64,000 nucleotides of DNA from Modicisalibacter coralii. GTDB taxonomy: Bacteria; Pseudomonadota; Gammaproteobacteria; Pseudomonadales; Halomonadaceae. Below the pieces are notes generated by a model. That model searched no databases and was not told the origin of the DNA. It was given only the letters and a program-made list of their open reading frames with translations. The DNA lies in NCBI RefSeq assembly GCF_004117855.1, contig NZ_QWBW01000027.1, positions 1-64,000 on the forward strand, read 5' to 3'. A program made the translations under genes and the position numbers. Shown here piece by piece: positions 1 to 64,000 of this stretch. How positions within the stretch are numbered: the stretch's first letter is position 1; every line of letters begins with the position of its first letter.

Positions 1-175
1 CTTTCCCGGCCTTTCCCGGCTCCCGGAGTGGGTCAAGAATAAGTCTCCCGACTGTTGATACGAGATACTTGCCGTTGATACTGGTTGCCAAGTGGAATTG
101 GCACCTAGCACCGCAGATGTGATGGCCGGGGAACCCGTACCACTTCCAGCCTTCTTGACTATGCATGTTGCTCAT
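1..175 (-). CDS. Small protein of unknown function, 3' end outside window
   Basis: An open frame begins with ATG at 175 and stays open for 58 codons to the left edge. A strong ribosome-binding site (GAGGAG) lies about 8 bases upstream. The peptide starts MSNMHSQEGWKWYGFPGHH and is rich in Trp, His, Cys and Gly (two Cys near residues 21 and 25), which suggests a compact, possibly metal-binding fold. It looks like small hypothetical proteins carried by mobile elements, but that is an impression and not a family assignment. The tandem CTTTCCCGGC sequence at bases 1-20 lies inside the frame. No function can be given. Confidence 0.5.
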   Translation of the reverse strand, partial: MSNMHSQEGWKWYGFPGHHICGARCQFHLATSINGKYLVSTVGRLILDPLREPGKAGK

Positions 176-502
176 TGCTTTCTCTCCTCGTGGTGTGCTA
201 GCAACAACCCAGCAGCGAGCATCGTGTATGGCGTGATGTATGGTGACGCCACCCTGCCCCTAATGAAGCCCTATATTTCGGGCTTGTTAGGAGCGCGTTG
301 CCCGCTCCAGATTTCCTTTCCTCGCTTCGTGGCCACTCGCCGTTGTTCGTCACTGCCGTGCTGCGCTGGCCCGTCGGGCCGCGGTTGCCCGCCACGCGTT
401 AACGGCCGGCCGTTCTTGCGTTAGGCTCTGGGGGCACCGGCTTCCCCGCGTCTCGACAAGACACGCACAACGCTCGCCCCGGGCAAGGAGTCAGCCGACG
501 AC
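176..502. other. Intergenic region without a convincing gene
   Basis: About 330 bases separate the left-edge gene from the next gene. A short inverted repeat (AAGCCC at 266-271, GGGCTT at 280-285) is the only structure seen. Frames through the region have poor starts and unlikely composition. It may hold the promoters of both flanking, divergently read genes. Confidence 0.4.
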
Positions 503-874
503 ATGGCCCTTTACCTGTTGATCTTTGCCGTCACCCTGGTGGTCCTGGGTGGCAGCATCGCCCTGCTGATGATGGCGCGGACGCCGCGCTATCGTACCGA
601 GCCCCAGCATCTGCTGCGGCTGTTCGACCGGGTACTCGAGGGCAAGGTGTCGGAGTCGGAATGGCACACCGTGGTCGGCTATCCGGTGCGCCACGACGAA
701 TACCTCGAGGGCGTGCGACGCAGCGCCCAGCAGATCATGGACGAGCACGGTCGACCCTGGCAGCTCGCCCACGGCGGCTCGCTGCTGTCGCGCACCGGCC
801 GCGAGGAACTGGCCACACTGCGCGATCACCTCGCCTCGCATACCGCCCTCGAAGAAGGCCGACGCGAGTTCTGA
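503..874 (+). CDS. Short membrane-anchored protein of unknown function
   Basis: This 123-residue protein begins with one hydrophobic segment (residues about 2-25, ALYLLIFAVTLVVLGG onwards) followed by a charged cytoplasmic-type region. It is probably a bitopic inner-membrane protein. An AAGGAG box lies 12 bases upstream of the ATG. The soluble part is acidic and helical in appearance, with no catalytic motif that I recognise. It lies just ahead of an AraC-family regulator on the same strand, with an 83-base gap, so it may or may not be co-transcribed. Similar short membrane proteins are common in halomonads and pseudomonads, but I cannot name a family. Confidence 0.7.
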   Translation: MALYLLIFAVTLVVLGGSIALLMMARTPRYRTEPQHLLRLFDRVLEGKVSESEWHTVVGYPVRHDEYLEGVRRSAQQIMDEHGRPWQLAHGGSLLSRTGREELATLRDHLASHTALEEGRREF

Positions 875-957
875 AGACCCGCGACGCCTCCCGGGTTCCT
901 CGCCAGTCATCCGTTCACGGCTTACAATGGCCGGGTTCGTCGTCACGAGGCCATGCC

Positions 958-1782
958 ATGACCAGCGCCATTCGCCTGACGCCCCTCGACAACACCATCA
1001 AGCACCACGATCACGATTTCCATCAGATCGTGATCGGCCTGGATGGTCACGCCGAATTCGAGATCGAGGGTCTCGGCGGGCGCATCGCCGCGCTGTCGGG
1101 CTGCATCGTGCCGGCCAATCACGTGCACTACTACGAGGGGATCGGCACCAACCGCCAGCTGATCTTCGATCTACCCGACGACACGCCCGCCCTGTCCGGC
1201 ATCCACCGCGAGCACGCCCGCCTCTTCGATGCCCCGCGCTTCTTTGCCCTCGATGAACCGCTGCATACCTATCTGAACTTCCTGGTTCAGGAGCTCGCCC
1301 AGCCCCAGGCGGCCCAGGGCGATCTGCTGGCGGCCACCTTCCTCGGTTGCCTGCGGGCCCGTCTGCCTCAGGGCTCCGCCAACGCCGCGCCGGGCCGGCG
1401 ACGCAGCCTCGACCTGGCCGCCCTCGACGACTTCATCCAGCGTAATCTCGAGCGGCGCCTGAGTGTCGCCGATCTCGCCGACCGCGCTTGCCTGAGCGTC
1501 GCCCATTTCAGCGAATGCTTTCGCGAACAGGCCGGGGTGACGCCCTACCAGTATCTACTGCGTCATCGCCTGACCGCAGCCCGGCGGCTGCTCGCCGAAT
1601 CGCGACTACCGCTGAACGAGATCGCCGCCCGGACCGGCTTCGCCAGCCAGAGCGCCCTGTCGCATGCCTTTCGCCGCGTCTATCACCAGTCCCCGGGCGA
1701 ACTGCGCCGGCGTGGCACGTTACAGGACAGACGTGGACCGGAAGACACGCGGCACCACCTCGCCCATTCAACCAAGGTCTAA
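958..1782 (+). CDS. AraC-family transcriptional regulator, possible proline-catabolism activator
   Basis: The 274-residue product has an N-terminal cupin-like sensing domain (KHHDHDFHQIVIGLDG) and a C-terminal AraC/XylS DNA-binding domain (about residues 160-262). In the latter two helix-turn-helix units are visible: LSVADLADRACLSVAHFSECF and LNEIAARTGFASQSALSHAF. I chose the ATG at 958 because the cupin homology starts there; an upstream extension in the same frame overlaps the previous gene. It lies 239 bases ahead of putA on the same strand. In Pseudomonas an AraC-type protein (PruR) activates putA and putP. Because this PutA lacks a DNA-binding domain, a PruR-like role is a reasonable inference from position, not proof. 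Confidence 0.85.
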   Translation: MTSAIRLTPLDNTIKHHDHDFHQIVIGLDGHAEFEIEGLGGRIAALSGCIVPANHVHYYEGIGTNRQLIFDLPDDTPALSGIHREHARLFDAPRFFALDEPLHTYLNFLVQELAQPQAAQGDLLAATFLGCLRARLPQGSANAAPGRRRSLDLAALDDFIQRNLERRLSVADLADRACLSVAHFSECFREQAGVTPYQYLLRHRLTAARRLLAESRLPLNEIAARTGFASQSALSHAFRRVYHQSPGELRRRGTLQDRRGPEDTRHHLAHSTKV

Positions 1783-2021
1783 GGATCGCCCCCGTTTCCG
1801 GCAAAACCCGATTTTTTCACAACGCCACCCGGGAAATTGGCAAGACGCCGTAACTTCTCCCACCCTAAATTCAGGGCATTACCGAGAAAGCTTCTCTCAC
1901 CCTGGTGTTCGCTGCCCGGGGCTTCCGGCGTGCACAGCCCCCTCATGGACGACGGGCTGACGGTCTTGCCGTCGCCGGGCCCGGCTGCGCCCGAGTCACC
2001 CTCTGCTAACGGGGTCTTCAC

Positions 2022-5000
2022 ATGCTCGATGCCAAGACCATGCTGGACAAGCGGACCTGGCAACAGGATCCGGATACGCTGCTCACGCATGTGAGCGATC
2101 ACTACATCGTCGACGAAGACGCCTTCATGGCCGAGCTCGTCGCCTTCCTCCAGGCCGACGAGGAAGATTTCCAACGCATCGCCGACAAGACAGCCGATCT
2201 GGTTCGCGAAGTCCGCGAAATGGACACCGCCGTCGACTCCATCGACGAACTGCTCCAGCAGTACAGCCTCGACACCCACGAGGGCTTGATGCTGATGTGT
2301 CTGGCCGAGGCCATGTTGCGAATCCCCGACAAGGCCACCGCCGATGCCCTGATCGAGGACAAGCTGGGGCCGGCCGACTGGAAGTCCTATGTCGGGCAGA
2401 GCGAGTCCTGGTTCGTCAACGCCTCCACCTGGGGCCTGCTGATGACCGGGCGGGTGATCCAGCTGGACAAGCCCCGCGAGGGCAAGCCGGCCAACTTCAT
2501 CAACAAGCTGGTCAATCGCATGGGCGAGCCGGTGATCCGCCGCGCCATGGTCGAGGCGATGAAGATCATGGGCCGCCAGTTCGTTCTCGGGCGTACCGTG
2601 GACGAGGCGCTCAAGCGTTCCCAGCCGCTGTTCGACAAGGGCTATACCTACTCCTACGACATGCTCGGCGAGGCCGCGCGGACCCGCGAGGACGCCCGGC
2701 GCTACTTCGACGATTACGCCAAGGCGATCAAGCGCGTCGGCGAGGTCAGCCAGAAGCTCGACGCCAGGACTCCCGCCCCGTCGATCTCGATCAAGCTCTC
2801 GGCGCTGCATCCGCGCTACGAGTTCGGGCGTCGCGAGCAGATTCTCGTCGAACTGGTCGACTCCGTGAAGCAACTGGTGAGCATGGCCCGCGAGCGCGAC
2901 GTGGCGATCACCATCGATGCCGAGGAGGTCGACCGCCTGGAGCTGTCGCTGGAGGTCTTCCGCGCCGTCTACGAAAGCGAGGCCGCACGCGGCTGGGGTC
3001 ACTTCGGTCTGGTCGTCCAGGCCTATGCCAAGCGCGCCCTGCCGGTGCTGCAGTACATCAACCGCATCGCCGATCTCCAGGGCGACGAGATTCCGCTGCG
3101 GCTGGTCAAGGGCGCCTACTGGGATACCGAGGTCAAGGAGTCCCAGCAACTGGGTATCGACGGCTATCCGGTATACACCCGCAAGGCCAACACCGATGTC
3201 GCCTACCTGGTCTGCGCGCACTTCCTGCTTTCGGACAACACGCGGGGACGCATCTTCCCGCAGTTCGCCACCCACAACGCCCACACCATCAGCACCATTC
3301 TCGAGCTGGCCAACGAGACCGACCGGGCGTTCGAGTTCCAGCGCCTGCACGGCATGGGCGAGGCCCTCTACGATGCGGCCCTGAAGCGCGCGCCCCAGGG
3401 CACCTACTGCCGTATCTACGCGCCGGTGGGTGCCCACAAGGACCTGCTGCCCTACCTGGTACGCCGGCTACTGGAAAACGGCGCCAACTCCTCGTTCGTC
3501 CACCAACTGGTGGACCCGCGGGTGCCGGTGGAGTCGCTGTGCGTCCACCCGGTCGACACCCTGCGTCAGTACGAACGCTACGCCAACCCGCGAATTCCGC
3601 TGCCCAAGGACATCTATGGCGCCGGGCGGCGCAACTCCCACGGGGTCAACCTCAACATCTGGAGCCATTACCGGCCACTCATGGACGCAATGCATCAATT
3701 CATGGACAAGCAATACCATGTCAAGCCGCTGCTGGCCTTCGACGTAGAGACGCTCGACGAGCAGCGTCACGAGGTGCTCAGTCCCTATGATCGCCGCCAG
3801 GCGGTGGGCAGCGTGCAGTGGACCACCCGCGAGCAGGCCGAGAAGGCCGTCGCCGCGGCCTGGGCCGCCTTCCCGCGCTGGGAAGCCACCCCGGTCGAGG
3901 AGCGCGCGCAGATCCTCGAGCGCTTCGCCGACCTGATGGAGGCCAACCTCGCCGAGTTGATGGCGCTCTGCTCCCGCGAGGGGGGCAAGCTGCTCACCGA
4001 CGGCGTCGACGAGATTCGCGAGGCGGTGGACTTCTGCCGTTACTACGCCAACCGCGCCCGCGAGATCTTCGCCGAGCCCATGCCGCTGCCCGGACCGACC
4101 GGCGAGTCGAACCAGCTGATGATGGGCGGCAAGGGGGTCTTCGCCTGTATCAGCCCCTGGAACTTCCCGGTGGCGATCTTCTGCGGCCAGATGGTCGCCG
4201 CGGCGGTGTCCGGCAACAGCGTGCTGGCCAAGCCGGCCGAACAGACCTCGCTGGTCGCCCATCGCGTCGTCGAACTGCTCTATGAGGCCGGCATGCCGCG
4301 CGACGTGGTGCAGCTACTGCCCGGCGACGGCCCCACCGTGGGCAGCGTGCTGAGCTCGGATGCGCGCATCACCGGCATCGCCTTCACCGGCGGCACCGAC
4401 ACCGCGCAGATCATCAACCGCTCCCTGGCCGATCGCGAAGGCGCGCCGCTGCCCACGCTGATCGCCGAGACCGGCGGTCTCAACGCGATGATCGTCGACT
4501 CCACCGCCCTGCCGGAACAGGTGGTCGCCGACGTGATTCGCTCCTCGTTCCAGAGTGCCGGCCAGCGCTGTTCGGCGCTGCGCGTGCTCTATCTCCAGGA
4601 CGATGTCGCCGATCGGGTCATCGAGATCCTCAAGGGCGCCATGGCCGAGTTGAGCGTCGGCGATCCACGCGAACTGGGCACCGACGTCGGCCCGGTGATC
4701 GACGACGACGCGCGCCGCAGCCTGCTCGAGCACATCGAGCGCCTCAAGGGCGAAAACCGGCTGATCGCCGAGACCGAGCTGGACCCGGCCAAGACCGCGG
4801 ATGGCACCTTCGTCGCGCCGACGGCCTTCGAGATCGATGGCATCGATGCCCTGGATCGCGAGCAGTTCGGGCCGATCCTGCACATCGTGCGCTACAAGGC
4901 CGATGCCATCGACCAGGTGATCGAGACCATCAATGCCAAGCAGTATGGTCTGACATTCGGCGTGCACAGCCGCAACGAATCGTTCGCCAAGGCCATCGCC

Positions 5001-5213
5001 CAGAAGATTCGGGTGGGCAACGTCTACGTCAACCGTAATATCATCGGTGCCGTGGTCGGCGTTCAGCCCTTCGGTGGTCAGGGACTCTCGGGAACCGGGC
5101 CCAAGGCGGGTGGCCCGCATTACCTGCTGCGCTTCGCCACCGAGAAGGCCCTGACCATCAACACCGCCGCGCTGGGCGGCAACGCGTCACTACTCGCGCT
5201 GGGAGACGAGTGA
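2022..5213 (+). CDS. putA: Bifunctional proline dehydrogenase / L-glutamate gamma-semialdehyde dehydrogenase PutA
   Basis: The 1063-residue PutA oxidises proline to glutamate in two steps. The N-terminal half is the FAD-dependent proline dehydrogenase barrel (about residues 120-490, with RLVKGAYWDTEVK and the RRLLENGANSSFVHQL region). The C-terminal half is the NAD-dependent aldehyde dehydrogenase (about 580-1040) with ISPWNFPVAIF, FTGGTDTA and the catalytic Cys near residue 850 in SAGQRCSALRV. E. coli PutA is about 1320 residues; this short form lacks the N-terminal ribbon-helix-helix repressor domain and the C-terminal extension, so it cannot repress its own gene that way. It should act at the membrane, passing electrons to ubiquinone. 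putP follows, so the two serve proline uptake and use, important for halophiles that take up proline as an osmolyte. Confidence 0.97.
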   Translation: MLDAKTMLDKRTWQQDPDTLLTHVSDHYIVDEDAFMAELVAFLQADEEDFQRIADKTADLVREVREMDTAVDSIDELLQQYSLDTHEGLMLMCLAEAMLRIPDKATADALIEDKLGPADWKSYVGQSESWFVNASTWGLLMTGRVIQLDKPREGKPANFINKLVNRMGEPVIRRAMVEAMKIMGRQFVLGRTVDEALKRSQPLFDKGYTYSYDMLGEAARTREDARRYFDDYAKAIKRVGEVSQKLDARTPAPSISIKLSALHPRYEFGRREQILVELVDSVKQLVSMARERDVAITIDAEEVDRLELSLEVFRAVYESEAARGWGHFGLVVQAYAKRALPVLQYINRIADLQGDEIPLRLVKGAYWDTEVKESQQLGIDGYPVYTRKANTDVAYLVCAHFLLSDNTRGRIFPQFATHNAHTISTILELANETDRAFEFQRLHGMGEALYDAALKRAPQGTYCRIYAPVGAHKDLLPYLVRRLLENGANSSFVHQLVDPRVPVESLCVHPVDTLRQYERYANPRIPLPKDIYGAGRRNSHGVNLNIWSHYRPLMDAMHQFMDKQYHVKPLLAFDVETLDEQRHEVLSPYDRRQAVGSVQWTTREQAEKAVAAAWAAFPRWEATPVEERAQILERFADLMEANLAELMALCSREGGKLLTDGVDEIREAVDFCRYYANRAREIFAEPMPLPGPTGESNQLMMGGKGVFACISPWNFPVAIFCGQMVAAAVSGNSVLAKPAEQTSLVAHRVVELLYEAGMPRDVVQLLPGDGPTVGSVLSSDARITGIAFTGGTDTAQIINRSLADREGAPLPTLIAETGGLNAMIVDSTALPEQVVADVIRSSFQSAGQRCSALRVLYLQDDVADRVIEILKGAMAELSVGDPRELGTDVGPVIDDDARRSLLEHIERLKGENRLIAETELDPAKTADGTFVAPTAFEIDGIDALDREQFGPILHIVRYKADAIDQVIETINAKQYGLTFGVHSRNESFAKAIAQKIRVGNVYVNRNIIGAVVGVQPFGGQGLSGTGPKAGGPHYLLRFATEKALTINTAALGGNASLLALGDE

Positions 5214-5263
5214 TACGTCCTCGTCATCAACGATAACAAGCTGCAAGCTGAAGGAAGTCCCTG

Positions 5264-5368
5264 ATGGTTGACAACAATACGGCCATGGGCGCGACAGGCG
5301 CCCTCTCCCGCATCGCGCTGGCCGGCATGCGTACCAACAATCCGCCGGCATCGCGCCCGGCCCAATAA
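5264..5368 (+). CDS. Possible small ORF between putA and putP
   Basis: A 34-codon frame starts with ATG at 5264, preceded by a good ribosome-binding site (AAGGAAG, 5250-5256), and ends with TAA at 5366. The putP ribosome-binding site (GGAG) follows at once, so its stop lies 15 bases before the putP start. The peptide runs MVDNNTAMGATGALSRIALA and then GMRTNNPPASRPAQ. It has no membrane segment and no proline-rich tract of the attenuator kind. Spacing and ribosome-binding site suggest that it is translated and might couple to putP. The match could also be chance or the remnant of a longer gene. Confidence 0.4.
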   Translation: MVDNNTAMGATGALSRIALAGMRTNNPPASRPAQ

Positions 5369-5383
5369 ACTGGAGACGTTTTC

Positions 5384-6874
5384 ATGGCTATTGGTGTTTG
5401 GATCAGCCTGTTCGCGTACTTTGCGCTCATGATCGCCATCGGCGTTTACGCCATGCGCAGAGCCACGTCGTCGTCGGAAGATTACATGCTGGGGGGTCGC
5501 GGCCTCAGTCCCAAGGTGGCGGCGCTTTCCGCCGGCGCCTCGGACATGAGTGGCTGGCTGCTCCTGGGCCTGCCCGGTGCCCTGTTCGTCTCCGGCCTGG
5601 GCTCGGCCTGGATCGGCATCGGCCTGCTGGTGGGGGCGTTCTTCAACTGGACGCTGGTCGCGCCGCGCCTGCGTGAACAGACGGTGCACTACGGCAATGC
5701 GATCACCATCCCGTCGTTCCTGGCCAATCGCTTCCCGACCCGGGCCCTGTCGCTGCGCACGGTCTCGGCCATCGTCATCGTGATCTTCTTCGCGGTCTAC
5801 ACGGCCTCGGGCCTGGTGGCCGGCGGCAAGCTGTTCGAGAGCGCCTTCTCCGGCGTGATCAACATCGGCGGGCTGAGCGACTACGCCACCGGCGTGATCC
5901 TCACCCTCGGGGTGGTGCTGGTCTATACCGTGGTCGGCGGCTTCCTGGCGGTGAGCATGACCGACTTCGTGCAGGGCTGCATCATGATGCTGGCGCTGGT
6001 GATCATGCCGGCGGTCGTGCTCTTCGGCGAGGGCGGCGGCGGCTTCGCCCAGGCCTCGCAGACCCTCAACGAGACCGATCCCAACCTGCTCTCCTGGACC
6101 TCCGGGCTGACCTTCATCGGTTGGCTGTCCGCGGTCGCCTGGGGGCTGGGCTACTTCGGCCAGCCGCACATCATCGTGCGCTTCATGGCCATCCGCTCGC
6201 TCAAGGAGGTTCCCACCGCGCGCAACATCGGCATGAGCTGGATGCTGATTTCCCTGATCGGCGCCGTCTCTCTGGGGATCTTCGGCCGCGCCTATGCGAT
6301 CCGCAACGGCATGGACGTGGAGGACCCGGAAACCATCTTCATCATCCTGGCCAACCTGCTGTTCCACCCGCTGATCACCGGCTTCTTGTACGCCGCCCTG
6401 CTGGCCGCGATCATGAGCACCATCTCCAGCCAGCTGCTGGTGTCCTCCTCGTCGCTGACCGAGGACTTCTATCGCCTGTTCCTGCGCAAGGAAGCGAGCG
6501 ACAAGGAGACCGTCACCGTGGGTCGCCTGAGCGTGGTCGCGGTCGGCGTGGTGGCGGCGATCATCGCGTCCAATCCCGACTCCCAGGTACTCGGTCTGGT
6601 CAGTAACGCCTGGGCCGGCTTCGGCGCGGCGTTCGGCCCGCTGATCATCCTGTCGCTGATGTGGCCGCGCACCAACGGCGCCGGGGCGATCGCCGGCATG
6701 GTCGTCGGCGCCCTGACCGTCATCGTCTGGATCTCGCTGGGCTGGAACGCCTCGTTCATGGGCGGCCCGGGCGTCTACGAGATCATCCCCGGCTTCATCG
6801 CCGCCTTCATCGCCATCATGGTGGTGAGCAGCATCACCGCCGACGCCGGCGAATATCAGCACATCCATCGCTGA
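5384..6874 (+). CDS. putP: Sodium/proline symporter PutP
   Basis: A 496-residue polytopic membrane protein of the solute:sodium symporter family, with about 13 hydrophobic segments and the family length (E. coli PutP is 502 residues). Typical stretches are SSSEDYMLGGRGLSP near residue 32 and ASDMSGWLLLGLPGA near residue 60, part of the sodium and proline site; YFGQPHIIVRFMA and AIMSTISSQLLVSSS follow. GGAG precedes the ATG by about 10 bases. It imports proline with sodium ions, feeding PutA encoded 170 bases upstream or supplying an osmolyte. A strong intrinsic terminator 45 bases after the stop closes the put unit. Confidence 0.96.
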   Translation: MAIGVWISLFAYFALMIAIGVYAMRRATSSSEDYMLGGRGLSPKVAALSAGASDMSGWLLLGLPGALFVSGLGSAWIGIGLLVGAFFNWTLVAPRLREQTVHYGNAITIPSFLANRFPTRALSLRTVSAIVIVIFFAVYTASGLVAGGKLFESAFSGVINIGGLSDYATGVILTLGVVLVYTVVGGFLAVSMTDFVQGCIMMLALVIMPAVVLFGEGGGGFAQASQTLNETDPNLLSWTSGLTFIGWLSAVAWGLGYFGQPHIIVRFMAIRSLKEVPTARNIGMSWMLISLIGAVSLGIFGRAYAIRNGMDVEDPETIFIILANLLFHPLITGFLYAALLAAIMSTISSQLLVSSSSLTEDFYRLFLRKEASDKETVTVGRLSVVAVGVVAAIIASNPDSQVLGLVSNAWAGFGAAFGPLIILSLMWPRTNGAGAIAGMVVGALTVIVWISLGWNASFMGGPGVYEIIPGFIAAFIAIMVVSSITADAGEYQHIHR

Positions 6875-6918
6875 TCCCCGCGCGCGACGTCTTCAGCGTC
6901 GCGCCGTGGCAGGCCGAA

Positions 6919-6942
6919 GGGCTCCCGCGGGAGCCCTTTTTT
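6919..6942 (+). terminator. Intrinsic terminator of the put unit
   Basis: GGGCTC-CCGCGG-GAGCCC forms a stem followed by six T residues. It lies 45 bases after the putP stop and abuts the stop codon of the convergent YbgE-like gene. Confidence 0.9.
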
Positions 6943-7220
6943 CATAGTCGTAACAAGAGCATGACGGCGAAGAGGCCCATCAGGATCCAGCACCCCGGGG
7001 CGCCCAGCCAGCGTCGCAGCAATCCCGGCCTGACGGTCAGCCCCGCGCCATAGGCAAATCCCGCGCCCAGCGCCCAGATGCCCAACAGCCACAGGGGCAA
7101 TCGCCAGGGCAGGGTCAGGCCGCTGATGATCTCGGGGCGCAGCAACAGCGCCAGCGCCATCAGCGATGCCCAGCCCAGCGCCAGCAACTTCGCGCCTTGT
7201 CGGTAGTCGGCCCGCAGCAT
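6942..7220 (-). CDS. YbgE-like small membrane protein
   Basis: A 92-residue protein with about three hydrophobic segments. The central and C-terminal pattern (LWLLGIWALGAGFAYGAGL, then RPGLLRRWLGAP and a final LMGLFAVMLLL segment) resembles E. coli YbgE, which is encoded with cytochrome bd oxidase: LLLMWAVCAGVIHGVGF followed by the final hydrophobic helix. The GAGGAG box 7 bases before the ATG supports the start. No cydAB genes lie nearby, so this would be an orphan copy. A role in respiration is only a guess. The call rests on pattern similarity across about 90 residues. Confidence 0.6.
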   Translation of the reverse strand: MLRADYRQGAKLLALGWASLMALALLLRPEIISGLTLPWRLPLWLLGIWALGAGFAYGAGLTVRPGLLRRWLGAPGCWILMGLFAVMLLLRL

Positions 7221-7349
7221 GCTCGTTCTCCTCGCGTCGATTGCCTTCCAGTTAAGCCGCTAGACCGCCACCCTGCCACGTCCGGGCTCGTCGTCGAACG
7301 CCGCCATCGCCTCGCCAATGTCTCTCGGTGTCGGGATACAAAATTTTAC

Positions 7350-7379
7350 GTGACATAATCGAACAGCGTTTCCTATAAT
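7350..7379 (+). promoter_or_regulatory. Probable sigma-70 promoter of the ompW-like gene
   Basis: GTGACA (7350-7355) and a consensus TATAAT (7374-7379) are 18 bases apart, about 95 bases upstream of the ompW start. A GTTTCCTATA sequence overlaps the -10 box and recurs within the palindrome just downstream. Confidence 0.6.
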
Positions 7380-7391
7380 CCACTCACCGAT

Positions 7392-7410
7392 TAGGAAACA
7401 CTGTTTCCTA
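7392..7410. promoter_or_regulatory. Palindromic operator candidate upstream of ompW
   Basis: TAGGAAAC-ACT-GTTTCCTA is a perfect inverted repeat with 8-base arms, placed about 13 bases after the -10 box. A repressor bound here would block transcription starting just upstream. The cognate regulator is not identifiable from the window. Confidence 0.55.
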
Positions 7411-7475
7411 TATGAGCGAAGGCAACATATCAAGAACACCGGACGTTACCCCTACCTGACTCAAGGAGAATTCCC

Positions 7476-8060
7476 ATGACCAAGCTCAAACTGCTTTCCG
7501 CGTCTCTGATCGCTGGCGGCCTGCTCGTCGCTTCACAGGCGACCCTGGCCTATGAAGCCGGCGACATCCTGATTCGCGGCGGCTATGCCGAGAATCATTC
7601 CGACGGTGACAACGACGGCATCGACATCAACGACGACCGCGCCTTCACCGGCAGCGTCGGCTACATGGTTCACGACAAGATCGGCGTGACCCTGGGCAGC
7701 AGCGACAAGTTCGATCAGAGCCTGTCCGGCGACGGCGTCGATGCCGACTACAGCAGCCGTCCGATCGACCTGATGGTCGAGTACTACCCGCTGGGCGGCC
7801 TGGACTCGCGCATTCAGCCCTATGCCGGCGTGGGTGCCAACTACACCCGTTTCTCCGACGAGAGCAACGGCCTGTCCATCGACAACACCTGGGCGCCCAA
7901 GGGCGAGGTCGGTGTCGATCTGGTGGTCACCAAGAACCTGTCGTTCAACGGCTTTGCGTCCTACGCCGATGTCGATCCCGACTACAGCTACGCCGGCAAC
8001 AGCGGCGAACTCGATACCGATCCGGTCATGGTCGGCGGTGGTGTGACACTCAGCTTCTGA
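7476..8060 (+). CDS. ompW: OmpW-family outer membrane protein
   Basis: A 194-residue protein with a clear signal peptide (MTKLKLLSASLIAGGLLVAS, cleavage after QATLA) and alternating beta-strand sequence ending in a terminal Phe (GGGVTLSF), the outer-membrane insertion signal. The start of the mature part (YEAGDILIRGGYAENHSD), the PIDLMVEYYPLGG segment and the YAGVGANYTRFSDE segment fit the eight-stranded OmpW barrel. AAGGAGA lies 8 bases before the ATG. OmpW proteins form a small hydrophobic channel whose amount often changes with salt, oxygen or iron; the strong promoter and the palindrome upstream suggest regulated expression. The very acidic surface (many Asp) suits a halophile. Confidence 0.9.
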   Translation: MTKLKLLSASLIAGGLLVASQATLAYEAGDILIRGGYAENHSDGDNDGIDINDDRAFTGSVGYMVHDKIGVTLGSSDKFDQSLSGDGVDADYSSRPIDLMVEYYPLGGLDSRIQPYAGVGANYTRFSDESNGLSIDNTWAPKGEVGVDLVVTKNLSFNGFASYADVDPDYSYAGNSGELDTDPVMVGGGVTLSF

Positions 8061-8088
8061 GCGCCATCCGACGATCGCGGCAACCACG

Positions 8089-8115
8089 ACGCCGGGGCAC
8101 CTGCCCCGGCGTTTT
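8089..8115 (+). terminator. Intrinsic terminator after ompW
   Basis: CGCCGGGGC and GCCCCGGCG (8090-8098 and 8103-8111) form a 9-bp stem with a 4-base loop followed by four T residues, 30 bases after the ompW stop. Confidence 0.85.
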
Positions 8116-8163
8116 GCGTTGTATCGCACTCGCCGGGGCGAACGGTCGGCCAACCGCCGCCGC

Positions 8164-8664
8164 TCAGCGGGGGCTGAAGCGCGACAGCCCCAGGACCGTC
8201 AGGGTGGCATCGCCCAGCCCCTCGACGGCGTCGACCTCGGCAAGGCGGGCATGATAGGCCTCGGAGAGGAAGGGCTTGCCGGCCAGCAGATGATCGAGAT
8301 ACTCCCGCGCCGGACGCAACGCGACCCGGGTACGTTCCGGAAGGGCGATATACACCCAGGCCTCGATCGGCCCCTCCGCGGTCTGCACGATGCGCGACTG
8401 GCGCTGGTAGTCGCGGGGGACGCCCTCGAACGGATCCATGAGTTCGATCTGGGCGGGCTCCATCAGCTCGAAAAGTGCCCCCTCGACCCGGCAACCGGGC
8501 TGATAGGCCACGTTGGCATGCGCGATGCCGGGAATCCGCGAGACCTTGTCGAAGCGCAGCGCATAATCCTCGAGCACGCCGGGCAGGGCCCGCCGGGTCT
8601 CGCCGATCCGGGCATCGACCCGGGCCACGTTCATGTTGCTGCCATAGGCGAAGTAGTAGGCCAT
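8164..8664 (-). CDS. Gamma-glutamylcyclotransferase-like protein
   Basis: A 166-residue protein of the AIG2/GGCT fold. The N-terminal substrate loop is MAYYFAYGSNMN (the YGSN motif of the family), and the likely acid-base Glu sits in MDPFEGVPRDYQR near residue 76. Family members release 5-oxoproline from gamma-glutamyl peptides or amines, and the exact substrate cannot be read here. The start is fixed by the YGSN motif and by an internal GGAGG box. The ATG follows the stop of the yqcC-like gene by one base, so the pair is probably translationally coupled. Confidence 0.85.
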   Translation of the reverse strand: MAYYFAYGSNMNVARVDARIGETRRALPGVLEDYALRFDKVSRIPGIAHANVAYQPGCRVEGALFELMEPAQIELMDPFEGVPRDYQRQSRIVQTAEGPIEAWVYIALPERTRVALRPAREYLDHLLAGKPFLSEAYHARLAEVDAVEGLGDATLTVLGLSRFSPR

Positions 8665-8665
8665 G

Positions 8666-8992
8666 TCAGGCCTCCGTGACGATTCGGTCGACCTCGGCGA
8701 CGGCCGCCACCACCACCGCACGGGTGCTGGTCCGTGACGCCTGCAGATAGGCCTCGGCGGCCGGCGCGACCTGGCAGGTCGCCGGCAGCGTGGCACGGGC
8801 GTCGATCAGCGCCTGAAGACGCGGAATGAAGACGTAGCGCAGCCACTGGGGCAGTTCCATGCGGTCGACGCAGAAGGGCTCGCGGCTGTCGAAGGCCTCG
8901 GGTTCCGGACGCGCGGTATTCCACAGATCGACGCTGCGCAGGGTCGACTCGAGATTCTCGAGGGCCTGCTCGAGTTCGTGATGGGCAGTCAT
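8666..8992 (-). CDS. yqcC: YqcC family protein
   Basis: A 108-residue soluble helical protein matching the YqcC (DUF446) family. Compare FCVDRMELPQWLRYVFIPRL with the family pattern FxxDTMEPxEWLQWVxIPRM, and the spacing of VAPAAEAYLQ. The function of the family is not established. The ATG at 8992 has an AAGGAAAG box 8 bases upstream; a longer in-frame start lacks one. In many gammaproteobacteria yqcC sits beside truC (tRNA pseudouridine synthase) or, in pseudomonad relatives, a DUF3549 gene, as here on the divergent strand. Confidence 0.85.
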   Translation of the reverse strand: MTAHHELEQALENLESTLRSVDLWNTARPEPEAFDSREPFCVDRMELPQWLRYVFIPRLQALIDARATLPATCQVAPAAEAYLQASRTSTRAVVVAAVAEVDRIVTEA

Positions 8993-9270
8993 GGTCTTTC
9001 CTTTGCGTGTCTCTGGTCTACGCCCCATTATCCGAACTCACGGCGGTGCTGGCCAGACGGGCGAGCGCGGACAGCCGATGACGCCGAGCCCCGGGAGAAT
9101 TCACAGAATCCCTGAAAGACCCTGTGGATAAGCGTGGGAAAAGCCGCGCCTGCGCCCGAAACATGCCGGCCGGCGGCCAGCGATCAAGGATTGACCACCC
9201 CTCGGTCCGACAAGGCTGGAAAGCCGACCGACGACGCGCTACAGTGCGCGCCGCCAGATACGAGGACGCC
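8993..9270. other. Divergent intergenic region (yqcC / DUF3549)
   Basis: The 278 bases between the divergent starts should hold both promoters. A TTGACC hexamer is visible near 9192, but I see no well-placed -10 partner, no palindrome and no small gene. Confidence 0.3.
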
Positions 9271-10299
9271 ATGCAGCCGATACTCACGCTTTGCGACTTC
9301 TTCACGCGCAGCGGTGCGCGCAGCCGGTTCTATACCCTGGGCCGCCGTGTCGCCCCCTGTGACGCCGAGACCCTCGCCGCCTTCGAGGCCGGCGAACGGG
9401 CCTGGCCGGCACCCTGGCTAGGCCGCGCGCAGTTGGCCTGTGTCTTCCAGTGGCGACCGGAGAGCGACCCGCTGGTGTGGTTTCTTTCGCTGCCGCTCGA
9501 CGAACAGGGCCATCTCGATCCTGCCCCCCGCGATGCCTTCCTGCAACGTCTTCTGGAAACGCTGGGCCGCACCGCGGGGCAGCTCGAGGACGGCGACAAG
9601 GCGCCCATCGACAATCTCATGCAGGACAATCCGCTGGCGTTCACCCCCGAGCTGACCCAGCGTGCCCTGCTCCACGCCCGGGCCAATGCCGATTTCGAGT
9701 GCCCCGCCAGCGAGCACATCGAGCCGGTCGAAGCCTTCTTGACCGGCCAGACGCCGGACGCAGCCTGGCAGGCCCTGGGCCTGCAGGGTATCGCCGACTT
9801 CTGCGTGCGCCACGACAGCGACCAGGCAAGCGCTCTTGCCGCGCGCCTGGCGAGCCTGCCGGTCGACGTGCTGCGCCCCCTGTGCCAGTGTCTGGAACAC
9901 GTCGCCCCGGCGCCGGCGCTGGTCGATGCCCTGATCGCGCGGGGCGAGGCAGCGGCCCGGGCGGGCGATCTGGAAACCTTCTGCGCCTGCGTGCGCGCCG
10001 TCGGGCACGGCGCCGGCGAGCGTGTCGGCCCCTGGTACGACGCGCTGCTGCAGGATCCCGCGGCCTGCGGGCCGGACCTGCTGGCGGCGATCGCCGCCCG
10101 CGGCTGGGCCCAGCTCGAGGACGAGCGACGCCTGCCGCTGTTCCTCGACGCCCTGGCTCGCCAGTCCGGCGAAGGCTTCGTCAGCGTGGTACGGGACCTG
10201 GCATTGGTGCCTCGCCTGCGGTTACCGTTGTTGATGACGCTGCGTCAGGCGCCGCCGGACTCCGCGGTCGGCCGACGCCTGAGCCCACTCCATCGTTGA
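9271..10299 (+). CDS. DUF3549 family protein
   Basis: A 342-residue soluble protein starting MQPILTLCDFFTRSGARSRF. I chose ATG 9271 because the conserved region begins at that Met (a short 'search for the key residue' stretch, FYTLGRRVAPCDAETLAAFE) and GAGGA lies just upstream; the longer frame is implausible. The C-terminal two thirds are built of helical repeats rich in Leu and Ala, suggesting a scaffold. The family is typical of Pseudomonas and Halomonas relatives and has no known function. It lies divergent from yqcC, a recurrent neighbour, and 16 bases ahead of rimB. Confidence 0.8.
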   Translation: MQPILTLCDFFTRSGARSRFYTLGRRVAPCDAETLAAFEAGERAWPAPWLGRAQLACVFQWRPESDPLVWFLSLPLDEQGHLDPAPRDAFLQRLLETLGRTAGQLEDGDKAPIDNLMQDNPLAFTPELTQRALLHARANADFECPASEHIEPVEAFLTGQTPDAAWQALGLQGIADFCVRHDSDQASALAARLASLPVDVLRPLCQCLEHVAPAPALVDALIARGEAAARAGDLETFCACVRAVGHGAGERVGPWYDALLQDPAACGPDLLAAIAARGWAQLEDERRLPLFLDALARQSGEGFVSVVRDLALVPRLRLPLLMTLRQAPPDSAVGRRLSPLHR

Positions 10300-10315
10300 C
10301 GCGAGCGTACGCCCG

Positions 10316-10753
10316 ATGAAAGCACTGCCCTATCATGCCAAAGCGGTAATCGGTCGCCGCGAGATGGTCACCCTGCCGGCGCTCGGCCTGACACTGTGCT
10401 GCAAGGCCGACAGCGGGGCCCGCACGTCCTCGCTGCATGCCGAAGAGATCGAGACCTACGAGGAGGACGGCCACATGTGGGTCAGCTTCGTGACCCGCGG
10501 CAGCGGTCCCGACAGCCCGCCGCACCCGGTGCGTCTGCACCTCCACGACCGGCGTCGGGTGACCAGCTCCAACGGCCAGGCCGAGTGGCGCTACGTGATC
10601 CGTACCCCCATGCAACTCGGCGATCTCGAATATCCGGTGGAATTGACCCTGGCCGACCGGCGCGACATGCGCCACCCTATGTTGCTGGGGCGGCGCGCCA
10701 TGCGCCGGCTACTGGTCGCCCCTGGCGCCGCCTTCCTGCACGGCGAACCCTGA
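10316..10753 (+). CDS. rimB: RimB-type retropepsin-like protease linked to RimK
   Basis: A 145-residue protein of the family often labelled ATP-dependent zinc protease (PF05618). The retropepsin-like active-site loop is CKADSGARTSSLHA near residue 31, with Asp in the D-S-G triplet, and the partner region is HPMLLGRRAMRR near residue 118. In Pseudomonas, RimB trims the poly-glutamate tail that RimK adds to ribosomal protein S6. The gene sits 48 bases before rimK, the usual pairing, and 16 bases after the DUF3549 gene. RimA, the third member known in Pseudomonas, is not in this window. Confidence 0.85.
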   Translation: MKALPYHAKAVIGRREMVTLPALGLTLCCKADSGARTSSLHAEEIETYEEDGHMWVSFVTRGSGPDSPPHPVRLHLHDRRRVTSSNGQAEWRYVIRTPMQLGDLEYPVELTLADRRDMRHPMLLGRRAMRRLLVAPGAAFLHGEP

Positions 10754-10801
10754 TCTCTGCGCCTCGCGCGCTCCCCCTTCTCTCCCGCTCCGGAGACCGC
10801 A

Positions 10802-11710
10802 ATGCATCTCGCCCTGCTCTCGCGCAATCGCAACCTGTACTCCACTCGCCGGCTGATCGAGGCGGCACAGAATCGCGGCCATACCGTGCGCGTGATCGAC
10901 ACGCTGCGCTGTTACATGAACATCGCCTCGCACCGCCCGTCGATTCACTACAAGGGCGCCGAACTCGAGCGCTTCGACGCGGTGATCCCGCGCATCGGCG
11001 CCTCGGTGACCTTCTACGGCTGTGCCGTGTTGCGCCAGTTCGAGATGATGAGCACCTACGTGCTCAACGATTCCGTGGCGATCACCCGCTCGCGGGACAA
11101 GTTGCGCTCGCTGCAGTTGCTGTCGCGCAAGGGACTGGGCCTGCCGATCACCGGCTTCGCGCATTCCCCGGACGACATCCCCGATCTGATCACCATGGTC
11201 AAGGGCGCGCCGCTGGTCATCAAGCTGCTCGAAGGGACCCAGGGCATCGGCGTGGTGCTCGCCGAGACCAACCAGGCGGCGGAAAGCGTGATCCAGGCCT
11301 TCATGGGCATGAAGGCCAACATCATGGTCCAGGAGTACATCAAGGAAGCCAAGGGCGCCGACATCCGCTGCCTGGTGATCGGCGACAAGGTGGTGGCCTC
11401 GATGAAGCGTCAGGCGGCGGAGGGCGAATTCCGGTCCAACCTCCACCGCGGCGGCAGCGCCAGCGTGATCCGCATCACCCCCGAAGAGCGCTCGACGGCG
11501 ATTCGTGCCGCCAAGGCGATGGGCCTGCGCGTGGCGGGCGTCGACCTGCTGCGCTCCAACCACGGCCCGGTGATCATGGAGGTCAACTCGTCGCCAGGCC
11601 TGCAGGGCATCGAGACGGCCACCGGCCGCGATATCGCCGGGCTGGTCATCGAGCACCTGGAAAAGCACGCCGTGACACCGCGCAAGGCGCCACCCAAGCC
11701 CAAGGGTTAA
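10802..11710 (+). CDS. rimK: Ribosomal protein S6 modification enzyme RimK
   Basis: A 302-residue ATP-grasp ligase of full family length. The N-terminal preATP-grasp part begins [21 protein letters not shown]. The ATP-binding segment includes [15 protein letters not shown] near residue 140, and the metal-binding end is [17 protein letters not shown] near residue 260 with the E and N of the family. RimK adds glutamates to the C-terminus of ribosomal protein S6, changing ribosome function and proteome allocation; in Pseudomonas its activity responds to c-di-GMP. It is read with rimB. A weak hairpin (TCGGGG at 11734, CCCCGA at 11746) may end the unit. Confidence 0.95.
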
Positions 11711-11840
11711 GTCTGCTCGCCCCCTGCCGATAATCGGGGCTATCACCCCGACTTTGGAAACACACAATTTCTTCGCGGCAGGGGTAGCAAAACAGTGTTT
11801 CGGGCCGCACAATCTGCGTCACCGGAGGAGGTGACCGCTC

Positions 11841-12287
11841 ATGTTTCTCGATAATCGCCAAGTGGCGATGGACAACGTACTGGAAGCGCTGGCCGACAGC
11901 CTGGATTACTTCCAGGACAATCTCGAACGCCTGCGCCCGACGCTGCGCGAAGCCCTCGAGTCCCACTACGACGAACGCAGCGAGGCGATGCGCGAGCTCC
12001 AGACGCTGGCCAAGCGGCACCTCAACCTCCTGCCCCGCGACGCCGACGTCGAGCGCGACGACTACCTCTGGCTGTGGAGCCGCCTGAAGAGCTTCGTCGG
12101 CGACGACAGCCAGGTGCTGGTCGGCGAACTCCTCGAGCAGGAGCGCGTGGTCATGCAGTCGCTGTCGACCCTCTATACCCACCCGCTGCCCGACGAGATC
12201 GAGCCGGTTATCGAGCGCTGCTGGAAAGGGTGCCGAGCGCTGATCCGCGAACTCTACAAGCTGCAGAAGCCCAAGGCGCGGCGCTGA
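11841..12287 (+). CDS. Ferritin-like (PA2169/DUF2383-type) helical protein
   Basis: A 148-residue all-helical protein with no signal peptide. The order of segments resembles the DUF2383 family: an early amphipathic helix (VLEALADSLDYFQDNLERL), a middle helix with ERSEAMRELQ, then LKSFVGDDSQVLVGELLEQE and the closing LPDEIEPVIERC helix, which parallels LPPEVRAVVER in family members. The latter fold as four-helix bundles in the ferritin-like clan, with no proven activity. GGAGGAGGT lies about 10 bases before the ATG. A stress role is guessed for the family; nothing here tests it. Confidence 0.65.
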   Translation: MFLDNRQVAMDNVLEALADSLDYFQDNLERLRPTLREALESHYDERSEAMRELQTLAKRHLNLLPRDADVERDDYLWLWSRLKSFVGDDSQVLVGELLEQERVVMQSLSTLYTHPLPDEIEPVIERCWKGCRALIRELYKLQKPKARR

Positions 12288-12324
12288 CATCCCGAGGGCC
12301 GCTCGACGCGGCCACCCGGCCCGA

Positions 12325-13530
12325 TCAGCCCCCGGACGGCAAGCCGTGCAGCAGCCGTTCTATCGCCTCCGGCGTCTCGGCGAGCAACCGCCCGGCCTCG
12401 CGGGCAAACAGCGGGTCCTCGTAAGCGTGCGCCGCGGCGAGTAGATTGCCCAGCGCTTCGCTGCCGTCGAACGTTCCGATGCCGTCGTAAGGCCAGGCCC
12501 GGGGATCCGTCGCGTAACCGGCAACGAACCGAAATCCCGCCTGCAGGCTCCGCCCATGGCTCTGGTAATGCCAGAGGTCTTCACCGAGGCCGTCGGCGTA
12601 GCGTGCCAGCTTAGCATAGGCTTGCAGATTGAAATTGCTGTAGTGCCAGGGACGCGTACGCGCCAGTTCCTCGGGCTGCTTCCCCGCCGGCGTGAATTGC
12701 GTCACGATCCGTTCACGGGTCTTGTCCAACTGCTCCCTGGCGACCCCGGGCTGATGGGTGAACAGCGCGAAGGCCACGACCTGAGCGTCGTACCAGGTGC
12801 CGTGATTGTTCGTCGCCCGCCCCTCTTCGATACCGTGGTCACTGGTCAGCAACCAATTCAGGAACGCCCGGTACCAGTCCTGCACCGCCCGGTATTCCTC
12901 GGGGGCCAACACCCCGGCCGGGCGAATCAGCTCTATGCTGTCGGCGACCGCAATCAGCACGCGGCTGTCGATGATGCCGATGTCGCGGCCGGCGACGCGA
13001 CCGGGAATCGCCTGGGCGTAGCGCATGTTGGGGTTCATGCGGGTATCGTCGGCGACGAACCAGTGCACCAGCTGGCGCGCCGCCTTTTTCGCGTAGGCGA
13101 TCTCGCCCGTGAAATGGTAGGCCAGCCCCAGGGCCTCGACGTCGCTGGCGAAATCGAGCATCCGCTGCTTGTCGGTAGCACCGGACTTGGTGGCCATGTT
13201 GTACTCGCCGTCCCGATGCACATAGGGCAAGCCATCCGGCGTGTCCGGGTTGGGCCACCAGTAAGGGGCGAAGCTGAAATAATCGTGCGGGTCGCCGCTG
13301 GCAGGCAACTGCGTCTTGTCGGTCACGGAATACAGCGGCGCATCCAGCGCGTCGTCGGCCGCGTCGGTCAGTGCGCGCAGCGCGGCCACGGCCGATGCTT
13401 GCCGATCGACGATCGCCGCCTGACTGGCGGCCAGCGCGTCCGGCGGGTAAGTGATGAAACGGGGCTCACCGGCCCGGGCCGTCAGGCTCGCCAGCAGCCC
13501 ACCCAGCGCCATGATGAAAAGAACTCGCAT
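12325..13530 (-). CDS. Secreted alginate-lyase-family (PF05426) polysaccharide lyase
   Basis: A 401-residue protein with a signal peptide (MRVLFIMALGGLLASLTARA, cleavage before GEP) followed by an alpha-toroid lyase domain. Diagnostic motifs are the SFAPYWWPNPDTPDG aromatic cluster near residue 85 and NNHGTWYDAQ near residue 244, where Asn and His are expected catalytic residues, then RPWHYSNFNLQAY. Members of PF05426 cleave alginate or other polyuronates by beta-elimination. This one differs from AlgL and is closer to the stand-alone family group with the Y-W-W-P motif. It may degrade the polymer made by the operon at 20.9-31.2 kb, but it is on the opposite strand and 7.4 kb away, so the link is inferred. 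Confidence 0.85.
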   Translation of the reverse strand: MRVLFIMALGGLLASLTARAGEPRFITYPPDALAASQAAIVDRQASAVAALRALTDAADDALDAPLYSVTDKTQLPASGDPHDYFSFAPYWWPNPDTPDGLPYVHRDGEYNMATKSGATDKQRMLDFASDVEALGLAYHFTGEIAYAKKAARQLVHWFVADDTRMNPNMRYAQAIPGRVAGRDIGIIDSRVLIAVADSIELIRPAGVLAPEEYRAVQDWYRAFLNWLLTSDHGIEEGRATNNHGTWYDAQVVAFALFTHQPGVAREQLDKTRERIVTQFTPAGKQPEELARTRPWHYSNFNLQAYAKLARYADGLGEDLWHYQSHGRSLQAGFRFVAGYATDPRAWPYDGIGTFDGSEALGNLLAAAHAYEDPLFAREAGRLLAETPEAIERLLHGLPSGG

Positions 13531-13605
13531 GCCGGGATCCTTCCCGAGTGAATGACAGGAACGCTTGCGGTTCCCGTGTTGGCAGAGAGTGACGCCGTCA
13601 GCGTG

Positions 13606-14283
13606 TCACCCCTGAGGAGCGATGTGCAATGGTTCGCGGGGCCCCAGGAAATAGGGCTCGCGCTGCCAGAGGTACAGGTCGCCGAGCATCGCCACGCGGG
13701 CCAGCCACTCGCGCGCCCGCAGCCGCCACTCGCCCTCCACCGGCCCCGAGGGTGCCGCGCATCCGTAGGCTTCGATGCCCATTGCCCGGGCGATGTAGAG
13801 CGCCCGGGGAAGATGCCAGCCCTGGGTGATCAGCAAGGCCCGGTGGACGCCGAAGATCTCGCGGGCCCGCACCACGGTATCGAAGGTGCTGAACCCGGCG
13901 TAATCGAGGGTCATGTCGGCATCGCGCACGTTGTCCTCGCGCAGGTCGCGCCACATGGTGACCGGTTCGTTGTAATAGCGGGTGCGATTGTCGCCGGAAA
14001 GCAGCAGATGCTGGACGCGGTGCATGCGCAACAGACGCGCCGCGGCATTGAGGCGTGCCATGTAGTGCGGGTTGCGGCCGCCGCCACGTGCCCAGTAGGA
14101 GGTGCCGAAGACGATGCCCACCGGTGCCGCGCGGCACAGCAGCAGATCGTCTTCGATGACCCCGCGGGTGCGGGCCAGCACCCACAGATTGGCCGCCAGC
14201 ACCACGCCGGCGGCCGTCAGCAGCAGGGCGCCGCCCAGCAGCGACACTCGTTTCAGCCAGCCCATCGCACGCCTCGGCGCCAT
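13606..14283 (-). CDS. sanA: SanA-like membrane protein (DUF218)
   Basis: A 225-residue protein with one N-terminal membrane segment (about residues 14-34) and a periplasmic DUF218 domain. Motifs fit SanA/YdcF relatives: VGIVFGTSYWARGG near residue 54, HLLLSGDNR, and TFDTVVRAREIFG followed by LITQGWHLPRALYIARAMG. E. coli SanA affects envelope permeability and vancomycin exclusion at high temperature; the chemistry is unknown. Length agrees with SanA (239 residues). It lies just downstream of the SUF operon on the same strand but after a 94-base gap, so it is probably a separate unit. Confidence 0.85.
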   Translation of the reverse strand: MAPRRAMGWLKRVSLLGGALLLTAAGVVLAANLWVLARTRGVIEDDLLLCRAAPVGIVFGTSYWARGGGRNPHYMARLNAAARLLRMHRVQHLLLSGDNRTRYYNEPVTMWRDLREDNVRDADMTLDYAGFSTFDTVVRAREIFGVHRALLITQGWHLPRALYIARAMGIEAYGCAAPSGPVEGEWRLRAREWLARVAMLGDLYLWQREPYFLGPREPLHIAPQG

Positions 14284-14377
14284 CGTCTCTCCGGCCTCAA
14301 GGGATCATCAGCGCTCGAATCGTAACCGGGGCGCACGCCTCCCTCAAGCGACCGGATCGCCCGGAAGAGCGCTCCGT

Positions 14378-14956
14378 TCAGAACAACCCCAGTTCGAGCC
14401 TGGCCTCCTCGGTCATCATCTCGCGGCTCCAGGGCGGGTCGAAGACGATGTCGATGTGCACCCGGGAGATCTGCGCCGCGCCGAGGATCTTGCGGCGGGC
14501 ATCCTCGGCGATCACGTCCCCCATGCCGCAGCCCGGCGCGGTCAGGGTCATGCGCACGGTGACCACGCGCTCGCCACTCAGCAGGTGCTCGATACGACAG
14601 CCGTAGACCAGTCCCAGATCGACGATGTTGACCGGGATCTCGGGATCGTAGCAGGTGCGCAACTGCTCCCAGACGAAGCGCTCTAGCGTCTCGTCGTCGG
14701 CGTCCGCGGGCAGGGTCGGCCGTGGCAACGCCTCGAGCCCCAGGGCGTCGAGGTCGCTGCCCTCGATCAGATACAAGCGCCCTTCGAAGGACACACTGAC
14801 GGTGCTGCCCTTGGCCTGCATCACCGAGACGACCGAATCCTCGACGAGGGTGACGGTCTTGCCGAAGGGAATCGAGATTGCGTCCACGTCTCGTTGCAGG
14901 GGCATTTCCTGCCCCTTGTGGAGACTTTCCAGTTGATCCATCTGCGCGTCTGCCAT
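14378..14956 (-). CDS. sufT: SufT, iron-sulphur cluster assembly factor (MIP18/DUF59 domain)
   Basis: A 192-residue protein with an N-terminal extension typical of SufT and a C-terminal DUF59 domain (about residues 95-175). The latter shows TCYDPEIPVNIVDLGLVYG, the LTAPGCGMGD motif with its conserved Cys, and the closing FDPPWSREMMTEEAR. SufT proteins help mature particular Fe-S proteins under high demand. It is the last gene of the SUF operon, starting 4 bases after the sufS stop. I chose ATG 14956 by that spacing; ATG 14941 is an alternative. Confidence 0.92.
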   Translation of the reverse strand: MADAQMDQLESLHKGQEMPLQRDVDAISIPFGKTVTLVEDSVVSVMQAKGSTVSVSFEGRLYLIEGSDLDALGLEALPRPTLPADADDETLERFVWEQLRTCYDPEIPVNIVDLGLVYGCRIEHLLSGERVVTVRMTLTAPGCGMGDVIAEDARRKILGAAQISRVHIDIVFDPPWSREMMTEEARLELGLF

Positions 14957-14960
14957 GCCC

Positions 14961-16202
14961 CTAGCGTACCATTCCGATGACGCGCGTGAGCGCAGCGACG
15001 AAGATATCGATCTCCTCCGGCGTGTTGTAGGCGGCGAAGGAGGCCCGGCAGGTCGCCTCGACGCCGAAGTGATGCAGCAGCGGCTGGGCACAGTGATTGC
15101 CGGTGCGGATCGCCACGCCGAGCTGATCGATCAGCAAGGCGATATCCTGCGCATGGGCACCGTCGACGACGAAGGACACCACCCCGGCCTTCTGCGGCGC
15201 GGTCCCCAGAATATGCAGGCCATCGATGCGGCCCAGCTCCCGATGAGCATGTGCCAGCAGGCCGTGTTCCCAGTCGCGGATCAGCGCGATGCCGATCTCG
15301 TCGACCCACTCGAGGGCACGCCCGAGTGCGATCACGTCGGCCACCGACGGCGTACCGGCCTCGAACTTGTGGGGGACGTCGGCGAACGTCGAGCCTTCCT
15401 CGAAGGAAACCGTGCGAATCATCTCGCCGCCGCCCTGCCAGGGGGGCATGGCCTCGAGCAGATGCGCCTTGCCGTAGAGTGCCCCGGCGCCGGTCGGGCC
15501 ATAGACCTTGTGCCCCGAAAAGGCGTAGAAGTCGGCATCGATGGCGACCACGTCGACCGGCTCGTGAGGCGCGGCCTGGGCACCGTCGACGAGGATCAGT
15601 GCGCCCTGCTCGTGGGCGATGCGCGCCATCTCGGCGACCGGGTTGATGGTGCCGAAGGCATTGGACACGTGGTTGACGGCGACCAGGCGGGTGCGTTCGC
15701 CGACCAGGTCGCGATAGGCCGCCATGTCCAGGGCCCCGCGCTCGTCGACCGGGATCACCCGGATGGTGAAGCCGCGCTCCTTGGCCAGCAACTGCCAGGG
15801 CACGATGTTCGAGTGGTGCTCGAGACGCGAGATCAGCACCTCATCGCCGGGCCCCAGGTTGTGCCGGCCCCAGCTATGAACCACCAGGTTGATCGCCTCG
15901 GTGGTGCCGCGGGTGAAGACGATCTCGCGCGCCTGACCGGCCCCCAGAAACCGGCGCACGGTCTCGCGCGTGGCCTCGTAGGCCGCCGTCGCCTCGTCCG
16001 CCAGGGTGTGCAGGCCGCGGTGAATGTTGGCGTTGTAGTGACGGTAGTAATGATCGAGCGTCTCGAGCACCTGACGCGGCGTCTGGCTGGTCGCCGCGTT
16101 GTCCAGATACACCAGCGGCTTGCCGTGGACCTCGCGCTCGAGGATCGGAAAGTCGCGGCGTATCGCCGCCACGTCGAGGGTCAGGTCAGTCGTTGCGGTC
16201 AT
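14961..16202 (-). CDS. sufS: Cysteine desulfurase SufS
   Basis: A 413-residue class V aminotransferase-fold enzyme. The PLP lysine lies in FSGHKVYGPTGAG and the sulphur-carrying Cys in IRTGNHCAQPLLHHFGV, the short-loop arrangement of group II (SufS-type) desulfurases. Other hallmarks are YLDNAATSQTP near the N-terminus and the TRGTTEAINLV segment. It removes sulphur from cysteine and passes it to the SufBCD scaffold. The ATG at 16202 has GGGGGTG about 8 bases upstream and overlaps the sufD end by 17 bases; an in-frame GTG at 16211 is less well placed. No sufE or sufU gene is in the operon. Confidence 0.96.
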   Translation of the reverse strand: MTATTDLTLDVAAIRRDFPILEREVHGKPLVYLDNAATSQTPRQVLETLDHYYRHYNANIHRGLHTLADEATAAYEATRETVRRFLGAGQAREIVFTRGTTEAINLVVHSWGRHNLGPGDEVLISRLEHHSNIVPWQLLAKERGFTIRVIPVDERGALDMAAYRDLVGERTRLVAVNHVSNAFGTINPVAEMARIAHEQGALILVDGAQAAPHEPVDVVAIDADFYAFSGHKVYGPTGAGALYGKAHLLEAMPPWQGGGEMIRTVSFEEGSTFADVPHKFEAGTPSVADVIALGRALEWVDEIGIALIRDWEHGLLAHAHRELGRIDGLHILGTAPQKAGVVSFVVDGAHAQDIALLIDQLGVAIRTGNHCAQPLLHHFGVEATCRASFAAYNTPEEIDIFVAALTRVIGMVR

Positions 16203-17579
16203 CGGCGACACCCCCTTGTGACGCGCCCTCCTCGAGCAGGCCCGTCTCGACCAGGCTCCCCAGGTTGAAGCGCTCGGGCAGCTTGCCGGCCACGGCCAGT
16301 TCGACCCGTTCGGCGATGGCGTCCAGTCCGACCTTGTCCATCACCTCGCCGGCGAAGGCCAGGGTCAGCAGCCCGCGTGCGGTCTGTTCGTCGATGCCCC
16401 GCGAGCGCAGCGCGAACACCGCGTCCTCGTCGAGCTGGCCGGTGGTGGTGCCGTGGGCGCACTTGACGTCGTCGGCGTAGATCTCGAGTTCCGGCTTGGC
16501 ATCGATCTCGGCGCGATCGGAAAGCAGCAGGTTGGCGTTGCTCTGGTTGCCCTCGATCTGCTGGCTGTCGCGCTTGACCACCACCTTGCCGTTGAACACG
16601 CCGCGGGCGCGGTCGCCGAGGATGCCCTTGTAGTTCTCGTCGGAGAAGGTGCGCGGCGCGTTGTGGTTGACCAGGGTGTGGTTGTCGACGTGCTGCCGGC
16701 CCTGGGCGAAGAACAGCCCGTAGTACTGCGCCTCGGCGCCTTCGGCATTGAGCTCGGCGACCAGATCGTGACGCACCAGGGCGCCACCCAGGTCGACGTT
16801 GAAGGAGACGAAACGGCTGTCCCTGTCCTGCTCGACCTGCAGGCTCTGCACCAGCGCATCGCCCAGCGGCGCTTCCTGCAGGTTGTAGTGGGTGAGGATC
16901 GCCCCGCGCTCGAGGAAGACCTCGGCCACCACGTTGGTGAAGTTGGCGGCATCGCGCTCGCCGACGAAGTGCTCGAGCACCGTTGCCTGGCTGCGAGCGC
17001 CGGCCTGGATCAGCACCCGGGGGTGGCTCATCACGGCCTGCTCGTTGGCCCGCGAGAGAAACTGCACGACGATCGGCGGCTCGACCACGGTGCCCGGCGC
17101 CAGACGGATCACCGCGCCTTCCTCGGCGAAGGCCATGTTGAGCGCGGCGAACGCCGAGAACTCCACGCCGGTCAGGCGTCCCAGCACGGCGCCGACCGCC
17201 TCGTGATTGTCGGCGAGCGCCTGGGTCAGCGGCTCGACACTCGCGCCGTCCGGCAGGTCGGCGAGATCGGACAGCTCCGGCGAGAACACGCCGTCGACGA
17301 AGGTCAGGCGGATCGCCTCGATCGGCAGGGTCAGCGCGGCGGCCTGGGCCGGCGAGAAGTCGGCGTCGTCGGTCAGCGCGAACTCGCCGTCACGGATGCG
17401 GCGAACATCGGTGTACTTCCACTGCTCGACCCGCTTGGAGGGAAAGCCGATTGCCTCGAAACGCGCCGCCGCGGCCTGGCGCCGCGCGGCGATCCAGGTC
17501 GGCTCGGCGCCGCGCACCGCATCCCGGGCCTTCAGGCGTTCCAGAAAGCGCTGTTCTGCACTCGGTTGAATGTCTTCGC

Positions 17580-17583
<4 letters not shown>
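16186..17583 (-). CDS. sufD: SufD, scaffold subunit of the SUF complex
   Basis: A 465-residue SufB/D-family protein of the SufBC2D scaffold. The N-terminal helical part contains FPSKRVEQWKYTDVRR. The beta-helix core carries ILTHYNLQEAPLGDALVQS, DLGGALVRHDL and the conserved HNAPRTFSDENYKGIL. Near the C-terminus is ADDVKCAHGTTTGQLDEDAVF, with the conserved His used in cluster assembly. I chose GTG 17583: it overlaps the sufC stop as GTGA and has GGAGGAGT 6 bases upstream, a classic coupled start. An upstream ATG at 17607 lies inside sufC. Confidence 0.95.
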
Positions 17584-18332
<749 letters not shown>

Positions 18333-18401
18333 GTGTTGCCACCTTCAATCTGGATTCGAGAGCGCTACCACGCCCTGCGAAGAATATGTTGTCACTGCCG
18401 A

Positions 18402-18520
18402 GAAACGCGCGAGCGGCGTCTGAGCCAGGCGGCAGCGGGCGCGAGAAGCGGAGTTGACGACTGTCAATGAACATTCTCGAACCCGCTGCCAACGCCGCGC
18501 AGGCGTCGCGCAGCCGTTTC
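18402..18520. repeat. Nested-palindrome repeat element, copy 1 (sufB-sufC gap)
   Basis: Three nested inverted repeats are visible. The outer pair is GAAACG (18402) and CGTTTC (18515-18520). The middle pair is GGCAGCGGG (18431-18439) and CCCGCTGCC (18482-18490), a perfect 9 bp. The innermost is a hairpin TTGAC-GACT-GTCAA (18454-18467). The conserved core GAGAAGCGGAGTT is followed further on by AACGCCG and GCGCAG. The same plan and core occur at 44399-44532. The element fills the gap between sufB and sufC in the transcribed SUF operon, so it would be folded in the mRNA. Confidence 0.75.
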
Positions 18521-18524
18521 CCGC

Positions 18525-19967
<1,443 letters not shown>

Positions 19968-20022
19968 GATTCTCCCCTCCGGGCACGCCAGATCGCGCCC
20001 CTCGTCAAGCATTGGTCGGCGT

Positions 20023-20490
20023 TCAGACCTCGGCCGTGGCGGCCAGGGTCACGCTTTGTATGGGTAACTGCACGGGTAACTTCAGCGGCGTCGATTGCGC
20101 CAGATGCGCCAGGGTCACGCTGTCGAGCAGGGTGCGCACCCCCAGGGTCACGCGCTGCCAGTTGTCGGCCACCCCGCAACTGCTGATCAGGTCGCAGTCG
20201 CCATCGGCATGGCTGCATTCGGTCATCGCCACCGGCCCTTCGATGGCCGCGATGATGTCGCTGGCGGTGATCTGCGCCGCCGGCCGCGATAACCGATACC
20301 CGCCCTGGGCGCCCCGCCGCGAGGTCAGCAACCCGGCACGCACCAGCATCTTCAGCGTCTTGCTGACGGTGGGATGCGGCAGTTGCACGGCCTCGGCCAG
20401 ATCGCCCGCGGCATGCGCGCGATCCGGATGGCGGGCGATCTGCGCCATGACCACCGCCGCGTAATCGGTCAGCTTGGACAGTTTCAGCAT
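20023..20490 (-). CDS. Rrf2-family regulator of the SUF operon
   Basis: A 155-residue Rrf2-type repressor. The N-terminal winged helix is [20 protein letters not shown] to about residue 70, including [17 protein letters not shown] and [12 protein letters not shown]. Three Cys in [18 protein letters not shown] (about residues 91-105) form the expected Fe-S binding triad of IscR-like sensors. It matches the SUF-linked subgroup (TIGR02944 type) seen at the head of suf operons in Xanthomonas and pseudomonad relatives. It should sense Fe-S status and repress its own operon through the palindrome 24 bases upstream of its start. Confidence 0.92.
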
Positions 20491-20513
20491 CGCTGCACTC
20501 CGGCCTGTCGGCG

Positions 20514-20538
20514 ATTGAGGACCATTTTAGTCCTCAAT
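20514..20538 (-). promoter_or_regulatory. Palindromic operator of the SUF operon
   Basis: ATTGAGGAC-CATTTTA-GTCCTCAAT is a perfect inverted repeat with 9-base arms. It lies 24 bases upstream of the start of the Rrf2 regulator. The core read on the minus strand (GGACTAAAATGGTCC) resembles IscR-type sites (GACTAAAATAGTC pattern), so autoregulation is likely. Confidence 0.85.
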
Positions 20539-20614
20539 AGACGCGATGTGAAGCGCCGGCCCTTGCACCGACGCGAGGTAAGAAAACGCTGTACAAAAAA
20601 ACTGCCCGGAATGT

Positions 20615-20644
20615 TTGACCAACGGGGCCGGTGCGCTCTACGCT
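20615..20644 (+). promoter_or_regulatory. Possible promoter of the polysaccharide operon
   Basis: TTGACC (20615) and TACGCT (20639) are spaced 18 bases apart. This is the best sigma-70-like pair in the 400-base gap ahead of ugd. It predicts a leader of about 300 bases. I do not see a clear AlgU-type (GAACTT/TCTGA) pair. Confidence 0.35.
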
Positions 20645-20946
20645 AGGACCCGTTACCCGGCAATTACAAATCTTAACCGCGCTAAATTAGCGGGATGCGG
20701 AGCGTTTTGTCATGAGACGGCCATTGTGGGCGTCATGAAGAAATAGCCAGACAAGACGACCTCCGAGGCGGCAAACAAGCCACGCCGACCGACGACGGCA
20801 TCGACATCGCCGACCGCTCGTCACCCCCGGGCCCCAAGGAATGGACAAGCATCGCAGCCCGGCACGCCAGCCAGCCACCCGACTCGAGGGTCCGTGGCTC
20901 ATTACGGCAACGTGAAATTGCACAACCACCATGGAGAGGTGTTGAA
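20645..20946 (+). other. Long untranslated leader ahead of the polysaccharide operon
   Basis: About 300 bases hold no credible gene. A palindrome CGCTAA-A-TTAGCG (20680-20692) could be an operator, and the heptamer GTCATGA occurs twice (20711 and 20733). The ugd ribosome-binding site GGAGAGG lies just before its ATG. No known riboswitch was recognised. Confidence 0.4.
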
Positions 20947-22293
20947 ATGAGGATAACCATCTTCGGTTCGGGCTATGTCGGCCTGGTCACCGGGACCTGC
21001 CTTGCCGACGTCGGTCACGACGTCATCTGTGTCGATGTCGACGCCGACAAGATCGCCCGCCTCAACCGCGGCGAGATTCCCATCTACGAACCGGGTCTGG
21101 AATCGATGATTCGCAAGAATCGCGATGCCGGGCGCCTGCAGTTCACCACCGACGCCGAACACGCCGTCCATTTCGGCAAGCTCCAGTTCATCGCCGTCGG
21201 AACTCCCTCCGACGAAGACGGCAGCGCCGACCTCAAGTACGTGCTCAAGGTCGCCGAGACCATCGGCCAGCACATGAACGAGTACAAGGTGGTGGTCGAC
21301 AAGTCCACGGTGCCGGTGGGCACGGCCGACAAGGTGCGCGATACCCTGCACCGCACGCTCGAGGCGCGCGGCGCCGAGATCGACGTCGACGTCTGCTCGA
21401 ACCCGGAATTCCTCAAGGAAGGCGCGGCGATCGAGGATTTCTCCAAGGGCGCACGCATCATCGTCGGCACCGACTCGGAAGCCGTGCGCAAGGCCATGCG
21501 CGAGTGCTACGCCCCCTACAACCGCAACCATGAAAAGCTGATGTTCATGGACGTGCGCAGTGCCGAGCTGACCAAGTACGCGGCCAATGCCATGCTCGCC
21601 ACCAAGATCAGCTTCATGAACGAGATCGCCAACCTAGCCGAGCATCTGGGCGCCGACGTCGAGCATGTGCGCCACGGGATCGGCTCGGATCCGCGTATCG
21701 GTTACCACTTCATCTATCCGGGCTGCGGTTATGGCGGTTCCTGCTTCCCCAAGGACGTCAAGGCGCTCAGCCAGACCGCCACGGACATCGGCTACGATGC
21801 CCAGTTGCTGGGCGCGGTCGAGTCCGTCAATCTGCGCCAGAAGACGCGACTCTTCGAAAAACTCAGCCAGGCCTTCGACGGCGACCTGGCGGGCAAGACC
21901 ATCGCCCTGTGGGGGCTGGCCTTCAAGCCCAACACCGACGACATGCGCGAAGCGCCCAGCCGCGAACTCATGGAAGCGCTCTGGGACAGCGGTGCCAGGG
22001 TCCAGGCCTTCGATCCCGAAGCCGCCGAGGAGTGCCGCCGCATCTATGGTGAGCGAGACGACCTCAGCCTCGCCGACAGCCGTGACGAGACCCTCGAAGG
22101 CGCCGATGCCCTGGTGATCTGCACCGAGTGGAAGGCCTTCCGCGCGGTGGACTTCGAACGTCTCCAGCAGACCCTGCACACCCCGGTGGTGGTCGACGGC
22201 CGCAACCTCTTCGACCCGCAGAGCGTCAAGGCCGCCGGGCTGCTCTACTTCGCCATGGGTCGGGGCGATTCCTTGCGCCGCGACGCCGCCTGA
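20947..22293 (+). CDS. ugd: UDP-glucose 6-dehydrogenase
   Basis: A 448-residue NAD-dependent sugar-nucleotide dehydrogenase that makes UDP-glucuronate. The dinucleotide fold starts [20 protein letters not shown]. The active-site Cys lies in [18 protein letters not shown] near residue 264, and the central helix carries [23 protein letters not shown] with Lys and Asn at expected positions. The sequence reads as bacterial UDP-glucose dehydrogenase ([20 protein letters not shown]), not GDP-mannose dehydrogenase AlgD (GLGYVGAVCAGC). This matters because the genes downstream are alginate-like. It is the first gene of the operon, followed by 206 bases with two strong hairpins. Confidence 0.93.
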
Positions 22294-22332
22294 GGCGGCG
22301 ATCGTCGCGCGTCGGCCCCCAGCGGGCCGACG
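22284..22332 (+). promoter_or_regulatory. Two consecutive hairpins at the end of ugd
   Basis: CGCCGCC-TGA-GGCGGCG (22284-22300) holds the ugd stop codon in its loop. It is followed by CGTCGGCCC...GGGCCGACG (22310-22332) with a 9-bp perfect stem. Neither is followed by a T run. They may protect the ugd mRNA end or reduce read-through into the synthase genes. Confidence 0.55.
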
Positions 22333-22499
22333 CCATTCACCGAAACGCAATCACGACCGACCCACGACCAACGGGCCTGCAGGGCCATTCGTCGTTGCGT
22401 GGTCCCGTGAGGCGCTTGTCGTACAGGCGCCGAGAGTGAAGAGCGACGGGCGGTGCCGCATCGGCGTCACCGCCCCTCGTCGCACAAGGAAGGTTCGTC

Positions 22500-24434
22500 A
22501 TGTCGCTGAAAGAAAGCTCCGGGAGCTCGAGGGCCAGCCGGATCACCGAATTGACGACGCTGCTGTTCCTGCTGTCATTGATCGTCATACTCGTCTTCGA
22601 ACTACCGTCCGAGGTCTTCTCGCCCGGCTCGAAGAGCTTCATCCTCGCCATCGGCGTCATCGGCGCCTGGCGCTATTCCTGGTGGTTCACCCTCGCCAGC
22701 CGCTCAGTCTGGTACAACCGCCACGTCTTCCCGGCGCTGCGTCGCCGCGCGGATAGCGAGGGCGCCGACCAGCGTCCCGATGCGCTGTATGTGCTGTGCA
22801 CCTCGTTCCGGATCGAACCCGAGGTGACCTTTTCCGTCTATGACGCGCTGATCCGCGATGCGGCCGATTACGGCGTGCCCACGACGATCTTCGCGGCAAT
22901 CGCCGACCGCAGCGATGTCGACGTCATCGATCATGTCATGGCCGAGAACGACTGGCCGAGCAATGTCGAAGTCTCCTACATGTTCCAGAAGGGCGACGGC
23001 AAGCGCTCCGCCATGGCGGAAGTCCTGCGCGCCATTTCACGGCGCATGCCCAGTCATCGCTCGTTGCTGATCTCGATGGACGGCGATATCCAGATCGAGC
23101 CGGGCACCCTCGCCCGCTCGCTGTCGTTCTTCTTCATCAAGGATGACCTCGGCGCCCTGACCACCAACAACCGCGCCATCGTCAACGGCGGTGACGTCAC
23201 CAAGGAATGGTACGACCTGCGTTACGCCCAGCGTCATCTGATGATGAGCTCGATGTCGGTCTCCGAGCGTCTGCTGGTCCTGACCGGCCGCTACAGCGCC
23301 TTCCGCGCCGAACTGGCCATTCAGCCCGGCTTCATCGACCTGGTCGAGAACGACCATATCGAACATTGGCGCTTCGGCAACTTCAAGTTCCTGTCCGGCG
23401 ACGACAAGTCGACCTGGTTCTGGCTGCTCAAGAACGGCTGGAAGATGCTCTACATACCGGACGTCTATGTCACGGGCTTCGAGGAACTGCCCGACAAGAA
23501 TCGCTTCTTCAAGTCCAGCATCGACCTGATGCGCCGCTGGTACGGCAACATGCTGCGCACCAGCGGACGTGCCATTGCGCTGGGGCCCCGGCGCATGGGG
23601 CTTTTCACCTGGTGGAGCCTCGTCGATCAACGACTGTCGATGTGGACGACGCTGATCGGCCCCTCGGTGGCGATCATGCTGACGCTGTTCGTGCGGCCCT
23701 CGTTCATCTTCGCCTATCTGCTGTGGATCCTCTTTACCCGCAGCGTCACCGCCACGGTACTGGCCCTGCAGCATGGCCGCTTCAGCCTGCTGTGGATCCC
23801 CATGCTCTACTACAACCAGGTGGGCGGCGGGATCCTCAAGACCTACGTGAGCTTTCGCTTCAACCGCCAGTCCTGGTCGCGTCAGGGCATCTCGGCCGGG
23901 GAGCCCGACGACCCCAGGGCCGCCCGTCGCCAGCGTCGCATGGGTCACATCATGCACGGCGTCTATGTCGGCTCGCTGCTGCTCTGCCTGGCGATTGCGG
24001 TCGGCGTCGTGGCCCCTCCCGATCGCATGGCCTTCGCGATTCTCGAGGATCAGAGCGGCGCCCTGGAAACGTCGTCCGAGCATGCCCGGGACGACGGCTA
24101 CTGGCTGGCACTGGCGCTGGCCGATGCCCCCGAGGACACCACCGTGCAGCTCCCCTCGGGAACGCTGCGCGTCGGCCAGCGCTTTACCGAGAAGCTCTTC
24201 GAGGTGGGCGGCGTCAGGGCACAGGGCTTTCGCGGCCATGGTGGCGAACGCCCGACCGTGATGCGCTTGAGCCCCGGTCTCGCCGGCCGAGTGCACGACG
24301 CAAGTGACCGAACACTGGATGACGTCGACCGTCTGGCCTGCCCCACGGCCACCCCCTGCCGGCTGGAAACGGCCTCGGGGACCGTCACCCTCAAAGACAT
24401 GGATGTCCGCCGCATCGCTCGGCACAACGGTTGA
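22500..24434 (+). CDS. Alg8-like processive glycosyltransferase (GT2), with extra C-terminal domain
   Basis: A 644-residue inner-membrane glycosyltransferase. Two N-terminal membrane helices (about residues 20-65) precede a GT2 domain with LLISMDGDIQIEPG near residue 196 (the D-x-D metal site), the LVENDHIEHWRFG motif near residue 281 and the acceptor-helix equivalent of QxxRW in DLMRRWYGNMLR near residue 343. At least three more membrane helices follow. This is the Alg8 plan (polymannuronate synthase, about 490 residues), but about 130 extra residues follow a final helix (MHGVYVGSLLLCLAIAVGVV), probably periplasmic. With ugd in front, the donor is probably UDP-glucuronate. AAGGAAGG sits 6 bases before the ATG. 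Confidence 0.85.
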   Translation: MSLKESSGSSRASRITELTTLLFLLSLIVILVFELPSEVFSPGSKSFILAIGVIGAWRYSWWFTLASRSVWYNRHVFPALRRRADSEGADQRPDALYVLCTSFRIEPEVTFSVYDALIRDAADYGVPTTIFAAIADRSDVDVIDHVMAENDWPSNVEVSYMFQKGDGKRSAMAEVLRAISRRMPSHRSLLISMDGDIQIEPGTLARSLSFFFIKDDLGALTTNNRAIVNGGDVTKEWYDLRYAQRHLMMSSMSVSERLLVLTGRYSAFRAELAIQPGFIDLVENDHIEHWRFGNFKFLSGDDKSTWFWLLKNGWKMLYIPDVYVTGFEELPDKNRFFKSSIDLMRRWYGNMLRTSGRAIALGPRRMGLFTWWSLVDQRLSMWTTLIGPSVAIMLTLFVRPSFIFAYLLWILFTRSVTATVLALQHGRFSLLWIPMLYYNQVGGGILKTYVSFRFNRQSWSRQGISAGEPDDPRAARRQRRMGHIMHGVYVGSLLLCLAIAVGVVAPPDRMAFAILEDQSGALETSSEHARDDGYWLALALADAPEDTTVQLPSGTLRVGQRFTEKLFEVGGVRAQGFRGHGGERPTVMRLSPGLAGRVHDASDRTLDDVDRLACPTATPCRLETASGTVTLKDMDVRRIARHNG

Positions 24435-24476
24435 TGACAGCCAGGACAAGGATCAAAGGACAGGGAGGACCCCAAC

Positions 24477-26021
24477 ATGAGCGACGATAACCCGCGCAAC
24501 CCAGGCCGTACCGAGCCCACACTCGAGGGCCCGACGGGAAAGAAGCCGAGTTCGGCGACAGGCGCATCGAGCGATGGCGAGGCGAAGCGCGACACCAGCG
24601 AACAACTCAACCACGAGCGCCGCGACGAACGCCGGCACGTCCGTGTCGACGTTCCCTTCGAGGCGCGCTTCGCGGATGGCAGTACCCTGACGGGTCACGA
24701 TCTGTCACTGGGCGGGTTCTCGGTCTACAGCGACACGCCGATGCAGGCCGACCAGGTGATGTCGGTCTCGCTGCTGCTGGTCGCCGGCGCCGCCGAGTTG
24801 ATCGTCCCGGTGGATGCCAAGGTGCTGCGCGAGCATGGTGAAAAAGGCAGCAAGCAACATGAAGTCGCTTTCGAGATCACCCGCATCGAGCGGCGTCATC
24901 GCGAATTGCTGCGGCGGGTGATTCGCGCCTATCTCAGCGGCAACCATGCCTCGGTGGAGAACCTGGTCGACAGCGAGGACCCGCAGACACCGCGCAAGCG
25001 CAAGACGGCGACCCCGACCCAGGCGAAGACCAAGTCGCGCAAGCCCTGGGGACGCTACGCGGCCCTGCTGCTTGCCGCCGTCACCCTGGTGGCCGTCGCC
25101 GCCGCCACGGCCTATCGCAACTTCATGCTCATCGAACCGGATTTCGCCGCGGTGACGGCCCCGCGTATCGATGTCCTGGCCCCCGGGGCCGGGCAGCTCA
25201 GCGAACACTCGCTGCAGCCCGGCGACAAGGTGCAGCGCGATGAACGTCTGGCCAAGGTCATCAATAGCGACCTGCAGTCGGAGCTGATCCAGGCCAAGGC
25301 GGCGCACAACTACAACTCGCGTCTCATCGAGAACATGCGCGAACGGATCGACGACGCGGGCAGCCAGCAGATCAGCATGGCTCAGTCGACGACCCCGTCC
25401 AACGGTCGCCCGCCCAGCTTCGAGACGGTCTCCCCCGAGGTCGCCAAGATACGTATCAAGCAGTTCGTCCAGGCGCGCGACTACGAGCAGTCGCGCGTCG
25501 ATGCCCTGCAGACACGCTCCGCGGCCAACGTTCTCTACAGCCCCTGCAACTGTGTCGTGGCCTGGGCGCTGGGCAGCAGCGGCGAGACCTTCATCAACAA
25601 GGGCGACCGGATCATGACGCTGGTGCGTACCGGCAACAACGACATCATGGTCGAGGCCCTGGTCCACATGAGTCAGATCGGCGACATCCAGCCCCATCAG
25701 AAGGCCTATATCGCCCTGCCCAACGCCTCGGAACCCATCCCCGCCCGCGTGCGCTCCGTGGCCCTCGACGTGGAGCGCCAGCCGCGCGCCGGCTTCCCCG
25801 AGTGGGTACGCCAGCAACAGAACGTGGCGAGCGTTCTGCTGGTCCCCGAAGAACCGCTCTCGGCCAGCGATGTCGGCAAGCCCGTCGATGTCCGCTTTTC
25901 CGAGGTCCCGTTCATCGACAATACCGCCGAATGGGTCTGGCAGGGTGCCAGAGCCGCCGCCCAGCAAGTCGAACAATGGTTCGACACGGCTCTGAACAAA
26001 GCCACCGCACAGGTCGATTGA
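24477..26021 (+). CDS. Alg44-like c-di-GMP receptor and co-polymerase (PilZ plus HlyD-type)
   Basis: A 514-residue protein. The N-terminal PilZ domain (about residues 42-145) holds the c-di-GMP motif RRDERRHVRVDVP (R-x-x-x-R) and DLSLGGFSVY (D-x-S-x-x-G). One membrane helix (about 188-206, YAALLLAAVTLVAVAAATAY) leads to a periplasmic membrane-fusion-type domain with the lipoyl-like start APRIDVLAPGAGQLSEHSLQPGD. This is the Alg44 architecture (about 390 residues in Pseudomonas), here with a longer acidic N-terminus and linkers. In alginate synthesis Alg44 binds c-di-GMP and switches on Alg8. By analogy it should activate the synthase encoded just upstream. Confidence 0.87.
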   Translation: MSDDNPRNPGRTEPTLEGPTGKKPSSATGASSDGEAKRDTSEQLNHERRDERRHVRVDVPFEARFADGSTLTGHDLSLGGFSVYSDTPMQADQVMSVSLLLVAGAAELIVPVDAKVLREHGEKGSKQHEVAFEITRIERRHRELLRRVIRAYLSGNHASVENLVDSEDPQTPRKRKTATPTQAKTKSRKPWGRYAALLLAAVTLVAVAAATAYRNFMLIEPDFAAVTAPRIDVLAPGAGQLSEHSLQPGDKVQRDERLAKVINSDLQSELIQAKAAHNYNSRLIENMRERIDDAGSQQISMAQSTTPSNGRPPSFETVSPEVAKIRIKQFVQARDYEQSRVDALQTRSAANVLYSPCNCVVAWALGSSGETFINKGDRIMTLVRTGNNDIMVEALVHMSQIGDIQPHQKAYIALPNASEPIPARVRSVALDVERQPRAGFPEWVRQQQNVASVLLVPEEPLSASDVGKPVDVRFSEVPFIDNTAEWVWQGARAAAQQVEQWFDTALNKATAQVD

Positions 26022-26141
26022 GAGCATCGACGCCCGGGCTGATCGACCCGTGAAGACAAGGAATCTTCACGGGTCGCTTCTGCTCGATACCCGATGAAGA
26101 AAGCAACCCGAAGCGTTTTCCAACGCGAGGAGTCTGCAGAC

Positions 26142-27086
26142 ATGCTTAAGGCCAACTCCCCTCTTTCCGCCCGTGCATCATCTCCAGGCGGTGCTCGTTC
26201 ACGTCGGCGATCCTTGATGGCACCGCTGGTCGTCTCCCTGGGTCTGTCAGGCCTGCTCGGCGGCTTTTCGACACTGGCGATCGCGGACAGCAAGGCCGAT
26301 GACGGCTTATCCGTGCCCCGTGTCGCGGAATGTTCCGAGCGCTATACGCTGATCGCGTCTCCCACGCCCAGGCCCGCGGCCCGATCCATGGAAAAGGATA
26401 TCGAAGAGCAGTTCACGGCCGACAAGCATTGGGGCATCGACAAGAACGTGACGCTGTTGTCGAAAGCCGAAAGCGGCCTGCAGGAGCCCGCCATTCGGGT
26501 CGCCTATCCGAAGGGGACCTCCGCGCCCAGCGACACCGAAGAAGGCGGGGCGGGCTTCTACGCCAGGTTCAAGGCCCTGGAAGGCAGCGAACGTGCCTGC
26601 CTGACCTATCGCGTTCGCTTCGAACCGGGCTTCGATTTCGTCAAGGGCGGCAAGCTGCCGGGCCTGTACGGGGGCGACGCCCCCAGCGGCGGCGACGCCG
26701 TCACCGGCAAGAATGGCTTTTCCATGCGCTTCATGTGGCGCAAGCAGGGTCAGGGCGAACTCTACGAATATGTCGTCAACAAGGACAGCGACTACGGCGA
26801 GTCCGTGGGACGCGGGAAGTGGATCTTTCCCACCGGCCAGTGGACCACGATAGAGCAGGAAATCATCCTCAACGATCCCGACAAGCAGAACGGCATCGCC
26901 AGAGTCTGGATCGACGGCAAGCCGATGCTCGAACAGCACGGCATCGTCTATCGGACGACACCGGCCGTCACCATCGATGGCGTCATGTTCTCGACGTTCT
27001 TTGGCGGCCATGGCAAGGACTGGCGAACACCGAAAGACCAGCATGCGGATTTCGGCGACTTCAACATTTATATTCCCCAAAGCTGA
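26142..27086 (+). CDS. PL14-type polysaccharide lyase, exported
   Basis: A 314-residue protein with an N-terminal export signal (arginine-rich stretch GARSRRRSL, then hydrophobic APLVVSLGLSGLLGG, end near IADS). The jelly-roll lyase domain shows KGGKLPGLYGGDAPSGG near residue 168, GFSMRFMWRKQGQGELYEY, GRGKWIFPTGQWTTIEQEI and VMFSTFFGGHGKDW. These agree with polysaccharide lyase family 14, whose members cut alginate or glucuronic-acid polymers (the Chlorella virus enzyme vAL-1 acts on glucuronate). I chose ATG 26142, with GAGGAG upstream, over ATG 26094, which has none. Within a synthesis operon it probably trims or clears stray polymer in the periplasm. Confidence 0.82.
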   Translation: MLKANSPLSARASSPGGARSRRRSLMAPLVVSLGLSGLLGGFSTLAIADSKADDGLSVPRVAECSERYTLIASPTPRPAARSMEKDIEEQFTADKHWGIDKNVTLLSKAESGLQEPAIRVAYPKGTSAPSDTEEGGAGFYARFKALEGSERACLTYRVRFEPGFDFVKGGKLPGLYGGDAPSGGDAVTGKNGFSMRFMWRKQGQGELYEYVVNKDSDYGESVGRGKWIFPTGQWTTIEQEIILNDPDKQNGIARVWIDGKPMLEQHGIVYRTTPAVTIDGVMFSTFFGGHGKDWRTPKDQHADFGDFNIYIPQS

Positions 27087-27131
27087 TCGAGCCTTGCCGC
27101 CTCCATCGTATTTCGATTCAGGGATGAAAGA

Positions 27132-28394
27132 ATGATTTTCGAAAAACCTTGTCCGACAAGGAAGACAGGCAACCGGCATTGGTTGCATACGCTCTTCCTC
27201 TTGGTACTGGCCGCCATGGCTTGTCAGCAGGCCATGGCTTACAGCTATGAGGAACGACAGAACATCGATTTCTCGAAATACACGGTGACGGATCCGAACG
27301 CCTCCTTTTTCGATGTCGATGCTCGCATGAAAACGCTCGAGAACACGGACAATTCGATGCTGCTCGAGCGCATGGATCATCTTCAGATGACCGAAAGCTG
27401 CAAATCCATGCTGTCCAAGCCTCCGCTGGACAATCGCATCCGGATCCCGGGTTATTATCCCAGCCCCAAGGCCTGGCGTGAGGCCTCGCAGCCGATGTTC
27501 GACTTCTCGGAGGATGTCAGCCAGCTTGCGGGCGCCTACGTGGCCACACAGGACAATTACTATGGTGAATGCCTGATCAATTACCTGAACAAATGGGCAG
27601 AAGCCAATGCCCTGTGGAAATTCTATTATTCCCTGGATGACCGCCAGGCCTGGTACTCCACGGAGTCGATGATGTTCGGTGCCGCCATGGCCTACTCCAT
27701 CGTGCGGCCGAGGATCGAGGGCATGGAGGAGGAGAAGAAAAATATCGACGCCTGGTTGAATCGCCTGGCCAAGCGCCACTCCGCCATCCAGGGCGGTCTC
27801 AAGGGCAGTTGCTGCAACAACCACTTCTATCGCCGGGCGCTGTATGCCTCCATGATCGGCATCCTGACCGATGACGACGAGCTCTTCCAGTTCGGCGTCA
27901 GCGCGATCTACTCGGCCTTGAACGACATGACGCCGGAAGGCGGGTTCCCACTGGAACTTTCCAGGGGGCGGCGTGCTACGCACTACCAGAATTACGCGCT
28001 CCTGTATCTCATCACCAACATGCAGATCATTTCCCGTCAGGGTTATGACGTCTTCAACCTGGAAGTCAACGGGCACTCCATCAGAGACGCGGTCAACTAT
28101 CTCATGGCTATCATCGAAGACCCGTCACAGCTCAAGGATTATGCGCCTCACGAGCAGTATCAGGGCTTCATGAAGTACGACCAGTATTTCACCTGGATGG
28201 AAATCTACCTGACCCATTTCCAGCAGCCGGATCTGGAAAAATTCCTCGAGCAATATCGCCCCGTCTACAACCGCGGCGCCGGTGGCTATATCACCCTGTA
28301 CTTCATGCCACCGGGCAAGCAGCAACGCGCCCGATACGAAGAATCCCAGGAAAAGCAGGAAAGAGCCGACATAGCGATTCCCGAACGCAACTGA
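27132..28394 (+). CDS. AlgL-like (PL5/PF05426) periplasmic polyuronate lyase
   Basis: A 420-residue protein with a signal peptide (HWLHTLFLLVLAAMACQQAMA) and an alpha-barrel lyase domain. The AlgL-type catalytic stretches are GSCCNNHFYRRALYASMIG near residue 233 (N-N-H) and LELSRGRRATHYQNYALLYL near residue 275 (R and Tyr). AlgL of alginate producers clears mannuronan from the periplasm and is encoded inside the alginate operon; this gene has the same place in an operon without AlgD. Its substrate is thus more likely polyglucuronate, though that is inference. It lies 45 bases after the PL14 gene, so the operon has two lyases of different folds. Confidence 0.85.
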   Translation: MIFEKPCPTRKTGNRHWLHTLFLLVLAAMACQQAMAYSYEERQNIDFSKYTVTDPNASFFDVDARMKTLENTDNSMLLERMDHLQMTESCKSMLSKPPLDNRIRIPGYYPSPKAWREASQPMFDFSEDVSQLAGAYVATQDNYYGECLINYLNKWAEANALWKFYYSLDDRQAWYSTESMMFGAAMAYSIVRPRIEGMEEEKKNIDAWLNRLAKRHSAIQGGLKGSCCNNHFYRRALYASMIGILTDDDELFQFGVSAIYSALNDMTPEGGFPLELSRGRRATHYQNYALLYLITNMQIISRQGYDVFNLEVNGHSIRDAVNYLMAIIEDPSQLKDYAPHEQYQGFMKYDQYFTWMEIYLTHFQQPDLEKFLEQYRPVYNRGAGGYITLYFMPPGKQQRARYEESQEKQERADIAIPERN

Positions 28395-28438
28395 ATGACG
28401 GGCCCAGGAAACGAGCTTTCAAGGCCAGGGAGGCAAGC

Positions 28439-31207
28439 ATGAAATATCTCACCCCCACTCTTCCATCCGACCGCCGGCTGCTGAGGGCCGGCGTGACGCC
28501 GCTGGCGCTGGCGTTTGGCCTGGCCTGGCTGGGTGGCTGCGCGGTCGGTCAGAGTCAACACATGAGCGCGGTCGAATCGACACTTCCCGCGCAATATCAC
28601 GACTGGTTCGATGGCGGCACGCCGGTCCAGGCCGACAACCTGACATGGAACCGCATGGACTTCGCCCGTCAGGCGCTGGAAAGCGGCAAGACGGAAAAGG
28701 GCATCAGCAGCCTGCAGGCCCTGGCCCGCGAAGGGTTCGAGCCGGCCTATTACGAACTCGGCAAGCTCTATGACGATGGCGAACAAGTCCCCCGCGACCC
28801 CGGCCGTGCCGCAACGCTCTATGCCAAGGCGCTGCACGACCCCTCTTCCGTCCTCGACAATGCGTCGGCGAGACTGGGTCGCCTCTATCGCGACGGCGAG
28901 GGTGTCGAGCGCAATCCGGTGCTGGCGTATTTCCTGTTCCAGCAGGCCGTCGAGAACGGCGACATGAACAGCGCCAGAAACGACCTGGCCGACATGCTCG
29001 TCGAAGGCGTCGGTACCGAGCCGGATCCGCAGCGCGCCAGGCAACTCTACGAAACCGCTGCCCGGGAAGGCAGCAGCCATGCCCTGAAGGCGCTCGCCGC
29101 CGCGCATGCCCCGGGAGGCTGGCTGGAGACCGATCCCGAACGGGCCAGGCAATACGCGCAACAATACGCGGATACGTTACGCGTCGAGGCCAAAGCGGGT
29201 GATAGCGGGGCGATGGTTCAATTGGCCCGGCTCTACGCTGAAGATGGCCTGCTGGGGCCGCAACCCGAAAAGCACGAAAACTGGCTGCTGAAGGCCGCCG
29301 ATTCGGGGCAACCCGATGCGCTCGGCGAAGCCGGCGAGATGATGCTCGAGACCGACCGTCAGCAACGCGGTCTGAGCATGCTGCACAAGGCCGCCGAGGG
29401 CGGCGATGTCGAAGCGATGACCAAGCTCGGCAAGGCCTATCTGGGCGACTACGGCGTCAGCAGCAATCCCGAAAAGGCACGCCACTGGCTGGAGACCGCC
29501 GCTCAGGAAGGATCGGTCAATGCCGCCGTCACGCTGGGACGCGCCTATCTGAGCGGAGACACCTTGCCTCAGTCGACCCAGCGCGGCATCACCCTGTTGG
29601 AAAAGGCCGCCGACGCAGGCGATCCCCTGGCCTATGCGGCACTAGGCCGGGTCTACATGGAAGGCGACGGCGTCCGGGCTCAACCCGAGCGTGCCGTGCA
29701 CTACCTCGAGAAAGGCCATCAGGCGGGCCACGCGTACGCCACGCAGCAACTGGGTGAAGCCTACCTCACCGGCTCCGGCGTGACCGCCGACCCCACTCGC
29801 GCGCAACGCCTCCTCGAGGAAGCCGCCAATCAAGGGCAGACGACGGCGGCCCGGAAACTCGGCGAAGCCTATCTCGAGGGCCAGGTGCTGCCCTTCAACC
29901 CCGATCAGGCGGAAAAATGGCTTCGCCAGGCCACGGATCAGGGTGACATGACCGCGGCGACCGAGCTGGCCGACGCCTACCTGAACGGCAAGCTCAATCA
30001 CGGCAACCCTGCCGACGCCGTCAGCATGCTCGAGCAAGCGGCTGACAAAGGCGACGGTTACGCCATGGTCGTGCTGGGCCGCGCCTATCGTGAAGGCCGG
30101 GGGGTATCCCGGAATTTCCAGAAATCGGAATACTGGCTCCGGAAGGCTCGGGAGAGCGGCCATCCTTCCGCGACCGAAGCGCTGGCACGCACGTATCGTG
30201 AAGCCGGGCGTCGGGGCGATATCAGCGCGCTTCGCAAGGCGGCGGAGATGGGCGATACCCCGGCCATGGTCGATCTGGGCCGCGCCTACCTGAATGGCCG
30301 GGGAGTGCAGGCCAACGGCAAGCTGGCGAGAACCTGGCTGAACCGCGCGGCACGCAACGGCAACGCCGGGGCCCTGGCCACGCTGGGCGACATGTACCTG
30401 CAGGGCCAGGGCGTCGCGCGCAACCGGCAGAAAGGGATCGACTACCTGGAAAGAGCCGTCGCCGGCGGCCACGACAGCGCCGGCGCCACGCTCGGCGAGA
30501 TCTATCTGAAAGGTCAGGGCGTGCCGGCCGATCCCGAGAAAGGGGTCCGCCTGCTGAAGCGTGCCGCCGCACACGGCGTGACCTCCGCGCGAATCACCCT
30601 GGGTCAGGCCTATCTCGCCGGCACCGGCGTGCAACGGGATGTCGAGGCCGGCGAAAAGTATCTCGGCTCGGCAGCGCGAAGCGGCAACGCCTATGCCGAA
30701 CAACTGCTCGGCAAGGACTACATGGAAGGGGTCGGAGTCACTCAGAACGCGGAAAAGGCCCGGCAGTGGTTGAACAAGGCGATCGACCAAGGCGACTTGA
30801 CCGCCCAGCAGTATCTGGGCCGGACACTGCTGTATGGCGACTTCGGCGTCACCCAGGACGTGAACCGGGGCAAGCAGTTGCTGGCCGATGCGGCGGAAAA
30901 GGGCCACGCCGGCTCGATGGCCACGCTGGGCCGCGAGTACCTGCGCGGCGACCTGCTGCCCATGAATCGATCCAAGGGCGCCGAGTATCTCTACGAGGCC
31001 GCCGAAAAGGGTCATCCGACGGCGCGACTGGCCCTGGCCAAGGCCTATCTGCGGGCCAACGGGCTCGAAAACGTCAGTCAGGAACAGGCCATCGTCTGGC
31101 TCGACAGTACCCTCGACTCGGGGGGCAATCTCGGCTTGAAGACCATGCGCCAGTTGCTCGCCAACGAGAGTGCCGCCGAAGCGGCCAGCAGCACCGGTAC
31201 CCGTTGA
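28439..31207 (+). CDS. AlgK-like Sel1-repeat lipoprotein, very long
   Basis: A 922-residue lipoprotein: the lipobox LGGC ends at residue 33, with the signal region TPLALAFGLAWLGGC. The rest is about twenty Sel1-like repeats of 34-38 residues, such as AVTLGRAYLSGDTLPQSTQR and ATLGDMYLQGQGVARNRQKG. AlgK of Pseudomonas (about 475 residues) has the same lipoprotein and repeat plan and links the periplasmic complex with the AlgE porin. This protein is about twice as long. It has no AlgE gene beside it, so it may span more of the periplasm or dock to a different porin. GGGAGG precedes the ATG. It ends the operon. Confidence 0.85.
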   Translation: MKYLTPTLPSDRRLLRAGVTPLALAFGLAWLGGCAVGQSQHMSAVESTLPAQYHDWFDGGTPVQADNLTWNRMDFARQALESGKTEKGISSLQALAREGFEPAYYELGKLYDDGEQVPRDPGRAATLYAKALHDPSSVLDNASARLGRLYRDGEGVERNPVLAYFLFQQAVENGDMNSARNDLADMLVEGVGTEPDPQRARQLYETAAREGSSHALKALAAAHAPGGWLETDPERARQYAQQYADTLRVEAKAGDSGAMVQLARLYAEDGLLGPQPEKHENWLLKAADSGQPDALGEAGEMMLETDRQQRGLSMLHKAAEGGDVEAMTKLGKAYLGDYGVSSNPEKARHWLETAAQEGSVNAAVTLGRAYLSGDTLPQSTQRGITLLEKAADAGDPLAYAALGRVYMEGDGVRAQPERAVHYLEKGHQAGHAYATQQLGEAYLTGSGVTADPTRAQRLLEEAANQGQTTAARKLGEAYLEGQVLPFNPDQAEKWLRQATDQGDMTAATELADAYLNGKLNHGNPADAVSMLEQAADKGDGYAMVVLGRAYREGRGVSRNFQKSEYWLRKARESGHPSATEALARTYREAGRRGDISALRKAAEMGDTPAMVDLGRAYLNGRGVQANGKLARTWLNRAARNGNAGALATLGDMYLQGQGVARNRQKGIDYLERAVAGGHDSAGATLGEIYLKGQGVPADPEKGVRLLKRAAAHGVTSARITLGQAYLAGTGVQRDVEAGEKYLGSAARSGNAYAEQLLGKDYMEGVGVTQNAEKARQWLNKAIDQGDLTAQQYLGRTLLYGDFGVTQDVNRGKQLLADAAEKGHAGSMATLGREYLRGDLLPMNRSKGAEYLYEAAEKGHPTARLALAKAYLRANGLENVSQEQAIVWLDSTLDSGGNLGLKTMRQLLANESAAEAASSTGTR

Positions 31208-31355
31208 CCTGACCAGGGCAAGGGTCGCGGTACGACTGACCGCTTGCCCGTTTCCCTTCTGGCGCCACCCTGCTGGCCACCACCGTGGCCAGCCTGCTGC
31301 GTTCTCGGCGCAGCCCGGCAGGCAGCGACTGACCCGGCGCAGCTATCCCCTGCAA
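31208..31355. other. Convergent gap after the polysaccharide operon
   Basis: The interval between the Sel1-repeat gene and purA holds no gene. No plus-strand hairpin with a T run was found after the operon; the hairpin at 31363-31386 may serve both directions. Confidence 0.3.
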
Positions 31356-31386
31356 CGAAAAGACCCGCCATCGCAGGATGGCGGGT
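31356..31386 (-). terminator. Intrinsic terminator after purA
   Basis: ACCCGCCATC-GCAG-GATGGCGGGT forms a perfect 10-bp stem with a 4-base loop (31363-31386). On the minus strand it is followed by CTTTTCG, 30 bases after the purA stop. Confidence 0.8.
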
Positions 31387-31416
31387 TCGTGACTCGGCGG
31401 ACGCGAGCGACGCGGT

Positions 31417-33974
<2,558 letters not shown>

Positions 33975-34004
33975 TTGCCCGTCCTGCCAGAGATGAATGG
34001 CCAC

Positions 34005-34027
34005 AAAAAAACCGGGCGACGCCCGGT
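34005..34027 (-). terminator. Intrinsic terminator after hflC
   Basis: On the minus strand ACCGGGC-GTC-GCCCGGT is followed by seven T residues, 56 bases after the hflC stop and just ahead of hisZ. It ends the nnrD-to-hflC series. A second hairpin, CCCGGGG-TACA-CCCCGGG type, lies near 34050-34070. Confidence 0.9.
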
Positions 34028-34082
34028 CAACGGATTCTATCATGTTTGCCCCCCGGGTGTACCCCGGGAGGCCGCCCGCCGG

Positions 34083-34979
34083 TCAGGATCCGTCGCCCTC
34101 GGCGGGCTGCGGAGCGGGACTGTTGAGATAGCGGAAGAAGTCGCTGTCGGGCTCGAGCACCAGCAGGTCGTCCTTGCCGTCGAAGCTGTTGCGGTAGGCA
34201 TCCAGGCTACGATAGAAGCGGAAGAACTCGGCATCCTGCTGATAGGCCTGGGCGTAGATCGAGGCCGCCTCGCCATCGCCCTGCCCGCGCAGGGTCTCGG
34301 ACTTCGACTGCGCCTCGGCGAGCAGCACCTGACGGCGCCGCTCGGCGTTGGCGCGGATCTTCTCGGCCTGCTCCTGCCCCTGGGCGCGATACTCGCGGGC
34401 CTCGCGATGACGCTCGGTGCGCATCCGCTCGTAGACCGCCTGGGTCACCTCGTCGGGCAGATCGATACGCTTGATCCGGATGTCGAGGATCGCCACCCCG
34501 AGCTCCTTGCGCATGATCTTGTCGAGTTCCTGGGTCGGCCCCGACATCAGCTCGTCGCGCCGCTCGGCGATGATCTCCTGCAGCTCGAGCTTGCCGAACT
34601 GGTTGCGCAGGGCCTCGTCGACCCGCGGCGAGATCAGGCGCTCGGCGGCCTGCTCGTTGCCCGAGGTCGCCTCGTAGTAACGCGCCGGATCGACGATCTT
34701 CCACTTGACGTAGGAATCGACGATGACCGCCTTCTTCTCCAGCGTCAGGTAGCGGCTGGTGTCGGTATCGAGGGTCAGCACGCGGGCATCGAAGGTGCGC
34801 ACCGTGTTGGTGATCGGCACCTTGAAGTGCAGGCCGGGCTGGATGTTGGCCTCGACGATCTCGCCGAAGCGCAGCTTGATGGCCCGCTCGGTCTCGTTGA
34901 CGATGTAGAGGCTGTTGCTGCCCACCCAGGCGACCACGGCGACGCCGGCGACGATGAGCAGGGAACGGTTATTGATCAT
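34083..34979 (-). CDS. hflC: HflC, FtsH protease modulator
   Basis: A 298-residue SPFH-family protein with one N-terminal membrane helix (about residues 5-24, RSLLIVAGVAVVAWVGSNSL) and a periplasmic SPFH domain starting YIVNETERAIKLRFGEI. The long coiled-coil segment (about 195-250) is rich in Ala, Arg, Glu and Gln. HflC and HflK form a cage around FtsH that limits its access to membrane substrates. Its ATG overlaps the hflK stop by one base (TAATG), so the two are translationally coupled. Confidence 0.96.
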   Translation of the reverse strand: MINNRSLLIVAGVAVVAWVGSNSLYIVNETERAIKLRFGEIVEANIQPGLHFKVPITNTVRTFDARVLTLDTDTSRYLTLEKKAVIVDSYVKWKIVDPARYYEATSGNEQAAERLISPRVDEALRNQFGKLELQEIIAERRDELMSGPTQELDKIMRKELGVAILDIRIKRIDLPDEVTQAVYERMRTERHREAREYRAQGQEQAEKIRANAERRRQVLLAEAQSKSETLRGQGDGEAASIYAQAYQQDAEFFRFYRSLDAYRNSFDGKDDLLVLEPDSDFFRYLNSPAPQPAEGDGS

Positions 34980-36187
34980 TAACGACCCTCCCTGCGGATG
35001 CTGCTGGACGACGAACTGCTACTGGAGGAACGGCTGGCGTCATTGTTGCGCATCTGTTCGATCAGTGACGGCGAGACGTCGACATCCTTCGAGGCATTCG
35101 AGGACTGGCCGCCCTGGAGCCCCAGCTTGTCGAGCGGCAACACCATCAGCGGGCTGCCCTTGTCGATATCCACCAGCACCTTGCTGGTCTTGCTCAGCAC
35201 CTCGGACAGGGTGTCGAGATACATGCGATCGCGCATGACCTGCGGCGCCTGCTTGTATTCGCTGAGCAGCGAGTTGAAGCGGTTGGTCTGCCCCTGCGCC
35301 TTGGCCACCACCGACTCGCGATAGCCCTGGGCCTGCTCGATCATGCGCTGCGCCTGGCCCTGCGCCTCGGGGATGATGGCGTTGGCATAGCCGATCGCGT
35401 CGTTGATCATGCGCTGGCGATCCTCGCGCGCCTTGATCACGTCGTCGAAGGCGTCCTGTACCGCGTCGGGCGCCGAGGTCGACTCGACGTTGATCGCCTG
35501 GATGCGCACGCCGATACCGTAGTTGTTGAGGTACGACTGCAGACGCGTGGACACGGTGTCCGCCAGCAGTTCACGGCCCGAGGTCAGGATGTCGTCCATC
35601 TCGGTGCCGCCCACCACGTGGCGCAGCGCCGAATCCAGGGCGTTCTCGATCGACAGCTCCGGGGTACGCACGTTGAGCAGGTAATCGCGGGGATTGGCGA
35701 CCTGATACTGCGCGGAAATCTCGACCTGAACGATGTTCTCGTCCTTGGTGAGCATCGACTTGGTCTGGGAGATCGAACGCACCCGCGTCACGTTGACCAT
35801 GCGCACGTCATCGACGATCGGCGGATTCCAGTGCAGGCCGGGAGTGACCACGTCCTGGAACTTGCCGAATCGCAGCACCACGCCGCGCTCGGACTGGTCG
35901 ACCAGATAGAAGCCGGACGCCGCCCAGATCGCCAGGGCGATCACCGCCAGCAGCCCCGGCAAGGCGAAGGTACTGCGCTTGCCACCACCGCCGCCGTTGC
36001 CGCCACTGCCGCCGCGCTTGCCACGGCCGCCGAGCATGCGGTTGAGCTTGTCCTGAAACTTCTTCAGCGCCTCGTCGAGATCGGGAGGCCCCTGGTTGTT
36101 ACCGCCATTGCCGCCGCCGCCACGTCGGCCGCCGCCGCTCCAAGGGTCGTGCTGGTTGCCGCCCCCACCTGGCTCGTTCCAAGCCAT
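34979..36187 (-). CDS. hflK: HflK, FtsH protease modulator
   Basis: A 402-residue SPFH-family protein. The cytoplasmic N-terminus is rich in Gly, Asn and Arg (MAWNEPGGGGNQHDPWSGGG), followed by a single membrane helix (about residues 74-93) and the SPFH domain beginning DQSERGVVLRFGKF. The coiled-coil region contains PEAQGQAQRMIEQAQGYRES. The C-terminus holds a run of ten or more Ser just before SIRREGR, a low-complexity tail. It forms the HflKC cage on FtsH with HflC. 75 bases separate it from hflX. Confidence 0.96.
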   Translation of the reverse strand: MAWNEPGGGGNQHDPWSGGGRRGGGGNGGNNQGPPDLDEALKKFQDKLNRMLGGRGKRGGSGGNGGGGGKRSTFALPGLLAVIALAIWAASGFYLVDQSERGVVLRFGKFQDVVTPGLHWNPPIVDDVRMVNVTRVRSISQTKSMLTKDENIVQVEISAQYQVANPRDYLLNVRTPELSIENALDSALRHVVGGTEMDDILTSGRELLADTVSTRLQSYLNNYGIGVRIQAINVESTSAPDAVQDAFDDVIKAREDRQRMINDAIGYANAIIPEAQGQAQRMIEQAQGYRESVVAKAQGQTNRFNSLLSEYKQAPQVMRDRMYLDTLSEVLSKTSKVLVDIDKGSPLMVLPLDKLGLQGGQSSNASKDVDVSPSLIEQMRNNDASRSSSSSSSSSSIRREGR

Positions 36188-36261
36188 ACGTCGTCTCCAC
36201 TAAGCATGTTGCGATGTGCGTCGATTGCCGGGGCACCCCGTCGGGGGCGTCCACGATCGAT

Positions 36262-37590
36262 TCATTCCCGGATACCGTCCGCCCAGGCCGGGGGCATGAG
36301 TTCCTCCGGTGGCAGGTAATCCTCGGCTTTCTCGCCCTGACGGGCGAGCAGTTGCATGAACTCGCGCCGGGGCAGACGAATCGACAGCAGAGTCCGGCCC
36401 TGCTCGTCGAAGCGTTCGTCCTGGACCGCATCCAGCGCATGCAGCCCCGCCCGTAGCCTACCCTGTTCAGGCGCCAGCGTCAGGTCCAGTTCGATCAGAT
36501 CCTCGGCAAGGCGCTCCGAGAGCGCCTGGGCGAGCAGATCCAGCCCCCGGTTCTGCTGGGCCGACAGCCACACCACCTCGGGCACGCCGTGGCCGTCGCG
36601 CTCGATACGCGGCGCGCTGTCGAGGAGGTCGATCTTGTTCATGACCCGCAGACACGGCACCTCGTCGGCGCCGATCTCCGCCAGCACGCCCTCGACCTCG
36701 GCGACGTTCTGCTCGCGGTCCGGGTCGGCGCAATCGATCACGTGAAGCAGCAGCGAGGCCTCGGCGGCCTCCTGCAGGGTGGCCTGGAAGGCCTCGACCA
36801 GCTTGTGGGGCAGATGACGGATGAAACCCACGGTATCGGCCATCACCACCGGCCCCACATCGGCGACCTCGAGACGACGCAGGGTGGGATCCAGGGTCGC
36901 GAACAGCTGGTCGGCGGCATAGACGTCCGAGGCCGTCAGGGTGTTGAACAGCGTCGACTTGCCGGCGTTGGTATAGCCGACCAGTGAAACGCTGGGGATC
37001 TCGGCCCGCGAGCGGGCGCGTCGGTTCTGCTCGCGCTGGCTGCGCACCTTGTCGAGACGCTTGTGGATCGCCTTGATCCGCGCGCGCAGCAGACGACGGT
37101 CGGTCTCGAGCTGGGTCTCGCCCGGCCCGCGCAGGCCGATGCCGCCCTTCTGACGCTCGAGGTGAGTCCAACCGCGCACCAGGCGCGTGGCCATGTATTC
37201 CAGCTGAGCCAGCTCGACCTGCAACTTGCCCTCGTGGGTTCGGGCTCGCTGGGCGAAGATGTCCAGGATCAGGCCGGTGCGATCGAGCACCCGGCACTTC
37301 AGGGCGCGCTCGAGGTTGCGTTCCTGGGAGGGGCTCAGGGCATGATTGAAGATCACCAGCTCGGCATGATGGATCGCGAGCAGCTCACGCAGCTCTTCGA
37401 CCTTGCCGCTGCCGATGAAGGCGCGGGGATCGGGACGCCGCCGGCTCCCCTGCATGAGGGTCGCCGGCTCGGCCCCGGCGGAGCGCACCAGTTCCAGGAA
37501 TTCACCCGGATCCTCGCGCTCCTGGTCGTCCTGAAAGTCGACATGGACGAGTACCGCCGTTTCACCGGCGTCGGGACGTTCGAAAAACAA
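36262..37590 (-). CDS. hflX: GTPase HflX (TTG start)
   Basis: A 442-residue ribosome-splitting GTPase. The N-terminal HflX domain runs to about residue 200 and includes RARTHEGKLQVELAQLEYMA and GGIGLRGPGETQLETDRR. The G domain has G1 GYTNAGKST, G3 DTVGF and G4 NKID (MNKIDLLDS). HflX rescues stalled ribosomes, especially after heat. The frame begins with TTG at 37590, preceded by GAGGCG, 14 bases after the hfq stop; the peptide start MFFERPDAGETAVLVHVDF aligns with E. coli HflX, so I accept the rare codon, which may keep expression low. Confidence 0.95.
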   Translation of the reverse strand: MFFERPDAGETAVLVHVDFQDDQEREDPGEFLELVRSAGAEPATLMQGSRRRPDPRAFIGSGKVEELRELLAIHHAELVIFNHALSPSQERNLERALKCRVLDRTGLILDIFAQRARTHEGKLQVELAQLEYMATRLVRGWTHLERQKGGIGLRGPGETQLETDRRLLRARIKAIHKRLDKVRSQREQNRRARSRAEIPSVSLVGYTNAGKSTLFNTLTASDVYAADQLFATLDPTLRRLEVADVGPVVMADTVGFIRHLPHKLVEAFQATLQEAAEASLLLHVIDCADPDREQNVAEVEGVLAEIGADEVPCLRVMNKIDLLDSAPRIERDGHGVPEVVWLSAQQNRGLDLLAQALSERLAEDLIELDLTLAPEQGRLRAGLHALDAVQDERFDEQGRTLLSIRLPRREFMQLLARQGEKAEDYLPPEELMPPAWADGIRE

Positions 37591-37604
37591 TCAGCGCCTC
37601 GCGA

Positions 37605-37850
37605 TCAGCTTTCCTGGGCCGCATTGGGATCCTGGGCCGGCAGACGCACGTTGCGCGACGGCACCACCGTGGAGATGGCATGCTTGTAGACCATCTGGCT
37701 GACCGTGTTGCGAAGCAGAATCACGAACTGGTCGAAGGACTCGATCTGGCCCTGCAGCTTGATCCCGTTGACCAGGAAGATGGACACCGGAATGCGCTCC
37801 TTGCGCAGGATGTTCAGGTACGGATCCTGGAGGGATTGCCCTTTGGACAT
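37605..37850 (-). CDS. hfq: RNA chaperone Hfq
   Basis: An 81-residue Sm-like protein. The Sm1 motif is [24 protein letters not shown] and the Sm2 motif contains YKHAIST (YKH of the RNA-binding pore). The N-terminal [20 protein letters not shown] is canonical and fixes the ATG at 37850, after a GGAGAG box. The C-terminal tail is short, as in Pseudomonas. Hfq pairs small RNAs with mRNAs and controls stability. It lies between miaA and hflX, the order conserved in many gammaproteobacteria. Confidence 0.98.
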
Positions 37851-37964
37851 TTTGCTCTCCCTAACTGTCTCTAATGTTGATGTCATTTTAATGGTTTGCC
37901 CCGCAGGGCAGGAGCCTTGGCCGCGGGCACGCCGCCACCGCCAGACCCAAGCCTCCATACTACG

Positions 37965-38909
37965 CTAAGTGCTGCATTGGCGCACGATTTTCAAGGCCTC
38001 GGCAAGCGGATCGTCGCCCCGGGAATCGATCCAGTTCAGGGCCGGCCAGCCGCGCAGCCAGGTGATCTGACGCTTGGCCAACTGACGGGTCGCCACCACG
38101 CCCCGGTCGCGCAAACTCGCCATGTCGTGGCGGCCCTCGAGGTATTCCCAGACCTGACGATAGCCGACACTCTTCATCGCGGGAAGATCGGCATGCAGGT
38201 CGGCGCGACGCCGGAGCGCCGCCACCTCGTCGATGAACCCGGCCTCGAGCATCATGGCGAAACGCTCGGCGATCCGCGCGTGCAATACCCGACGGTCGAA
38301 GGGCGCCAGGCCTATGGACAACGCCCGCCACGGCAGAGTTTCCTCGGGCTGCTCGCGCCACAGTTCGCTCATCGGCCGCCCGCTCAGGCGCTGGACCTCC
38401 AGGGCCCGCATCGTGCGCTGCGGATCGTTGCGATGGATGCGCGCCGCCGATTCGGGATCGACCCTCGCGAGCTCGTCGTGCAGCGCGCCGAGCCCGTCGC
38501 GGGCCGCCCAGGCCTCGAGCTCGGCGCGCACGGCCGGGTCGGCCGAGGGCAGCCGCGCCACCCCGCCCATCAGGCTGCGAAAGTAGAGCATGGTCCCGCC
38601 CACCAGCAGCGGCGTGCGCCCCGCCGCGAGGATCTCGTCGATCTCGCGGCGGGCGTCGTCGCGGAACTCGGCCGCCGAATAGGGCTCGGCCGGGTCGCGA
38701 ATGTCGATCAGCCGGTGCGGCGCCCGGGCCAGTTCCTCGGCCGAGGGCTTGGCGGTGCCGATGTCCATGCCGCGATAGACCATCGCCGAGTCGACGCTGA
38801 TCAACTCGACGTCGAGCCGCTCGTGCAGCGCCATCGCCAGGTCGGTCTTGCCCGAGGCGGTGGGCCCCATCAGCAGGATCACCGTCGGGCGTGCGTCGTC
38901 TTGTCGCAT
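37965..38909 (-). CDS. miaA: tRNA dimethylallyltransferase
   Basis: A 314-residue enzyme that adds a dimethylallyl group to A37 of tRNAs reading UNN codons. The P-loop is [36 protein letters not shown] is the DSxQ(A)[12 protein letters not shown] signature, and [10 protein letters not shown] and [13 protein letters not shown] follow. A C-terminal [15 protein letters not shown] matches the family. The start at 38909 lies 8 bases after the mutL stop. It has usual length. Confidence 0.97.
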
Positions 38910-38916
38910 GCGTCGT

Positions 38917-40881
38917 TCACTGCCCCCGCATGAACAGCTTGTCGAGGTCGTGCATCGACATCTCGGTCCAGGTGGGCCGGCCATGGTTGCACTGACCGCT
39001 GCGTTCGGTGCGCTCCATGTCGCGCAACAGGGCGTTCATCTCGGGGATGGTCAACCGGCGGTTGGCCCGCACGCTGCCATGGCAGGCCATGGTCGACAGC
39101 AGTTCGTTGATGTGCGCCTCCAGGCGGTCGGAGCGGCCGTAACGCTCGAGATCGCCGAGCATGTCGCGGACCAGCGGCTCGACGTCGGCATCGGCGAGCA
39201 GCGCCGGCACCTGACGAACCAGCAAGGTCTCCGGACCGGCGACGTCGAGCTCGACCCCCAGCCGCCGAAAGGCCTCGGGACACTGCTCGGCGGTCTCCAC
39301 GGCGTTGGCGCTCACCGCCAGCGAGACCGGCACCAGCAGCGGCTGGGCGTCGAGCGCGCCGCCATGGACCTGGGTCTTCATGCGCTCGTAGGTGATCCGT
39401 TCGTGGGCGGCGTGCATGTCGACCACCACCAGCCCGCGGGCGGTCTGCGACAGGATGTAGACACCGTGCAACTGGGCAATGGCATAGCCGAGCGGCGGCG
39501 CCTGGGTGGGGTCGTCCTCGGGCAGCGTCTGGTGCCGCTCGGCAGCCTGACGCCGTTCGTCGAGCGCGGTGCCGGCGGCGGCACCGCCCACCGCGGGGTC
39601 GGCCTGCGGGGTCAGCAGCTGCGCCTCGTGATCGGGGTGCAGGGCGTGATACCCGGCCATGAATTCGCGCACCCGCGCCGCGCCGGGCGACGCGGCCCGC
39701 GGCGGTGCGCCGCCGTCGCGATCGCCACCGCGCAGCGCCATCGGCTGCTGCTGCCAGGCGGGCCGGGGCGTCTCGGACGGGGCTGGCTCGGCCGGGGTCG
39801 TGGCCGGCGCCGCGGCGCTGGATTCCTCGACCGAGACCGGCGCCTGACCGCTGGCGTCGGGGCGCACCTCACCGAGTGCCCGGTGCAGGCTGGAAAACAG
39901 GAAATCGTGGACCAGACGGCCGTCGCGAAAGCGCACTTCATGCTTGGTGGGATGGACGTTGACGTCGACCACCGTGGGGTCGAGCTCGAGATAGAGCACG
40001 AACACCGGGTGACGGCCGTGGAACAGCACGTCGCGATAGGCCTGGCGTATGGCGTGCGCCACCAGCCGGTCGCGCACCACCCGGCCGTTGACGAAGAAGT
40101 ACTGCTGATCGGCCTGGGCCCGCGAATGGGTCGGCAGCCCCACCCAGCCCCACAGCCGCAGACCGGAGGCCTCGATGTCCAGGTGCAGCGCATTGGCGAG
40201 GAACTTGTCGCCCAGCAAGCCGCTCACGCGGCGCTCGCTGGCCACCCCGTCGCCGGCCGGACGCAACTGGTGCACGGTCTTCTGATTGTGGCGCAGCACC
40301 CAGCCGATGTCGTAGCGCGACAGCGCCAGCCGGCGAAAGGCCTCCTCGAGATGGCCGAACTCGGTCTTCTCGGTGCGCAGGAACTTGCGCCGCGCCGGGG
40401 TGTTGAAGAACAGGTCGCGGACCGTCACCGAGGTGCCCCGCGGATGCGGCGCCGGCGACACTCGCGGCTCCATCTGCCGACCCTCGGCGACCACGCGCCA
40501 GCCGGCGGTGGGATCCTCGACGGTATTGGAGACCAGTTCCAGCCGCGACACCGAACTGATCGAGGCCAGCGCCTCGCCGCGAAAGCCCAGGCTGGCGACG
40601 CCCTCGAGTTCCTCGAGGGAGGCGATCTTGCTGGTCGCGTGGCGTGACAGCGCCAACGGCAGGTCGGCCTCGGCGATGCCGCTGCCGTCGTCACGCACCT
40701 TGATCAGGCGCGCCCCGCCCGCCTCGATCTCGATCTCGATACGCCGGCTACCGGCGTCGATGGCATTTTCCACCAGCTCCTTGAGCACCGACGAGGGGCG
40801 CTCGACCACCTCCCCGGCGGCGATCTGGTTGGCCAGCCGGGGGGCGAGGATCTGGATGCGTCGTGATGAGGTCATCGTCAT
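38917..40881 (-). CDS. mutL: DNA mismatch repair protein MutL
   Basis: A 654-residue protein. The N-terminal GHKL ATPase domain shows [30 protein letters not shown] with the ATP-binding Asn and Glu, then VRDDGSGI and [12 protein letters not shown]. The C-terminal dimerisation domain follows a long Ala/Pro-rich linker (about residues 345-440) and lacks the DQHAxxERxxYE metal site of endonuclease-type MutL, reading [13 protein letters not shown] instead. I see no CPHGRP zinc site (it has CNHGRPTW). ATG 40881 is the likeliest start; ATG 40875 is possible. MutL couples MutS recognition with strand removal. Confidence 0.96.
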
Positions 40882-40897
40882 GTCGCTCGCTGTGCCG

Positions 40898-42382
40898 TCA
40901 GCCACTGGGAATCCTCAGCACCTGGCCCACGCGGATCACGTCGCCGTCGAGCTCGTTGGCCTGGCGCAGGGCGCTGAGCGAGACCCGGTGACGCGAGGCG
41001 ATCTCGGAGAGCGTGTCGCCCGGCTGGATGCGGTACTCGTTGGCCTGCTGGGCACGCTGCTGGTCGCGCTGCCAGGCGAGCAGGCTGCTGGGCGGCGGGT
41101 TCTGATGGAAGTGCGCGTCGAGCCCGGCGAAGATCGACTGTGCCAGCTTGCGCTGGTAACCGGGATCCTTGAGCCGGCGCTCCTCGCGCGGATTGGAGAT
41201 GAACCCGGTCTCGACCAGCAGCGAGGGAATGTCCGGCGACTTGAGCACCACGAAGCCGGCCTGCTCGACCCGCGACTTGTGCAGGCTGTTGATCTTGTCG
41301 AGCTGATCCAGCACCTGACCGCCGGCGGCCAGCGAGTCGTTGAGCGTGGCGGTCATGGTCAGGTCCAGCAACACCCCGCGCAGGGTCTCGTCCTTGTCGG
41401 CCAGGTTCAGGTTGCCGTCGACACCGCCGATCAGGTCCGAGCGGTTCTCCTTGGCGGCCAGCCACTTGCCGGTTTCCGAGGTCGCCCCGCTCTGCGACAG
41501 CGCGAACACCGAGCTGCCGGTGGGCCGCGGGCTCTTGAAGGCATCGGCATGGATCGAGACGAAGAAGTCCGCCTTCTGCTGCCGCGCCAGCAGGGTTCGC
41601 TGGCGCAGGCCGACATAATAGTCGCCGTCGCGGGTCAATATCGCCTTGAAGCCGGGCGTGTTGTCGATGATCGCCTTGAGCTTGCGGGCGATCGCCAGCG
41701 TGATGTCCTTCTCGTGGGTGCCGTCGGCACCGGTGGCACCGGGGTCCTCGCCGCCGTGGCCGGCATCCACGGCGATGATGATGTCGCGCTTGGGATGCGG
41801 CTTGGCCTTTTCACGCGAATCGACCGTCGCCGGCTGGGCCTTGCCGGACGCCTTGGCCTGGGCCTTGGCCAGGCCGGCGGCGATCTCCTGCTCGCGAATC
41901 ATCGCCTCGATGGGATCGATCGGATCGCTGACCGCACTCTCGCCGGGGTACTCCAGGTCGACCACCAGTCGGTGGCTGTACTGATCGTTGGGCGGCAACG
42001 CGAAATGGTGGGGCTCGACCGCACGATTCAGGTCGAGTACCACGCGCAGGTCGTCACCGTGACGCACCCCGGTACGGATGTCGTCGATCGCGCTGTCGGC
42101 CAGGTCGACGTCGCCGGTGTTCGCATCGAGCCGGGTATCGCTGAGATCGATCACCAGACGTCGCGGGTTGTCCAGCGTGAAGATGCTGGCCTTGGGGGTA
42201 TCGGTCATGTCGAAGACCAGACGCACGTGGTCCGGCGCCGACCACAGGCGCAGATTGTCGACGCTGTTGGCGCTGGCCAGCCCGCAGGCCAGCGCGGCGA
42301 CGACACCCAGCAGGGCCGCCATCGCCCGCCGCCCGGTACCGGCGCCGCGACGGCGACGCGTTGAACGTAACAAACCAATCAT
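40898..42382 (-). CDS. amiB: N-acetylmuramoyl-L-alanine amidase (AMIN, Amidase_3, LysM)
   Basis: A 494-residue cell-wall hydrolase. A signal peptide ([19 protein letters not shown]) leads to an AMIN domain (about residues 38-145) that targets the septum. The catalytic Amidase_3 domain starts [19 protein letters not shown] with the zinc-binding His, has [11 protein letters not shown] and ends with [11 protein letters not shown], carrying the catalytic Glu. A C-terminal LysM repeat ([20 protein letters not shown]) binds peptidoglycan. It helps separate daughter cells. The gene starts 3 bases after the tsaE stop. Confidence 0.95.
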
Positions 42383-42385
42383 GAA

Positions 42386-42862
42386 CTATCGGATATCCTT
42401 GTCGACGTCGGCGCTCGACAGACGGGCGATCACCGTCTCGCCCAGCGGGCTCCCGGCCTGCAAATGCGCCTCACGCCCGACCGCGGCCACGCGCAGCCCC
42501 ACGTACAGATCCGCCGGCGGCAGGAACCCCTCGCCGCGGCTCGGCCACTCGACGAGATTCAGCGCCTCGCCGTCGAGCAGGTCGCGCGCGCCGATGAACT
42601 CCAGTTCCTCGGGATCGCCCAGCCGATAGAGATCGAAATGATGGACCCGCGCCGCGTCCAGCTCGTAAGGCTCCACCAGGGTATAGGTGGGGCTCTTCAC
42701 CGCGCCCTGGTAGCCGTAGGCGCGCAGGATGCCGCGCGCCAGGGTGGTCTTGCCGGCCCCCAGCTCACCGTCGAGATAGACGCAGCCACGCCCGGCCAGG
42801 GCACGCCCCAACGCTTCGCCGAAAGCGACATGCGCGGATTCGTCGGGCAGGGAGATATCCAT
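42386..42862 (-). CDS. tsaE: TsaE, ATPase for tRNA threonylcarbamoyladenosine synthesis
   Basis: A 158-residue P-loop protein with GELGAGKTTLARGIL (Walker A) near residue 33, VKSPTYTLVEPY and FDLYRLGDPEELEFIG. NLVEWPSRG holds the conserved E-W. TsaE acts with TsaB and TsaD in t6A37 modification of tRNA. I chose ATG 42862 over a TTG at 42880 that overlaps the end of nnrD. It sits between nnrD and amiB, the usual order. Confidence 0.95.
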   Translation of the reverse strand: MDISLPDESAHVAFGEALGRALAGRGCVYLDGELGAGKTTLARGILRAYGYQGAVKSPTYTLVEPYELDAARVHHFDLYRLGDPEELEFIGARDLLDGEALNLVEWPSRGEGFLPPADLYVGLRVAAVGREAHLQAGSPLGETVIARLSSADVDKDIR

Positions 42863-42876
42863 TGTCGTGTCGGGGT

Positions 42877-44379
42877 TCAACCATTCACCAGGATTCGCGC
42901 ATAGGATGCCAGATCGCCCGCCAGCAGGCCACGTTCGCCGTGCTCGTCCGCCGCCCGGTCGGCGGCGCGGGCGTGGAGGACCACGCCGACCCGGGCCGCC
43001 GTCTCCGGTGACAGCCCCTGGGCGACGAGCGCCCCGAGCAGCCCCGACAGCACATCGCCCATGCCACCGCTGGCCATGCCCGGATTACCGTAGGAGCAGA
43101 CGCCGATGCCGGCGGGCCCCGCGACCAGGCTGCCGGCGCCCTTGAGCAGCACCGTTCCGCCACGGGCCGCCTGCAACTGGCGCACCGCGGCGAGCCGGTC
43201 GGCCTGGATCTCGGCGCCACCCAGCCCCAGCAGGCGCCCCGCTTCGCCGGGGTGCGGGGTGAGTATCCAGTCGTCGCGCCGGACCTCGGGCCAGTGCGTG
43301 ACCAGCAGGTTGAGCGCATCGGCATCCACGACCAGCGGCTTGCCGGCTTCCAGGGCCGCCTGGAAGAGCCCCTGCCCCCAGGCATCCTGGCCCAACCCGG
43401 GCCCGACGACGATCACGTCGGCCGCCTCGATCAGGCCCCGGGCATCGCTCACGCCGCGCACGCCCCTCGCCATCACCTCGGGGGTGCGGGTGAGACTGGC
43501 GCTGACATGCTCCGGCGCCGTCGCCAGGCTGACCTTGCCGGCGCCCAGGCGCGCGGCGGTCTGGCTGGCGAGCAGCGCCGCCCCGCCGAAGCCGGGCGCG
43601 CCGCCGAGCACCAGCACGTGGCCGAAATCGCCCTTGTGGCTACTGCGCGGGCGCGGCGGCAGCATCTCGCCGACGATCGCCGCCTCGAGCAGCTCGGCCA
43701 CCGGCCGCAGGTCGCGCATCGCCTCGGCCCGACTGCCCAGCCCCCGGAACATGAGTTCGCCGACGTGATCCGGCGCCCGGCCGGTATGCAGCCCGAGCTT
43801 GTCGGCGATGAAGGTGACGGTGAGATCGGCCTGTACCGCGCGGCCCAGGACCGCCCCACTGTCCGCCGCCAGCCCCGAGGGGATGTCGACGGCCAGCACC
43901 GGCCGACCACTGTCGTTGATGGCATCGATCGCCGCGGCGTAGGGCTCGCGCACCTCGCCACCCAGCCCCGTACCGAGCAGGGCATCGACCACCACATCGC
44001 CGTTCAGCGGTGTGCCGGGGCGCCAGGGTTCGGCGCGCAGTCCGGCCAGCGTCGCCGTCTCGTGGGCGAGCGCCGCTTCGCCCTTGAGCGCCTCGGGCTC
44101 GCGCACCGCGAGCAACTGCACCGCCAGCCCCTCGCCGGCGGCGAGCGCGGCGATCACGTAACCGTCGCCGGCGTTGTTGCCGGCGCCACACAACACGCTC
44201 AGTCGCCGTGCCTCGGGCCAGCGACGACGCAGCTCGGCATAGGCGGCACGGGCCGCCCGGCGCATCAGCGCGAAGCCCGCCGCCTCGTCACCCGGCTCCG
44301 CACTGGCGGCGATCACCCGCCGGTCGATCTCGCGCACCTGATCGGCCAGATAGAGCGAACGACTGGAATGGCTCGACAT
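42877..44379 (-). CDS. nnrD: Bifunctional NAD(P)HX epimerase / dehydratase
   Basis: A 500-residue two-domain repair enzyme. The N-terminal YjeF epimerase domain (to about residue 205) includes SVLCGAGNNAGDGYVIAA. The C-terminal ADP-dependent dehydratase domain has GHVLVLGGAPGFGGAALLA, LVVDADALNLL, LTPHPGEAGRLLG and the nucleotide site GNPGMASGGMGDVLSGL. It repairs damaged (hydrated) NADH and NADPH. ATG 44379 follows GGAGGAGA at 6 bases. It heads the minus-strand series to hflC. A palindromic repeat element begins 20 bases upstream. Confidence 0.95.
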   Translation of the reverse strand: MSSHSSRSLYLADQVREIDRRVIAASAEPGDEAAGFALMRRAARAAYAELRRRWPEARRLSVLCGAGNNAGDGYVIAALAAGEGLAVQLLAVREPEALKGEAALAHETATLAGLRAEPWRPGTPLNGDVVVDALLGTGLGGEVREPYAAAIDAINDSGRPVLAVDIPSGLAADSGAVLGRAVQADLTVTFIADKLGLHTGRAPDHVGELMFRGLGSRAEAMRDLRPVAELLEAAIVGEMLPPRPRSSHKGDFGHVLVLGGAPGFGGAALLASQTAARLGAGKVSLATAPEHVSASLTRTPEVMARGVRGVSDARGLIEAADVIVVGPGLGQDAWGQGLFQAALEAGKPLVVDADALNLLVTHWPEVRRDDWILTPHPGEAGRLLGLGGAEIQADRLAAVRQLQAARGGTVLLKGAGSLVAGPAGIGVCSYGNPGMASGGMGDVLSGLLGALVAQGLSPETAARVGVVLHARAADRAADEHGERGLLAGDLASYARILVNG

Positions 44380-44398
44380 TGTCTCCTCCGCGGTAGGG

Positions 44399-44532
44399 TT
44401 TGTACGAAAAGTCGGCGAGCGAAGGCAAGACAAGGCAAAAATCGGCGAAAAGCGGAGTTTACGGAGTGTAAATGAGCATTTTGAGCCGATTTTTAACGCC
44501 GTATTGCCGAGCGCAGGCAGTTTTCGTACAAA
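44399..44532. repeat. Nested-palindrome repeat element, copy 2 (nnrD/queG)
   Basis: The element has perfect 12-bp terminal inverted repeats, TTTGTACGAAAA (44399-44410) and TTTTCGTACAAA (44521-44532). Inside lies a second perfect pair, AAAAATCGGC (44437-44446) and GCCGATTTTT (44485-44494), then a central hairpin TTTAC-GGAGT-GTAAA (44458-44472). The core AAAAGCGGAGTT and the right part with AACGCCG and GAGCGCAGGCAG recur in the copy at 18402-18520. It has no coding capacity. It resembles a MITE-like intergenic element and separates the divergent nnrD and queG genes. Confidence 0.85.
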
Positions 44533-44629
44533 GACTAGGAACATGGTTTGGTGAATCTGGCGAATAGTGTAGGCTGCGCCCCTTTCTTCCTGCAGCCTCC
44601 CTGCAGCACCAGCGACCCGACGTGGACTC

Positions 44630-45855
<1,226 letters not shown>

Positions 45856-45856
45856 A

Positions 45857-46441
45857 TCACTCCTCTTCGTCATCCCTGGGCGGCTCGAGATTGAGGAAGG
45901 TCCGCCGGTAATGACGCAACTCCGCCACCGACTCGCGGATGTCGTCGAGCGCCTGGTGGGTGTTGCGCTTCTCGAAGCCCTTGAGCGCCTCGGGGTTCCA
46001 GCGTTTGGCGAGTTCCTTCAGCGTCGAGACATCGAGATTGCGATAGTGGAAGAACGCCAGCAGCTCGGGCATCTCGCGTTCGAGAAAGCGCCGGTCCTGG
46101 TGAACGCTGTTGCCGCACACCGGCGAGGAGTTGGGCGCCACGTATTGCGCCAGGAAATCCAGCGTCCGGCGCTCGGCGGTCGCGGTATCCACCGTGCTCG
46201 CCTTGACCCGATCGATCAGCCCCGACTCGCCGTGGGTCTTGGTGTTCCATTCGTCCATCGCCCCGAGCAGGGCATCGGACTGCTTGACGGCGATCACCGG
46301 CCCTTCGGCGACGAGGTTCAACTCGCCGTCGGTGATCAGCGTCGCCACCTCGATGATCCGCTCCTTGTCGGGATCGAGGCCGGTCATCTCGAGATCGATC
46401 CACACCAGCAGATCGTTGCGCGGGGCGGCAGAGTCGGCCAT
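45857..46441 (-). CDS. orn: Oligoribonuclease
   Basis: A 194-residue DEDDh exonuclease. Exo I is [13 protein letters not shown], Exo II is [14 protein letters not shown] and Exo III is [17 protein letters not shown], with the catalytic Asp, Glu and His in place. Orn degrades two- to five-base RNAs and clears pGpG, the breakdown product of c-di-GMP, so it indirectly affects c-di-GMP signalling such as that expected for the Alg44-like protein of this window. The start lies about 140 bases from rsgA, read divergently. Confidence 0.97.
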
Positions 46442-46580
46442 GAGGGCTCCTTGATTACGGGACGCATCGCCGGTCTGAACGAGGCCATGGCGCGTGCGTT
46501 CGCGGCAACGCCGTCAGGGGCTCGGACAGCCACGGCATGGCTGGTTACAATGGGGCCATTGTACGCTCCCTCGAGGCCCC

Positions 46581-47594
46581 ATGAGCAAACGCAAGCTGAC
46601 CCGCCAGCAACGCTGGCGCATCGAGAAGATCCAGGCCGAGCGCGCGGCACGCGCCGACAAGCAGACCGAGCGCGAGAGCCAGGCGCTGGAGGCGGGCGAA
46701 TACGGCCACGAGCAGCCCGGCCGGGTGATCGCCCACTTCGGCCGCAGCCTGGACATCCGCGGCAATGACGACGATGCCCTGCATCGTTGCCACCTGCGCG
46801 CCAACCTCGACAGCCTGGTCACCGGCGACCGGGTGATATGGCGCCAGGCCACCGACGGCAGCGGCGTGGTGGTGGCCCGCGATGCCCGCGACAACGTGCT
46901 CGAGCGCCCCGATCCGCGCGGCCAGCTCAAGCCGGTCGCCGCCAACATCGATCAGATCCTGATCGTCTTCGCCGTGGAGCCCGCGCCGTTCGCCAACCTC
47001 ATCGACCGCTACCTGGTCGCCGCCGAGGCCACCGGCATCACGCCTGTCCTGGTGCTCAACAAGACCGACCTGCTGCCCGAGGGCGGCGGCGAGCTGGGCC
47101 GGCTGCTGGAACGCTACCGCGCGCTGGGCTATCAGGTGGTGCGCGCCACCACCCGGGGCGCCACCGGCCTCGATGCCCTGCACGCGCAGCTCACCGGGCG
47201 CACGTCGGTGTTCGTCGGGCAGAGCGGGGTCGGCAAGTCCTCACTCATCGACCGCCTGCTGCCGGACGAGGCCCTGCGCATCGGCGCGCTCTCCGAGGAG
47301 TCGCGCAAGGGAACCCACACCACCACCACCGCCCGGCTCTACACGCTGCCCGCCGGCGGCGAACTGATCGACTCCCCGGGGATCCGCGAGTTCGGCCTCG
47401 GCCATCTCGATGAGACGCGGATCACCGACGGCTTCATCGAGTTTCGCGACTACCTGGGCCGCTGCCGTTTCCGTGACTGCCGCCACCGCAACGAACCCGG
47501 CTGTGCACTGCTCGATGCCGTCGACCGCGAGGCGATCAGTGCCGAGCGCTTCGCCAGCTACCGGCGCATTCTCGACGGCCTCGACGACCGCTGA
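46581..47594 (+). CDS. rsgA: Ribosome small-subunit GTPase RsgA
   Basis: A 337-residue circularly permuted GTPase. After a basic N-terminus (MSKRKLTRQQRWRIEKIQAE) and an OB-fold come the permuted motifs: NKTDLL (G4), then GQSGVGKSSLIDRL (G1) and DSPGIREFGL (G3). The C-terminal zinc knuckle is CRFRDCRHRNEPGCAL. RsgA checks late 30S maturation near the decoding centre. I chose ATG 46581, matching the conserved N-terminus. It follows orn divergently, as in Pseudomonas and E. coli. Confidence 0.96.
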   Translation: MSKRKLTRQQRWRIEKIQAERAARADKQTERESQALEAGEYGHEQPGRVIAHFGRSLDIRGNDDDALHRCHLRANLDSLVTGDRVIWRQATDGSGVVVARDARDNVLERPDPRGQLKPVAANIDQILIVFAVEPAPFANLIDRYLVAAEATGITPVLVLNKTDLLPEGGGELGRLLERYRALGYQVVRATTRGATGLDALHAQLTGRTSVFVGQSGVGKSSLIDRLLPDEALRIGALSEESRKGTHTTTTARLYTLPAGGELIDSPGIREFGLGHLDETRITDGFIEFRDYLGRCRFRDCRHRNEPGCALLDAVDREAISAERFASYRRILDGLDDR

Positions 47595-47617
47595 CCCGCC
47601 GGCCGGCAGCAACCACA

Positions 47618-47637
47618 CCGGGCCTCGCGAGGCCCGG
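47618..47637 (+). terminator. Perfect palindrome after rsgA, possible terminator
   Basis: CCGGGCCTCGCGAGGCCCGG is a perfect 20-bp palindrome 23 bases after the rsgA stop. No T run follows, so it may be a weak or Rho-assisted end or a processing signal. Confidence 0.5.
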
Positions 47638-47698
47638 GTGGCTGTGCCATCATCCCCATCATTGCCTGGCGATTCCGCTTCCCGGAAAGGAGTGACCG

Positions 47699-48529
47699 AT
47701 GAGTTCCGAAGACAACCTGCTGCCCCTGATCGTCGAGCCGGAACAGCTTGCCGAGCGACTCGACGAACCGCAGCTGTTGATCGTCGACGTACCGCTCAAG
47801 GCCGACAGCTACGGCGAGGGCCATGTACCCGGCGCGGTGTTCCTCGATCATCGCCGGCTGATGGTCGGCAGCGGCGAGGTGCCCAACGACGTGCCCGACG
47901 AGGCGGCATTGTCGGCGCTGTTCGCGTCGCTGGGGCTGACCCGCGACACCCACGTCGTTGCCTACGACGACGAGGGCGGCGGCTGGGCCGGACGCCTGCT
48001 GTGGACCCTCGAGCTGATCGGCCATACCCGCTACTCCTACCTCAATGGGGGCATCCAGGCCTGGCGGGCCGCCGGCCTGGAACAATCCACCACGCCGCAC
48101 GAGCCCACGCCCAGCGACTATCGCGCCGAGATCCTCAACCCCGCGGTGATGATCGAACGCGAGGAAATCGCCGAGCGCCTCGCCGACAGGACGCTGGCGG
48201 TCTGGGATGCCCGCTCGCCCGAGGAGTACCGCGGCGAGAAGGGCCAGAACAAGCACCTGGGGCACATCCCCGGCGCGGTCAACATGCAGTGGACCGACGC
48301 CATGGATCGCGAGCGCAACCTGCGTATCCGCGACTACGCCGAACTGATCACCGAACTCGAGGCGCTGGGGCTCACCCCCGACATGGAAGTCGTCACTCAC
48401 TGCCAGAGCCATCACCGCAGCGGCTTCACCTGGCTGGTGGGCAAGGCGCTGGGCTTCGAGAAGATCCGCGGCTACCCCGGCTCCTGGCAGGAATGGGGCA
48501 ACCGCGACGACACGCCGATCGAGACGTAG
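47699..48529 (+). CDS. rhdA: RhdA-type thiosulfate/mercaptopyruvate sulfurtransferase
   Basis: A 276-residue two-domain rhodanese. The active-site Cys is near residue 234 in the loop THCQSHHRSGFTW, which resembles the CQTHHR loop of Azotobacter vinelandii RhdA, not the CGSGVTA loop of SseA. AGRLLWTLELIGHTRYSYLNGG and PEEYRGEKGQNKHLGHIPGA are conserved rhodanese stretches. RhdA moves sulphane sulphur to acceptors. In Pseudomonas rhdA lies directly before psd; here 6.8 kb of accessory DNA separates them. GGAAAGGAG precedes the ATG. Confidence 0.9.
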   Translation: MSSEDNLLPLIVEPEQLAERLDEPQLLIVDVPLKADSYGEGHVPGAVFLDHRRLMVGSGEVPNDVPDEAALSALFASLGLTRDTHVVAYDDEGGGWAGRLLWTLELIGHTRYSYLNGGIQAWRAAGLEQSTTPHEPTPSDYRAEILNPAVMIEREEIAERLADRTLAVWDARSPEEYRGEKGQNKHLGHIPGAVNMQWTDAMDRERNLRIRDYAELITELEALGLTPDMEVVTHCQSHHRSGFTWLVGKALGFEKIRGYPGSWQEWGNRDDTPIET

Positions 48530-48539
48530 TGAACGGACA

Positions 48540-49136
48540 TCATGCCCGGGCGGTGAGATAGGGGCTCAGCACCCGATCCACCAGCGTGGCCACGAAGCAA
48601 CGGTCGATATCGCTGAATGACACCGTCAAGTGGTAGTAAACCGCTCCGTAAATGAGATCCAGGGCCAAAGCGGGATCGATGTCCGGGCGCAGTTCGCCTC
48701 GCGCGATGGCCGCCTCGATGGCCTCTTGGCCCAACTGGCGCCTGGGCGCGATCCAGCGTTCCACGAACGCTTCGCGCAGGTCGGGGTCGGCCTGTGCGGT
48801 CCCCAACAACTCCCGCAGCAGCTGCCCGCGCGGCCCTTCCAGGGCCCCCACCAATGCCCCGACGCTCTGGCAGAAGCTCTCGATGATGGGCAACTGCGCA
48901 TCATAGGCGATCATCGGCCCCACCTCGTCGAAGAAGGCATCCATGACGATCGCCGGGGCATTCGGCCAGCGCCGGTAGAGGGTCGACTTGGCCACCCCCG
49001 ACACGGCGGAGACGCGCTCGACGGTGGCATGCGGAAGGCCCCCTTCGAGCGCCAGGTCCAACGCTGCCCGCATGGCCTTCGGGGCCGCCGAGGCGCTGCG
49101 CGGCCGACCCGGTCTTGGAGAGGAAACTGAAGACAT
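48540..49136 (-). CDS. TetR-family repressor
   Basis: A 198-residue regulator with an N-terminal helix-turn-helix (about residues 21-60: AALDLALEGGLPHATVERVS, then GVAKSTLYRRWPNAPAIVMD) and a helical ligand domain. The start at 49136 has AAGGG upstream; a GTG at 49145 is less likely. It is divergent from the FAD-dehydrogenase gene, with a perfect palindrome between, so it likely represses both. The ligand is unknown. It converges on rhdA with 10 bases between stops. It belongs to the accessory segment. Confidence 0.88.
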   Translation of the reverse strand: MSSVSSPRPGRPRSASAAPKAMRAALDLALEGGLPHATVERVSAVSGVAKSTLYRRWPNAPAIVMDAFFDEVGPMIAYDAQLPIIESFCQSVGALVGALEGPRGQLLRELLGTAQADPDLREAFVERWIAPRRQLGQEAIEAAIARGELRPDIDPALALDLIYGAVYYHLTVSFSDIDRCFVATLVDRVLSPYLTARA

Positions 49137-49184
49137 TGATGACACCCTTGCCGAAAGCCACGCGAGAGGATTAGGATACTTCCT

Positions 49185-49204
49185 GATACGAAACGGCTCG
49201 TATC
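49185..49204. promoter_or_regulatory. Operator of the TetR / FAD-dehydrogenase divergent pair
   Basis: GATACGA-AACGGC-TCGTATC is a perfect 7-bp inverted repeat. It lies 48 bases from the TetR start and about 105 bases from the other gene. TetR-type sites are often palindromes of this size. Confidence 0.7.
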
Positions 49205-49309
49205 GATGCTATTGTCAGCGGCTCAACGATACCACGACACGCTTTGCAGCGGCCATTTCACGCCTTTTCGGGGCTCATGACCTCCATCAGCTAGCCGAGA
49301 GCGCCCATC

Positions 49310-50569
49310 ATGCAGCGCTACGATGTCGCCATCATCGGCGCCGGCCCAGCAGGCTTGGCCGCCGCGCAAAGACTCTCTCGCCAGGGGCGTCGGGTCATCC
49401 TCATCGACCAGGGCCGCGAAATCGGCGAGCGGGACAAGACGAGGCAAGCCGAACTGACCCAAGGCCATGGTGGCGCCGGGCTGTATTCGGACGGCAAGTT
49501 CTCGTTCTTCCCTTCCGCGACTCACCTTTGGCATCTACCCAGGCATGAAGCGCTGCATGATGCCTATGCCTGGACCTGTGAACTGCTCAACGCCTATGGC
49601 CTGGATACCCCGCCCTTCCCGGTCGATGCCAATGCCTATACCCCGGGTGTCGGTGACTGGGCGCTCAAGGACTATCCTTCCGACTATCTTTCACTCCAAG
49701 CGCGCCTGGAGCTAGTGTTCGGTCTGGTGAGCGGGCTCGAGGCCGACATCGCCCCACGGACTCGCCTGACGAGTGATCGCTATGATGAGTCGACGAAACG
49801 ACACCATCTAGGGCTGCAAGACACTCGACGGCATTACGAAATCGTCACCCGAACGCTGATCTGGGCGACCGGTCGTTTTGGCGCGCTCGACATTGGTGAT
49901 GACATCAAAAAAACCTTCCGCCGGCTGGAGGTCGGGTTTCGCATCGAACAACCCAGCGAACGCGCATTCTTTCGGCCTCTCTCCAATCTAGATCCCAAGC
50001 TGACACTGCGTTCCGCATCCGATGCCACCGAATGGCGAACCTTCTGTGCCTGTCGCAACGGCCGGACCGTTCTCACCCAGACACAAGGGTTGTGGACGGT
50101 CTCCGGACATTCCGATGGCCCGCCCTCGCAGCGTTCCAACGTCGGCTTCAACACGCGCATTCTCGATGAAGCCTTGGCAAGGCGTACCATCGAAACAATC
50201 AGGACCGCACTGCGCGAGCCCAGCGCCTATTACGAGATGCCGCTCAAGGCATGGCTCGAAGGGCAAGAAGGCGCCACCTCGACGATGGACACCGTTTACG
50301 GCAAGGAGGTGGCCCAAGCCATGCTCCAGGGCTTGCGGCAACTCATTCACAGATTCCCAGCCATCGAGCATGACGAGACCAAACTGATCGGCCCGACCCT
50401 GGAGGGTATCGGCTGGTACCCGAAGGTCGATGGCACGTTACGCATCCCGAATCGCCCCACCTGGGTCGTCGGCGACGCCTGCGGCTTATTTCGTGGTATC
50501 GTAGCGGCCTTCATCAGTGGCCACTACGCAGCCAGCTCCGTGCTGGAAACACTCGAGGAATATGCCTGA
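49310..50569 (+). CDS. FAD-dependent dehydrogenase (COG2509-like)
   Basis: A 419-residue protein with an N-terminal FAD-binding fold (MQRYDVAIIGAGPAGLAAAQ), the GHGGAGLYSDGKFSFFPSAT stretch near residue 51 that resembles the GxGGAGxxSDGK motif of COG2509 proteins, and a C-terminal FAD motif TWVVGDACGLFRGIVAAF. The substrate of this family is unknown; these are not typical membrane dehydrogenases. It is divergent from the TetR regulator and followed directly by a Nudix gene, ATG abutting its stop, so the three are probably one functional unit. Confidence 0.8.
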   Translation: MQRYDVAIIGAGPAGLAAAQRLSRQGRRVILIDQGREIGERDKTRQAELTQGHGGAGLYSDGKFSFFPSATHLWHLPRHEALHDAYAWTCELLNAYGLDTPPFPVDANAYTPGVGDWALKDYPSDYLSLQARLELVFGLVSGLEADIAPRTRLTSDRYDESTKRHHLGLQDTRRHYEIVTRTLIWATGRFGALDIGDDIKKTFRRLEVGFRIEQPSERAFFRPLSNLDPKLTLRSASDATEWRTFCACRNGRTVLTQTQGLWTVSGHSDGPPSQRSNVGFNTRILDEALARRTIETIRTALREPSAYYEMPLKAWLEGQEGATSTMDTVYGKEVAQAMLQGLRQLIHRFPAIEHDETKLIGPTLEGIGWYPKVDGTLRIPNRPTWVVGDACGLFRGIVAAFISGHYAASSVLETLEEYA

Positions 50570-51019
50570 ATGTCTCCGCCAGTTGCTTCAAGAGTCGGCG
50601 TCGGTGTCATCGTCACCCGTGCCGATGGCAATCTCCTGCTCGGCTACCGGATCAAGGCCGGTGAAACGCCCAGTTGGTGTTTGCCGGGCGGCCACGTCGA
50701 ACCCGGCGAGACATTCGAGACCGCCGCCCTGCGCGAGCTTCGCGAAGAAACCGGCATTGTCACGCAACGGCCGGCCGACATTTTCGCTATCCTGCAACAA
50801 CTGACCGCTCGTCATACGGCGATCACCGGCGCGGCGCAAGTATCCCTCGAGGACAACCTCGCCGAACCGCAAGTGACCGAGCCAGATGTCTTCGCCCGCT
50901 GGGCGTGGTTTCCGCAAGCAGCACTCCCCACGCCACTATTCCCGGCAAGTGATGCCGTGCTCAGTCTATGGCAGAGCGCTCCCTGCCCTGAGAGATGGCG
51001 CGCTTACAGCGTACTGTGA
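50570..51019 (+). CDS. Nudix hydrolase
   Basis: A 149-residue Nudix protein. The 23-residue Nudix box starts at [20 protein letters not shown] and ends ETGI, near residues 37-60, with all catalytic Glu present. Its start ATG follows the TGA of the FAD-dehydrogenase gene directly, so translation is coupled. The C-terminal sequence resembles nucleotide-triphosphate phosphatases (MutT-like, ADP-ribose-type cannot be excluded). The substrate is unknown. It is the last gene of ordinary base composition before the AT-rich block. Confidence 0.9.
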
Positions 51020-51020
51020 A

Positions 51021-51306
51021 CTCAATTAAATAATACTGGACCGCCTGCGCGATTGCCTTGGCGATTAATTTAGCGCCATTGCCGAAGTAGTGCTCTGTAT
51101 ATATGATGCGGCCCACCTCAAAGCTTAAAGGGTATAAGCAAAGTCATTAGGGGAACAGTATGAGCGACGCTATCCAGGTGTCATCAGCGCCATAAGCCCG
51201 CAACCCATTAGAAAAGACCGCCTCCGATCCGCAAAGCCTTTCATTGCACTCAGCTCTCCATGTCTGATTAAAGCGCAAAATATTTACACAACCTCAATTA
51301 AATAAT
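51021..51306. repeat. 14-base direct repeat around an AT-rich gap
   Basis: CTCAATTAAATAAT occurs at 51021-51034 and again at 51293-51306, 272 bases apart. The second copy overlaps the 3' end of the first LysE-type gene. The gap between holds no gene. It marks the point where GC content falls sharply. Confidence 0.6.
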
Positions 51307-51900
51307 TTCTGACACCACAAGCCATGCAGATGACACCATCAATACACCCCCTAACATTTGGTTAACTGTTTTTCTCGATTTCTCAGAATTCAACAAATGA
51401 TCAACAAGCCTACCAAAAGAGGCCCAAAAATATAAACAAACATACCCCAAGGCAACCAACATGGCAGAAACAACGACGACGGCTTGCCATATATTTAGGA
51501 CGGTTATAGCGGAGGAGGATACAGTGACAGCCATCACCCAGGTCTTGACATTAATGATCTGAAACAATGCAAGACTGAAGAATCCATATGAGTTATAAAC
51601 ATCAGATGTCGAACCTGTTTCTCGAAACATAAGGTACCCCATATATAGAAGATAACCGCCACCAACAATAACCATGACTTTTCTAACGACGGGATAAGCA
51701 TGGACTATCTTGTCTAACCCAAGCAATGTCAAAATAATGACTGTCACCCCACCCAAAATGATACCGCTAATTGGTTTCGCGACGAACCCCAACCCATGTT
51801 TCTTAGCAGCAAACAACACTATAAAATTATTGGGCCCTGGGGTGATAAGTGATGCAAAGAGAAGCCCAAAAACAGGAGTCAGCGTTAACAGCGAAGTCAT
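51298..51900 (-). CDS. LysE/RhtB-family amino acid exporter (copy 1)
   Basis: A 200-residue inner-membrane protein with about six helices and the family N-terminus: FASLITPGPNNFIVLFAAKK (the PGPNxxxV motif). AT-rich codon use stands out against the window. Members export basic or neutral amino acids and homoserine. It is the last gene of the minus-strand accessory operon, 123 bases after alaX. Only one of the two exporters may be active; substrates cannot be read. Confidence 0.88.
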   Translation of the reverse strand: MTSLLTLTPVFGLLFASLITPGPNNFIVLFAAKKHGLGFVAKPISGIILGGVTVIILTLLGLDKIVHAYPVVRKVMVIVGGGYLLYMGYLMFRETGSTSDVYNSYGFFSLALFQIINVKTWVMAVTVSSSAITVLNIWQAVVVVSAMLVALGYVCLYFWASFGRLVDHLLNSEKSRKTVNQMLGGVLMVSSAWLVVSEII

Positions 51901-52023
51901 GAGATTTTTCCGTTACGCTTGAAGCAAAAGCAATCACCAATGGTGTAAACCAATGAATTCAAATACCAACAAGTGCTCAATAGTTACGTGATACTCCGCT
52001 CCATTCTCTGCCACACGCAAAGG

Positions 52024-52671
52024 TCAGCACCCAAGTATATCGTACCCAATCCTGAGCTTTCCTTTCTTTCTCTTAATTCCTTTTATTTCAATATCAAAAA
52101 TCTCTGACGTTGAACTAACGTGTGTACCGCCACATGGAATAGGACGATAATTCTCGATAGAACATACACGATTGGTATAAGGGTCACCACTGATGGCTAC
52201 TTTCAGATCAGCCTCAATTGCCTTGCCTACCAAACGCGCCACCTCGGCCTGGGTAATGTCGGTTTGCTTTTCTTCTCGAAACTCGACGCGCCCCTCCCCT
52301 GGCCAATGATGTCCAGAAACTGCGATCAGACCAGGAAAGCTGGCTTCGACGACACCCGCAATGAGATGACCAGCACTATGCATGCGCATGTTGATCATGC
52401 GCTGTTCTTCGTCGATGGTGAAGGGGAGTTTCATGCCAGGCTGGATCCGCCCCGCATCACTGACGATATGATCGATCTGTCCATCCGCTGAGAAACGGGT
52501 ATCGAGAACCTGAGCGTCACCGATCTTTCCACGATCCCCTCTTTGTCCTCCTCCCTGGGGATGGAACCATGTTTCGGAAGTTCTTATAATTACCTTTTCG
52601 CCGGTTATGACCGAAGTGACCGTGACTTCACCGGTCAGAGCTGAATTTTCAAGATAACGCCGTATAGTCAT
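52024..52671 (-). CDS. alaX: AlaX-type alanyl-tRNA editing protein
   Basis: A 215-residue stand-alone version of the AlaRS editing domain. The zinc-binding H-x-x-x-H is RMHSAGHLIAGVV near residue 98, and the second pair is PIPCGGTHVSSTSEI near residue 180 (C-x-x-x-H). SETWFHPQGGGQRGDRG also matches the family. AlaX hydrolyses mischarged aminoacyl-tRNA, usually Ser-tRNA(Ala). Here it sits between two exporters in an AT-rich operon headed by an oxygenase, which suggests defence against an unusual amino acid. GAGAGGTGAT supports the ATG. Confidence 0.88.
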   Translation of the reverse strand: MTIRRYLENSALTGEVTVTSVITGEKVIIRTSETWFHPQGGGQRGDRGKIGDAQVLDTRFSADGQIDHIVSDAGRIQPGMKLPFTIDEEQRMINMRMHSAGHLIAGVVEASFPGLIAVSGHHWPGEGRVEFREEKQTDITQAEVARLVGKAIEADLKVAISGDPYTNRVCSIENYRPIPCGGTHVSSTSEIFDIEIKGIKRKKGKLRIGYDILGC

Positions 52672-52875
52672 ATCACCTCTCCCAAATCTTTGATTTTTAC
52701 ATCAGACATAGCTAAATATAATAAAAATAAAAACAGCACCGCAACACCATTACTGAAAAATTCTACTAGAGCACCGACAACAATTTTCTACCAGTAAAAT
52801 TACACTCAACCCCAAATAAAACAATCTAAAGCCACCACTGACAATAGCTAAAACCAAGCAACACCTCGGGCCAAC
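52672..52875. other. AT-rich gap in the accessory operon
   Basis: The 204 bases between alaX and the second exporter are very AT-rich and hold no gene. A promoter for alaX could lie here, so the four genes may not form a single transcript. Confidence 0.35.
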
Positions 52876-53490
52876 TTACAAAATATCTACCAAATAATAA
52901 AGCCCGATAAAAACAAAAACAACACCAGGAATTACACCAAAAACATTATTATGGAAAAATCTATTTAATGAAAAAAGACTAAACATGACCGCCATGACAC
53001 CAAAGACCAAAAAGCTAACGGAAATAAGTATTAAAAACACAAGCAGCTTATCCACTACCCCGCTGTAGCTCGCCATCATTGGAGTAAATATTGCCGTAAA
53101 GAAAACGAGAGCCTTTGGATTCGAAACATTAGTCAGCAGGCCATATCCAAATGCATTAGGGATACCATGTGCATAGACACGCGAACCATCGCTTTTATCG
53201 TTCGAATGCTTGGCCAAAGGAATATTCTTAAGAAGGTTTAAAAACCCCAGACCAACAAGGACCAAAGCGCCTATGATAGGTAGAATCTCTCTCAGAACAG
53301 GAACCGCCTTTAAGATAGCCGCAATTCCAATCATTGAAAGCAAGGACCAAGTAGCCACCCCAAGAGTAACGCCAGCAGCAGCTCTAAAACCAGCGCTACG
53401 GCCATATTTAATCGCACACGTAGCGATTGCTAAGATATCGGGCCCCGGAAGCGCCATAACCAAGGCCCAGTTGATAACATCAGCGAGCAT
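52876..53490 (-). CDS. LysE/RhtB-family amino acid exporter (copy 2)
   Basis: A 204-residue inner-membrane protein of the LysE family, with MALPGPDILAIATCAIKYGR (PGPD motif variant) near the N-terminus, and about six membrane helices. It is only distantly similar to the other exporter here, so the two were not formed by recent duplication. It follows the oxygenase gene by 44 bases and is probably co-transcribed with it. Base use is AT-rich. It may export the oxygenase product. Confidence 0.87.
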   Translation of the reverse strand: MLADVINWALVMALPGPDILAIATCAIKYGRSAGFRAAAGVTLGVATWSLLSMIGIAAILKAVPVLREILPIIGALVLVGLGFLNLLKNIPLAKHSNDKSDGSRVYAHGIPNAFGYGLLTNVSNPKALVFFTAIFTPMMASYSGVVDKLLVFLILISVSFLVFGVMAVMFSLFSLNRFFHNNVFGVIPGVVFVFIGLYYLVDIL

Positions 53491-53534
53491 TATTAAAACT
53501 CATTTAAAAACACCCTATTATTCAGCCTCTTTAC

Positions 53535-54344
53535 TCAAGACCATATCATCAAACTCCCGTCGGATTTAATTCCAACGAAGAACGACAGCGTTATTCTCCT
53601 CCCTTCACTCCTATTAGATTCAACCCTATGATAATTCCTTGGATCGAAAAAGATGGCATCTCCTATTTCAGGCCGAATGGAAATAGCAGGCTCATTTTTT
53701 ACTAAGAATTCTGAATAACCATATCCATCACGATGATTCTCATCACTCGGGAGCCACTTACGGCGAAAAACTGTTACCTCACCACCCTCTCGGGGCATGT
53801 CTATAAAACAGTTAAAAGCCAGCTGAACTAATGGGGAGCAATCTAGACTGCCCGGCAGTTCTCTTTCGATTTCATCAAAATGAATGCGAGCACTACTATT
53901 TATCTCACGAACCATGCCGGCAAACAGCTTTTCTCCTCCGATCGTCGCCTTTTCTACCGGTCCCCCCCATGCCCTAGACAACCCCCTAATCGCAATATCT
54001 AGTGGGTCGCCAGTTTCTAAGAGGCGGGCTCGATGATCATTAGATTGGTCTCGATGACGCCAGTAATCTTCCCCAAGCTCAGCATCTAAGTAGTAGTCAT
54101 AAACAGCCGGGCCTAATTTAGCGATGCGCGGCGTTACTACTTTCTCATCATAAGCCCCAAGCTCAGCTTTTGTTAGATTGGCACTAATAGTGCCACACAA
54201 GCCATGGTCAAAGAAATTTTTTACTCGCAATACAGATGCCGTCCCGTTTGCAATCCTGATCAAGTCTCCTTTCTCTAAACATTCATTACATATTGGGTCA
54301 AAGAGAGTATATGCAGGAGTAGGTGTGCCAGAACCAACCACCAT
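53535..54344 (-). CDS. 2-oxoglutarate/Fe(II)-dependent oxygenase, likely acting on an amino acid
   Basis: A 269-residue protein with the 2OG-Fe(II) fold. The metal triad is H-F-D in SSARIHFDEIEREL near residue 155, and the distal His in DPRNYHRVESN near residue 242; the 2OG-binding Arg is in RRITLSFFVG. The H-x-D is intact, so it is a hydroxylase type and not an H-x-G/A halogenase. Length and layout recall the BesD-type group acting on free amino acids, but this is a tentative likeness. A perfect AGGAGGTGA box lies just before ATG. It heads the operon with two exporters and an editing protein. Confidence 0.8.
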   Translation of the reverse strand: MVVGSGTPTPAYTLFDPICNECLEKGDLIRIANGTASVLRVKNFFDHGLCGTISANLTKAELGAYDEKVVTPRIAKLGPAVYDYYLDAELGEDYWRHRDQSNDHRARLLETGDPLDIAIRGLSRAWGGPVEKATIGGEKLFAGMVREINSSARIHFDEIERELPGSLDCSPLVQLAFNCFIDMPREGGEVTVFRRKWLPSDENHRDGYGYSEFLVKNEPAISIRPEIGDAIFFDPRNYHRVESNRSEGRRITLSFFVGIKSDGSLMIWS

Positions 54345-54654
54345 CCTTCACCTCCTAGAACCTGATAACTAAAAGTTAAATAGACAGTATCCACGTTTCT
54401 ATCTTGTTTCTACGTCGGCCTCCAAAACCACCCAACGCCGAGCAATGCAACACCACTCATTCCAGGGCCTTGCCAGTGCCCGCTCTTTTGCCAAGCATGA
54501 GCTTTATTTCGCACATTCAATACGCTGCGCATCGTTTCAATAAAAGATAGTACTCAAACAATCGTGAATCAACCCTAATCTACACGCCCCGAAATGATTG
54601 TCATAAGCCAATGAATTTAAAAAAGATTTATCCCTGAAAACCTCTTCAACCTAA
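54345..54654. other. AT-rich region upstream of the accessory operon
   Basis: The 310 bases hold no gene and probably contain the promoter of the minus-strand operon. No clear operator palindrome was seen. Confidence 0.35.
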
Positions 54655-55261
54655 TGTGTGGTCCTGCGGAGTGATGGTCTATCTCACGAGCCACTCTCGG
54701 AGGACGGCCCATGGCACCGATTCTTCATCAACGTGCCACAACCAAGCACACCATCCGAGCAGAGATACAACGATCGACAGCTTCGCTCGCGACGTTGAGC
54801 CGCCGCTACGGCATCAACCCCAAGACGGTCCGCAAGTGACGCAGCCGGGCTACCGTAGAAGACTCTCGGATGGCCCCAAGGCGGCTTGCTCCACATTACT
54901 CACACCTCAGGAGGAAGCGTCGGCCGTCACCTTCCGGCAGAAGACCCTGCTGCCCCTCGATGACTGCTTCCATGCCTTTCAGCGAGAGATCCCTTCGCTC
55001 ACCCGGTCGAACCTGCATCAGCTATACCGCACCACGGCATCAGTCAGTTACGCCTGGTGGGCGGCCGGAAGGGCGAGAAGAAGAGGTTTAAGCGTTACCC
55101 GATTGGCTACCTGCACATCGATATCAGCGAGCCCCGTATCGGCGAGGGCAAGGTCTACCTGTTCGTCGCCGAGGATCAGACCTCCAAATTCGTTCATGCC
55201 CAGCTAAAAAGGGAGATGACGAGGCAGGAGGACCCAAGCCACTTCTTTGCGGGACCAAACA
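54655..55261 (+). mobile_element. Decayed IS481-type insertion sequence
   Basis: The ends form imperfect inverted repeats: TGTGTGGTCC at 54655 and, read inward from 55261 on the minus strand, TGTTTGGTCC, with similar bases continuing. Flanks are CCTAA on the left and CCTAG on the right, a possible target-site duplication. The 607 bases are much shorter than a full IS481-type element (about 1 kb), and the transposase is broken. It stands at the border between the accessory block and psd. Confidence 0.8.
54711..55215 (+). pseudogene. IS481-family transposase remnant
   Basis: From ATG 54711 the reading matches the N-terminus of IS481 transposases (RRYGINPKTVRK) but meets TGA where family members have Trp. 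Other frames resume with FRQKTLLPLDDCFHAFQREI and then KRFKRYPIGYLHIDISEP and VYLFVAEDQTSKFVHAQL. So at least one stop and two frameshifts are present, and the C-terminal catalytic part is deleted. It cannot make active transposase. Confidence 0.85.
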
Positions 55262-55393
55262 CCTAGCCTCTGAGGCCTTTTGCACAGGGGCTTTGCATGG
55301 GCCGGTGTCAGTTCGCCGTAGCCACTCTATTGCACCGCCCCGCTGCGGCGACTAAGGTGGCGGGCTCTCTTTCGTTGCTGTGGATGCCGAGCC

Positions 55394-56284
55394 GTGGATC
55401 GCGCCAAGCTGTTCGCCCTGAGCCAGTACCCCCTGCCCCAGCACCTGATCTCGCGCCTGATCGGCTATCTGGCGCGCTGTCGCACCCCCTGGGTCAAGAA
55501 CACCTTCATCGAGCGTTTCATCCGCGCCTTCGATGTCGACATGAGCCAGGCCGTCGAACCCGATCCGCGCGCCTACCCTTGCTTCAACGACTTCTTCACT
55601 CGCGCACTGAAGCCCGATGCCCGGCCGCTCGGCGACGGTCTGGTCTCGCCGGCCGACGGTTTCCTCTCGCAGTCGGGGCGCATCGAGCGCGGCACGCTGA
55701 TCCAGGCCAAGGGGCAGCACTATTCGCTGACCCACCTGCTCGGCGGTAACGCCGACCAGGCCGCCCCCTTTCGCGACGGCAGCTTTGCCACGGTGTATCT
55801 CTCGCCCAGCGACTATCACCGCGTGCACATGCCGCTCGACGGCACCCTGCGCGAGACCGTCTATGTCCCCGGGCGGCTGTTCTCGGTCAACCTGGCCACC
55901 GCCGATCACGTGCCGGGACTGTTCGCCCGCAACGAGCGCCTGGTGTGCTTCTTCGATACCCCCCACGGCCCCATGGCCATGGTGCTGGTGGGCGCGATGA
56001 TCGTCGCGGCGATCGAGACCGTATGGGCCGGCCAGGTCACGCCGCAATCCGGGGAGATCCAGACCACGCGCTTCGACGCACCGATCCGCCTCGCCCGGGG
56101 CGAGGAGATGGGACGCTTCAAGCTGGGCTCGACGGTGATCCTGTGCTGTGCCGACCCCGTGGCCTTTCGTCAGGACCTGCAGGCCGACGGCAGTTTCGTG
56201 CGCATGGGGCAGAGCCTGGGCGCGTTTCCCGGCGCAGCGGCGGCAGACGCCGCCGCCGAGCGGATTCCCGGCACCGGGGATTGA
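55394..56284 (+). CDS. psd: Phosphatidylserine decarboxylase (GTG start)
   Basis: A 296-residue proenzyme that makes phosphatidylethanolamine. The self-cleavage motif is LGST in [12 protein letters not shown] near residue 253, where the Ser becomes the pyruvoyl group. The conserved [13 protein letters not shown] and [15 protein letters not shown] and [10 protein letters not shown] motifs are present. The reading starts with GTG at 55394; ATG codons nearby are out of frame. The ribosome-binding site is weak, and the IS element lies 130 bases upstream, so the native promoter may have been disturbed. In Pseudomonas it follows rhdA. Confidence 0.95.
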
Positions 56285-56362
56285 GCGCGACATCAACCTG
56301 CCATCGTTCCGACATGATTCTCGGCGAGGCTGGACGCTTTCTCCCCATTAGAGGAAGCTCAC

Positions 56363-57742
56363 ATGCCCTGTTTCACCCGGGGGGCCGCGCCCCTGTTGTC
56401 GCTGACCCTGACGCTGGCCATCGCTGGCACCGCCGGGGCCGCCACCCCGAACGCCAGCGATGCCGGCATCGGTACGGGCAGCACGGCCCTGGACACGCCG
56501 CTCGGTGATATCGCCTTCGATAACGGCAAGACCCTCGCCCTCACCCTGGGCTACGCCAGCAGCGCCACCCATCGCGACGGCGATCCCGCCGATCTCGTCT
56601 ATGCACTGACCGACCGCGGGCCCAACATCCACTGCGACGACAGCGGCAAGGTCGTCGGCGTGGCGGATTTCTGCAAGGGGCCGCAGGGGGTCGACAACGA
56701 CGGCAAGATCTTCCCGATGCCCGGTTTCACGCCGCAGATCACGGCCATCCGCCTTGGCGCGGACGCCGACGGCCACCTCACCGCCCGGGTCGAACGTCGC
56801 ATCGACCTCAAGGACAGCCAGGGCCAGCCGATCAGCGGCATCGGCAACCCCCTGACGGTGACCGACACCGAGAACGGCTACGACGCCCACGGCACACAGC
56901 TGCCGCTCGACCCCGAGGGCCTGGACCCCGAAGGACTGGTGCGCCTGGCGGACGGCAGTTTCTGGCTGAGCGAGGAGTACGGCCCCAGCCTGGTCCACGC
57001 CGCCGCCGACGGCACCATCCTGCAGCGCGTGGTTCCCGACAACGAAGTCGACGACCTGAAGGCGGCGAACTATCCCCTCGCCGGCGAACTGCCGACCATC
57101 CTGTCGCGCCGCAAGCTCAACCGCGGCGCCGAGTCGCTGGCCCTGTCGCCGGATGGCCGCACCCTGTATTTCGCCATGCAGAGCCCGCTGGCCAACCCCG
57201 ACAAGGCGGCCTACAAGACCTCGCGCAACGTTCGCCTGTTCGCGGTCGACCTCGACGACCAGGGCCGCTTCGCCGGGGTCGCCCACGAGTATCTGTATCG
57301 GCTGGACACCCCGGACACCTTCCACGATGCCGATAGCGGACGCGGCGATGCCAACGCCAAGCAGAGCAGCGTCAAGGTCAGCGAGATGAGCATCCTGCCC
57401 GATGGCCGGCTGATCGTCCTCGAGCGGGTCAGCAAGACCACCAAGCTCTACCGGATCGATGCGAGTGCGGCGACCGATCTGCTGGGCGGCGAGTACGACG
57501 CCCTCGACACCCGCCCGACCCTGGCCCAGGTCGACGACCCGGCGAGTGTCGGCATCGTGCCGGTGGCCAAGCAACTGGTCTTCGATTCACTGACCGACGC
57601 CCCGGCGCTGGCCAGCAAGATCGAGGGCGTGGCCGTGCTCGACGCCACCCACCTGCTGCTCGCCAACGACAACGACTTCGGCATCGAAGGTGCCGACAGC
57701 GTGTTCACGGTGCTGCCGCTGGTGCCTCGCCTGAGCCAGTGA
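56363..57742 (+). CDS. Secreted phytase-like esterase (PF13449)
   Basis: A 459-residue exported protein with a signal peptide (LLSLTLTLAIAGTAGAATPN) and a beta-propeller domain of the phytase-like esterase family. Motifs include YALTDRGPNIHCDD near residue 80, DPEGLVRLADGSFWLSEEYGPS near residue 190, RGAESLALSPDGRTLYF and KIEGVAVLDATHLLLANDND. Family proteins are predicted to hydrolyse phosphate or carboxyl esters, with few tested. AGAGGAAG precedes the ATG by about 8 bases. Its gene lies 78 bases after psd. Confidence 0.85.
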   Translation: MPCFTRGAAPLLSLTLTLAIAGTAGAATPNASDAGIGTGSTALDTPLGDIAFDNGKTLALTLGYASSATHRDGDPADLVYALTDRGPNIHCDDSGKVVGVADFCKGPQGVDNDGKIFPMPGFTPQITAIRLGADADGHLTARVERRIDLKDSQGQPISGIGNPLTVTDTENGYDAHGTQLPLDPEGLDPEGLVRLADGSFWLSEEYGPSLVHAAADGTILQRVVPDNEVDDLKAANYPLAGELPTILSRRKLNRGAESLALSPDGRTLYFAMQSPLANPDKAAYKTSRNVRLFAVDLDDQGRFAGVAHEYLYRLDTPDTFHDADSGRGDANAKQSSVKVSEMSILPDGRLIVLERVSKTTKLYRIDASAATDLLGGEYDALDTRPTLAQVDDPASVGIVPVAKQLVFDSLTDAPALASKIEGVAVLDATHLLLANDNDFGIEGADSVFTVLPLVPRLSQ

Positions 57743-57755
57743 ACGCGGGCCGCGC

Positions 57756-58721
57756 TCAGCAGCGCGGTGCGGGAAAGGCCATGACCTCGGCGAGGCTGGC
57801 CTTGCCCAGCGCCAGCTGGATCAGCCGATCGATGCCCAGCGCCACCCCGCTGCCCTCGGGCATGCCCGCCTCGAGGGCGGCGATCAGGCGCCAATCGACC
57901 GCCACCGCGGGCTTGCCGGCGGCCTCGCGGGCGGCGTTGTCGGCAGCGAAACGCGCGGCCTGCTCGCCGGCCTCGACCAGCTCGTCGTAGCCGTTGGCCA
58001 GTTCCAGCCCCGCGACGTAGACCTCGAAGCGCGCCGCCACCCGATCGCCTTCGGCATCGGTGGCATGGCGCGCCAGTGCCGCCTGACTCGCCGGATAGTC
58101 GACGACCACGTCGATCCCCTCGCGGCCCAGCGTCGGCTCGATGGCCAGGCTCATCAACAGATCCAGGCAGCCGTCGCGATCGGCATCGTGCATGTCGAGC
58201 CCGCCGCGCTCCCCGGCCAGCCGGCGCAACGCGTCGAGCGGCGTGGTGAACGGATCCACGGCGAGGCACTCGCGGAACAGATCGCGATAGCGACGCCGTC
58301 GTCTCGGCCCCGCCGCGGGCAGTAGCGTGCGGATCAGCGCCTCGGTCTCGTCGATCAGCGCATCCAGCGAAAAGCCCGGGCGGTACCATTCGAGCATGGT
58401 GAACTCGAGGTTGTGACGGCTGCCCACCTCGCCGTCGCGAAAGCAGCGCGCCAGCTGGAAGATCGGCCCGCTGCCGGCAGCGAGCAAGCGCTTCATGGCG
58501 AACTCCGGCGAGGTCTGCAGCCACAGCCGCTCCTGCCCCGCCGGTGTCGTCGCCGGGGTCGACAGCGAATCCAGATGTACGTCGGTGCTGCCCCCATGGC
58601 CCAGCACCGGCGTTTCCACCTCCAGCACGTCGCGCTCGGCGAAGAAGCGGCGCACCTCGGCGAGCAGCCGCGCCCGCTCGCGCAGCGTCGCGAGGCTCGC
58701 CGTGGGCTGCCAGTCGTCCAT
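57756..58721 (-). CDS. epmA: EF-P lysine ligase EpmA
   Basis: A 321-residue class II lysyl-tRNA-synthetase-like enzyme without a tRNA-binding domain. Motifs are FLQTSPEFAMKRLL-like WLQTSPEFAMKRLLAAGSG (motif 2 lead), RDGEVGSRHNLEFTMLEWYR and the final GSGVALGIDRLIQLALG (motif 3). It attaches beta-lysine to EF-P at the Lys in KPGKGQAF. The ATG 58721 follows a long hairpin. With efp and epmB adjacent the full modification set is in one place, typical for this lineage. Confidence 0.94.
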   Translation of the reverse strand: MDDWQPTASLATLRERARLLAEVRRFFAERDVLEVETPVLGHGGSTDVHLDSLSTPATTPAGQERLWLQTSPEFAMKRLLAAGSGPIFQLARCFRDGEVGSRHNLEFTMLEWYRPGFSLDALIDETEALIRTLLPAAGPRRRRRYRDLFRECLAVDPFTTPLDALRRLAGERGGLDMHDADRDGCLDLLMSLAIEPTLGREGIDVVVDYPASQAALARHATDAEGDRVAARFEVYVAGLELANGYDELVEAGEQAARFAADNAAREAAGKPAVAVDWRLIAALEAGMPEGSGVALGIDRLIQLALGKASLAEVMAFPAPRC

Positions 58722-58741
58722 CGATACAGACTCCCAAACGG

Positions 58742-58769
58742 CAAAGGCCACGCCTTTGCGTGGCCTTTG
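58742..58769 (-). terminator. 12-bp hairpin between efp and epmA
   Basis: CAAAGGCCACGC-CTTT-GCGTGGCCTTTG is a perfect stem with a 4-base loop. It lies between the efp stop and the epmA start, on their common strand, and no T run follows. It could lower read-through from efp into epmA. Confidence 0.65.
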
Positions 58770-58928
58770 GAAGCTTGATAGAAGCGCGACTGTCTCCAGC
58801 TGCTCGTAGCCCGGTGGGAGGGAACTTGTTCCCGACGGGCTCCAACTACCAGCTATCGCGGATAAATTCGCTCCCACACTCCCGGCCCAGAGAACTCGGG
58901 CATACGCGTGCGCAGGCAGGACCCGGGG

Positions 58929-59495
58929 TCAAGCGCGAGAGACGTACTCGCCGGTCCGCGTATCGACCTTCAACACTTCGCCCTCGTTGATGAACAGCGG
59001 CACGCGCACCACCGCCCCGGAGGACAGCGTCGCCGGCTTGGAGCCGCCCTGGGCGGTATCGCCCTTGAGGCCGGGATCGGTCTCGGTGACTTCCAGTTCG
59101 ATGAAGTTGGGCGGCGAGACGCTGATCGGGTTGTCGTTCCACAGCGTCACGGTGTAGGCCACCTGCTCCTTGAGCCACTTCTCGTTGTCGCCCAGGGCAC
59201 GCTTGTCGACCGCGTACTGCTCGAAGGAGCCGTCGGTCTTCATGAAGTGCCACATCTCGCCGTCGTTGTAGAGATACTCCATGTCCAGGTCGAGCACGTC
59301 GGCGGCTTCCAGCGACTCACCGGACTTGAAGGTGCGTTCCCAGACGCGTCCGGTCATCAGGTTGCGCAACTTGACGCGGTTGAAGGCCTGCCCCTTGCCG
59401 GGTTTGACGAATTCGTTCTCGACGATGGCACAAGGGTCGCCATCCAGCATCACCTTCAGACCGCCCTTGAATTCGTTGGTAGAATAGCTCGCCAT
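58929..59495 (-). CDS. efp: Elongation factor P
   Basis: A 188-residue translation factor that frees ribosomes stalled at polyproline. The KOW-like N-domain carries the modified Lys at the tip loop [12 protein letters not shown] near residue 34. The OB domains include [12 protein letters not shown] and [18 protein letters not shown], and the C-terminus ends [12 protein letters not shown]. EpmA and EpmB genes flank it. It is divergent from epmB by 87 bases, where the promoters must lie. Confidence 0.97.
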
Positions 59496-59582
59496 GATTC
59501 CTCACTGATGATCTCGGCGCAGCGGCGACGAGCCGCGCGCCATGTTTTCGGCGAAGCGTCCTTTCGACCTCGCCCCATCGAT

Positions 59583-60629
59583 ATGGTGTCGCGAATGATA
59601 ACCCGAAGCCCGAACCTTTTGCAGCGCACGGACACCACCGAGCCGATCGCCCTGTCGCGCGGCTGGCAGGCACAGCTGCGCCAGGCGATTCGCGACCCGC
59701 GCGAACTGCTCGCCCGCGTGGGCCTCGACGCCAGCTGGCTGCCCGGCGCCGAGGCCGGACACGCGCTCTTCGAGGTCCGCGTACCCGAGGCCTACCTGAC
59801 GCGGATCCGTCCGGGCGACCCCAAGGATCCCCTGCTGCGCCAGGTCCTGCCGCTCGACGCCGAGGCCCGGGCGGTGCCCGGCTTCGTCGACGACCCGCTG
59901 GCCGAGGCCGAGCACACCCCCCGGCGCGGGCTGATCCACAAGTACCCCGGGCGGGTGCTGCTGATCACCAGCCCGGCCTGTGCGATCAACTGCCGCTACT
60001 GCTTCCGCCGTCACTTTCCCTATGCCGAGAATTCACCGTCCCGCGAGCAGTGGCAGGCGAGCCTCGACTATCTGCGCGACGATCCGTCGATCCAGGAGGC
60101 GATTCTCTCCGGGGGAGACCCGCTGGCATCCAGCGACAAGCGCCTGGCCTGGCTGGTCGAGCGGCTCGGCGACATCGGCCATCTCAAGCGGCTGCGCATC
60201 CATACCCGGCTGCCGGTGGTGATCCCCGACCGGGTCGACGACGCCCTGCTCGCCTGGTTGACCACCACCCGACTGCAGACGGTGATGGTGCTGCACATCA
60301 ACCACCCGCGCGAGATCGACGCGGCGGTGATCGAGGCCTGCGCACGGCTGAAGACGGCCGGGGTCACCCTGCTCAACCAGAGCGTGCTGCTGCGCGGCGT
60401 CAACGATGACGTCGAAACGCTGGCCGAGCTGTCCGAGGCACTGTTCGACGCCGGGATGCTGCCCTACTACCTGCACGTGCTCGACCCGGTCAGCGGTGCG
60501 GCGCACTTCGACGTCCCCGACGCCGACGCCGTCGCCCTGCACCGTCAATTGCGCGACCGGGTCGCGGGCTTCCTGCTGCCGCGCCTGGTGCGCGAGGTGC
60601 CGGGGGAGCGCAGCAAGACACCGCTCTAG
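59583..60629 (+). CDS. epmB: EF-P beta-lysylation protein EpmB (lysine 2,3-aminomutase)
   Basis: A 348-residue radical-SAM enzyme converting lysine to beta-lysine for EF-P modification. The radical SAM Cys triad is CAINCRYCFRRHF near residue 136. SGGDPLASSDKRLAWL, HTRLPVVIPDRV and NQSVLLRGVND follow, as in EpmB of E. coli. The C-terminal tail is short, so it is EpmB rather than free lysine aminomutase. ATG 59583 or ATG 59595 may be the start; neither has a good ribosome-binding site. It converges with leuA across heptamer repeats. Confidence 0.93.
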   Translation: MVSRMITRSPNLLQRTDTTEPIALSRGWQAQLRQAIRDPRELLARVGLDASWLPGAEAGHALFEVRVPEAYLTRIRPGDPKDPLLRQVLPLDAEARAVPGFVDDPLAEAEHTPRRGLIHKYPGRVLLITSPACAINCRYCFRRHFPYAENSPSREQWQASLDYLRDDPSIQEAILSGGDPLASSDKRLAWLVERLGDIGHLKRLRIHTRLPVVIPDRVDDALLAWLTTTRLQTVMVLHINHPREIDAAVIEACARLKTAGVTLLNQSVLLRGVNDDVETLAELSEALFDAGMLPYYLHVLDPVSGAAHFDVPDADAVALHRQLRDRVAGFLLPRLVREVPGERSKTPL

Positions 60630-60632
60630 CCT

Positions 60633-60731
60633 TGAGCTGTAAGCCTTGAGCTGTAAGCCATAAGAAACCCCCAAGGGCATGCGTCCCAGGGGGTTCAACT
60701 TACCGCTTATGGCTTATGACTTATGGCTTCA
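60633..60731. repeat. Heptamer repeat array and two-way hairpin between epmB and leuA
   Basis: The left arm, TTGAGCTGTAAGCC type units twice then CATAAG (60630-60664), and the right arm (CTTACCGCTTATGGCTTATG onwards, 60700-60731) are similar in reverse. Between them a hairpin AACCCCC (60666-60672) with GGGGGTT (60689-60695) and an inner GGG...CCC stands as a bidirectional terminator. The leuA stop codon lies in the right arm. It is the second case of this design at a convergent boundary in the window. Confidence 0.75.
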
Positions 60732-62438
60732 AGCCAACGAGTCGGCGGTGACGTTGGGAGCGACGGCCTGGTCGGCGGTCAGGTGACGGTTGATCGCGCC
60801 CAGTACCGCCTTCATCGAGGCGCTGGTGATGCTCTCGTCGATGCCCACCCCGAAGATCGCCCGGTCGTCGATACGCATCTCGACGTAGGCGATCGCCTCG
60901 GCATCGGAGCCCTGGCCACGGGCGTGCTCGTGGTAATCGATGAGCTCGATGTCGCGGCCGTTCGCGACCAGCGCCTTGACGAAGGCATCCAGCGGCCCGT
61001 TGGCCGTGGCGGCGATGGTGTGCGACTCGCCGTCCACCTCGAGCGCCGCCTCGAGACGCAACCGCGAGCTGTCCGCTTCCGAACTCAGGCGATGGTTGAC
61101 CAGCCGATAGTGCGAGTCGGCATTCAGGTATTCGTCGGCGAACGCCTGATAGATCATCTGCGAGGTGATCTCGCGGCCGGTGCGCTCGGCGACGGCCTGC
61201 ACCACCTGGCTGAACTCGATGGACAACCGCCGCGGCAGTTCGATGCCGTGCTCCTGCTCGAGCAGATAGGCGACGCCGCCCTTGCCCGACTGGCTGTTGA
61301 CGCGGATCACCGCCTCGTAGGTACGTCCCACGTCGAGCGGGTCGATCGGCAGGTAGGGCACCTGCCACAGGCCATCGGGATTGTCGCGCCGCTCGGCCAT
61401 GCCCTTCTTGATCGCGTCCTGGTGGGAGCCGGAGAAGGCCGTGAACACCAGATCGCCGACGTAGGGGTGGCGCGGATGCACCGGCAACTGGTTGCAGTGC
61501 TCCACCTCGCGCATGATCGGCGTGATGTTGGAGAAGTCCAGCGCCGGATGCACGCCCTGGGTGTAGAGGTTCATCGCCAGGGTGACGATGTCGACGTTGC
61601 CGGTACGCTCGCCGTTGCCGAACAGCGTGCCCTCGACCCGGTCGGCGCCGGCCATCAGCCCCAGCTCGGCGGCGGCGATGCCGGTGCCGCGATCGTTGTG
61701 CGGGTGCAGGCTGACGATCAGGCTGTCGCGGTTGGCGACGTGCCGGCAGAACCACTCGATCTGGTCGGCGTAATGGTTGGGCGTGGCGATCTCCACCGTC
61801 GCCGGCAGGTTGACGATCATCGGCGCGTCCGGCGTCGGACCATAGGTGGCGGTCACGGCGTCGACGATCTCCACGGCGAAATCCAGCTCGGTGGAGGTGA
61901 ACAGTTCCGGCGAGTACTGGAAGGTCCAGGCGGTCTCGGGGTTCTCCGCCATGCGCTGCTTGATCAGCGTGGTGGCCTCAGTGGCGATCTCGATGCACTG
62001 CGTCTTGTCGACGTCGAAGACCACCCGGCGGAACACCGGATCGGTGGCATTGTAGACGTGGACGATGGCCCGCTTGGCGCCCTTGAGGGCCTCGAAGGTG
62101 CGGTCGATCAGATGCGGGCGCGCCTGGGTGAGCACCTGTATGGTCACGTCGTCGGGCACCCGATCGTTGTCGATCAGCTCGCGCACGTAATCGAAGTCGA
62201 TCTGCGACGCCGAAGGAAAGCCCACCTCGATCTGCTTGAAGCCGACCGCCACCAGCAGCTCGAAGAAGCGCCGCTTGCGCTCGAGATCCATGGGATCGAT
62301 CAGCGCCTGATTGCCGTCGCGCATGTCGACGCTGCACCACTGCGGCGGATGCGTGAGCCGCTTGCCGGGCCACTGGCGGTCGGGCAGATCGACGGCGGTG
62401 AAGGGGCGGTACTTGACGGACGGATCATCGAGCATCAT
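60729..62438 (-). CDS. leuA: 2-isopropylmalate synthase (long type)
   Basis: A 569-residue enzyme for the first committed step of leucine synthesis, joining acetyl-CoA and 2-oxoisovalerate. The TIM barrel includes [17 protein letters not shown] near residue 34 (metal-binding Asp), [20 protein letters not shown] with metal-binding His, and [17 protein letters not shown]-terminal leucine-binding regulatory domain (about 440-569) gives feedback inhibition. Length agrees with the type found in Pseudomonas and Corynebacterium (LeuA type 2). GAGGAG lies upstream of ATG 62438. A leader peptide and hairpins control it. Confidence 0.95.
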
Positions 62439-62495
62439 GGCTGGGACTCCTCGGCGTGACGGTGCGAAAGCGCGTGACGATCGCCGCAACGCAAC

Positions 62496-62524
62496 CGCCC
62501 CGCCGGCACGGGGCCGACGGGGCG
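62496..62524 (-). promoter_or_regulatory. Attenuator hairpin in the leuA leader
   Basis: On the minus strand CGCCCCGTCGGC-CCCGT-GCCGGCGGGGCG forms a 12-bp stem with one G-U wobble, about 60 bases before leuA. The T tract after it is poor (GTTGCGTTGCGG). It is the best terminator candidate between the leader peptide and leuA, but alternative antiterminator pairing was not traced in full. Confidence 0.55.
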
Positions 62525-62715
62525 TTCGATGCGGGCGCGACCCGGGCGGCGGCGACCGTGATGGCGTCACGGTCGGCAAGCGTCATGCCGCCGACGGGCG
62601 AACGGGCAATCGTCATGGGAAATCGAAGGCAGGTGACCGGCATGGGGTTCTCTCGTTCAAGGACGCTCGTGATGAGCACGACAGGGTACGGGTGGCGTGA
62701 CCCGTGCGCGGCGTT

Positions 62716-62769
62716 TCAGAGAACGCCGCGTAGTAGTCGTAGCGATAGCGAGAGATAGCCGGTAGTCAT
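62716..62769 (-). CDS. leuL: Leucine leader peptide of leuA
   Basis: A 17-codon frame reads MTTGYLSLSLRLLRGVL and stops with TGA. Six of 17 residues are Leu, four of them by the rare CTA codon in this GC-rich genome. TTGGAG lies just before the ATG. A hairpin CGCGGCGTT-CTCTGA-AACGCCGCG (62707-62730) holds the stop codon in its loop. It fits attenuation: scarce Leu-tRNA would stall ribosomes on the CTA cluster and change folding upstream of leuA. Located 278 bases before leuA. Confidence 0.85.
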   Translation of the reverse strand: MTTGYLSLSLRLLRGVL

Positions 62770-62819
62770 GTCTCCAAGAAACCAATTCCCGCGGCCCTTG
62801 TCAACCGCGCGGGCTCCCG

Positions 62820-63071
62820 TCACCCGGTCGTCGCCACGGGATTGTCGAGGATCGTCAGCAGGCCCTGGGCATGCTGGGCGGCATCGCGCCCCAGTCCGGT
62901 CAGATAGCCTCCATCGGCCTGGGTCAGCAGGCCCCGTTCGTGCAGCCGACGGGTGGCCGCCACCTTGGCGGGCTCCGCCGACGAGTGCACCTTGATGCCC
63001 TCCTGGGTGGTGTCGAGATTGAACAGGCAGAGGATATTGAGCTCCTCGAGCAGTTCGGGGGTATAGGTCAT
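62820..63071 (-). CDS. TIGR02647-type conserved small protein
   Basis: An 83-residue protein reading MTYTPELLEELNILCLFNLD and then TTQEGIKVHSSAEPAKVAATRRLHERGLLTQADGGYLTGLG in pieces that match the TIGR02647 family. The arrangement (short helix, then R-L-x-x-x-G-L-x-x-x-x-x-G-x-L-T) suggests a winged-helix DNA-binding protein. The ATG 63071 follows GAGGTAGCC. Function unknown. It precedes leuL by 50 bases on the same strand. Confidence 0.8.
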   Translation of the reverse strand: MTYTPELLEELNILCLFNLDTTQEGIKVHSSAEPAKVAATRRLHERGLLTQADGGYLTGLGRDAAQHAQGLLTILDNPVATTG

Positions 63072-63122
63072 GGCTACCTCGATGGTCGGGGGAATGGCGG
63101 CGCTCCACGTTTCCACTGTAGG

Positions 63123-63491
63123 TCAGTCGTCGCCCGTCTGCCGCCGGAATTCCTCGGGCAGGACGCCGTGGCGCCACAGCCCGATCAGCGCCTCGGGCGT
63201 CTGCGTCTCGTCCAGCACCAGGCGCCAGATCGTCTGTCCGTCGCCGTCCGGGCTGCCCTCGCCCGGCCTCTCGATCGCCAGGTGATAGCACTGGCGGTCG
63301 GCGCCGGCGGGGGCCGCCGGCGTCTCGACAAGCCCCGCCAACAGGCTCGCCAGCCGTTCGCGCTGCGCCGCACTCAGGTCGTCGCAGCGCAGGCGCCGCG
63401 GGGCGGCCAGCCCGGGGAAGCGGGCCACCCCGCCCTCGCGGCGGATCACCACCACGCTGCCCGGCTCGAGCGGCGGCCGGCAGGCCGTCAC
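63123..63491 (-). CDS. Emfourin-like protease inhibitor
   Basis: A 122-residue protein whose frame begins at a GTG overlapping the protease stop as GTGA. It starts VTACRPPLEPGSVVVIRREG and continues GGVARFPGLAAPRRLRCDDLSA, which matches the emfourin type inhibitor encoded with protealysin-like M4 proteases. No signal peptide is seen, as expected of a cytoplasmic partner. It should bind and block the protease made by the upstream gene. ATG starts in frame are absent. Confidence 0.8.
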   Translation of the reverse strand: MTACRPPLEPGSVVVIRREGGVARFPGLAAPRRLRCDDLSAAQRERLASLLAGLVETPAAPAGADRQCYHLAIERPGEGSPDGDGQTIWRLVLDETQTPEALIGLWRHGVLPEEFRRQTGDD

Positions 63492-64000
63492 GACATCACC
63501 CCCACCGCCTGCCAGGCCTCGCGAACCGCGACCTCCTCCTGGCTGCCGCGTCCGTAACGGCGGTCGGCGTTGTCCAGCGTCAACGCCGCAAAGCCGGCGA
63601 AATCGATGTCGCGACCCAGGCGGTGATCGCGCAGGGTGTCGTACCAGATCAGCCCGGCGCGACGCCAGGCGTAGCCGCCGATCGCCATCGCCGCGCGATG
63701 AAAGGCGCGATTGGGGATCCCCGAGTTGATGTGCACGCCGCCGTTGTCCTCGCGGGTCTCGACGAAGTCGCGCATGTGCCCCGGTTGCGGATCGCGGCCC
63801 AGGACCGGATCGTCGAAGGCCGTGCCGGGCTCGGCCATGGAGCGCAGCGCCCGGCCCTGGACGCGCTCGGTCAGCAGTTCCGCCCCCACCAGCCAGTCGG
63901 CCCGATCGACCGTCTGGCCCCACTGGTATTGCTTGGTGAGCGCGCCGAAGACGTCGGAGAGCGATTCGTTGAGCGCCCCGGACTGATCGGCATAGATCAA
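63488..64000 (-). CDS. M4-family (protealysin-like) metalloprotease, 5' part outside window
   Basis: The last 170 residues of an M4 peptidase. GALNESLSDVFGALTK carries the third zinc ligand Glu, and GGVHINSGIPNRAFHRAAMA holds the catalytic-region His; the HExxH motif lies outside the window. The C-terminal alpha domain ends WQAVGVMS. Protealysin-type proteases lack long export domains and are made with emfourin. The stop overlaps the start of the inhibitor gene by four bases, so the two are coupled. Confidence 0.9.
   Translation of the reverse strand: MIYADQSGALNESLSDVFGALTKQYQWGQTVDRADWLVGAELLTERVQGRALRSMAEPGTAFDDPVLGRDPQPGHMRDFVETREDNGGVHINSGIPNRAFHRAAMAIGGYAWRRAGLIWYDTLRDHRLGRDIDFAGFAALTLDNADRRYGRGSQEEVAVREAWQAVGVMS

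What the first reader, a model, noticed from the sequence alone, without database searches (positions are those of the whole stretch)
20947..31207. Alginate-type synthesis operon fed by UDP-glucuronate: probable c-di-GMP-controlled glucuronan
Seen: ugd (not algD), an Alg8-like GT2, an Alg44-like PilZ protein, a PL14 lyase, an AlgL-like lyase and an AlgK-like Sel1 lipoprotein in one strand and order. No algD, algA, algG, algX, algI/J/F or algE is here. Known: Alg8/Alg44/AlgK/AlgL make alginate from GDP-mannuronate; PL14 enzymes include glucuronate lyases. Inference: the polymer is poly-glucuronate, perhaps unmodified, with a new outer-membrane exit.
Basis: partly seen in the sequence, partly recalled or inferred. 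Interest (0 to 1): 0.85.

Follow-up and report, generated by a model that had tools for sequence, protein, structure and literature searches.

The report
Glucuronate-fed relative of alginate operon
A six-gene operon in salt-loving Halomonas-type bacteria looks like the alginate machine rebuilt to use UDP-glucuronate, so it probably makes poly-glucuronate (glucuronan), a polymer whose bacterial synthesis genes were described as unknown in 2023.

Summary
The six genes are real, in the stated order and at the stated coordinates: ugd, an Alg8-like GT2, a PilZ-HlyD (Alg44-like) protein, PL14, PL5 and a Sel1 lipoprotein. All six keep this order in 62 of 67 close loci, nearly all Halomonadaceae. In 65 of 67 the linked sugar dehydrogenase is UDP-glucose type, and none has an algA, algG or algI hit. 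No GDP-mannose dehydrogenase was found in 31 of 31 Halomonadaceae genomes holding this GT2; 4 of 5 comparison genomes show one. Two other clusters carry a different Ugd in another operon position; one has galU. GT2 residues 162/224/260 read F/N/V in 66 of 66 Ugd-linked synthases and R/E/T in 22 of 22 AlgD-linked ones. Most likely: a c-di-GMP-gated synthase making beta-1,4-glucuronan, trimmed by periplasmic lyases. Not shown: that the product is a homopolymer, the outer-membrane exit, any biochemistry. A third uronate lyase at 12325-13530 probably belongs too; its homologue follows the operon in 5 of 8 Salinicola loci. New variant of the alginate kind.

The parts
20615..20645 (+). promoter-like element TTGACC-N18-TACGCT upstream of ugd
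   Evidence: Pattern TTGACN(13-20)CTCTANSCTA occurs upstream of ugd in 6 of 66 sequences with a located ugd (window, L037, L038, L040, L041, L044) and nowhere else in 2,919,074 bases, both strands. Post hoc: the pattern was read off an alignment of nine of these sequences. The consensus scan did not report it.
20947..22293 (+). ugd: UDP-glucose 6-dehydrogenase, makes UDP-glucuronate
   Evidence: PDB 2y0e UGD 574 bits vs GDP-Man DH 1mfz 225 bits; GGSCFPKD cysteine motif in the translation
22500..24434 (+). Alg8-like family-2 glycosyltransferase (synthase), 644 aa, with C-terminal extension of ~125 aa
   Evidence: Pfam Glyco_tranf_2_3; DGD and GDDK motifs in 67 of 67 loci, RRWYGN exactly in 51 of 67; columns 162/224/260 = F/N/V
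24045..24431 (+). C-terminal extension of the GT2, possible remnant of a beta-helix domain
   Evidence: More than 60 aa in 57 of 66 loci (65 Ugd-linked plus L098); no beta-helix Pfam hit in the window's own tail; L098 tail matches the Halomonadaceae tails at E 1.2e-15 and a set of 10 cyanobacterial plus 2 gammaproteobacterial tails at 1.3e-4; direct match only E 0.053 against six controls at 0.16-0.77
24477..26021 (+). Alg44-like protein: N-terminal PilZ, one TM helix (read by eye), HlyD-like periplasmic part; probable c-di-GMP receptor
   Evidence: Pfam PilZ + HlyD_3; RxxxR...[DN]xSxxG in 67 of 67 loci; best PDB profile matches are Alg44 PilZ 4xrn/4rt0/4rt1, about 20 bits, E 0.002-0.003
26094..27086 (+). 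PL14 polysaccharide lyase, probably exported (signal region read by eye)
   Evidence: Pfam PF21294 228 bits; PDB 5gmt 112 bits and vAL-1 29 bits
27132..28394 (+). PL5 (AlgL-like) lyase, signal peptide read by eye
   Evidence: Pfam PF05426 137 bits; PDB A1-III 161 bits, 7fhu 101 bits (Smlt1473 by recall); NNH in 67 of 67 and R..HYQxY in 66 of 67 rows, window included
28439..31207 (+). Sel1-repeat lipoprotein (922 aa), AlgK-like in role only
   Evidence: 13 Sel1 stretches; LGGC lipobox read from the sequence; NCBIfam AlgK 143 bits, far below its cut-off 700 and below MotX 175
12325..13530 (-). third uronate lyase (PF05426; PL38-like by recall), probably part of the same pathway
   Evidence: Pfam 289 bits; PDB 3nfv 235, 8bdq 183 bits; a homologue follows Sel1 in L045, L046, L047, L049, L055, i.e. 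5 of the 8 Salinicola loci fetched

Best explanation
A synthase-dependent exopolysaccharide system of the alginate architecture that uses UDP-glucuronate. Ugd oxidises UDP-glucose to UDP-GlcA. The Alg8-like GT2 in the inner membrane polymerises it, most likely to beta-1,4-linked poly-glucuronate, and moves the chain into the periplasm. The Alg44-like partner gates this through c-di-GMP bound to its PilZ domain and holds the complex with its HlyD-like part. PL5 (and probably PL14 and the nearby PL38-like enzyme) cleaves stray or over-long chains. The Sel1 lipoprotein acts as the periplasmic or outer-membrane scaffold (AlgK role) and hands the chain to an unidentified outer-membrane pore. Shown by sequence: gene families, order, conservation, dehydrogenase type, no AlgD found, intact c-di-GMP motif and catalytic residues. 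Inferred: polymer identity, linkage, gating, lyase roles, scaffold role, exit.
For: Ugd identity; ugd-type DH in 65 of 67 loci and no algA/G/I hit in 67, while with the same reference proteins 8 of 10 AlgD-linked loci (L172-L174, L177-L183) show at least one of the three; AlgD query: best 206 bits or less in 31 of 31 Halomonadaceae genomes with the GT2 against 368-403 in 4 of 5 comparison genomes; own genome: three NDP-sugar DHs over cut-off, all closer to Ugd than to AlgD; clusters L043 and L202 read GT2-PilZ-Ugd-PL14-PL5-Sel1 with a Ugd only 43% and 41% identical to the window's, while the own second Ugd is 76% identical; galU beside GT2-PilZ-PL5 in L175 (TIGR01099 337.9 bits, cut-off 326.8); GT2 columns 162/224/260 F/N/V in 66 of 66 Ugd-linked against R/E/T in 22 of 22 AlgD-linked; PilZ motif 67 of 67; PL5 catalytic pattern 66 of 67; literature passages: Smlt1473 (PL5) called highly active and poly-GlcA specific (PMC4765187), PL14 vAL-1 cleaves 1,4-linked glucuronic acids (PMC8145301).
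Against: No biochemical or compositional data for any member. The lyase families also cut alginate (PL38 even hyaluronan), and the window PL5 scores higher with the alginate lyase A1-III than with Smlt1473. The residue switch follows the tree (one change among labelled rows), so it may be ancestry, not specificity; column 170 does not separate cleanly (D in 17 of 22 AlgD-linked, but also D in L200). PF01050 is present over cut-off in 13 of 14 genus genomes, own included. Genome G788 (of L098) holds an AlgD-like enzyme of 281 bits elsewhere; G789 has one of 237 bits that scores higher as Ugd, 281. Many remoter relatives have no dehydrogenase in the fetched stretch: L095, L098, L104 and L107 and 11 of 15 loci, L200 and L201 with GT2-PilZ-PL5 among them. 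In L151 the Ugd lies about 4 kb from the GT2 with unrelated genes between. For galU the second model PRK13389 is not over its cut-off. A GlcA-containing heteropolymer is not excluded. No exit protein found.
Confidence: 0.66

Rival explanations
1. GlcA-containing heteropolymer: the GT2 alternates UDP-GlcA with another UDP-sugar (as hyaluronan synthase or the type-3 pneumococcal capsule synthase do, recalled), using the adjacent Ugd in the same way.
For: ugd next to a processive GT2 is also the layout of those systems (recalled). Smlt1473 (PL5) was studied with both mannuronate and hyaluronate (PMC8511899 passages) and a PL38 enzyme cuts hyaluronan, so the lyases fit. A Halomonas exopolymer with 27.9% GlcA among other sugars is cited in PMC6962145 (passages).
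Against: The GT2, its PilZ-HlyD partner and PL5 are alginate-type, whose product is a uronate homopolymer; the conserved block holds no second sugar-nucleotide gene; only ugd, and once galU, were seen beside this GT2 group.
Confidence: 0.19
2. Alginate (poly-mannuronate): GDP-ManA is the true donor; ugd is adjacent for another reason or is bifunctional.
For: Overall likeness to the alginate operon; PF01050 present in the own genome; the GT2 is 39-44% identical to the GT2 of order-mates whose loci are AlgD-linked.
Against: No AlgD-type dehydrogenase in 31 of 31 Halomonadaceae genomes with the GT2; G278 carries the GT2 but no PF01050 match over cut-off; no algA/G/I hit in 67 loci; R/E/T columns missing.
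Confidence: 0.06
3. Another uronan from UDP-GlcA, for example poly-galacturonate or an iduronate-containing chain made by a 4- or 5-epimerase encoded elsewhere.
For: L175 carries a beta-helix plus 14 RTX-repeat protein after PL5, a layout recalled from extracellular mannuronan C5-epimerases; a cyanobacterial relative (L105) has a beta-helix Pfam match over cut-off fused to the GT2.
Against: The conserved Halomonadaceae block has no epimerase gene; there the GT2 tail is at most a beta-helix stub, absent in 9 of 66.
Confidence: 0.07

Closest known systems
Alginate biosynthesis operon (algD-8-44-K-E-G-X-L-I-J-F-A; gene list recalled)
   Same: Alg8-type GT2 (39-44% identity to order-mates with AlgD-linked loci), PilZ-HlyD Alg44 architecture, PL5 lyase, Sel1 lipoprotein, dehydrogenase as first gene
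   Different: Dehydrogenase is Ugd, not AlgD; no algA, algG or algI hit; algE not over cut-off in the own genome; algX, algJ and algF were not searched; extra PL14 and a nearby PL38-like lyase; GT2 columns 162/224/260
Bacterial glucuronan producers (Sinorhizobium meliloti M5N1CS, Peteryoungia rosettiformans)
   Same: Proposed product; a glucuronan lyase accompanies production in S. meliloti (PMC10180729, passages)
   Different: Their glucuronan is O-acetylated; the genes were stated to be unknown in 2023, so homology could not be tested. Nine Rhizobium plasmid records hold 37-42% GT2 relatives; the two I read (L146, L147) are AlgD-linked
Cyanobacterial Alg8/BcsA-group synthases (PMC4594306, passages)
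   Same: GT2 relatives of 35-41% in 10 cyanobacterial loci, 7 of the 10 with a PL14 gene in the stretch and none with an AlgD-type hit
   Different: The one HlyD partner tested (L105) has no PilZ match, in line with the paper's finding of no PilZ+HlyD Alg44 in cyanobacteria; GT2 tail longer
Hyaluronan and type-3 pneumococcal capsule systems (recalled)
   Same: ugd beside a processive GT2
   Different: No Alg44, lyases or Sel1 protein; two donor sugars

Membership tests
Alginate biosynthesis system | GDP-mannose 6-dehydrogenase (AlgD) | tested here: not met
   Ugd in its place; none in 31 of 31 genomes
Alginate biosynthesis system | Alg8-type GT2 synthase | tested here: met
   34-44% identity to GT2s of AlgD-linked loci, shared DGD and GDD motifs; no NCBIfam hit at E 0.01
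Alginate biosynthesis system | Alg44: PilZ + HlyD with c-di-GMP motif | tested here: met
Alginate biosynthesis system | AlgK lipoprotein | tested here: not met
   NCBIfam AlgK 143 bits, cut-off 700; MotX scores higher
Alginate biosynthesis system | AlgE outer-membrane porin | tested here: not met
   PF13372 22.5 bits, cut-off 25.2, in the own genome; over cut-off in 3 of 14 genus genomes
Alginate biosynthesis system | AlgG epimerase, AlgI acetylation and AlgA genes linked | tested here: not met
   no algA/G/I hit in 67 loci (reference proteins from one Roseobacter-group cluster, which find at least one of the three in 8 of 10 AlgD-linked loci)
Alginate biosynthesis system | AlgX, AlgJ, AlgF | not tested
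   no model or count was run for them
Alginate biosynthesis system | product contains mannuronate | not testable with these tools
   needs chemistry
Glucuronan biosynthesis (beta-1,4-GlcA homopolymer) | UDP-GlcA supply linked to a polymerising GT2 | tested here: met
Glucuronan biosynthesis (beta-1,4-GlcA homopolymer) | product is poly-GlcA | not testable with these tools
   needs NMR
UDP-glucose 6-dehydrogenase | closest to UGDs, catalytic Cys | tested here: met
   GGSCFPKD
PL5 | family profile and catalytic N, H, R, Y | tested here: met
PL14 | family profile | tested here: met
PL38 (gene 12325-13530) | similarity to PL38 members | tested here: inconclusive
   matches 3nfv and 8bdq; that these are PL38 is recalled, not read

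The most novel reading that the evidence does not exclude
This is the genetic locus of bacterial beta-1,4-glucuronan: a second, parallel branch of Alg8/Alg44 polyuronate synthases, found in many Halomonadaceae and in some other Pseudomonadota, in which the donor is UDP-glucuronate instead of GDP-mannuronate, with a small residue switch in the GT2 (R162/E224/T260 against F/N/V) that reports or determines nucleotide-sugar choice, and with an outer-membrane exit unlike AlgE. In cyanobacterial relatives the synthase carries a fused beta-helix that may epimerise the chain.
Probability: 0.4. Interest if true: 0.84.

Novelty: new variant of a known kind. Interest (0 to 1): 0.72.

Why it matters
Glucuronan has many fields of application, and a 2023 paper states that the genes and chromosomal loci of its biosynthesis remain unknown (PMC10180729; abstract start in a listing, and passages). 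This operon gives a concrete six-gene candidate in many named Halomonas-type strains; Halomonas is already used as a production chassis (PMC13296553, listing only). It also gives a matched pair of synthase groups (AlgD-linked against Ugd-linked) with named residues, useful for learning how polyuronate synthases choose their donor and how c-di-GMP may gate a uronan other than alginate.

Tried and rejected
The GT2 alone matched only two chance-level PDB chains, its profile none. Lyase family as a proof of substrate was rejected because PL5, PL14 and PL38 each have alginate-active and GlcA-active members. Asp170 as a marker was rejected (D in 17 of 22 AlgD-linked; L200, with no AlgD in its stretch, also has D). 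A conserved outer-membrane protein after the operon was sought in 63 loci with a located Sel1 end: the commonest neighbours are purA-like (45 loci), hisZ-like (37) and hflC-like (34) genes on the other strand, not a porin (names recalled from the sequences). Riboswitch: no Rfam match over gathering score in the window. Rhizobium plasmids as glucuronan loci: the two read are AlgD-linked; the other seven were not opened. Phylum sample: 24 of 398 genomes with a GT2 at E 1e-60; contexts fetched for 12 places, the rest not opened. Class sample around G706: 16 of 385 genomes; contexts fetched for the other 15.

The statement that I found no description of this locus rests on ten searches of an open-access library only; most subscription papers and all preprints are outside it. 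The Halomonas smyrnensis genome paper names only a predicted 'Alg8' and an alginate lyase (PMC4523562, passages). Papers were seen as passages only: PMC10180729, PMC4523562, PMC8511899, PMC6962145, PMC4594306, PMC9029943, PMC13027841, PMC11790493, PMC8145301, PMC4765187.


Full report
1. Check of the observation. The six ORFs are at the stated places, on one strand, with short gaps. Pfam and NCBIfam assign a nucleotide-sugar dehydrogenase, a Glyco_tranf_2_3 synthase, PilZ+HlyD_3, Polysacc_lyase_14, Alginate_lyase (PL5) and Sel1 repeats. Against solved structures the dehydrogenase is plainly UDP-glucose type (2y0e, 574 bits; GDP-mannose dehydrogenase 1mfz, 225 bits). The window lies in a 4.4 Mb genome, 99.99% complete, whose nearest named relatives by this GT2 are a Halomonadaceae MAG and Modicisalibacter tunisiensis (86 and 85%).

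2. Conservation. A genome scan with the GT2 matched 109 stretches, 94 encoding a relative; the best 80 were kept, giving 79 loci, L037-L115. Of these, 67 (L037-L103) form the close group: Halomonadaceae plus Caenispirillum salinarum (L043) and a Geminicoccaceae MAG (L098). Among the 67, PilZ is found in 67, PL14 and PL5 in 66 each, ugd in 65, Sel1 in 64, and all six in the window's order in 62. The cluster is common but not universal: in the 146 relatives searched the GT2 is in the own genome, in 12 of 13 others of the genus, in 18 more of the family (the number of family genomes searched is not listed in full) and, at 34-42% identity, in 4 of the order.

3. Which sugar nucleotide? I scored dehydrogenases against the window Ugd and against AlgD from a Roseobacter-group alginate-type cluster on a Salipiger plasmid (L149, annotated with a sugar-phosphate nucleotidyltransferase, a beta-helix and an MBOAT gene). 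In 65 of 67 loci the dehydrogenase is Ugd-like and no locus has algA/G/I hits; the two without are L095 and L098. As a check of sensitivity, the same references find algA, G or I in 8 of 10 AlgD-linked loci (L172-L174, L177-L183, at a laxer E-value). A search with AlgD over 36 genomes gave 368-403 bits in G408, G034, G197 and G369 and 213 in G397; all 31 Halomonadaceae genomes with the GT2 stayed at 206 bits or less. The own genome holds three dehydrogenases over cut-off: the operon's Ugd, a second Ugd (76%) and a Ugd-like protein whose usual cysteine motif reads GGPNFSRD. Of 20 further dehydrogenase stretches fetched from the genus (own included) 19 gave a protein to score and none scored above 207 bits with AlgD; the other matches were not classified. 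PF01050 is over cut-off in 13 of 14 genus genomes, but G278 holds the GT2 without it.

4. A second dehydrogenase association. So Ugd joined, or was replaced in, this cluster at least twice (inference). The Ugd tree is a quick one with long branches, so only the gross split is used. In L175 (G706) the GT2-PilZ-PL5 trio follows galU (337.9 bits, cut-off 326.8), which makes the UDP-glucose for Ugd, and G706 shows no AlgD (best 201 bits). G706 and G1131 are unnamed; that they are alphaproteobacteria is my inference from their kin. Against: G788 has an AlgD-like enzyme of 281 bits outside the L098 stretch; L104 and L107 have no dehydrogenase in their stretches; of the 15 loci, one is Ugd-linked (L202), three AlgD-linked (L203, L208, L209) and 11 have neither.

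5. Synthase residues. In a quick GT2 tree of 38 rows, chosen from 92, the 14 Ugd-linked rows form one side of a branch (SH-aLRT 99); the 8 AlgD-linked rows also need one change when the 16 unlabelled rows are not counted, although L015 sits apart from the other seven. Window columns 162, 224 and 260 are F, N, V in 66 of 66 Ugd-linked rows and R, E, T in 22 of 22 AlgD-linked rows: 19 read and L203, L208, L209. The 22 include order-mates whose loci also match Sel1, alg44/PilZ, algG or algI references (L172-L174, L177, L178). L202 and the galU-linked L175 also read F, N, V. Because the label changes about once on the tree, the columns cannot be separated from ancestry; they are a prediction, not a proof.

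6. Gating and clean-up. The c-di-GMP motif RxxxR...[DN]xSxxG is present in 67 of 67 PilZ proteins, and the best structural relatives by profile are Alg44 PilZ domains, weakly scored. PL5 keeps NNH and R..HYQxY in 66 of 67 rows, like N167, H168, R215 and Y222 of Smlt1473 (PMC8511899 passages). Smlt1473 has maximal polyGlcA activity at pH 7 and is called poly-GlcA specific. PL14 relatives include alginate lyases and vAL-1, which cuts 1,4-linked glucuronic acid chains. The window PL5 is nearer to A1-III (161 bits) than to Smlt1473 (101 bits, entry identified by recall), which warns against over-reading the lyase.

7. An overlooked part. The gene at 12325-13530 (-) is a PF05426 lyase (289 bits) of another kind, nearest to 3nfv and 8bdq. 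Seven of 79 loci hold a homologue in the fetched stretch: it follows Sel1 in L045, L046, L047, L049 and L055 (5 of 8 Salinicola loci) and lies upstream in L041 and L044. PL38, to which I assign it by recall, held two alginate lyases, two glucuronan lyases and one GAG lyase according to PMC13027841 (passages).

8. The GT2 tail. Residues after about 516 form an extension in 57 of 66 loci and are missing in 9. Cyanobacterial relatives carry a longer tail, with a Pect-lyase_RHGA_epim match over cut-off in L105 only (30.4 against 27; L106 below it, L110 none). The Halomonadaceae tail matches the L098 tail (E 1.2e-15), and that matches the cyanobacterial and L016/L017 tails (1.3e-4); the direct comparison is weak (0.053; six controls 0.16-0.77). 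A shrunken beta-helix is my reading, moderately supported.

9. What is missing. AlgE is not over cut-off in the own genome and no porin recurs after the operon. The exit is open. No structure model could be made.

10. Relation to the known. It works like the alginate machine but fails the AlgD, AlgK, AlgE and linked algA/G/I tests, so it is not filed as alginate. It fits the pathway expected for glucuronan, whose genes were called unknown in 2023 (PMC10180729). I commit to glucuronan at 0.66, with a GlcA heteropolymer as the main rival.

Noticed in passing
window 51298-54344: Low-GC stretch (0.507 over 52001-56000; most of the window is 0.63-0.70) with two LysE-type exporter-like ORFs, an alanyl-tRNA-editing-like ORF and a dioxygenase-like ORF (names by eye): looks like an acquired island.
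   Followed up: no
   Followed up: partly
L105, L106, L108, L110, L111, L112, L115: Seven of ten cyanobacterial loci pair a GT2 of this group with a PL14 lyase, with no AlgD-type hit; an HlyD-like gene was confirmed by Pfam in L105 only. Looks like a uronan system of its own.
   Followed up: partly
L016 and L017 (GT2 of 879 aa): Unnamed gammaproteobacterial genomes with a GT2 that has a long C-terminal beta-helix-like region (by eye) beside a PilZ- or HlyD-like gene.
   Followed up: no
G000:C6:3059-4282 (L127): Ugd-like protein whose usual catalytic-cysteine motif reads GGPNFSRD; similarly scoring proteins occur in other genus genomes. Possibly a non-catalytic paralogue.
   Followed up: no
L039, L040, L041, L100: Some Modicisalibacter-group operons carry a second PL5 copy (L039, L040, L041) and a second, shorter Sel1 gene (L040, L041, L100) before the long Sel1 gene.
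   Followed up: partly
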